From positions 1 through 28,237 of IMG/VR virus record IMGVR_UViG_3300033064_003754: a stretch of 28,237 nucleotides of DNA; one strand, written 5' to 3'. Positions 1-28,237 of the stretch are shown one piece after another (the first letter of the stretch is position 1; the number at the start of each line of letters is the position of its first letter). The translations under genes and the position numbers were made by a program. Under the pieces are notes generated by a model. That model made no database searches and was not told the origin of the DNA. It saw only the letters and a list, made by a program, of their open reading frames with translations. Source of the stretch: a virus.

Positions 1-437
1 CGCAGCGGCAGGCGGCTCGTGTACTGGCGCACGAGCTCGATCCGGGGGGTGGCCGTCTTCGCGTTGCTGCCGAAGGCGCGTTCGCTGAAATCCGGCTCCG
101 GCTCCTCGCCGTTGCGCGCGGCATCGCCCGGCATCGGCTCGGGCTCCGGCTCGGGGGCCGGCGTCGGCTCCACCGTCGCGGGCTCCGGTTCGGCCACCGT
201 CGCGGGCGTCGGCTCCACCGTCGTGTTCGTCGCGGGCGGCTCGAGACTCTCCACTGCCACGTTCGGCCACTCCTCGCGCGGCACTTCGTTGATCTCCATC
301 GTCGGCGGCTGGAAAGTGTCCCTGCCGTCTTCGGTGATGAACTGGATCACGCCACCCGCCGGGCCGACGAGGGTGATCAGTGTTCCGCGGTTGGATCGAT
401 ACCAGTGGCCTTTCACGGCCTTATCGGCGGTGAGCAT
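1..437 (-). CDS. Unknown protein with Pro/Glu repeat linker (3' end outside window)
   Basis: I do not recognise this gene. ATG at 437 follows a strong ribosome binding site (GGAGGA at 446-441), and the frame stays open for 145 codons to the window edge. Residues 1 to about 60 look globular (MLTADKAVKGHWYRSNRG onwards, with a Gly-rich turn). Next comes a low-complexity segment rich in Val, Glu, Pro, Thr and Ala that contains a 15-residue repeat, probably an extended linker. A charged segment (EEPEPDFSERAFGSNAK) leads into a second domain that is cut off. A 79-bp gap with a promoter-like sequence separates it from the lysis region, so it may start a new transcription unit. Codon use (G or C at most third positions) agrees with its being coding. 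Confidence 0.75.
   Translation of the reverse strand, partial: MLTADKAVKGHWYRSNRGTLITLVGPAGGVIQFITEDGRDTFQPPTMEINEVPREEWPNVAVESLEPPATNTTVEPTPATVAEPEPATVEPTPAPEPEPEPMPGDAARNGEEPEPDFSERAFGSNAKTATPRIELVRQYTSRLPL
160..223 (-). repeat. Two copies of a 19-bp direct repeat, 45-bp period, in a Pro/Glu linker
   Basis: The plus-strand sequence ggcgtcggctccaccgtcg occurs at 160-178 and again at 205-223. The 45-bp period equals 15 codons, so the repeat is in frame and encodes two copies of a Thr-Val-Glu-Pro-Thr-Pro type unit. Such units expand and contract by recombination; the copy number may differ between related phages. Confidence 0.8.
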
Positions 438-460
438 ATTTCCTCCGTTGTGGTTCATTG

Positions 461-489
461 AGATTAGCCCGGGGGGCCAACCATTGCAA
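461..489 (-). promoter_or_regulatory. Putative sigma70-type promoter for the gene starting at 437
   Basis: On the minus strand a TTGCAA box (489-484) is followed by exactly 17 bp and then TAATCT (466-461). The -35 box matches the consensus at four of six positions. The -10 box keeps the most conserved T1, A2 and T6. A start about 7 nt downstream of the -10 box would leave a short leader that holds the GGAGGA ribosome binding site. It lies in one of the few real gaps in the window. The match is suggestive, not proof. Confidence 0.4.
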
Positions 490-496
490 GGGATTT

Positions 497-513
497 TTTG
501 CCGTTGCGGCAAA
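497..513 (-). other. 7-bp stem-loop in an A/T-rich gap
   Basis: Minus strand TTTGCCG-CAA-CGGCAAA forms a perfect 7-bp stem with a 3-nt loop, just after the stop codons at 517 and 524. A run of A rather than T follows it in the direction of transcription, so it is not a standard Rho-independent terminator here. It could be an mRNA end or processing structure, or simply mark the unit boundary together with the promoter-like boxes at 461-489. Confidence 0.45.
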
Positions 514-516
514 TAT

Positions 517-1116
517 TTAGGGGCTATCCGATGGCGGAGCCGATAGTGTAGGCAAGGAATCCGAGGCCGGCAAGGAATCCCCCCGCGAAAACAGCGATCG
601 CAAGTCCTCGCCGCTCAGGCCGAGGGCCAGCCAACACCCAACGAAAGCTATGGCCAAGAGCAAAACTGACCGCGCGACCTTCCCAATTGACTCGGCGCGC
701 GTCGGCTCCGAAACGATGGTCAAGATCCGTTCGATCTTCCCCGGCTGCGGCTCCGGCGGCCCCGTCTCGATCGGGGCTGCGAGGGTGATCGCCGCGGCTT
801 CCCGGAGTGCTTCCGTTGCCTCGGCGAGGAGCTCCACCGAGGATTTCAGGTCGTTCGCCACCCCGAGGCAATGTGCCCTCCGGTGCACGTCCTCGCCTTC
901 CATCGCATCGATCGCCTTGGCAATCGCTCGGCCCTCCCGTTCCATCCGGCCCACGGCTTCGCCCATGGCCAGCACTACCTGCCAGGGATCCCCCGTTTCC
1001 AGCTTCATGTCGGCGCGGGCTTTCGTTCGCTCGATCTCCCGCTTCCGGCTCGTGTCGCTCGTCTCGTCGTCGGGCTCGATAATCTTGTGGCCCGGTGGGT
1101 ATCGATCGTCGCCCAC
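517..1116 (-). CDS. Membrane protein at the end of the lysis region; reading frame disturbed at both ends
   Basis: I do not recognise the family. GTG at 1116 lies 6 nt after GGAAGGGG and opens a 199-residue frame. Its middle is clearly coding: charged helix with GEAVGRMEREGRAIAKAIDA, a Pro linker near residues 119-125, then a transmembrane segment near 147-167 (VARSVLLLAIAFVGCWLALG). Two things are odd. Upstream, codons from GTG 1261 to about 1113 look coding in another frame. Downstream, the last 20 residues here are Ser/Pro-rich, whereas the -1 frame encodes a second hydrophobic helix (GFLAGLGFLAYTIGSAIG) ending at 524 with more typical C-ending codons. The true protein may run from 1261 to 524 with two frame changes; an overlapping 37-residue GTG gene (637-524) is another reading. 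The position after the holin-like gene suggests a lysis or envelope role, but this is only context. Confidence 0.6.
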   Translation of the reverse strand: MGDDRYPPGHKIIEPDDETSDTSRKREIERTKARADMKLETGDPWQVVLAMGEAVGRMEREGRAIAKAIDAMEGEDVHRRAHCLGVANDLKSSVELLAEATEALREAAAITLAAPIETGPPEPQPGKIERILTIVSEPTRAESIGKVARSVLLLAIAFVGCWLALGLSGEDLRSLFSRGDSLPASDSLPTLSAPPSDSP

Positions 1117-1261
1117 GGCCCACCCCTTCCAAAATGCGGAGGTTTTCGTCGGAGGTCCGATTGTACGATTCGCAGCTATCGAGCAATGTTTGGACCGCGG
1201 CGGTTCGCACGCTCGGCTCGTCGTCGTCGATCCCGTCCGGCAATGCGAAACGGTGCGTCAC
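1113..1261 (-). other. Coding-like 5' segment out of frame with the gene at 517-1116
   Basis: GTG at 1261 begins 3 nt after the holin-like gene's stop, the tight spacing used throughout the window. It reads MTHRFALPDGIDDDEPSV, then QTLLDSCESYNRTSDENLRI, a soluble-looking and acidic sequence with normal codon use for about 49 codons. Past about 1113 the same frame turns into Arg/Gly/Asp/Pro-rich sequence typical of a non-coding frame, while the +1 frame becomes coding. The simplest reading is that this is the real N-terminus of the gene at 517-1116, split from it by a one-base indel or by frameshifting near the G-rich stretch at 1126-1110. Confidence 0.5.
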
Positions 1262-1264
1262 TGG

Positions 1265-1612
1265 TCAGGCCTTCGGGCCACCGCGGCCGGGTAGCATCCG
1301 ATCCCCGGAAAGCGAGGTCACCCTGCGCCGCACCAGCTTGTAACCGATCTCGGCAAACGTCCCGAGGCCGATCCCGATCAGAAACCGGATCGCCGGCTCG
1401 TCGAATCGCACCACCGAAGGGGCGAAAACGAGCAGGGCGCCGAGGGCCACCGGGGCAACGTACAGGATGAATTTGAGGATCGGCTTGGGGGCCGTTGGCC
1501 AGAACGCATGGATCCCGAGCTTGATCCCCTGGGTTGCCACGTTGATCGCCACCATTGCAGCGAGCAGGGTCCAGTGTTCGAGAAATAGGGCCGTGATTGT
1601 GGTTTCGTCCAT
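1265..1612 (-). CDS. Putative holin (three transmembrane segments)
   Basis: This 115-residue protein has three predicted membrane segments, near residues 15-37 (starting TLLAAMVAINVATQGIKLG), 46-66 (KFILYVAPVALGALLVFAPS) and 74-93 (AIRFLIGIGLGTFAEIGYKL). A short acidic N-terminus and a basic C-terminus (KLVRRRV) flank them. Size, number of segments, charge pattern and position in the lysis region fit a class I holin, which forms inner-membrane lesions that release the endolysin. ATG at 1612 follows GGAGGAAACG. No sequence motif proves holin activity, and a small phage membrane protein of other function is possible. Confidence 0.6.
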   Translation of the reverse strand: MDETTITALFLEHWTLLAAMVAINVATQGIKLGIHAFWPTAPKPILKFILYVAPVALGALLVFAPSVVRFDEPAIRFLIGIGLGTFAEIGYKLVRRRVTSLSGDRMLPGRGGPKA

Positions 1613-1625
1613 CGTTTCCTCCGTG

Positions 1626-2108
1626 TCAGTCGGCTAGGTCGGCGGCGATGAACCCGATCAGCAGGCCACCGCCGAAAGCTACGCCACCGGCCACCGGTAA
1701 AGCGATCTTGATCACGTCGCTTGTCCGGCGTTCTCGTTTCCAGGCCTTCTCCCACTCACGAATCGTCGCGTCGTAGTTCGCAAGGTCCAATAGCCGCTCG
1801 GCGCGTTCGAGGTCCAATTTATCCCGGTACGCGGGCGCGAGCTCCTCGGACCGTAACAGGTCGAAAACCCGGGATCGAGGGATCGCGGTGGCCCGGCAGT
1901 AGGCCAACCCGTCATCGTCCACGCACTCGGGTCGTTGGCCGGGAATCAGCGGGTAGGACATTTCGCACTCGTCGGCGAGCATGTCGGGCAGCGGTGGCAG
2001 GTCCACCTCGAGCGATTGCATGATGGCTGGATCGTACCCCTTCGGCGCGGTCGCACACCCCACCGCCAGCCACGGAAACAGAAGCAGCGCGGCGATCGTC
2101 CGCGTCAT
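1626..2108 (-). CDS. Lipoprotein with C-terminal membrane segment, candidate unimolecular spanin
   Basis: This 160-residue protein starts with a lipoprotein signal (MTRTIAALLLFPWLAVGCAT): lipobox LAVGC with Cys18, and no Asp at position +2, so outer-membrane sorting is expected. A Pro/acidic region with several Cys follows. Residues about 90-132 form a charged helix (LDLERAERLLDLANYDATIR, then REWEKAWKRERR). A hydrophobic segment, IALPVAGGVAFGGGLLIGFI, lies at the C-terminus. A lipid anchor at one end and a membrane helix at the other is the layout of T1 gp11-type u-spanins, which join outer and inner membrane in the last step of lysis. ATG at 2108 overlaps the previous stop in an ATGA. An ordinary o-spanin partner of the gene at 2105-2383 is the alternative. 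Confidence 0.6.
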   Translation of the reverse strand: MTRTIAALLLFPWLAVGCATAPKGYDPAIMQSLEVDLPPLPDMLADECEMSYPLIPGQRPECVDDDGLAYCRATAIPRSRVFDLLRSEELAPAYRDKLDLERAERLLDLANYDATIREWEKAWKRERRTSDVIKIALPVAGGVAFGGGLLIGFIAADLAD

Positions 2109-2383
2109 CGTCGCCCCCGGGCGTCTACCAGATTGGCCAGGGCCTCGTCGGAATCGTCGGCTTCTGCGGTGGCCAGGAGATCCGCATCCTTGGCTTGCGC
2201 TGCCTCGTCGATGGCGCGGGCCTTTTCCTTTTCCTGGGAATCCCGCGGCGGCGTCGAAGGGGCGGCCGGCCGGCGGCCAGCGAGCACGAGCACCGCGGCA
2301 AGGGCGATCCCGCCGATGAAAGCGAGGCCGGTCCATATCCAGCGGCCCCACCGTTTCCACCATGCGGCGGTTTCGTCGGTCAC
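2105..2383 (-). CDS. Small inner-membrane protein, Rz-like i-spanin candidate
   Basis: This is a 92-residue protein with a GTG start at 2383, three bases after the previous stop. An N-terminal Trp/Arg-rich segment (AAWWKRWGRW) leads into one membrane helix near residues 16-36 (TGLAFIGGIALAAVLVLAG). A Pro linker and a charged Ala/Glu/Lys helix follow (QEKEKARAIDEAAQAKDADL). One N-terminal membrane anchor with a periplasmic helix, directly upstream of and overlapping a lipoprotein gene, is the arrangement of Rz/Rz1 spanin pairs. It is shorter than lambda Rz (153 residues), and its predicted coiled coil is brief, so the call rests mainly on topology and context. Confidence 0.5.
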   Translation of the reverse strand: MTDETAAWWKRWGRWIWTGLAFIGGIALAAVLVLAGRRPAAPSTPPRDSQEKEKARAIDEAAQAKDADLLATAEADDSDEALANLVDARGRR

Positions 2384-2386
2384 GGG

Positions 2387-2878
2387 TCACTCCTCGGTGT
2401 CGTCGTCGGCGGTGTCGTCGTCGTCGATATATTCGACATACTCGAGCAGGTCGAGCAACTCGAGCGGCGCGGGCGGCGGCGCCGGCTGTTGTACGATCTC
2501 CCTGATAATCACGGTTTGCGGCTGGACTGGCGGTGCGGGGGCCACCGCTGGCGGGGTCACGGCCTCATGATCGTGCGGGCAGGGGGTCGGCTCGTCGGCG
2601 GCCGCGGGTATGACCGCTTCCACCTCGGCCTCGGCCCCCATGGTCAGGCCGAATAGCCGGGCCCCTGCGGACACGTCGACTTCGGCGTCGAGGCGCATCT
2701 TGCCATCCTCGTCGGTGCCGCAATTCCAGCGAACGACCCCGAGGGCGATGGCGGCGGCGGCCACCGAACCGTAGCGGGTCCAATTCCTTTTGAGGTGTTC
2801 CCACGCCTTTTGCGCGGCTGTCGGCGCCTTCGGCGGATCGGGCTTCGTTTCGGCGGGGGCCTTGATCTCGTCGGTCAT
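2387..2878 (-). CDS. Unknown protein with one short membrane segment and acidic C-terminal tail
   Basis: I do not recognise this gene. ATG at 2878 overlaps the endolysin stop in an ATGA, giving 163 residues. A Pro/Lys-rich N-terminus (MTDEIKAPAETKPDPPKAPT) is followed by a basic stretch and a short hydrophobic segment (GSVAAAAIALGVVRW, about 36-51). A small beta-rich part, a Pro-rich linker (PPAVAPAPPVQPQ) and a very acidic end (YIDDDDTADDDTEE) come next. The first residues MTDE recur in the next protein. Its place between endolysin and i-spanin candidate suggests an accessory lysis protein (membrane-anchored regulator or antiholin-like), but nothing in the sequence shows this directly. Confidence 0.55.
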   Translation of the reverse strand: MTDEIKAPAETKPDPPKAPTAAQKAWEHLKRNWTRYGSVAAAAIALGVVRWNCGTDEDGKMRLDAEVDVSAGARLFGLTMGAEAEVEAVIPAAADEPTPCPHDHEAVTPPAVAPAPPVQPQTVIIREIVQQPAPPPAPLELLDLLEYVEYIDDDDTADDDTEE

Positions 2879-3456
2879 CGTGGCCACCTGTCGACCGACT
2901 CGATCAGATGATACCGGGGGCTCGCGCGCCACGATTTGTAGTCCTTGGCCTCGCCGTAGATGTGCCGGCCGTCGATCAGGCTGGTGCCCGGCTCGCTGAC
3001 GTGCAGCCACGTCGAGATCGATCCGTCGGGGCGGCGGTTCTGTTCGTGGATCAACTGGCCGAAGGGGTTGCGGGCGTTGTCCTTCAACCACTCCCAAACG
3101 GCCCGGAGATCCACCCCCGGCACCTTGAAATCGACGGCTTGCAGGGTGGTGTGCTGCGATTTCGCGGTGTACGTGGTCGAGCCCTGGCGGTGCTTCTGCG
3201 TGGCCACGTCTACGCCGTACCACCCGCCGTCGATCTTCTCAGCGTAGCGGAAAGCGATCGTCACGTCCACGCGGCCGAACTCGCGGCGCACCGGCTGGAG
3301 AAAGTCGGTCACGAGACACTGCGCGCGCTCCACCATTACGGGAACGGTTCCGAGCTCGATCTGCCGCTCGAGCAGGTCGGCGCGCGCGGTCCGGACCATT
3401 TCCCAAAGGCTGAAATTGTCGGACAGCCGGACGCCGCGGAGATCGGCCTCGGTCAT
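2875..3456 (-). CDS. Endolysin-like peptidase, M15 family
   Basis: This 193-residue protein has the hallmarks of M15-type zinc peptidases that cut peptidoglycan cross-links. The N-terminus (LSDNFSLWEMVRTARADLLE) resembles the conserved lead-in of phage M15 proteins. The metal and catalytic signature is SQHTTLQAVDFKV with His102 and Asp109, and a second histidine lies in TWLHVSEP (His152). The family usually shows S-x-H-x3-G-x-A-x-D; here Gln replaces the Gly, a small departure. It has no signal peptide, so it should stay in the cytoplasm until the holin opens the membrane. The start is ATG at 3456, which overlaps the previous TGA; GTG at 3459 is possible. It opens the lysis region. Confidence 0.72.
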   Translation of the reverse strand: MTEADLRGVRLSDNFSLWEMVRTARADLLERQIELGTVPVMVERAQCLVTDFLQPVRREFGRVDVTIAFRYAEKIDGGWYGVDVATQKHRQGSTTYTAKSQHTTLQAVDFKVPGVDLRAVWEWLKDNARNPFGQLIHEQNRRPDGSISTWLHVSEPGTSLIDGRHIYGEAKDYKSWRASPRYHLIESVDRWPR

Positions 3457-3803
3457 CACGGGGTGCCGCCCTTCGGCTTCTTGTTCGGCTTGATCTTGCC
3501 CTGATCATCGGGGCGGTGCTCGATGGGGACGAAAAACCAGTGCCGGTATATGAGATCCTTGTACGTCTGCGGCAGCAATGCGGTGAACAGGGGGCCGCAG
3601 ATGGACCCGCCATCATCAATGACGCACGGGGCGCCGAGGTCGTCCGCTCCCAGCGTGGCATCCTCGCTGAATACCGCCACGCCTTCGGTGGTCTGGTACA
3701 CAGTCCCGTCGGCCAACTCGGCGATCTGCCACGTGTCCTGCTGGGCATTGGCCACAGAGGGGGCGAGGACGATGATCAGGGCGATCAGGGTTAGGCGTCG
3801 CAT
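3456..3803 (-). CDS. Small secreted protein of unknown function
   Basis: This is a 115-residue protein with a clear Sec signal peptide: basic MRR, hydrophobic LTLIALIIVLAP, and a VANA cleavage site after residue 20. The mature part is about 95 residues, has two Cys (CVIDDGGSIC) that could form a disulfide in the periplasm, and ends in a basic Pro/Lys/Gly tail. I do not recognise a domain. ATG at 3803 sits behind AGGAGG, one of the best ribosome binding sites in the window. It lies between another secreted protein and the endolysin. Possible roles are a periplasmic lysis accessory or a superinfection-exclusion factor, both inferred from location only. Confidence 0.7.
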   Translation of the reverse strand: MRRLTLIALIIVLAPSVANAQQDTWQIAELADGTVYQTTEGVAVFSEDATLGADDLGAPCVIDDGGSICGPLFTALLPQTYKDLIYRHWFFVPIEHRPDDQGKIKPNKKPKGGTP

Positions 3804-3812
3804 CGAAGCCTC

Positions 3813-5171
3813 CTAATATGCCAGGGTCATCCTGGATATCTGCATATTAACATTATCGTTCGCGTGGTCGGGGTCGACGAGAATCTGGAGATTCAGCGTG
3901 GCCGAGGGTTCAGTCCACGCCTTGCGTACCGCGAAATCCCACGTATCGGCGTCGCTCACTCCCGCGGTGTTGGCAATGACGCCACACCCGTTCGGGCTCC
4001 ACCAGATAGTGACCCTTTCCGCCGCGTCCGCCGCCCAATTCGTGTTTACCCCGTTGGATGTGTCCCCGCCATCGGTCCCGAGGTTGCGAACGACGAGTTT
4101 GTTCTCAGCGCCCGCAGTGTAGCGCCACATAAAATATACGTACTCGGCCAAGTCGATCGACCGCAGCAGCCACGTGGTTCGGGAGTCGGCGGTGCTGACG
4201 CTCGTTCCTGCGCCGTAAGTGAAATCGATGTTCGCGTTCCAGGAGATCCCGGTGAGTGCGGTAGGCGGAGCTGGCAGCGTAACCGCCTTGATGAACGCGC
4301 GCTCGCCGAGGTCGTCGGCGCCGTCCACCACGATATTCAGATTGCCGGCCCCGTCAGTCTCCCACGTGTCGTTGGCGTGGTAGCCGGTCAGCGTCCAGCC
4401 CTCGTAAGCCAAGCCGTCGGTGAAGTCATGGGCCGCGGAGAAGTCGGTGGCGATGAAGTCGACCAGCGCGGAAGACAGACCGGTGAAGTTCGAACCGTCG
4501 AAGGTGGGGGAGCTCCCCGAGGTCACGTCCTGATCGAGGTAGGTCAGCGCGGCGCCGGTGTCGCCCGTGTGCAGTGCCGTGCCGTCGGCCCCGTCGTCAA
4601 CGGTCGGATTTGGGAAAGTGCCCCCGAGTTGCCCCCCGGCCGCGTCGCCACTATGCAGGGCGGTCGCGTCGACCCCCTCCACCGTGGTCCATGCCCGGGC
4701 CCCGAGGGCCCCTGTGCACGCGGAAAGGTTGTCGGGGTTCGTCGGGTCGAAGGCAAACCACCCGGGCGCGTAGTCTTCCGGGTCGAGGCCAACCCCCACG
4801 GCCACCGGCAGAACGAAATCCTCGAGCACCGAAACCCGCAGGGCCCCCGAAACGCCACCGAGCCCTGGGCCGTCCACCACCACCGTGGCTTTTCCCGTGC
4901 CCGGATTCACGGTGTACGAGGCGATCATGAACCCGTCCACCCAATCCGAATCGCCCGCACTGGTCCGAATCGCGCGCACCGGCCTCCCTTGTCGGAAGGT
5001 GTCGGCGGTCTGGTTGTTGACGGGCACGGTGAACGAGGTAGAGCTCACCCACGAAATATCGTTGGTCGGCTCCATCCACGAAACCGGATCGGTCCCGGCG
5101 GCCTCGATGTGGTCGACTGGACCGATCAGGATGGACAGGGACAGGGCGAGCAGGAAAAGGAACCGGCGCAT
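3813..5171 (-). CDS. Signal-peptide-bearing protein with tail-fibre-like repeats and lectin-like end
   Basis: This 452-residue protein begins with a Sec signal peptide (MRRFLFLLALSLSILIGPVD, cleavage near residue 25). Residues about 30-150 are beta-rich. Residues about 165-230 carry motifs common in phage tail fibres: TALHSGDAAGGQLGGTFPNP, then a second TALHTGD copy and SSPTFDGSNFTGL. The C-terminal half (about 235-452) looks like one beta-sandwich domain with many Trp/Asp/Asn, reminiscent of LamG/concanavalin-like carbohydrate-binding modules. Tail fibres do not normally carry signal peptides, so export to the periplasm or cell surface is unexpected. It follows the glycan island by 20 bp, behind GGAGGCAACC. 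It may be a surface-displayed carbohydrate-binding protein, or a fibre whose first helix only mimics a signal. Confidence 0.72.
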   Translation of the reverse strand: MRRFLFLLALSLSILIGPVDHIEAAGTDPVSWMEPTNDISWVSSTSFTVPVNNQTADTFRQGRPVRAIRTSAGDSDWVDGFMIASYTVNPGTGKATVVVDGPGLGGVSGALRVSVLEDFVLPVAVGVGLDPEDYAPGWFAFDPTNPDNLSACTGALGARAWTTVEGVDATALHSGDAAGGQLGGTFPNPTVDDGADGTALHTGDTGAALTYLDQDVTSGSSPTFDGSNFTGLSSALVDFIATDFSAAHDFTDGLAYEGWTLTGYHANDTWETDGAGNLNIVVDGADDLGERAFIKAVTLPAPPTALTGISWNANIDFTYGAGTSVSTADSRTTWLLRSIDLAEYVYFMWRYTAGAENKLVVRNLGTDGGDTSNGVNTNWAADAAERVTIWWSPNGCGVIANTAGVSDADTWDFAVRKAWTEPSATLNLQILVDPDHANDNVNMQISRMTLAY

Positions 5172-5191
5172 GGTTGCCTCCGGCCCTCAGT

Positions 5192-6211
5192 CTACCCGTG
5201 CGCGCGGAGCCAATCAATCAAAGGTCGCGCGGCCACCTTCCACGAATGGGCCTCGGCCCACGCGTCGGCCCGTTGGCGGGCGATGTTGCGGCGCTGCAGG
5301 TAGTTCCGTCGGCACTCGATCAGGGCGTCGGCCACGGTTTCCGCGCGGATCGTGTGGACCTTCCCATCGGGAAAGCCGAACGTCGCCAACTGTTCGAACT
5401 CGCCGGACGGCGCCACGGTCACGGCCCGGCAATCGTTGGGCAGGTAGTCGGCCATCCCCGATCCGAGGGTGGCCACCACCGGGGTTCCGTGGGCCAGGGC
5501 CTCGGCCGCCACGATCCCGAACGCCTCGGCGCGGCTCGGCACGAGCACCACGTGCACGCCTCGGAACAGTTCGGAGAGCTCGCCGGGGTGGAGGTAGCTA
5601 TCAAGCAGGGTCACGTGGTCGGCGTCGTCGGCCCACTTCCTGGCGGCATCGCCGGCGCGCAGAACAAGGTCGATTCCCGCAATCCGGGTGGCCTCGATGG
5701 CGAGATCAACCCCTTTTCTGAGGTGGTGAGGCTCGACCCCGGGCTGGCCGCGGTCCGGCAGGGAAATGGTCAGGGCGGTAAAGCGAGCGGGCAACCCGGG
5801 CGGCGTGCACGGGTGCGGGGCGTCGATTCCGTGGGGAACCACGAACGCCTCGCAGCCCGTGGGCAGAACGTCACGAAACACCCGGGCGCACCACCGGCTC
5901 GGGAAATAGGCGGCGGTCAGGCGGCGACACAATTTCGCCCACCCGGCCGGCGCGGGCAGCGCGTCGGTTTGCAGCCCGGCGATCCGGTGCGGATGTACGA
6001 GCATGGGGGCGTCGCGCAGTTGGTGCGGGTAGCCGTGAAACCACCCAACCGGTGTGCGGGCGGTCCGGCCCATCGGGCCCCCTGCGATGATTCCGCGGCC
6101 CTCCACCTCGATCCCGGCGTTGGCCACCTGCTCGCGGAGACGATTGGCCACCGTGATTACCGAGCTGGCCCGGTCGTTTGCCATGTCGGCGTAGAGGGTG
6201 GCGGCTACCAC
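5192..6211 (-). CDS. GT4-type (GT-B fold) glycosyltransferase
   Basis: This 339-residue protein transfers a sugar from an activated donor to an acceptor that cannot be named. The GTG start at 6211 gives the usual first beta strand (VVAATLYADMANDRASSVIT). The C-terminal Rossmann half carries the GT4 signature RAEAFGIVAAEALAHGTPVV, with Glu229 and Glu237 in the EX7E spacing used for donor binding. HLRKGVDLAIEA near 163-174 is the usual K-G region. VVPHGID (about 124-130) is the typical hinge-region motif. It is slightly shorter than free-standing bacterial GT4 enzymes. The start overlaps the upstream hydrolase stop by 7 bp, so it is the last member of the translationally packed glycan island. 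Confidence 0.85.
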   Translation of the reverse strand: MVAATLYADMANDRASSVITVANRLREQVANAGIEVEGRGIIAGGPMGRTARTPVGWFHGYPHQLRDAPMLVHPHRIAGLQTDALPAPAGWAKLCRRLTAAYFPSRWCARVFRDVLPTGCEAFVVPHGIDAPHPCTPPGLPARFTALTISLPDRGQPGVEPHHLRKGVDLAIEATRIAGIDLVLRAGDAARKWADDADHVTLLDSYLHPGELSELFRGVHVVLVPSRAEAFGIVAAEALAHGTPVVATLGSGMADYLPNDCRAVTVAPSGEFEQLATFGFPDGKVHTIRAETVADALIECRRNYLQRRNIARQRADAWAEAHSWKVAARPLIDWLRAHG

Positions 6212-6876
6212 GTAATCACCTCGGCGAGGGTGCCCTCGTCCCGCATCCACTTCGCGGGCACGTGCCCCGAACAGGGCCAGCGGTGCCACGTCACTTCGGG
6301 GCCCGCGATCCGCTTGGCGTGGGCAACGTCGGCCGAATCCTGGCAGGTGTGGAGGTGGTAACGGGTTCGGCCGTTCCATTCGGAGAGATCCGGCACGATG
6401 TCGAGGTGGTCGGCTGGCAATCCCGCGGTCCAGACTTTCGCGAGGGCGGCGTCGAAACGGCCATCCATGCCCCGTAGGTGCTCACGGTCCACCGTGGTCT
6501 GCGGCCCGAAAGCGTGCACGGTGTCGGCCCGAAGGTAGTGCCCGGCCCGCAGGGCCATGAAACCGCCCGCGCTCGCCCCCACCACCACGATCCGTTCGGG
6601 TTGCAGCCGTTCGAGCTCCTCGGCCACGGCTTGCAGGGTCCGGTTGAGGGCCGGGTGGCCTTCGTCGTCGAGTAGATACCACGAAACCGACAGATCCCGG
6701 ACGAACACGCGGGTCCAGTCAAGGCCCTCGGTTGCTCGGTGGAATTCCATGGGGGCCATATTGATCCCATGGCACACCCCGCCGAAAGCGAGCAGGCACC
6801 GGCTCGGGTCGTCGCCGATCTCCGTGGTCAGATCGGGGGCCCACTTCGAGGTCAGGGGATTCGCCCACTCACTCAC
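6205..6876 (-). CDS. Alpha/beta hydrolase, possible glycan or lipid esterase
   Basis: This 223-residue protein has the alpha/beta hydrolase nucleophile elbow GASAGG in VVVGASAGGFMALRAG (Ser102). A likely acid is Asp180 or Asp183 in TCQDSADVAHA, and the histidine is His205 in CSGHVPAKW, in the right order and spacing. Membership of a small lipase/acyl-esterase-like group is probable; the substrate is unknown. Being surrounded by sugar-transfer genes, it might remove or move acyl groups on a glycan. The GTG start at 6876 overlaps the previous stop by 8 bp. Confidence 0.75.
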   Translation of the reverse strand: MSEWANPLTSKWAPDLTTEIGDDPSRCLLAFGGVCHGINMAPMEFHRATEGLDWTRVFVRDLSVSWYLLDDEGHPALNRTLQAVAEELERLQPERIVVVGASAGGFMALRAGHYLRADTVHAFGPQTTVDREHLRGMDGRFDAALAKVWTAGLPADHLDIVPDLSEWNGRTRYHLHTCQDSADVAHAKRIAGPEVTWHRWPCSGHVPAKWMRDEGTLAEVITW

Positions 6877-7183
6877 ACGGCACCATTACCACCACCACGG
6901 TCGCGCCGGTCTGTTCGGGGGGCGCCCCCCTCGGGGCCAGCGGCACGATCTTGAGGGGCCCCGGCTTGCTGATCTCGATGTTGACGGGCAGCCCGGCCAC
7001 CTGGAAATCCTCGGAGGCGATTTCCACCCGGATTAGTCCGTGGATCGTGGTCAGTACCATCCGAAAGCCCACGGGAACGTGCAGGGTAGGGAACTGGTCG
7101 CCCCGAATCCCCATGATCCGCACGATCGCGCCGTCGGTTTCGATCACGGTGTGGATCCACTGCTTCGGCGGTTCATTCGGCAT
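6869..7183 (-). CDS. Unknown small beta-rich protein in the glycan island
   Basis: I do not recognise this 104-residue protein. ATG at 7183 is preferred because AAGGGAAG lies just before it; a start at 7207 would add eight residues. The sequence alternates hydrophobic and polar residues (AIVRIMGIRGDQFPTLHVPV, then GLIRVEIASEDFQVAGLPVN), as in a beta sandwich, and ends with GATVVVVMVPCE. It has no signal peptide or membrane helix. It overlaps both neighbours (sulfotransferase-like and hydrolase), so it is made with them. A small virion decoration protein or an accessory subunit are possibilities without direct evidence. Confidence 0.65.
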   Translation of the reverse strand: MPNEPPKQWIHTVIETDGAIVRIMGIRGDQFPTLHVPVGFRMVLTTIHGLIRVEIASEDFQVAGLPVNIEISKPGPLKIVPLAPRGAPPEQTGATVVVVMVPCE

Positions 7184-8021
7184 CGGCTTCCCTTTCCACT
7201 TCGTCAACCATGGCCACGGCCTCGGCCCATTCGGCGTCGGTCAGTCGGATCGGTTCGGTGCCGTGACTCTCGCTTGAATTGATCCGGTGCTGGAAATGGA
7301 CCGCGATCGAGGATTCGACGGGCTCGATCCCGCAGTGGCGGTGCACCTTTTGCACCCCAAATCGTGTATTGAGGGTCTCGAGATCCACCCGCAGCACCCG
7401 ATCTCCCCATACTTCGACGGCCCTGGCGCCGATCCGCTGGATTTCGCGCCAATACCACAGTGCGAGGGCAGCGCGGCCCGGCCGGTGCTGCTCAATCGGC
7501 TCGCCGTGGTCGCCGTGGACGGCTTCCCACGTCGGCCACGGCACCACGGCCCACGGATGATCCGGGGTCATGGAGAAATGCAGGCCACTCGGAAACAGTG
7601 ACGGGAACCCGCCGTAGCGCAGGAGCGATTCGACGGTCGGCCGAGGGGGTCGAACAAGCCAAATGCACCGGAAATCGTCCACCCCGAGGGCCTCGAGTAG
7701 ATAGGGGTGGTCCGGATGTAGGCACGATTTACACCATACGTGCGAGGCGTCGCCCCAAATGGTGATGCTGTCGAATTGTCGGCCGAGGCTCCGGTGGGCG
7801 TCGAGGGTCTTCACGGCCGCCCACGCGAGGGCGTATTCCTCGAACGGCTCGCCACGATTGAGGCGTTCGAGCAAAAACGACGGCCTCGGCTCGTGTTCGT
7901 GCTGGATCATGGCGTTGGAGCATGAGCACAGCAGTTGGGAAAGGTAGGCCGTCCCGCACCGGCCGGTTGCCACTGTGAAAACGAACCGTTCCGGGATCCT
8001 TGGGGCTAGAATTGGCATCAT
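7173..8021 (-). CDS. Sulfotransferase-like protein (PAPS-type P-loop)
   Basis: This 282-residue protein opens with FVFTVATGRCGTAYLSQLL (about 13-31). This matches the 5'-phosphosulfate-binding loop of PAPS-dependent sulfotransferases, a P-loop-like TxRxGT/S motif after the first strand. A second region, CIWLVRPPRPTVESLLRYG, fits the 3'-phosphate-binding element with its Arg and Ser. Sulfotransferases of this fold move sulfate from PAPS to hydroxyls on sugars or other acceptors; here a glycan made by neighbouring enzymes would be the natural acceptor. The start is ATG at 8021, overlapping the previous TGA; ATG 8018 or TTG 8027 are alternatives. Some proteins with this loop are kinases or have lost activity, so substrate and activity are inferred. 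Confidence 0.7.
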   Translation of the reverse strand: MMPILAPRIPERFVFTVATGRCGTAYLSQLLCSCSNAMIQHEHEPRPSFLLERLNRGEPFEEYALAWAAVKTLDAHRSLGRQFDSITIWGDASHVWCKSCLHPDHPYLLEALGVDDFRCIWLVRPPRPTVESLLRYGGFPSLFPSGLHFSMTPDHPWAVVPWPTWEAVHGDHGEPIEQHRPGRAALALWYWREIQRIGARAVEVWGDRVLRVDLETLNTRFGVQKVHRHCGIEPVESSIAVHFQHRINSSESHGTEPIRLTDAEWAEAVAMVDEVEREADAE

Positions 8022-9271
8022 TTCCAATCGACTCCCACGAAGGTCGCCCGATCCGGGTGGCCCCCTGCGATGGCGCGGTCATGCTCGCCGCGGAGGTCCA
8101 CCTCGAACCGCCCCGGGTCGGCGATGAACGCCTCGTGGTAGAGCGGGTGGTGTGCGTGGTTGGCGGTATACGACGCGGGGGCCCCGTCGGCCCGGATCGG
8201 GGCGAACGGACAGGGATCGTGGTACAGCGAGCACCGGCCGGCCAGCCGGACAGCGCGATCCGGGTCCAGCCGCATTGCCGAGAAATCGACCGGGCAGGCC
8301 AATCCAACCTCGGGCACGTCGGCGGGTCGAACCGAGGTCGTTTCCTCGCAGTCCGGACACTCGAACACGTCGGCATCGTGCCGATCGTCGGGAACGTACC
8401 AGCAACAGCTCGGCCAAAGTCGTCCGAGCAACCGGCGGGGGAACGGCTCGGCGTTGGCGCGGTGCCGAGTGCCGGCCGCGATCTCTTTGTAGAGCAACGG
8501 GGCTAGCCCCGAGGTGCAATGCACCACCCCGGTGGGCACGTCCGGGTTCGTGTAGACGGCCACCGGCCCCTGTCGAAGCTGGATCGCCGTCAGATCGCGG
8601 TCGAGCACGAGCCGGTGGCCCGCGCGCATGAGTCGGAGGCTAAATTCGATGTCTTCCTGCCCCCGGCCGCCGTCGAATGCCAGATCGTACCCGTTGACGG
8701 CGTAGAAAGCGTCGGCGGTGAACCCGACATAGCCGTATCCGTGGATCGGCCACTTCTGCCCGGCCCAATCGGCCTGGGTCATGTTCGAAACGGCAAATCG
8801 CTTGCCATCGGGCGGCACCGCATGATCCCGCGCGTCTTTCGTGGCTGGGTTCTCTTCCCACTGATACCACGCGCACGGGAACAGGTTGTAGCCGCGCATC
8901 CACCGCCACAGACGGGCCACGAAATCGGGCGGAAACCGGGTGCCGTCGTCGAGGGTGAAGATCCACGGGGCCTCGGCGTGGATCACGGAGGCGTTCTTGT
9001 GCGCCGAAATCGCGCAGCAACCGCGCTCCGTCCACCACCCGCGGGCCTCGATGTGTTTGACGGGGAACGGCGCGCGCCGGTTCGTCCAGTAATCGGGGCG
9101 GGTGGCCCACTCGGTATCGGCGATCACGAGCTCAAACGGCGGAATTTCGCCGGTTTGGGCCTCGAGTGACTCGGCGAGCACGTCGAACAGGTGCCGATCG
9201 GGCTCCCCCGGGATCGAGTTGCTCGCCCGCGCGGTGTTCATGACGAGGGACAGTTCGGGGCGAGTTTTCAC
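8018..9271 (-). CDS. GT2-type glycosyltransferase with Cys-rich C-terminal extension
   Basis: This 417-residue protein carries a GT-A type domain. TLDDGTRFPPDF (LDD at 107-109) is the metal/nucleotide-sugar-binding DXD equivalent, and GYDLAFDGGRGQEDIEFSLR (Glu206-Asp207) is the usual catalytic-base region. It is a paralogue of the next upstream gene: WW-ERG, AISA-KN, LDD, PDF and the NGYD-FDG-ED block align in order. The C-terminal part (about 290-417) is extra. It holds CPDC and further Cys (CCWYVPDD, LACPVDF, GRCSLYHDPC), which could bind zinc or an iron-sulfur cluster, or make disulfides. GTG at 9271 overlaps the previous stop in a GTGA. Donor and acceptor cannot be read from sequence. Confidence 0.8.
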   Translation of the reverse strand: MKTRPELSLVMNTARASNSIPGEPDRHLFDVLAESLEAQTGEIPPFELVIADTEWATRPDYWTNRRAPFPVKHIEARGWWTERGCCAISAHKNASVIHAEAPWIFTLDDGTRFPPDFVARLWRWMRGYNLFPCAWYQWEENPATKDARDHAVPPDGKRFAVSNMTQADWAGQKWPIHGYGYVGFTADAFYAVNGYDLAFDGGRGQEDIEFSLRLMRAGHRLVLDRDLTAIQLRQGPVAVYTNPDVPTGVVHCTSGLAPLLYKEIAAGTRHRANAEPFPRRLLGRLWPSCCWYVPDDRHDADVFECPDCEETTSVRPADVPEVGLACPVDFSAMRLDPDRAVRLAGRCSLYHDPCPFAPIRADGAPASYTANHAHHPLYHEAFIADPGRFEVDLRGEHDRAIAGGHPDRATFVGVDWK

Positions 9272-10332
9272 AGGGCGGCCCTTCGCCGAAACACCCCACG
9301 CGGCTTCGGAATCACGTCGGATCGGCCCTCGGCGCGGCGGCGGTCCCTCCACCGCTCGGTGAGGTCGAACACCGGCAACCATCCGCGGGAGTCGCTCCAG
9401 TTAGGATCGCTGGCGATCCACGTCCCCGAGTCGGGGTCGCCCGCGATCCGCTGCCAGTTGCATTCCCGCCCGGACATTTCGCACCCGCCGCTGGGAAGGT
9501 AGAACGCGCACGGCGGCCCGAATTGCCCCCACTCGTCGTCGGTGTACCCCCGCCGGTTGGCCACGATCCGCGAGCGGCCGGATCGCTGTTCGACGATCGC
9601 CTTGTGCACCCCGTTGCAACGAATATCCCGCGGAGCTCCGGGCCGGGCCACGTTGCCGGGCCCCTTGTAGGCCCTCTCGGCGATGTGGCCGTGGCAATGC
9701 TCCACCACGCGCAGGGGGAGGTGGGTTCGATACTGGCGGCCAAGCAGGCGCATCCGGGCGGAAAAGTCGGCATCCTCCAGGCACTTGGCGCCGTCGAACC
9801 CCTCGTCGTACCCGTTGATCGCGAGGGCATCGGACAGGGCGAAAGTCGAATAGCCGTAGGCCCCCTCGGGGAATCCGTAAGTGTTCACCATCCCGGCCTC
9901 GCGGCCGGCGCTGGCCTTGAAAACACCGGCCTCGTGGTAGTGCAGGATCGCCGTTGCGATGCACCCGCGTTCGTAGGCTCGCCAACACAGGCCGAGGAAA
10001 TCGGGCCCGAATTCGCAACAGTCGTCGAGCTGGATCACGAGCTCGCCGTCGGCGTGCACGATCCCGTGGTTCTTCGGGGCACTGATCGCGGTGTAGCCAC
10101 GTTCCCACCACGGCGAGGCGGGAAACGGGATCCACTTCAACATGGGGAACCCTTCGAGGGTCCACCGGCGATCGGGGTGCAAGGCGTCGATCACCACCAC
10201 GTGGAAGTCGCGGAACGTCTGGCGCTGGAGGCTCTCGAGGAACGGCGCAAACTGCCAATCATCCGGCCGCCCCACCATGGGGAAGTCGCCGCGGGCGGTG
10301 TGGTAGATGACTGTGATCCGCGGGTCTTTCAT
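9268..10332 (-). CDS. GT2-type glycosyltransferase
   Basis: This 354-residue protein has a GT-A fold. The first strand is PRITVIYHTARGDFPM; ISAPKNHGIVHADGELVIQL leads to LDD at 102-104 (metal and sugar-nucleotide binding). ALAINGYDEGFDGAKCLEDA gives the acidic Glu186-Asp187 expected for the catalytic base. A C-terminal segment with two Cys (GGCEMSGREC) and many Trp follows and may be an acceptor-binding extension. It is paralogous to its neighbour at 8018-9271. ATG at 10332 overlaps the previous gene's stop in an ATGA. Reading the pair as a tandem duplication followed by divergence fits their shared order of motifs. Substrate unknown. Confidence 0.82.
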   Translation of the reverse strand: MKDPRITVIYHTARGDFPMVGRPDDWQFAPFLESLQRQTFRDFHVVVIDALHPDRRWTLEGFPMLKWIPFPASPWWERGYTAISAPKNHGIVHADGELVIQLDDCCEFGPDFLGLCWRAYERGCIATAILHYHEAGVFKASAGREAGMVNTYGFPEGAYGYSTFALSDALAINGYDEGFDGAKCLEDADFSARMRLLGRQYRTHLPLRVVEHCHGHIAERAYKGPGNVARPGAPRDIRCNGVHKAIVEQRSGRSRIVANRRGYTDDEWGQFGPPCAFYLPSGGCEMSGRECNWQRIAGDPDSGTWIASDPNWSDSRGWLPVFDLTERWRDRRRAEGRSDVIPKPRGVFRRRAAL

Positions 10333-10925
10333 TCCTCGGCCGTTGGCCCCTTGGCGATCTCGTCGTACAGCTCGGTGGGGATCCGGCCGCGTTCGGCCTG
10401 TACCCTCGCGTCGGCTGGATGGATTGCCTTGCCGAGATCCTTCCCTCTGAACACCTTGCCGTTGAGACCCTCGTAAAGCGGGCTCGCCCGGTGCACGAGC
10501 AACACCACCACCGCGGCGCCGGTTTCGGGGTGTTCCTCGGTTGCGGCCTCCACCTCGCGCAGCGAGACCCCCTGGACAAGGAACGACGACAGGGTGCGCC
10601 GTGGCAATGCCTGGACCGCCATCCATTGCTTGTGGTCGGCGTGCATTTTCTTGAGCTCGGCGGCCATCTCCTCGCCGCCTTCGATCGCTGGCAGGGCCCG
10701 CTCGATCAAAAATCCGATGATCAGCCCGAGGGTGGATTCGGCGGTCTGGATCCGGTGGCCTTGGACCTTGACCACGCCGCCGAGACCCTGGGTTGCCTGC
10801 ATCGCGGCCGCTGCCAGTTGCCCGGCTTGATCGGCCATCTTGAAGGCTTCCACCGCAGGATCGCGGGGATTGCTGACGGACAACGGGCCACCCCGCTGCA
10901 GCCGCTTGGTCAATTCATCGGACAT
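10329..10925 (-). CDS. Unknown helical protein in the glycan island
   Basis: I do not recognise this 198-residue protein. ATG at 10925 follows GGAGGTTCGAAC and overlaps the methyltransferase end by 11 bp. Residues about 23-60 are Ala/Gln-rich helix (FKMADQAGQLAAAAMQATQG), followed by more helix (MAAELKKMHADHKQWMAVQA). A beta-like stretch, GAAVVVLLVHRASPLYEGL, sits near 136-154, and the end is charged (IPTELYDEIAKGPTAEE). It has no signal peptide, Cys motif or known catalytic pattern. The stretch around 65-80 (STLGLIIGFLIERALPAI) is mildly hydrophobic but too polar at the ends to call a membrane helix. It may be structural or a scaffold for the neighbouring enzymes. Confidence 0.65.
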   Translation of the reverse strand: MSDELTKRLQRGGPLSVSNPRDPAVEAFKMADQAGQLAAAAMQATQGLGGVVKVQGHRIQTAESTLGLIIGFLIERALPAIEGGEEMAAELKKMHADHKQWMAVQALPRRTLSSFLVQGVSLREVEAATEEHPETGAAVVVLLVHRASPLYEGLNGKVFRGKDLGKAIHPADARVQAERGRIPTELYDEIAKGPTAEE

Positions 10926-11622
10926 GTTCGAACCTCCACAACCGCACCGAAGCGGTTACCCCGGCAATTTCCTCGGGCGTCGCGGCCGATGCCCAATGGG
11001 GCGGCGGCTCGTTCCACGCCTCCCCGGTGATCTCCAGCCCTGACCGGCTGGCCATCTCCCGCAGGATGTAGGGAAAGATCGGCGTGATATGGCCGAGGCC
11101 ATCCTCGCCGAATTCGTCGGGGAACCACCGGAGCTGGCCCGACTGCCGGAACCCGTCCCGGGCGTGGGCGCTGGAAACGTCCGGGGTAGAAATCACGGCC
11201 ACGCCACCGGGGGCCAGTAGCATGGCGATCGTTCGAAGCAACCGCCACGGGTTCTCGATGTGCTCGATCACCTCGAGCCCGATCACCACGTCGAACAGCC
11301 GCGGGCCGTCGGGCCAGCCGTTGCGATCCCACTTGTCAAGGTTGGCCTCGATGTGCTCGTCGCGCCACAGTTCGGGCTGGTCGTCGTTTTCCGGCTCCCC
11401 GGCCCGGTCCACGGTCACTTTCAAGGCCCGGCCGTGGATGTAGGACGGGCCACCGGCCACCCACGGCCATGGATGCTGGCCACAACCGAGGTCGAGGATC
11501 TTGGCGGCGCCGAACGGTAGCGAATCGATCACGCTTCGATCCTCGAACGGATCCGGGAGGAAATCGAGGCCGAGGGCCAGCCGCAGGGCGGCCTCGTGCG
11601 TGCCGATGGCGTGCCCGGTCAC
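10915..11622 (-). CDS. Class I SAM-dependent methyltransferase
   Basis: This 235-residue protein has SAM-binding motif I in AAKILDLGCGQHPWPW (LDLGCG at 43-48), an acidic strand-2 end (KVTVDRAG), and the post-motif FDVVIGLEVIEHIENP with the HIE signature of Methyltransf_11/23-type enzymes. APGGVAVISTPD is motif III. Such enzymes methylate small molecules, sugars, quinones or lipids; the island context favours a sugar or glycan hydroxyl. GTG at 11622 overlaps the upstream methyltransferase stop in a GTGA. It is not clearly a copy of that neighbour beyond the shared fold. Confidence 0.85.
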   Translation of the reverse strand: MTGHAIGTHEAALRLALGLDFLPDPFEDRSVIDSLPFGAAKILDLGCGQHPWPWVAGGPSYIHGRALKVTVDRAGEPENDDQPELWRDEHIEANLDKWDRNGWPDGPRLFDVVIGLEVIEHIENPWRLLRTIAMLLAPGGVAVISTPDVSSAHARDGFRQSGQLRWFPDEFGEDGLGHITPIFPYILREMASRSGLEITGEAWNEPPPHWASAATPEEIAGVTASVRLWRFEHVR

Positions 11623-12587
11623 CGCTTCGCCTTCCGCTTGCGGCCTTTGCGCTTCGGGCCGTCGCACAAGAACAGGAACCGCGGGCCCCAGCTGGCCACC
11701 TGATCGACCAACCCGCCCGGGAACTTGTAGGGGTTGCCCCCTTCGGGGTGGACCGTCGAGGGGGCCATGCCATAGCAGAACCCGGGCCGCTCGCGGCGGG
11801 CCTGCTCGAAACGGTGCATGGCATCCCACCGCACGTGGAACCCGGCCGCGGCCAGCTGCTCGGCCCACCACGAATGGGGGCGGATGGTCACGTGCCCGGA
11901 AACGGCCTGCCACTCGCGTTCGGGCGGAACGTCCACGGCGCCGAGCTGCTCCACCCACTCGATCAGCTTCCCGCGGTCGTCGAGGTGCGGCTCGCCGGCC
12001 CACGGGCCCTTTTCCGCGCTCCATTCCTCGGCCGGCGCGGTCGGATTCGAGGTGCACACCACGAAAGCGGCCCGGCCGCCCCTGCATACCTCGGCCAATC
12101 GGTCCACCACGGCGGGCACGTCCACCTCGAACACGTGCTCGAGGAAATCGAACGCGGTAACGAGGGCGAACGACTCCGGCCAATCGGCGGGCAGCGGATC
12201 CGCGGCGAAATCGCCGCAGTGCAACCGCCCGTCGAGCTCCGGCCGGAGGGGGTTGGCCGTCGCCCATTCGGAAATGTCGACCCCGTGCACGTCGGCGATC
12301 CCGGCGTCGAGCAGGTGCACAAGCCACACCCCGGTCGAGCACGCCACGTCGAGGGCAGGCCCGGCGAGGTTCATGGGGAAGGATTCGGCGATCATGGCGC
12401 GCACGTCGGCAAACCCGCCCCACCCGTCGGCGCTGGTCCCCTGGTATTCGCACATGCGGTTGTGAAACTGCCGCCGCTGCTCGGCGGGCAGGTCACGCCA
12501 CCGCGGGTAGTCCATGCCCGGGGGCCAGTACCGGCGGCGGTGGCCTTTTTCGTAGTTTCCGGGGTCGTTGTAAATGGTATCACCCAT
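11619..12587 (-). CDS. SAM-dependent methyltransferase with extra N-terminal segment
   Basis: This 322-residue protein starts at ATG 12587 behind AAGGAAG. Residues 1-70 are a Tyr/Arg/Trp-rich segment (MGDTIYNDPGNYEKGHRRRY) seen before the Rossmann part in many glycan-cluster methyltransferases. Motif I is ALDVACSTGVWLVHLLDAG (78-96), with Asp104 ending strand 2 (GVDISEW). The CGDFAAD and VTAFDFLEHV motifs follow, as in class I enzymes. The C-terminus is basic (KRKGRKRKAKR), which could help bind nucleic acid or anionic glycan. It overlaps the glycosyltransferase upstream by 8 bp. Acting on a sugar is inferred from context; I see no DNA methyltransferase DPPY/NPPY motif. Confidence 0.82.
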   Translation of the reverse strand: MGDTIYNDPGNYEKGHRRRYWPPGMDYPRWRDLPAEQRRQFHNRMCEYQGTSADGWGGFADVRAMIAESFPMNLAGPALDVACSTGVWLVHLLDAGIADVHGVDISEWATANPLRPELDGRLHCGDFAADPLPADWPESFALVTAFDFLEHVFEVDVPAVVDRLAEVCRGGRAAFVVCTSNPTAPAEEWSAEKGPWAGEPHLDDRGKLIEWVEQLGAVDVPPEREWQAVSGHVTIRPHSWWAEQLAAAGFHVRWDAMHRFEQARRERPGFCYGMAPSTVHPEGGNPYKFPGGLVDQVASWGPRFLFLCDGPKRKGRKRKAKR

Positions 12588-13731
12588 GGAGGCTTCCTTC
12601 GTACCACCACCCGAGGTCGGCGGCGATTTGTGACCATGTGGTGGCCCGGCAGTAGGCCCGGCCAGCGGCCGCGAGTTCGTGGCGGCGCGATTTCGACTGA
12701 TACAGCCGCAGGATCGCGGCTCGCAGCCCGGCGAGGTCGCCAAACGCGAACCCCTCGGCGGCGTGGGCCTCGATCATGTCGTGATGTAGCGGCACGGCCT
12801 CGGCGATCTGCGGGCAACCGTACATGGCCGGCAATCTCAGGCGGCCGCTGGCGCTGTAGGCCGTCCATTGCGAGCAATTCACGGCCACGTCGGCGGCGCC
12901 GTACCAATACGGCAAATCCTCGAACGGCACGAACCCCACGCGGATCTCGGTGTAGTCGGCGCACCCGAAATGGGCGATCGCGGCCTCGAGTTGCTCGATA
13001 TAGGCCCCCGAGGTGCCCCACCCACCGCCGGTTGCCCCTGCGATCGCGAAATAGATCCGATCCGGATCTATCTGGCCTTCCGAAACGAGGTCATAAACTG
13101 CGGTCAGGGTGGCTTCGAGTCGTTTCCCCGACCCGATGAACCCGAGGGTGAGCAGGATGAACCGATCGGCGGGCAGGTCGAGGTGCTCGCGGGCGATATT
13201 CCGCGGCGGAGTCAAGGCTGGCGCGGGCGCCCCATGGGGGATCACCCGCATCTGCTCCAGGGGGTATCGCCAATCGTCCCGAAGAACCGAGAATCCGGCC
13301 ACGGTATGCACCATCAAACGGGCCCCGGTCGTTCGAAGGAACGGCCATAGCCACGCAAGGTGCGAAACTCCCCGATCGGTGATCGTGTGCGGGGTCACGA
13401 ATAGGCCTGCGGCCTTTTTCGTGGCTTGGAGGAACCGGAACAGGTTGTTTCGTTCCGGAAATAGCCCGAATTCGTGCTGCAGGTGCACCACGTCGGGGGA
13501 AACGGCCCGGAACGTGTCGATCAACCGGGTAGGGGCGCGGTCGGTCCGGTGCCAGCAACGGTGAACGGCGATCCCGTCGAGGTCGACCTGGGTATCCTCG
13601 CGGATTTCGTCGGATTGCTCGGCCAGCACGACCACTTCGTGGCCGAGGTCGCGTAGGGCGGCGCCGAGGTTCTCCGAATAGGTGGCGATCCCGCAGGGCT
13701 GCTGCCACGTCGTGACAAGGGCGATCTTCAC
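12580..13731 (-). CDS. GT4-like (GT-B fold) glycosyltransferase without a clear EX7E motif
   Basis: This 383-residue protein starts at GTG 13731, in a GTGA overlap with the zinc-ribbon gene. The N-terminal half has the GT4 glycine loop (CGIATYSENLGAALRDLGHE) and PDVVHLQHEFGLF, near-diagnostic for GT4 members. The C-terminal half has MRVIPHGAPAP and LLTLGFIGSGKRLEATLTA (donor phosphate-binding G-x-K region). Where other GT4 enzymes have EX7E, this one reads NCSQWTAYSASGRLRLPAMY with no glutamate in place. Either it binds the donor differently or it has altered activity. The other GT4-type enzyme at 5192-6211 keeps the motif. It is the first enzyme gene of the island. Confidence 0.82.
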   Translation of the reverse strand: MKIALVTTWQQPCGIATYSENLGAALRDLGHEVVVLAEQSDEIREDTQVDLDGIAVHRCWHRTDRAPTRLIDTFRAVSPDVVHLQHEFGLFPERNNLFRFLQATKKAAGLFVTPHTITDRGVSHLAWLWPFLRTTGARLMVHTVAGFSVLRDDWRYPLEQMRVIPHGAPAPALTPPRNIAREHLDLPADRFILLTLGFIGSGKRLEATLTAVYDLVSEGQIDPDRIYFAIAGATGGGWGTSGAYIEQLEAAIAHFGCADYTEIRVGFVPFEDLPYWYGAADVAVNCSQWTAYSASGRLRLPAMYGCPQIAEAVPLHHDMIEAHAAEGFAFGDLAGLRAAILRLYQSKSRRHELAAAGRAYCRATTWSQIAADLGWWYEGSLHG

Positions 13732-14048
13732 GGGATCGGTTTCCAGCTGGGCAGCCCGACCCGGCCACTCCTGCATTTCGCGCACTCTTCGTCGTCCCCG
13801 CTGTCGAAGAAGTCGCAGTTGTAGCAAAACTGCGTGATTCCTGGGCCTTCGCGGCCATCGCCGGCCGGCACGGGCCGTTGGGATGTGTCGGCCGGGGCGC
13901 TGTGGCGCTGGCTATGGCGATCGAGGTGTTCGTCGAGGATTCGCCGGATCAACTCCGGCGCGCGCACGTCGAGGCGGGCGGCCTCGGCCACGATCCACGC
14001 CTCCTGGCGTGGGGTGAGGTTGAACATTCGGCGGAGGTATCGTGACAC
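13728..14048 (-). CDS. Small zinc-ribbon protein with ribbon-helix-helix-like N-terminus
   Basis: This 106-residue protein has two parts. Residues 8-44 (MFNLTPRQEAWIVAEAARLD, then ELIRRILDEHLD) resemble a ribbon-helix-helix or Arc-like DNA-binding fold. Residues 75-92 hold CYNC and CAKC (Cys75, 78, 89, 92; CX2C-X10-CX2C), a four-cysteine zinc ribbon. The two are joined by a flexible Ser/Pro/Gly linker. It is the first gene after the promoter-like sequence at 14058-14086, where a 9-mer is repeated, so it could be a regulator of its own unit. GTG at 14048 is very close to the predicted transcription start, so translation may be nearly leaderless; ATG at 14027 is an alternative. The RHH call is by pattern only. 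Confidence 0.68.
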   Translation of the reverse strand: MSRYLRRMFNLTPRQEAWIVAEAARLDVRAPELIRRILDEHLDRHSQRHSAPADTSQRPVPAGDGREGPGITQFCYNCDFFDSGDDEECAKCRSGRVGLPSWKPIP

Positions 14049-14079
14049 GTTGCGTGCACGTTACTTTAGGCGTTGCGTG
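14048..14079 (-). promoter_or_regulatory. Direct repeat CACGCAACG, candidate operator
   Basis: CACGCAACG occurs at 14079-14071 and again at 14056-14048 on the minus strand, 23 bp apart, close to two helical turns. The first copy lies in the spacer of the promoter-like boxes; the second covers the predicted start site and the GTG codon. The palindrome CGTGCACG overlaps the second copy. A repressor binding both copies would block transcription of the island; the small protein encoded directly downstream is a candidate. Confidence 0.4.
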
Positions 14080-14086
14080 GGGTCAA
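14058..14086 (-). promoter_or_regulatory. Putative sigma70-type promoter at the head of the glycan island
   Basis: TTGACC (14086-14081) matches the -35 consensus at five of six positions. It is followed by exactly 17 bp and TAACGT (14063-14058), which keeps T1, A2 and T6 of the -10 consensus. It sits in the 46-bp gap between the last tail-region gene and the zinc-ribbon gene, one of the largest gaps in the window. Predicted transcription would start about 3-4 nt before the GTG at 14048. Confidence 0.5.
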
Positions 14087-14094
14087 CCCTGGCG

Positions 14095-14658
14095 TTACCC
14101 GGCGTTCGGCTCGTGCGTATCCTCGGCCACGTCGAAGGTGAGGTTCAAGCCATCCCACGCGGGGGAAACCGTGATCCACGTCCCACGGACCGGATCGTAG
14201 TAGGTGAAAGCACGCTCCAGCACCGCCCGCTCGTCGGTCCGGAACCCTCGCCGGTCGATCGTGGTGCCTGTTCCGTGCTGCGGGCCCTCGGCCCCGGCCG
14301 GGTAGCTGCCCCAATAGGGGAACCCTGGGTACTGGTCCCCGCCGATGCCATAGCCGTAGTAGGCCGGGTACTGGCCCCCGGCCACGGTGATGTAGTCCAG
14401 GATCGCGAGCCGGTCGATCGAGGCGTGCCCGACCACGTTCAAGAGAACGTCGTCGTAGTCGCCGAAAATGGTCAGCGGGCCCTGGACGTTGTGGTAATCG
14501 TCGTCGTCGCTGCCGATGTCCACGCCGTCTTCGCGTACCTGCAACGCGGCGGCCTCTTCCCATATCGATCCGGTGCCGCGCAGAACGGCGTCGGCCGTCG
14601 GGGTGGGCAATCCGCCGCCGGCTTCGCCGGCCGGTGCGTCGATCCAGTCGATGGTCAT
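14095..14658 (-). CDS. Unknown virion-associated protein, Gly/Tyr-rich
   Basis: I do not recognise this 187-residue protein. Acidic N-terminal half (VREDGVDIGSDDDDYHNVQG) is followed by a Gly/Tyr/Pro stretch (GGQYPAYYGYGIGGDQYPGF) and a beta-rich end (YYDPVRGTWITVSPAWDGLN). It has no membrane helix or catalytic motif. ATG at 14658 overlaps the upstream gene in an ATGA. It closes the tail-region operon just before the gap with the promoter-like sequence, so it is most likely a minor virion or tail-fibre-associated protein. Aromatic/Gly-rich segments of this kind are often surface-exposed, but this is inference. Confidence 0.65.
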   Translation of the reverse strand: MTIDWIDAPAGEAGGGLPTPTADAVLRGTGSIWEEAAALQVREDGVDIGSDDDDYHNVQGPLTIFGDYDDVLLNVVGHASIDRLAILDYITVAGGQYPAYYGYGIGGDQYPGFPYWGSYPAGAEGPQHGTGTTIDRRGFRTDERAVLERAFTYYDPVRGTWITVSPAWDGLNLTFDVAEDTHEPNAG

Positions 14659-15059
14659 GCCTTGTCATCCGATCCGCTCGCCCACGCCTCGAGACGGCCG
14701 CCCGAGTTGCTGACGATCTCGATCGCACACCGGAGCATGCCGAAGGGCGATCGCTGTACGAGGTGGTTCTTGTTCGTCAGGGTGGCCGCCCCTGCGTGGG
14801 GCAGGGTGATCGTCGTCGTCTCCGGATACCACCGCACGGAATTCCCGGAAAACCAGTGCAGGCGCACCACGCCGTTGAATGAGCCGACGTCGAACTCGAT
14901 CTGCACGCGCCGGGCGCGTTCCACACTGAAACCCGCGGCGACGGCGTTCTCGGCCGGCTCGACTGCGGCGCTTTGGTCGAACACTCGCCGAAGGTTGCGA
15001 TTGCTCCCGGCCACGATCACGCGTTCGCCGCCCACTCCTACCGGATGCCATTCGCCCAT
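14655..15059 (-). CDS. Unknown small beta-rich tail-region protein
   Basis: I do not recognise this 134-residue protein. ATG at 15059 lies three bases after the upstream stop. The sequence has alternating hydrophobic strands (GFSVERARRVQIEFDVGSFN, then VRWYPETTTITLPHAGAATL) and ends with GGRLEAWASGSDDKA, resembling a single beta-sandwich domain. No signal peptide or membrane segment is present. It is translationally coupled to the next gene and lies downstream of the long tail fibre gene, suggesting a small virion or fibre-assembly component. Confidence 0.65.
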   Translation of the reverse strand: MGEWHPVGVGGERVIVAGSNRNLRRVFDQSAAVEPAENAVAAGFSVERARRVQIEFDVGSFNGVVRLHWFSGNSVRWYPETTTITLPHAGAATLTNKNHLVQRSPFGMLRCAIEIVSNSGGRLEAWASGSDDKA

Positions 15060-15062
15060 GGT

Positions 15063-15830
15063 CTACACCTCCACCTGCCACCGCAGGGAATTCGGGGCGG
15101 TCGTCGCCCACTTCACGGCATCCCACGCGCCGTCGGCGTCTTGATCGAGGATCGCGAGTTCGCCCACCACCGGCTTTCCGTCGTGCCTGTACGGCTGGCG
15201 GAAGTAGATCCACGGTTCGGCCCCTTGGGGCCGCACGAGCACCGCCAGCCCGAACGGGTGGCCAGCGAGATCCTTCAACCGGGCGAAAAAGCCGTCGGCG
15301 CCGTCAAGCCAACGGCCGATCCCGGCTTCGAGGGCAAACCCCACGGCGAGTTCGTCGATCCGAACCATCTGCACCGGGTGGCGGTGGGCCAGATTCCACA
15401 GATCCATCCCCGGGCCGGTCAGGCCGTGCGGCATTCCGGAATCGCTCGGGTGATCGTAGCTTTCCGCGGCCAGAATGGCCGTCGGGCGGATGGTCACCCC
15501 GAAAATCGGCGGCGGGCCAGCTGGGGGGAACGTCGCGGGCTTGGCCACCACCCCTTCGGCGACGGCCTCGAGATCCGCGGGCGGTTCCACCGCTGGCGGC
15601 TCGGGATCGGGCCGGTTGGCCTCTTCCCGGGCCTGCTGCTTCTCGGCGATCCGCGCCTCGGCCGCTCGCAGGTCGAGTAGCGCGGTGATCTTCTTCTTCT
15701 TGACCCCGAGGTGGGTGATGTCGACCCCGAGGAGGCGTGCCCGGTTGCGGAGCTCGTCGATCGGCGCGTAGCGGTCTGCACCGCCCCGCGGCTTCGGCGT
15801 TCGGCCCTTGGATCGTCGTTTCCTCGCCAT
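15063..15830 (-). CDS. Unknown tail-region protein with basic SAP/Rho-N-like N-terminus
   Basis: This 255-residue protein starts at ATG 15830. Residues 1-20 are strongly basic (MARKRRSKGRTPKPRGGADR). Residues 23-55 (IDELRNRARLLGVDITHLGV, then KKKKITALLDLR) resemble SAP or Rho-N helix-extended-loop-helix motifs, which bind nucleic acids or form protein contacts. An Ala/Glu/Arg helix and Pro linker lead to a larger domain (about 105-255) of unknown type (GMDLWNLAHRHPVQMVRIDE, then FGLAVLVRPQGAEPWIYFRQ). It lies between the fibre gene and two other unknowns. A virion role is likely from location; nucleic-acid binding is a guess from the N-terminus. Confidence 0.65.
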   Translation of the reverse strand: MARKRRSKGRTPKPRGGADRYAPIDELRNRARLLGVDITHLGVKKKKITALLDLRAAEARIAEKQQAREEANRPDPEPPAVEPPADLEAVAEGVVAKPATFPPAGPPPIFGVTIRPTAILAAESYDHPSDSGMPHGLTGPGMDLWNLAHRHPVQMVRIDELAVGFALEAGIGRWLDGADGFFARLKDLAGHPFGLAVLVRPQGAEPWIYFRQPYRHDGKPVVGELAILDQDADGAWDAVKWATTAPNSLRWQVEV

Positions 15831-15856
15831 GGTTGAACCATAGCACGCGCGCGCGT
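15829..15856 (-). other. Two adjacent perfect inverted repeats covering a start codon
   Basis: Between the stop at 15864 and the ATG at 15830 lie a 14-bp perfect palindrome (GCACGCGCGCGTGC, 15856-15843) and then ATGGTT-C-AACCAT (15841-15829). The second stem includes the start codon of the next gene. The only plausible ribosome binding site, AAAGGG, lies upstream of both, about 27 nt from the ATG. Folding of the first palindrome would shorten that distance, and folding of the second would mask the start. No T-run follows, so this is not a standard terminator. Confidence 0.5.
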
Positions 15857-15863
15857 GCCCTTT

Positions 15864-18800
15864 CTAGAAGAGACGGATCCAGTTCGCGCCGTCGCTGTGT
15901 AGAGCGGCGGTCGCCCATTGCACGGCAAGGGCCAGCGCCCCCCCGGCTCCGTTGATCGTCTCGGCCCCGTTCGGGGTGACGTTGTAGGCGTTGCCACTCG
16001 CGTCGATCTTGATGAAATAGAAGGTGCGGTTCGGCACCGTCGCGGCGGCCGGAAGATTGGCGGCGAAAGCACCCCCCACGGCGTTTCCTCGGTTCACAGG
16101 CACCACCACGCCGTGATTTGCGGCGTATGTTTTGCCGACCATTTCCTCGATGAGGGCCGTGGCGTCGCGGGTGCTGACTTCGAGCGTAAACGCGGAAAAC
16201 CAGATCCCGGCGTTCCCCGCGGGGTTGTTGTCGATCGTCGCCACCCAACGGGCATAGCGCGCGGTCGGGGGGATCTCGTCGGCGCCGCTCCCCGACCCCT
16301 TGATCGTGGCCTCGAGCGTGAACCCGGCGGCGTCGACCGAAACGGCAGGCACCTTGGCGCTGCAAACCGCGTAGCGAACCGCGATCGACTGCATCTGTTC
16401 GTCGAAATATTCAAGCCCGATCGAAAGGGTCGGCGCGCGGGCGAAAGTGTCGGTCCGGTAGGGGATCCGCGCGGAGTAGCGATTCTCCGGCATGATCGGG
16501 AAACACCCGTCCGGGTCGGTCCCCTGCAAGGTGCTAGTCAGGCTCGCGTTGGGAACGTCCACCTTGATCGTGTAGTGCCCGGCGCAGGAATTCTGAGCCG
16601 TCGTGTCGATGGACACCCCGGCGGCCTCGGCCTTCGTCCAACCCCACGGCAGGGGCTTGCTTTTGTCGATGTCGTCGAGCAGGGCGTTTGAGGCGAACCC
16701 GTCGCGGATCGCGTTCGGGGCGATCGCCCTGGTCGAACTCCGGCGGGTCTCGGGGATTCGGCCGCAGGCGGTCACCCCCGCGCCGTCAGTGAGAACCACC
16801 CCGACGCGGTGGCGGCCGGGTGCCACCATCGGCTCGCCGTTTCCGATGGCCACGGCGTTGTAATACAACACCCCGGCGGCGTCGATGTCGATGTAGGTGT
16901 CGCGGCTGGCGGTGAACGTGTGGCTTTCAGCCGTTCGGCGGGCGGTCCGCTTCCCAGCCACCACCGCGGTGCCAACGGCCACCACCTTGGAAAATCCTGC
17001 GCCGGTGGGCACGGCGAACCCGGATAGGGTGGCGTCACCCCATGATTCCGATCCGTGCAGGCTCAGCCGCTCCCACGGCTGCATGCCCTTCGTCCCGACG
17101 GCCCCACGGTCGGCGAGGTCGGTAACGGCGGTGATATTCGCGCCGTTGGTCCGGACCATGCACCAGGGGATATGGCTCGCCGGCGTCGCAGGCTGGGCCG
17201 CGTTATTGGCCACGGCCGAGTATGTCAACCGCCCGCGGGCCGTGCGCGATCCGCCGAGGAAAATGTACGTGTCCAGGTTGGCGCCGAAAATGTGGGAAAT
17301 CGTCGGCAGGCCCTTGTATTGCCCGTCGAGCATGTAGGAAATGCCCGGCAATACTTGGGCCAGTCCGGCGGCCACGATCGGGAGCTCGATCGTGATTACG
17401 GCGGCGTCCCACCCGAAATCGGTCCAGCGGTCCACCCACGCGTGGGCCAACCCGGCATTGATGATCGCATCGGAGCCGATCACCTGCTCAGGGCGGGGGG
17501 CAAACGCGGGGGAATCCTGACCCCGATGCAACCCGTGATCGTAGTAGGTCACGGCGATGGTTTCGTCGCGGCCTTGTAGTAATTTCCAGTTGATCCGCCA
17601 GTTGTCGAGGTCCAACTCCTTGCCGACGATCTGCCACTTCTGCGCGCCCGGATCTCCGTTGATTCCGAAGCAATGGATCCGGGTGGTGTCGAGGGTCACG
17701 AGGTCGGCCACCTGGACTTCGATCGAGCGCATGTTCGTGGTGAAATTCACCACGGCGCAGGTGTCGGAAAACCGCGCGAGCAACCCCTGCGCGAGATTGA
17801 ATATCGCGGTGCAGTCGTACCAGTGCAGCTCGCCGGCCGCGGCGTCGATGTCGTCTCCGGCCACCTTGGCCAGGGTGGCGAGGGTCACTTGGTGGTTGCT
17901 GGAATCCAGCGTGATCCCCGAGTAGGAATAGATCGCGTAGTCGGCGGCCTCGTCGTCGACCACGATCACGTAGCCTTTTCGACTCCCGCTGATCGCCTCG
18001 ACAACTCCACACACCCCTCCGATTCCGACGCCGACCCCGGGCCAGCCATAGCCCACCCGGCTGTCGTTCGCCGTGTTGTAGGTCACGCCGTCGTCGCCGT
18101 GTTCGTAGTCGGCATTGAGCACAACCGAATTGATCGTGTGGTCCCACGCGGCGTCGTTCGTGGCCATGACCCCGAACCACTGATCGTTGATTTCGAAGGT
18201 CTGGTGTGCTTCCTCGCTGCCGTCGGCTAGATACCCGTAATCTGCGAGCGTGCCGTCTTCCGACAGGGACATGCGGGCGAGGTACTGCTGTGTGCTTTCG
18301 CCGTCGCCGTCTTCCTGCTGGCTCCAGTGCGTGTTGATAACCACGGTCCCGACCACGTCTTCGATCCGGTTGTAGGCCTCGATCGTGGCCTTTTCGATGT
18401 CGATTCCTTCGGCGAAATCGTAGACAGCGGCGGCGCTATCGTCGTACAGGCTGAACGTCGCGCGGCCCCATTCGTCGAGGAACAACACGCCGTTGGTCAG
18501 GTAGGCCAGCCCCTTCGTAACGGCCCAAACAGGCTCGGAGTCGACGAGGCGGTTGTCCCTCGATGGGCACGCGAATTTCGCGCAGCGGTAGTGCGCGATC
18601 GCGTCGTTGGCGAGGTCGGTGAAATCGAGAGAATCGGAGTCGATGAACCGGGCGGGCAGGCCGGCCACGGTTTCGAGGGCCTCGGCGATGGCCTCGAGCG
18701 GATGCGCCGAGGTGCAGAACGCGGTGGTGTGGTTGGTCGTACAGGCCGATCCGGTCGATTCGTCCGAAGGAATCGACTCGTTCAACCGCCGGCCTACTGC

Positions 18801-19289
18801 CACGTCGGTTGGAATGTCGGGCACGTAATCGGCGGCGTTGCCCTCGAACGTCACAGTGCGCCCGCGAACCTTGACGCGGGTAATCAGGCCCCGCCACAAC
18901 AGCGGCCAGCGCGTGCTCGCGTTTTCGTACCCGTCGCCGAGGGTGCCCGGAATTCCGATCCGGAGGCCGATTTCCTTGCCCTCGAGCGCTGTGCCGTTGA
19001 TCAGGGTCAGAACCTCTGGCATGGCCGAAACGGTCACGGTCAGGGCCGAGACGGACGAAACACCCGACAACGGATCGATCTCGATCCCCGGGTTGCTCAC
19101 GGACTGCAAGTAGGGCTTCGAGTAGTCGACCGGGGTCACCCCGTCGCGGGGTGTGCGGTGGAAGCTCATGAGATGGTCGGCCGTCGGGGTCGTTCCCAAC
19201 ATCCACCCGAGATCCACCCGCTGGATCACGTTGGGGGCATCCCGCCGCAGCTCGGCGGCGAGGGCCGTGGATACGCTCCAAGTCGGCAT
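15864..19289 (-). CDS. Tail hub/tail fibre protein (1141 residues)
   Basis: ATG at 19289 overlaps the previous stop in a TAATG. The N-terminal part to about residue 400 looks like a tail hub domain: PYLQSVSNPGIEIDPLSGVS, TRVKVRGRTVTFEGNAADYV, LDEWGRATFSLYDD and YNRIEDVVGTVVINTHW are typical of siphovirus tail-tip proteins. Four Cys at about 180-245 may be paired. Middle parts are beta-rich and vary. The last 60 residues, from TVPNRTFYFIKIDASGNAYN to WATAALHSDGANWIRLF, match a widespread phage fibre end that is often at the receptor-binding tip. The protein is therefore probably both hub and receptor-binding fibre, fixed at the tail tip. It follows tape measure and distal tail genes, as in lambda-like phages. 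Confidence 0.8.
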   Translation of the reverse strand: MPTWSVSTALAAELRRDAPNVIQRVDLGWMLGTTPTADHLMSFHRTPRDGVTPVDYSKPYLQSVSNPGIEIDPLSGVSSVSALTVTVSAMPEVLTLINGTALEGKEIGLRIGIPGTLGDGYENASTRWPLLWRGLITRVKVRGRTVTFEGNAADYVPDIPTDVAVGRRLNESIPSDESTGSACTTNHTTAFCTSAHPLEAIAEALETVAGLPARFIDSDSLDFTDLANDAIAHYRCAKFACPSRDNRLVDSEPVWAVTKGLAYLTNGVLFLDEWGRATFSLYDDSAAAVYDFAEGIDIEKATIEAYNRIEDVVGTVVINTHWSQQEDGDGESTQQYLARMSLSEDGTLADYGYLADGSEEAHQTFEINDQWFGVMATNDAAWDHTINSVVLNADYEHGDDGVTYNTANDSRVGYGWPGVGVGIGGVCGVVEAISGSRKGYVIVVDDEAADYAIYSYSGITLDSSNHQVTLATLAKVAGDDIDAAAGELHWYDCTAIFNLAQGLLARFSDTCAVVNFTTNMRSIEVQVADLVTLDTTRIHCFGINGDPGAQKWQIVGKELDLDNWRINWKLLQGRDETIAVTYYDHGLHRGQDSPAFAPRPEQVIGSDAIINAGLAHAWVDRWTDFGWDAAVITIELPIVAAGLAQVLPGISYMLDGQYKGLPTISHIFGANLDTYIFLGGSRTARGRLTYSAVANNAAQPATPASHIPWCMVRTNGANITAVTDLADRGAVGTKGMQPWERLSLHGSESWGDATLSGFAVPTGAGFSKVVAVGTAVVAGKRTARRTAESHTFTASRDTYIDIDAAGVLYYNAVAIGNGEPMVAPGRHRVGVVLTDGAGVTACGRIPETRRSSTRAIAPNAIRDGFASNALLDDIDKSKPLPWGWTKAEAAGVSIDTTAQNSCAGHYTIKVDVPNASLTSTLQGTDPDGCFPIMPENRYSARIPYRTDTFARAPTLSIGLEYFDEQMQSIAVRYAVCSAKVPAVSVDAAGFTLEATIKGSGSGADEIPPTARYARWVATIDNNPAGNAGIWFSAFTLEVSTRDATALIEEMVGKTYAANHGVVVPVNRGNAVGGAFAANLPAAATVPNRTFYFIKIDASGNAYNVTPNGAETINGAGGALALAVQWATAALHSDGANWIRLF

Positions 19290-20221
19290 TACAGCCCGGC
19301 CCCCTCGCCGCGGGGCAGGTCTTCCCGGAAGTCGTTTTCGAACCACTTATCGACGGCGTCGGTCACTCCAACATCCGAGGGCAGGAACATTCCCGGCTCG
19401 GCCCATTTCCCGAACACCGCGGCCTCGGGCGTGGATTGCGGATCTTCGATGAACCACAGCGAAGCGGCCCACCCGCTGGTTTCGCTGTATGCCGAGCGTA
19501 GAAACGCTTGGGCCTCGGGGGTACGGAACCACCAAACGCCCTGCCGGCGCTTTCGGTCGGTATACATCGACAACCGCTGTTCGTAGCCGGTGTAGGTCTC
19601 GGACCCCTCCCACGCGCTCATCTGCTCGTCGGGGTCGTAGGGCGCGTGGCTCGTGTAATTGAACTGCCGCTGCTGGCCGAGCCACAGTTGGGAAAACTGG
19701 ATTTTGTGGGCGTCGGTGGTCGTGAGCTGGATCTCCCAATACCGGGCGGCGTAGGAGCTGTTCCAAACCTCGGCCCAAATGTCCTGGCTGAACGGGGCCC
19801 CGGTGATCGTCGTGATCGTCGTCGGGGCGAGTAGCTGGTTTCCGCCGTCCACCGCATCGGAGCACCGAACCCGCACGGTGTTCGTCTCGCCGGTCGCGGT
19901 CCACGGCGCGCCGACCCCTTCCCAGAGGATGCAATCCGCGGTCAGGGTCTCGCCGGTCCCCGCGTCGATCAGCAGGTACACTGTCGACTCGTTGCCCGAG
20001 GTCTTCCACAGAGTCGAGCGGATCCGGTCGTACAGATTCGAAAGCGGGTAATCGCTGTCGGTCACATTGTCGGTGCCGTTGAAAACGTCATCATCCCGGG
20101 CGATCGGGTATTGCGCGCCCATGTCCTGTTCCCACAGATTCCGCGCCACCACGGCCGGGAAGTCGTTTTGACGGTCGGAAAGTTGCGCCGAGGGCAGGGC
20201 GGTAATGCTGTTCGCGGGCAT
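19289..20221 (-). CDS. Probable distal tail / minor tail protein
   Basis: This 310-residue protein sits between tape measure and tail hub, the usual position of the distal tail protein that forms a ring at the tube end. Residues about 55-190 are beta-rich (NLYDRIRSTLWKTSGNESTV, then SSYAARYWEIQLTTTDAHKI) and look like a galactose-binding or discoidin-type sandwich. The second half (QGVWWFRTPEAQAFLRSAYS, then SLWFIEDPQSTPEA) is Trp-rich. ATG at 20221 is preceded by AAAGGG, and the 3' end overlaps the hub gene. Family identity is inferred from position and fold pattern. Confidence 0.65.
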   Translation of the reverse strand: MPANSITALPSAQLSDRQNDFPAVVARNLWEQDMGAQYPIARDDDVFNGTDNVTDSDYPLSNLYDRIRSTLWKTSGNESTVYLLIDAGTGETLTADCILWEGVGAPWTATGETNTVRVRCSDAVDGGNQLLAPTTITTITGAPFSQDIWAEVWNSSYAARYWEIQLTTTDAHKIQFSQLWLGQQRQFNYTSHAPYDPDEQMSAWEGSETYTGYEQRLSMYTDRKRRQGVWWFRTPEAQAFLRSAYSETSGWAASLWFIEDPQSTPEAAVFGKWAEPGMFLPSDVGVTDAVDKWFENDFREDLPRGEGAGL

Positions 20222-20233
20222 GATTGGCCCTTT

Positions 20234-22543
20234 CTACGGGCGTATCTTCCGGCCATTGCGGAACGAATCCCGCAGCACCGGCACGAGCGTCTGCTCGGCA
20301 TAGATCCGCAATTTTCCGGCGTCGGACGGCACCGATACCGGCATGTGGATGTGGAATGCCGAGGCGCCCGGCCGGGCTGGCGCCCCGCCCGAGACGACTC
20401 CGCCCCCTTGCATTCCGGTTGTCGACTGGAGCGGGATCGTAACCGCCGGCGCGTGCGGGTTGCTCCCCGCTTGGCGGCTGAATACCTCGAACATTGCATC
20501 CATGAGAGGGACAGGGATCACCCCCTCGCCTGGGGCGACCATGATCGGCACCGAATCGACCCCCCGCTGGCCACTTCCTGTCACCACACCGCCGCCGGCC
20601 GCCTTCGGTAGCGATCCGAGCAACCCGCCGAAAATTCCGGCCATGACACCGGCGGCGCCGAGGCCGAGGGCAAGGCCCACCCACGGCGGCGTAATCGACG
20701 CATAGCCGGCAAGCTGGAGGGCGGATGCCTCGATGCCCTTGGCGATGATCGTTGTCGAGGCCGAAATCAGCACCTGCGAAACCACCGACAACAGGCTCTG
20801 CCCCACGGCCGCGGCCACCTGCTCGGCGCTTTGCTCCGACGCCTCGGCCCACCCGGCCTGGACGGCGATCGCGCTTGCCATGAGATCCTGGATCTCGGTG
20901 GTGGCGATGGTGACCGAACTCGTAACGGCCGAGGTCAGGGAATCGACTTGCAAGCGGTAGAGATCGGACTGCACGGACATTGAAGCGGCCGCGATGTCCA
21001 TCTGTTCGACGAGGGATCGGAGCTTCTTTTCGGCCCCGGGCGTCCCCTCGATGATTTCGGCCATAACTTCCGCGTATTCCTCGCGGAATCGGCCGAGAAC
21101 GCCCGTGGGCATGGACTGAACGACCCCCCAAAGTTGATCAATCGACATCGCGGCGAGACTGGACCGATTGATCAGGGCGTCGAACGAGCCAAGGGCTTCT
21201 GCGAGGGCGGCTTCATTCAACCCTGCGAGGGCATCGCCGAGGGCGTCGCCAGCGTCGCCGATCGCCCCCGCCATTTCCCCGGACAGGGCGGCCATTTCAT
21301 CGCCGAACGTCCCCACGTCTCCGATCACGGGCACGAGGGCATCGTCAATTTCTTTGATGCTTTTCGCGGCTACGCTGGCCTTTTCGGCGAGGAATTCGAG
21401 GCCGGGCACGAATCCGTCATCAATTAGTGCGATCGTGTCGGCGATGTATTCGTTTTGCTCGGCGATCACTTCGTCGAGGGTGCGGAGTTCCGATACGATG
21501 TCATAGGAATCCGCCAAGAACCCGATCCGCTGGCCCCACCGGAGGGCCGCGTCTCCCATAGCATCAAACGTGGTCACGAACTCTTCGCCGTTCGTAACCG
21601 ACGATCGGATCGCCTGCGGCAGGAGTTTTGCCCCCTCGATCGCAACAGTGAGAGCGTCAGAAAAGGACGCTAGCCGCTCGGCCACGCCTTCGATCACGCT
21701 GCCAAAAATAGAAATCTCGTCGCTGGCGGGCGCCGCGGCCGAGGTCAAGCCGATCAGCGATTCGACCAAGTCGTCGATTGCGGGGGCACTTTCCTCGCGG
21801 ATCACTCGGATTTCCGCGGTCATCTGCTCCACGAGGTCGGTGGCGTCAGTCAGGGCTCCCTGCACGCTGGGGATCTTCGTCACGAAGAACCCGAGTTCCT
21901 CGCCGAGGTCTCCCCATGCGTTCGAAAGGTCGAGAACGCCGCCGCCAAATGTCTGCATTTCGACGCTGGCAAGGCTGCCATATTTGGCCGCCATGACTTC
22001 GACGGCTGCGCCGTTGGCCAACTCTTCCGCGGTGAGGTCGCGCAGGGACGGCACGTAACGGCCGAGGGCGCCCACGTTGCCCTCGAACGAAATAGCCATC
22101 CCACGCATGATCATGTCGGCATTTAGGCCGGCCTGGGCCGCTCCAGCTGCTGCGAGGCTCATTTGCTCGAGGTGGTCGACATTGGCGCCGAGGGCGAGGG
22201 ACATTGCCCAGTTCTGCAACGTGGCTTCGTCGCCGATCCCGGTCAGGCGCTGGATCTCGCCAGCGAGGGCCATGGATGTGTCGATCTGCTCTACCGAGTG
22301 CTGGCCGGTCGCCTTCAAGGCGGCCGCGTAACGCAATTCCGCTTGTTCCTGGATGGTGGCCAGTTCCACCCGCTCGGCCATCTGATCCCACGCGACTTTG
22401 GCCACCGCCCCAAGATCCTTGATCGCGAATGACACGTCGACGTAGGAATCGAGCAGGCCACCGAGGTTCTTCTCCGCCGATGCGGCGCCGTCGGCGGTAT
22501 CGTCCTCCATCTGAACTTCGGCGCTGATTACTTCGTCGGCCAT
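20234..22543 (-). CDS. Tape measure protein
   Basis: This 769-residue, mainly helical, Ala/Glu/Leu-rich protein is the longest helical product in the window and lies right after the tail chaperone genes. Hydrophobic stretches such as WVGLALGLGAAGVMAGIFGG near the C-terminal third are typical of tape measures, which interact with membranes during DNA entry. AAGGGVVTGSGQRGVDSVPI and MVAPGEGVIPVP are widely conserved tape-measure motifs. By the usual scaling of about 0.15 nm per residue, the tail would be roughly 115 nm. ATG at 22543 follows GAGGTAGG, 6 nt after the chaperone stop. No muralytic domain was recognised. Confidence 0.9.
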   Translation of the reverse strand: MADEVISAEVQMEDDTADGAASAEKNLGGLLDSYVDVSFAIKDLGAVAKVAWDQMAERVELATIQEQAELRYAAALKATGQHSVEQIDTSMALAGEIQRLTGIGDEATLQNWAMSLALGANVDHLEQMSLAAAGAAQAGLNADMIMRGMAISFEGNVGALGRYVPSLRDLTAEELANGAAVEVMAAKYGSLASVEMQTFGGGVLDLSNAWGDLGEELGFFVTKIPSVQGALTDATDLVEQMTAEIRVIREESAPAIDDLVESLIGLTSAAAPASDEISIFGSVIEGVAERLASFSDALTVAIEGAKLLPQAIRSSVTNGEEFVTTFDAMGDAALRWGQRIGFLADSYDIVSELRTLDEVIAEQNEYIADTIALIDDGFVPGLEFLAEKASVAAKSIKEIDDALVPVIGDVGTFGDEMAALSGEMAGAIGDAGDALGDALAGLNEAALAEALGSFDALINRSSLAAMSIDQLWGVVQSMPTGVLGRFREEYAEVMAEIIEGTPGAEKKLRSLVEQMDIAAASMSVQSDLYRLQVDSLTSAVTSSVTIATTEIQDLMASAIAVQAGWAEASEQSAEQVAAAVGQSLLSVVSQVLISASTTIIAKGIEASALQLAGYASITPPWVGLALGLGAAGVMAGIFGGLLGSLPKAAGGGVVTGSGQRGVDSVPIMVAPGEGVIPVPLMDAMFEVFSRQAGSNPHAPAVTIPLQSTTGMQGGGVVSGGAPARPGASAFHIHMPVSVPSDAGKLRIYAEQTLVPVLRDSFRNGRKIRP

Positions 22544-22549
22544 CGTCGC

Positions 22550-23002
22550 CTACCTCATGCCCTTCCGCGCGTCGGCTTTGAGCTTGGCCTCGAGGGACAA
22601 GCGGGCTGCCTCGGCCGCGGCCTGTCCCCGGCTCGCCGGGGTGGCCACGTCTCTGGCGTGCTCGCCTTCGATCCTCATGATACGCGACAGGTCCACGAGG
22701 TTGCAGGGCCATTCGCCGATCGGCCCGGGGTGCAACGGCACGGCCTCGGCCTTGTGATCGTAGTACCGCGCGATCAGGTTGTGGATCGATGGGTCGATTG
22801 CCCGGCGTGGGCACCGAAACCACCGATCCGGCTTCATCTGCGGCGGGTCGCCCGGCAATCTCACCTCGAACAGGGCCCGCCGAGGTGGGCTATTGCCGTC
22901 ACAGTTCCGCCCGCGGTCCAATCGCTGGCGGCGGCACTCGTCGCACCGCCACCGCTTCGCCTCTACGTCTGCGTAGAGGTATCGGACCGCGGCTTGGATT
23001 CC
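22550..23002 (-). CDS. Tail assembly chaperone, frameshifted C-terminal part (T of G/GT)
   Basis: From about 23002 the frame -1 to the upstream chaperone encodes 150 residues up to the stop at 22550, directly before the tape measure gene. There is no ATG, GTG or TTG in the first part of this frame; the first usable start is ATG 22837, which would cut off a conserved-looking Cys region. The frame is therefore probably reached by -1 frameshifting, giving a 272-residue fusion from 23367. It carries a CX2C (WRCDECRRQR) with a further Cys (RGRNCDGN), perhaps a metal site, then YYDHKAEAVPLHPGPIGEWP and a charged helix, LSLEAKLKADARKGMR. In lambda, the T domain of gpGT binds tail tube protein while G binds tape measure. 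Confidence 0.8.
   Translation of the reverse strand, partial: GIQAAVRYLYADVEAKRWRCDECRRQRLDRGRNCDGNSPPRRALFEVRLPGDPPQMKPDRWFRCPRRAIDPSIHNLIARYYDHKAEAVPLHPGPIGEWPCNLVDLSRIMRIEGEHARDVATPASRGQAAAEAARLSLEAKLKADARKGMR
22960..22979 (-). other. Perfect 8-bp hairpin over the stop codon of the first chaperone frame
   Basis: CCTCTACG-CAGA-CGTAGAGG (22979-22960) forms an 8-bp stem with a 4-nt loop. The 3' arm contains the TAG stop (22965-22963) of the upstream frame. It begins 21 nt after the six-G run at 23006-23001, farther than the 5-9 nt typical of stimulatory structures, so it may slow ribosomes or act otherwise. Confidence 0.65.
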
Positions 23003-23367
23003 CCCCGCGTTCGAGGCCCCCACGATAGGGCGAGGATCTTGTTCACGATCTGCACCACGAACGCGGTGCCTTCGGCCCCGCCGAGCAGCATCAGCTCGAC
23101 CCCGTTGGTCACCGGCTCGCCGTTGATCCCTGTGTAGTTGGTCACGTCGACACAACACCGGCCCATGATCGCGCGCTGCGTCGAGAGGTCCAGTTGCACC
23201 CCTCGTTTCCCGTCCGCGGCGCCGGTCGAGTTGATCGCGAGATTGGCGCGGATGTCGTCGGGGATCGGCCGAACCCTGCACGTGACCGGCTCCGAATCGT
23301 CGATGTTGTTCTTGACAGGCGGGGTGAATTCCTCCCACCCGCCGATCGCGGTTGCCTTGACTCCCAT
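22963..23367 (-). CDS. Tail assembly chaperone (G-like)
   Basis: This 134-residue protein is encoded between the tail tube and tape measure genes, the invariant place of the lambda G-type chaperone, which binds the tape measure during tail assembly. ATG at 23367 follows GGAACGGG. Its sequence (MGVKATAIGGWEEFTPPVKN at the start, NGVELMLLGGAEGTAFVVQI near the end) has the acidic/hydrophobic beta pattern common in such proteins but no diagnostic motif. The last 13 codons overlap the -1 frame that continues to 22550. The unshifted product ends at TAG 22963, inside a hairpin, so both a short and a long form are expected. Confidence 0.75.
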   Translation of the reverse strand: MGVKATAIGGWEEFTPPVKNNIDDSEPVTCRVRPIPDDIRANLAINSTGAADGKRGVQLDLSTQRAIMGRCCVDVTNYTGINGEPVTNGVELMLLGGAEGTAFVVQIVNKILALSWGPRTRGESKPRSDTSTQT

Positions 23368-23399
23368 TTTTGCCCGTTCCTTCCGAAAGCGATCCGCGG

Positions 23400-24569
23400 T
23401 TACTCGAGGATCGCGGAGATCTCGTTCTCGCCCGTGCCGGTGGCGATGCAATGCCCGGTGAAATTGAGCATCGAGACGTTTTCCTCCGGCGTGTCGATCG
23501 GCACCATGTCGAGCTCGATCACCGGCATTGTCCAGGTGTAGCGGTCGCCGCTCCCCGCAGCATCGGCCCCCGAGATGATGGTCAGGGCGCCCTGCCGGAA
23601 GTTCCGGGCGTCGTCGTAGTGGAACCCCATGTCTCGGCGGTACTGGACCGAAAGCGAGACGGTCACGAACCGCCGCAAGAAAAAGCCGTAAACGGCACGA
23701 TCCTTGCCCCAGATGTTCTCGACCATGTTCAAGTTGTTGGAGACGACGATCTTGGCGCTCACGAGGTCGAGTTGGCCGCCGTCAACGGTCAAGGATCCCA
23801 CGACATCGGTGGCGGGGGTGCCGAGGTACGTGGGATCGGGGCGGTAGGGCTTGAGCGGCCGGGCGCTGTGGTTCGCGTCGAGGTTGTCGTCGAAGGTGAG
23901 TACGGATCCGGTCACGTCGGTCACGCGCAGGCCGTCGTCGCCGTCGCCGTCGTCTTCCCCCGCGGTCCCGTCCACGATCATCACCGAATTCTCGTCAACC
24001 TGCCCGGCCATCGCGTCGCTCTGCGCGGTGAACGTGTTGGTCGCGATCGTTCCGTCCCCGAGGATCGCGTTGGCAAAGGTCTGCCAGACGTTCCGGCCCT
24101 TGAAACTGGCCTTTACCGGGCCGCCGGTGAAGTCGAACGATCCCTCGTCCACGATACAGCCGTTGAGCACCTGGGAGAAAACATCGGTAACGCGCAGCAT
24201 CTGGAGCGACGTGGGGCACTGGCTGGCGCCGAGGGTCCACTCGTTCGATACCCCACCCACGTCGGCCTGTGAGCCAAACAGGCCCTTGAGCAACGGCGCC
24301 ACGTCGGGCTCGGTGCCTGCGACGCCACTGCCGCACAGGTAGGAATCGATCTGCCACGATCCGGCCTTCCGGCCGGTCATGCGTTCGAACAGCGATCGCG
24401 ACTTGCGCGTGTCGTCGCGGGTCACGCGGGGCTGCTTCTGATCGAAGCCGGTTTTCAGCACGGCCATGGCGTCGGTTCCGGCCCACGCTTGCCACGTGTT
24501 CCACGCCGCTTCTTCGGCCAGATAGAAAACCTGCTCGCTTCCGAGAGCATACGGAATCTGTGCGGGCAT
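23400..24569 (-). CDS. Major tail tube protein
   Basis: This 389-residue protein is encoded between the tail terminator and the G/GT chaperones, the standard location for the tube protein. The sequence (FDQKQPRVTRDDTRKSRSLF, then SGDRYTWTMPVIELDMVP) has the beta-rich, Ser/Thr/Asp-rich make-up of such proteins. It is longer than lambda gpV (246 residues), and the middle part (about 190-250, including AGEDDGDGDDGLRVTDVTGS) may be an inserted surface domain. ATG at 24569 follows AGGAGGGTCTCACG, a strong ribosome binding site as expected for an abundant virion protein. Tube protein is the best reading; domain limits are not certain. Confidence 0.8.
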   Translation of the reverse strand: MPAQIPYALGSEQVFYLAEEAAWNTWQAWAGTDAMAVLKTGFDQKQPRVTRDDTRKSRSLFERMTGRKAGSWQIDSYLCGSGVAGTEPDVAPLLKGLFGSQADVGGVSNEWTLGASQCPTSLQMLRVTDVFSQVLNGCIVDEGSFDFTGGPVKASFKGRNVWQTFANAILGDGTIATNTFTAQSDAMAGQVDENSVMIVDGTAGEDDGDGDDGLRVTDVTGSVLTFDDNLDANHSARPLKPYRPDPTYLGTPATDVVGSLTVDGGQLDLVSAKIVVSNNLNMVENIWGKDRAVYGFFLRRFVTVSLSVQYRRDMGFHYDDARNFRQGALTIISGADAAGSGDRYTWTMPVIELDMVPIDTPEENVSMLNFTGHCIATGTGENEISAILE

Positions 24570-24581
24570 CGTGAGACCCTC

Positions 24582-25067
24582 CTACGCTTCGTTTCGCGCC
24601 TCAAACCATAGCACGTCGGCCGTCATGGAGATCCAACCATCTACCGCGGCCTCGGCGGGCCGGGTATCGCTCGAATCGTCGTCACGGGGGAGGCACTGTG
24701 TGCAGGTTGCCCCGAGGCGCGGGTCTTCCATGATCGCCTTTTCTACGTCGTGCCGCAGATCGTGGCTCTCGTTTCGCTTCTGTTCGTCGGTTCGGTTGAA
24801 GGTCCGCACGTATCCGTGGATCACGAACCGTGTTTCTTTCCGGAGCATTCCGCCCGGCAGGGACTTGCGGCGGGTCGGCTCGAGCACCGCCACGTAGAGG
24901 GCCGGCCGCTTGTCCGGGTCCACCTCTTGCGGAAACTTCGTGCCGCGGGCCACGGTCACCGGCGTGGTCAGGTAGTTGTGGCCGCCCTGGTGGGTTCGTG
25001 CCACGGCGATGTCCGCGAGCCGGGTGACCATCGCATCGATAATCAGATCGGATTGAGAGGTGGCCAC
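24582..25067 (-). CDS. Tail terminator protein
   Basis: This 161-residue protein starts at GTG 25067, which shares its G with the upstream TAG (TAGTG) and follows AAAGGGG; longer starts further upstream are not favoured. RFVIHGYVRTFNRTDEQKRN, LRHDVEKAIMEDPRLGAT and a closing ISMTADVLWFEA are a typical tail terminator/tail completion pattern: beta strand, acidic helix with a DVEKA motif, final strands. Such proteins form a ring that caps the tail tube and joins it to the head. The position between the gp10-like protein and tube protein supports this. Confidence 0.75.
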   Translation of the reverse strand: MATSQSDLIIDAMVTRLADIAVARTHQGGHNYLTTPVTVARGTKFPQEVDPDKRPALYVAVLEPTRRKSLPGGMLRKETRFVIHGYVRTFNRTDEQKRNESHDLRHDVEKAIMEDPRLGATCTQCLPRDDDSSDTRPAEAAVDGWISMTADVLWFEARNEA

Positions 25068-25588
25068 TACCGGGCCCCTTTGTCGATCGCGGTCTTGTAG
25101 TACGGCTTGATCGTCCGCTGGAGCTGGCTTCGGACCCGCAGGAGGGCCTTGCTCACGTATTTGGTCGGCTCCACCCGCTGCGACAGTTTCAGCACGTACC
25201 ACGGTTGGCCGCTGGCTTTGTCGATCAGCACCCCGGTCTGGCCCGGCGGGGTCGTCGCGTAGAGCTGCTTTCGCGGCAGGTCACGGGGCCAGATCGCGGC
25301 GTCGCGGAGGTGCTGAAGCACCGGGATCGCCAGCCGGGAAACCGTCTTCGGGTAGATGGTGCCGCCCTCGTGCAAGATGCGTGCGTGGGGTGCGCGCGAA
25401 AACATCCGGATCCGCACGTTCTGGCTAGAATCGACGATCCGATCTCGAACCCACGATCGGGCGAGGCCGCCTGTCTTGCTGTCGAATTGCTCCACGATGG
25501 TCAGCCGGATCGAGGCTTCGAGCATGTCCATGATCCGGTTTGCGATCTCGATCCGCGCGTCGTCGCTTCCCTTGCGGAATTGGTCCAT
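25067..25588 (-). CDS. HK97 gp10-like tail completion/neck protein
   Basis: This 173-residue protein starts at ATG 25588. A GTG at 25639 would add 17 residues forming a likely first strand (VSVAVNLAVQRTPENGV) and cannot be ruled out; neither start has a good ribosome binding site. SDDARIEIANRIMDMLEASI and HARILHEGGTIYPKTVSRLA (the yarilEfGg-type signature) are typical of the HK97 gp10-like family. These proteins sit at the head-tail joint and help finish tail assembly. The basic C-terminus (RTIKPYYKTAIDKGAR) is also usual. The stop overlaps the terminator start. Confidence 0.75.
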   Translation of the reverse strand: MDQFRKGSDDARIEIANRIMDMLEASIRLTIVEQFDSKTGGLARSWVRDRIVDSSQNVRIRMFSRAPHARILHEGGTIYPKTVSRLAIPVLQHLRDAAIWPRDLPRKQLYATTPPGQTGVLIDKASGQPWYVLKLSQRVEPTKYVSKALLRVRSQLQRTIKPYYKTAIDKGAR

Positions 25589-25641
25589 TACCCCATTTTC
25601 GGGGGTTCGCTGAACCGCAAGATTTACGGCGACGGACACAG

Positions 25642-26232
25642 CTACCAGCCCATGCGGATCGCTGTGAACGGCTCGAGAATGTCGAGCACTTCCGGGGGCA
25701 CGGCACCGATCTGGTAGTTGATCGTGCCGTCGGCCGCGGTCACGGATTGCACCCCCTCGCGGGAGTGCGTGCGCCGAAGCTGGATCGATCGGGTCCACTC
25801 GAACAGGCCGTCGACGATCTCCTCAGGCACGCTGGCGGCGGCCCACCCGGGCCGATAAATCAGCTGGATCGAGTTAAGCCCCTTGGCGAACGACGCCCCG
25901 CCGTCGAGGTAGGCCACCTTCCCTGTCATTTCGTTGAACCCGTAGGTGTCGGCGTCCACAAGCTCGGCGGCGGTGTAGGCCCGGGGGCTGGCGGTCGAAA
26001 CGTGGATCGAGGTGATCGACTGGATCGGGCGCTGGCGGGCGTAGAAAAAGGACGAAGATCCGTCGCCGTTGTGCGGTTCGGTCACGTCGGATCCGGGGTC
26101 GAGTAGTAGCAAGCCGGTGCGGCTGTAGATTTTCCGAACGCACTTTTCGAGCACCGAATCGATCAGGGCGTCGAGCTCGGTGCCCGAGATCCCATATTCG
26201 GCTTTGAATTCAACTCGGAAGTCGTGCGCCAC
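25642..26232 (-). CDS. Head-tail connector (gp6-like)
   Basis: This 196-residue protein starts at GTG 26232 behind GGGAGG. The helical N-terminus (ISGTELDALIDSVLEKCVRK), RQRPIQSITSIHV, the Y-G strand (DADTYGFNEMTGKVAYLDGG) and IQLIYRPGWAAASVPEEIVD follow the standard HK97 gp6-like/head-tail adaptor order. These proteins form a ring under the portal. Two bulky sections between the conserved strands make it longer than HK97 gp6 (108 residues). The location right after capsid genes supports the call. Confidence 0.8.
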   Translation of the reverse strand: MAHDFRVEFKAEYGISGTELDALIDSVLEKCVRKIYSRTGLLLLDPGSDVTEPHNGDGSSSFFYARQRPIQSITSIHVSTASPRAYTAAELVDADTYGFNEMTGKVAYLDGGASFAKGLNSIQLIYRPGWAAASVPEEIVDGLFEWTRSIQLRRTHSREGVQSVTAADGTINYQIGAVPPEVLDILEPFTAIRMGW

Positions 26233-26274
26233 GGATTAGGGCCTCCCGTGCCACGGGCCCCGGGCCTCGCGGCG

Positions 26275-26592
26275 CTAGTCGAAGTAGATCACCAGGAGAT
26301 CGTCGCCGGTCGTCGCGGTGCTGGCGAGCTGGATCACCCCGGCGGCCGTGATGCTGGCCTCGTCGAGGTGGTTGGCGATCGCCGCGGTGTTCACCTCGAA
26401 TTCCAGCACGGCGAGCAGGATCGCCGAGGTCTTGATCCCGACTCCTGCTTCGTCCACTACCGAGATGTCGGCGGCGGCGCCCGCACCGTCAGCGCGGGCA
26501 AACTTGAGGGTCGACAGCAGGTCGGCGGTGAGGCCGAAACCGAACTTCGACACCTTGCGGGCGATAAGCTTCTTGATCTGCGCGCGCGTCAT
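26275..26592 (-). CDS. Small head-associated protein, possible capsid decoration
   Basis: This 105-residue protein follows the major capsid gene, behind GGGGAGGAAAACACG. After a basic N-terminus (MTRAQIKKLIARKVSKFGFG) it shows ILLAVLEFEVNTAAIANHLD, and it ends with ASTATTGDDLLVIYFD. A short protein with this closing G-D-x-L-x-V-x-Y/F pattern is common directly downstream of capsid genes in many phages, where it is thought to be a decoration or head completion protein. I cannot assign a named family. It would be made in large amounts given its strong ribosome binding site. Confidence 0.7.
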   Translation of the reverse strand: MTRAQIKKLIARKVSKFGFGLTADLLSTLKFARADGAGAAADISVVDEAGVGIKTSAILLAVLEFEVNTAAIANHLDEASITAAGVIQLASTATTGDDLLVIYFD

Positions 26593-26611
26593 CGTGTTTT
26601 CCTCCCCGGTT

Positions 26612-26635
26612 AGTCCCCCGGGAGGCCGGGGGACT
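26612..26635 (-). other. Strong 10-bp hairpin after the capsid gene
   Basis: AGTCCCCCGG-CCTC-CCGGGGGACT (26635-26612) has a 10-bp perfect stem and a 4-nt loop in the 66-bp gap between the major capsid stop and the next start. In the transcription direction AACCGGGGAGG follows, not a T-run, so full Rho-independent termination is unlikely. Partial termination, mRNA 3'-end protection or processing would raise capsid mRNA relative to downstream genes. Confidence 0.7.
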
Positions 26636-26658
26636 GTCCAGGTGTCAGGCCCTGGGGC

Positions 26659-28014
26659 CTAGATGCAGTTGATCAGGGCACCGGCGATCGGCTGCGCCGC
26701 GTAGTTGTCGATGTAGCTGTAGGCCACGCGCTCGGTCACGACCATGATCTTCTGATCGCTCACCTCGTTCTCGACGACCTTGATCCGCAGGTCGCGGCGG
26801 TCGCCGATGACCCACCGCTTCGTGTTGATCAACATGACCGAGGTCGTGTCGTTGTCGCCGCCGTTGGTGTTCACGCCGGTGTCGTGCAGGTTGGTCGGGA
26901 CGTGCTGGGAGACGAACGCGCGCGATCCCATGAACTCCTGGAACTCGCCGCGGAGCTTGCCGGAGTAGGCGCCGGAGGCCAGCACCTCGGCGAGGCCGAG
27001 GAACCACACCCGCGCCTTGGGCGCCATGACCCAGATCATGTCCTCGGCGATGGTGCCGAACCGCCCCATGGCGGCCATGACGTTCAGGAGCTCCTCGGTG
27101 GTGGGCTTGGCGTTGCCCATGTCGATCTCGGCGCTGCCGAGGGCGGCGATCGCCTTGCGCCAGCCGATCCACGAGCGGCGGCTGTCGGTCGCGTTGCCGC
27201 TCGCGTTGTCGACGTCGTAGTCCTGGTGGGTGCCGGTGGTGTCACCGGAGATCACCGCCTGCTCGAATCCGCGGGCTGCGGATTCCTTCGCCTCTTCCTC
27301 CATCCAGGGGATCATCGGAACGATCGAATCCTCGGTGAGCTCCTCGGACAGCACCTCGCGGAACCCGAGCTTCTTGGCGGTCAGGGTCCGCTTGTCGGTC
27401 ACGTGGTCGATCGCGGTCAGGTGGTTGGTCTCGGTGTGTGTGGCGTCGGAGGTCGCCTCGGACAGCAACCGGCTCGGCTGGGTGGCCCCGGTGAACGGGA
27501 GCTCGAAGGTGCCGGAGGTCATCCGGATGTGCCGGTGCACGCCGTGCACGAAGGTCATGGTCCGGTAGTCCTCGATGAACTCGCCGGAGAAGTTCGTCGG
27601 GACGAACTCCGCGCCGTTGTTCGTGTCGGCGGTGTCCAGGGCCTTGGTGATCCGGTCGTCGGTCTCGCCGGCGGCCTTGAGGTACTTCCGCACGCTCTTG
27701 AGATAGCGGCCGGCCTCGGGCTGGCGCATCGCCCACGCGCGGGCCTCGACATTGCCCACCCGGCGGTCGGGCTGCGTGGCCTTGTACAGCTCGGCCATCA
27801 TGTAGAGCTTGTCCCCGGACTTCTGCACCTCGCGGTCGCAGTCATCCTCGGCCTTCTCCACGCGGCCGGCGTGGAACGCCTTGACCATCGTGGTGGGGTG
27901 GGCCATGGCCCGCTCCTCGTCGAAGAACAGGGCAGCACGCGGCTTCTGCGGGCCGGGCTTGAGACCCTTGACGACCTTCTGCTGGAGATCCTTCATCGTT
28001 TCGGCGTTGGGCAT
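26659..28014 (-). CDS. Major capsid protein, HK97 fold
   Basis: This 451-residue protein has the HK97-type pattern. A charged helical N-terminus (about 1-100) may be a scaffold-like delta domain removed on maturation. The axial and peripheral domains include the E-loop region (TSGTFELPFTGATQPSRLLS), AVISGDTTGTHQD (the conserved GDGTG-like site), WIGWRKAIAALGSAEIDMGN and DMIWVMAPKARVWFLGLAEV. The end is VVTERVAYSYIDNYAAQPIA. ATG at 28014 follows AAAAGGAGCAGAG. Capsomers of this type assemble into the icosahedral head. A gene ending at 28043 lies directly upstream, as expected for a protease or scaffold. Confidence 0.9.
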   Translation of the reverse strand: MPNAETMKDLQQKVVKGLKPGPQKPRAALFFDEERAMAHPTTMVKAFHAGRVEKAEDDCDREVQKSGDKLYMMAELYKATQPDRRVGNVEARAWAMRQPEAGRYLKSVRKYLKAAGETDDRITKALDTADTNNGAEFVPTNFSGEFIEDYRTMTFVHGVHRHIRMTSGTFELPFTGATQPSRLLSEATSDATHTETNHLTAIDHVTDKRTLTAKKLGFREVLSEELTEDSIVPMIPWMEEEAKESAARGFEQAVISGDTTGTHQDYDVDNASGNATDSRRSWIGWRKAIAALGSAEIDMGNAKPTTEELLNVMAAMGRFGTIAEDMIWVMAPKARVWFLGLAEVLASGAYSGKLRGEFQEFMGSRAFVSQHVPTNLHDTGVNTNGGDNDTTSVMLINTKRWVIGDRRDLRIKVVENEVSDQKIMVVTERVAYSYIDNYAAQPIAGALINCI

Positions 28015-28042
28015 CTCTGCTCCTTTTCGTCAGGCCGCGGGC

Positions 28043-28237
28043 CTAGTTCTCGTCGGTGGTCAGACCGGCGAGGGTCTGGATCGTCTTCTGGACGGTTTCC
28101 GCCCAGGTGTCGGTTTCGGTCTTGAATGCCTCGAACTCCTTGCGGAGGTCGGCCACCCCGTCGAGGGCCTCGGCGGATTCCTTGGCCGACTTGGTCGCGC
28201 GCGTCTCGGTCGCCTTGCCGGTGATCGACTTGGCCAG
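28043..28237 (-). CDS. C-terminal end of a head protease/scaffold-like gene (5' end outside window)
   Basis: The frame is open from the window edge and stops with TAG at 28045-28043, 28 bp before the capsid start, giving the last 64 residues. The segment is Lys/Glu/Thr/Ala-rich and probably helical (SAKESAEALDGVADLRKEFE, then TWAETVQKTIQTLAGLTTDE), like the scaffold-type tail of prohead proteases or of scaffolds. In HK97-like gene orders the protease sits exactly here. The catalytic part, if any, is outside the window, so the role is an inference from position and composition. Confidence 0.6.
   Translation of the reverse strand: MAKSITGKATETRATKSAKESAEALDGVADLRKEFEAFKTETDTWAETVQKTIQTLAGLTTDEN

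Follow-up and report, generated by a model that had tools for sequence, protein, structure and literature searches.

The glycan genes of the tailed-virus fragment analyzed here (the window, 28,237 nucleotides) are, judged by their gene content and that of related loci, a recurring linked module, which is a new point. We propose that this module, with the glycosyltransferases GT4a, GT2, and GT4b and the methyltransferase MT1 as its core, has been exchanged between unrelated phages. With a probability of roughly one-half, the island in the window would attach a short oligosaccharide to a protein of the virion, with a tail appendage (or else the capsid) as the likeliest target.

Layout and gene content of the island

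The island comprises eleven genes on the minus strand (positions 5192 to 14048), as do all coordinates given below, and it is located between tail genes and a cassette with an M15 endolysin and holin-like genes. All 10 junctions within the island overlap, each by 4 to 11 nt, while the outer gaps flanking it are 46 and 20 nt. The upstream flank encodes an HK97-type capsid protein, a head-tail adaptor, and neck and tail proteins, and the downstream flank encodes the M15-type endolysin at the start of the lysis cassette (2875 to 3459; phrog_894, 5e-14; Peptidase_M15_3, 0.0013) and small membrane proteins. Next to the island on the lysis side, the gene at 3813 to 5171 encodes a protein with a signal peptide and the fibre-like sequence GGTFPNPTV. 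The protein at 1626 to 2108 has a lipobox and a C-terminal transmembrane segment. The sequence-only reading of this DNA had described an eleven-gene island between tail and lysis genes, and every one of its genes was present at the coordinates given there. From the layout, we infer a single translationally coupled operon that is co-transcribed late.

Four of the genes encode glycosyltransferases. GT4a (12580 to 13731) carries CGIATY and QHE motifs and matched Pfam Glyco_transf_4 (5e-11; alignment A5), and GT4b, the product of the last gene in the operon (5192 to 6211), matched GT4-conflict (4e-18), Pfam Glycos_transf_1 (3e-11), and phrog_2170 (1e-18), with a partial resemblance to MshA in an NCBIfam-type match far below the curated cutoff. 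Pfam GT2 matches were below threshold for both GT2a (9268 to 10332; 8e-4) and GT2b (8018 to 9271; 6e-5). These two are paralogues with 32% identity and the common motifs AISA.KN, LDD, NGYD..FDG, and ED, and GT2b has a C-terminal extension. Structure prediction, which the sequence-only reading had suggested as a check, gave a GT-A fold for GT2a (AF2 model; pTM, 0.78), with PDB matches to 6p61, WrtF, SpsA, TarP, and K4 chondroitin polymerase, the best having E values of about 1e-10, and the mycobacteriophage Che8 glycosyltransferase was among the BFVD matches of the model. The second D of the DD motif and the ED motif (D104, E186, and D187) were invariant in nine aligned sequences, as expected of a GT-A fold with an acidic metal-binding motif. 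The two GT4 and two GT2 enzymes of the earlier reading were supported by profiles. Additional NCBIfam matches of the glycosyltransferases, all below threshold, were to exopolysaccharide (EPS) and cell envelope glycosyltransferases.

The two SAM methyltransferases of the earlier reading were likewise supported by Methyltransf_23 matches: MT1 (11619 to 12587; 4e-9) belongs to a subfamily whose C terminus bears a GHV-x6-WW motif, and MT2 (10915 to 11622; 2e-16) additionally gave a UbiG-like match (7e-8) that is far below the curated cutoff. The only PADLOC match, mad2, arose through the methyltransferase domain, and the component set of a known defence system was not found, so a defence island was rejected. 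Deacylation is possible, given a weak match of the alpha/beta-hydrolase-like protein (6205 to 6876), which has a GASAGG nucleophile elbow, sub-threshold Pfam matches (0.0017 to 0.0035), and a match to the esterase/lipase family phrog_789 (4e-4). Proteins A (198 amino acids, 10329 to 10925) and B (104 amino acids, 6869 to 7183) had no meaningful family match in Pfam and other profile searches. The first gene of the operon (13728 to 14048) encodes a small protein with a zinc-ribbon-like CxxC...CxxC C terminus; the two CxxC pairs agree with the original zinc-ribbon call, but Pfam gave no meaningful match, and the product may be a regulator instead of a glycan enzyme.

The P-loop protein at 7173 to 8021 carries the motif ATGRCGTAYLSQLL, a 5'-phosphosulfate-binding loop, and the 3'-phosphate-binding motif CIWLVRPPRPTVESLLRYG. 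In alignment A7, TGRCGT, R126, and S134 were invariant, in keeping with the 5'-PSB loop and the 3'-PB R...S motif. Because its Sulfotransfer_3 score (14.1 bits; E value, 0.055) is under the curated cutoff of 27, we refer to it as sulfotransferase-like. Five phage relatives (L095, L096, L097, L099, and L102) were reached through the PAPS-site motif, and in a huge-phage contig the family is flanked by GT2-like genes on one side and by a UDP-galactopyranose-mutase-like gene on the other. The top two PDB sequences for a profile of the family alignment, with weak E values, were 4gox (0.0015) and the CurM sulfotransferase 4gbm (0.013), both polyketide sulfotransferase domains; the predicted structure of the protein itself was unusable (pLDDT, 37). 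A related island, in contig G005, encodes a Sulfotransfer_2 protein (6e-16) and an APS kinase for PAPS supply (4e-56), which supports sulfation. Taken by itself, the assignment of the window protein to the sulfotransferases is weak.

Linkage of the core genes in other genomes

Unrelated viral contigs, with a GC content of about 30 to 36%, carried linked homologues of GT4a, MT1, GT2, and GT4b, and identity between the window proteins and those of the other islands was only about 27 to 39%. In G002 and G005, which are contractile-tail viruses, the island starts right behind the tail-fibre genes, with GT4a first (L053, 3e-26, and L085, 3e-28, respectively) and GT4b last; structural homology between G002 and the window was not detectable. 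In G006 (L087), GT4-GT4a-MT1-GT2 have the major head protein (5e-62) on one side and tail genes on the other. The islands of all three uncultured viruses (that of G005 spanning L085 and L086) resemble the window in having GT4a, MT1, and GT2 in a single run beside tail-fibre or head and tail genes, with GT2 present in one to five copies and GT4b in G002 and G005. Unlike the window, the G002 island encodes a polysaccharide pyruvyl transferase and a nitroreductase, and that of G005 encodes the APS kinase and a different sulfotransferase family.

A scan of viral contigs with the MT1 motif GHV-x6-WW alone, in which the neighbors were not used, returned four strong homologues (L053, L066, L072, and L079), each adjoined by homologues of other island genes; the L066 and L079 contigs look near-identical there, and the scan therefore yielded three independent cases. 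Similarly, two hits of a GT2 motif scan were genuine homologues, and each of them had a GT4a homologue within 4 kb. The MT1 homologues in G002, G005, G006, and an archaeal MAG all have adjoining glycosyltransferase homologues. The archaeal locus (FK2.bin78, L003) contains a GT4, a GT4-MT1 fusion, and a GT2 in the same order as the window, but it lies among membrane-protein and cellular genes, with no virion genes on the stretch examined, and it adjoins multi-pass membrane proteins and other glycosyltransferases, as is typical of a surface-glycosylation locus. Its position among cellular glycosylation genes shows that these enzymes can also function in cell-surface glycosylation, a point that weighs against virion decoration. 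A partial archaeal GT2 match (G203), on a contig where no virion or other island gene was noticed, was set aside.

Searches of viral contigs and phage records with capsid, tail, and GT2a sequences gave no close relative of the window; a distant capsid match (25%) was found in Microcystis phage Mvi-JY20, which has no annotated glycan island on the stretch examined. The sequence-only reading had treated the genes as one set, which scattered, unlinked genes in relatives would contradict; this objection fails because the core homologues are linked in unrelated viral contigs, and the case for one glycan-building set is stronger for it. These results suggest a little-studied but widespread route by which viruses may coat themselves or their hosts with modified sugars.

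Acceptor and function of the glycan

No membrane segment was found by hydropathy in the 11 island proteins (maximum KD19, 1.62), and the island therefore has no flippase/polymerase route of its own; ligase and lipid-phosphate sugar transferase genes were also absent from it. Since membrane segments, flippase, and polymerase are lacking, soluble, late decoration of virion proteins seems the likeliest function. We infer the following reaction sequence, product, acceptor, and purpose. The soluble GT4 and GT2 enzymes would add sugars sequentially from host nucleotide-sugars in the cytoplasm, the two methyltransferases would add methyl caps to hydroxyls or carboxyls, the PAPS-dependent sulfotransferase would add sulfate, and the hydrolase would perhaps trim acyl groups. 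Islands differ in how many GT2 copies they have and in their enzymes for decoration (sulfotransferase with APS kinase, pyruvyl transferase, and nitroreductase). Just upstream of the island, a small Gly/Tyr-rich protein (14095 to 14658) is, by position and composition, probably a tail appendage protein and possibly the acceptor. Its similarity to the proteins upstream of GT4a in G002 and G005 was not above that of shuffled sequences. A more tentative extension is that a mobile GT4a-MT1-GT2-GT4b cassette, common to unrelated tailed viruses and akin to the archaeal surface-glycosylation locus, puts sulfated and methylated oligosaccharides on tail appendages, sometimes with a phage-encoded APS kinase making PAPS.

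Surface glycans linked to a lipid or polymer are, too, products of cytoplasmic glycosyltransferases, and TarP among the GT2a matches is a counterpoint to virion decoration. As the next likeliest function, the island could instead alter a glycan of the host envelope (LPS, capsule, S-layer, or a teichoic-like polymer) and thereby the receptors, leading to superinfection exclusion or preventing readsorption of progeny. The surface-glycan enzymes TarP, WrtF, SpsA, and K4CP among the structural matches, the sub-threshold NCBIfam matches, the neighbors of the archaeal copy, and the diderm host suggested by the lipobox protein at 1626 to 2108 would all fit such a role. We nevertheless consider it rather unlikely, as the island has neither membrane segments nor any of the four export and assembly functions named above, and it is embedded in a run of virion genes, whereas envelope remodelling would come late. 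Frequent moron insertion at tail-lysis junctions, together with the weak hydrolase and the proteins without a family, could also point to a chance collection of morons at a permissive spot, with no common pathway. This is improbable and already disfavored: every junction overlaps, the core set and its end positions (GT4a first and GT4b last) are kept across other tail types at 30 to 36% GC, and the linkage came from a neighbor-blind motif scan.

Two further products are very improbable. A small molecule or lipid bearing sugar or sulfate, in place of a macromolecular glycan, would agree with the similarity of MT2 to UbiG, the partial similarity of GT4b to MshA, and the polyketide sulfotransferase domains matched by the sulfotransferase profile, but the UbiG and MshA matches are far under their cutoffs, and the several GT2 copies and the polysaccharide pyruvyl transferase in relatives indicate oligo- or polysaccharide chemistry. 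Hypermodification of phage DNA with glycosylated bases, as protection against restriction, is the least probable of all. Some phage glycosyltransferases put diverse glycans on DNA (Pyle et al. 2024, as cited in PMC12619734), and a match to the thymidylate-synthase family (5e-17) occurs in G006. However, the window, G002, G005, and G007, all of them fragments, contained no thymidylate-synthase or hydroxymethylase match, Pfam and PADLOC revealed no base-modification partner in the island, and sulfation and pyruvylation genes and a fibre-gene neighborhood fit badly with DNA as the acceptor.

Comparison with known phage systems

Phage virion glycosylation has been described before, mostly in actinobacteriophages that are in culture and carry one or two glycosyltransferases. 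Immune evasion, named by the sequence-only reading, is a purpose known from mycobacteriophage work that may or may not apply to the window. The literature searched contained no operon-scale, sulfating form beside tail genes, and we know of no description of sulfated virion glycans for viruses of bacteria or archaea. In mycobacteriophages (Freeman et al. 2023, as cited in PMC12619734 and PMC13313380), glycans of the Che8 type are reported on capsid and tail-tube subunits, and a methyltransferase is mentioned as a glycosylation partner in related phages. The window resembles the Che8-type system in its phage-encoded glycosyltransferases, one of which has a model matched by the Che8 enzyme, and in that the enzymes are soluble by hydropathy and lack lipid-carrier export machinery. 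It differs in combining four glycosyltransferases, two methyltransferases, a sulfotransferase-like enzyme, and a hydrolase in one overlapping operon beside tail genes. None of the phage records searched contained the GT2/GT4a/MT1 set.

If virion decoration is correct, a transferable operon for several sugar transfers, methylation, and sulfation beside the virion genes of unrelated viruses would make elaborate virion glycans a general trait. The one to five GT2 copies would then be a natural series for testing gene content against glycan length, and the candidate sulfotransferases and PAPS-supply genes would allow a direct search for their acceptors.

The gtr seroconversion clusters (GtrA/GtrB/Gtr type) share phage-carried glycan modification with the window; seroconversion needs the membrane flippase GtrA and a multi-pass transferase, both of which are absent from the island. 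Streptomyces phages of the Stanwilliamsviridae (e.g., Moab gp19/gp20) carry paired GT4 genes homologous to GT4b (about 1e-4 to 1e-11), but they share this family only, and no GT2/MT1/sulfotransferase island was seen in them. The nearby Moab gp18 hydrolase was rejected as a counterpart of the window hydrolase, the sequences being unrelated. In these phages, a ribonucleotide reductase gene comes after the GT4 pair, and lysin and virion genes come next.

Layout and enzymes of the window island

Almost every real gene of the window, a 28,237-base record of the linear IMG/VR class, which often denotes a fragment, lies on the minus strand. The capsid protein (26659-28014, minus strand, Pfam Phage_capsid 4e-13) is followed by a head-tail adaptor, neck and tail genes, a probable tape measure (20234-22543, minus strand, judged from its size and the character of its sequence), a large tail protein (15864-19289, minus strand), three small proteins and the island, and beyond the island come two proteins with signal peptides, then an M15 endolysin and small membrane proteins. 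The sequence-only reading had described an eleven-gene glycan island between virion and lysis genes, and this was borne out: the genes are present at 5192-14048 and, with the most plausible start codon chosen for each, all 10 internal junctions overlap by 4 to 11 nt, with outer gaps of 46 and 20 nt. The island has the G+C content of the remaining window and thus is not, by composition, a fresh insertion. Hydropathy revealed no membrane segment in any of the 11 proteins.

Both GT4-type glycosyltransferases (GT4a, 12580-13731; GT4b, 5192-6211) and both methyltransferases (MT1, 11619-12587; MT2, 10915-11622) passed the Pfam cut-offs. GT2a (9268-10332) and GT2b (8018-9271) are mutual paralogues with subthreshold GT2 matches. 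The GT2a model (pTM 0.78, from an alignment of nine sequences) matched GT-A enzymes of the PDB with E values of about 1e-10 to 1e-8, including the Leptospira glycosyltransferase 6p61, WrtF, SpsA, TarP and K4 chondroitin polymerase. Alignment of the GT2 paralogues also led to a contig of an archaeal metagenome-assembled genome with consecutive genes for a GT4, a GT4-methyltransferase fusion and a GT2; this GT2 matched GT2a at 1e-34, and the methyltransferase matched MT1.

The signal-peptide proteins (3813-5171 and 3456-3803, minus strand) lie between island and endolysin, and the larger contains a fibre-like GGTFPNPTV sequence, unusual in an exported phage protein. A small protein at 1626-2108 (minus strand) is arranged like a unimolecular spanin, with a lipobox (WLAVGC) at the N terminus and a membrane segment at the C terminus, which suggests a diderm host.

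Linked homologues in other viruses

Direct searches of viral contigs and phage records returned no close relative of the window. When viral contigs were scanned with a degenerate GT2 motif (NGYDxxFDG), 2 of 48 stretches (L053 and L043) held real homologues, each with a GT4a homologue. L053 is the end of a 48-kb contig, G002, with 30% G+C; the virus has a contractile tail, and its structural genes do not resemble those of the window. Its island directly follows fibre genes and reads GT4a, pyruvyl transferase, methyltransferase, two GT2, nitroreductase, two GT2, methyltransferase, GT2, methyltransferase, MT1, GT4b. G002 also has a duplicated N-terminal module: two of its proteins (L059 10121-10873 and 11497-12102) share roughly their first 50 residues (VIDTRDIQDINLIRLGEILRKSKYIKRTGSSGSYKYWYRDKKTGKLVEGKK).

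Scanning with the MT1 motif alone (GHV-x6-WW) gave strong homologues in four stretches, all accompanied by homologues of other island genes. These represent three independent cases, G002, G006 and the pair G005 and G007, counted as one because the region looks almost identical in both. G006 has GT4-GT4a-MT1-GT2 between its major head protein and tail genes. The G005 island starts directly after fibre-like genes, as in G002, and ends with MT1-GT4b and a holin/hemolysin-like small protein. As G002 and G005 are mutually related, their GT4a and MT1 proteins being 53 to 55% identical, placement beside fibre genes in viruses other than the window's rests on one lineage; the linkage of island genes rests on more than one. 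That GT4a, MT1 and GT2 homologues stay linked across these viruses supports the earlier view of the island as one glycan set.

A GT2 match in G005 (C1:26992-28047) and G007 (C1:5380-6435) contains one internal TAA, which may reflect a match running past the gene end. In G006, four copies of a small homing-endonuclease-like family are scattered among head-region genes (L087 2028-2690, 4725-5462, 10061-10513 and 14727-15287).

Probable product and precedents

The gene content, the operon layout, the solubility of the proteins by hydropathy, the repeated linkage and the presence of sulfation genes in a related island are observed; we infer when the operon is expressed, which acceptor and sugars it uses, the order of its reactions and its purpose. 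Most likely, expression would coincide with that of the late genes, and the operon's soluble enzymes would act in the cytoplasm, assembling a short glycan on a virion protein and capping it. A serious rival is modification of the host envelope, since a lipid carrier and a flippase of the host could serve these enzymes; DNA hypermodification ranks as less likely.

Glycosyltransferases are frequent in actinobacteriophages. Virion glycosylation is established in mycobacteriophages (Freeman et al. 2023, as reported in PMC12619734 and PMC13313380). Among 50,697 deposited phage records, we found no counterpart of the window or G002/G005 island, and the matches were only to single enzyme families (glycosyltransferases, one pyruvyl-transferase match and APS kinases). 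The openly licensed papers searched yielded no description of a phage glycosyltransferase/methyltransferase/sulfotransferase island. A recurring, sulfating module linked to virion genes would be unexpected to a specialist.

Sulfate chemistry

The protein at 7173-8021 carries both expected nucleotide-binding motifs, with a Sulfotransfer_3 E value of only 0.055. Its P-loop motif, scanned over viral contigs, identified a phage family sharing both motifs, whose profile had polyketide-type sulfotransferase domains as its best two PDB sequences (E values of 0.0015 and 0.013). On this evidence the protein is called sulfotransferase-like, as a probable assignment. In the G005 island, a Sulfotransfer_2 protein (6e-16) is directly followed, with overlap, by an APS kinase (4e-56), which produces the sulfate donor PAPS. 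On a 430-kb contig, the window's sulfotransferase family has GT2-like genes on one side and, on the other, a UDP-galactopyranose-mutase-like gene, the latter named by eye.

More distant GT2 relatives sit among virion genes in viral contigs L004 to L008, followed, where the contig extends far enough, by a radical-SAM protein and then another GT2; the L005 and L007 islands also encode a PAPS-reductase-domain protein. This is a different, sulfur-linked modification island. Judged from these genes, those of G005 and the 430-kb contig, sulfate chemistry is a repeated companion of such islands.

In several of these contigs (e.g., L007 3954-8253), the order is GT2, radical SAM/SPASM, GT2, phosphatase/sulfatase-like protein, small membrane protein and PAPS-reductase-domain protein; L004 and L008 lack the last two. 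Seeming intein-like insertions occur in a virion protein of L006 (329-3469), without counterpart in its L007 homologue (926-2857), and in a head-gene-region protein of L004 (3307-6378). Several viral contigs that are unrelated to one another have lone sulfotransferase-like genes adjoining structural genes of the virion (L097 829-2148, L099 2-628 and L102 2160-2921).
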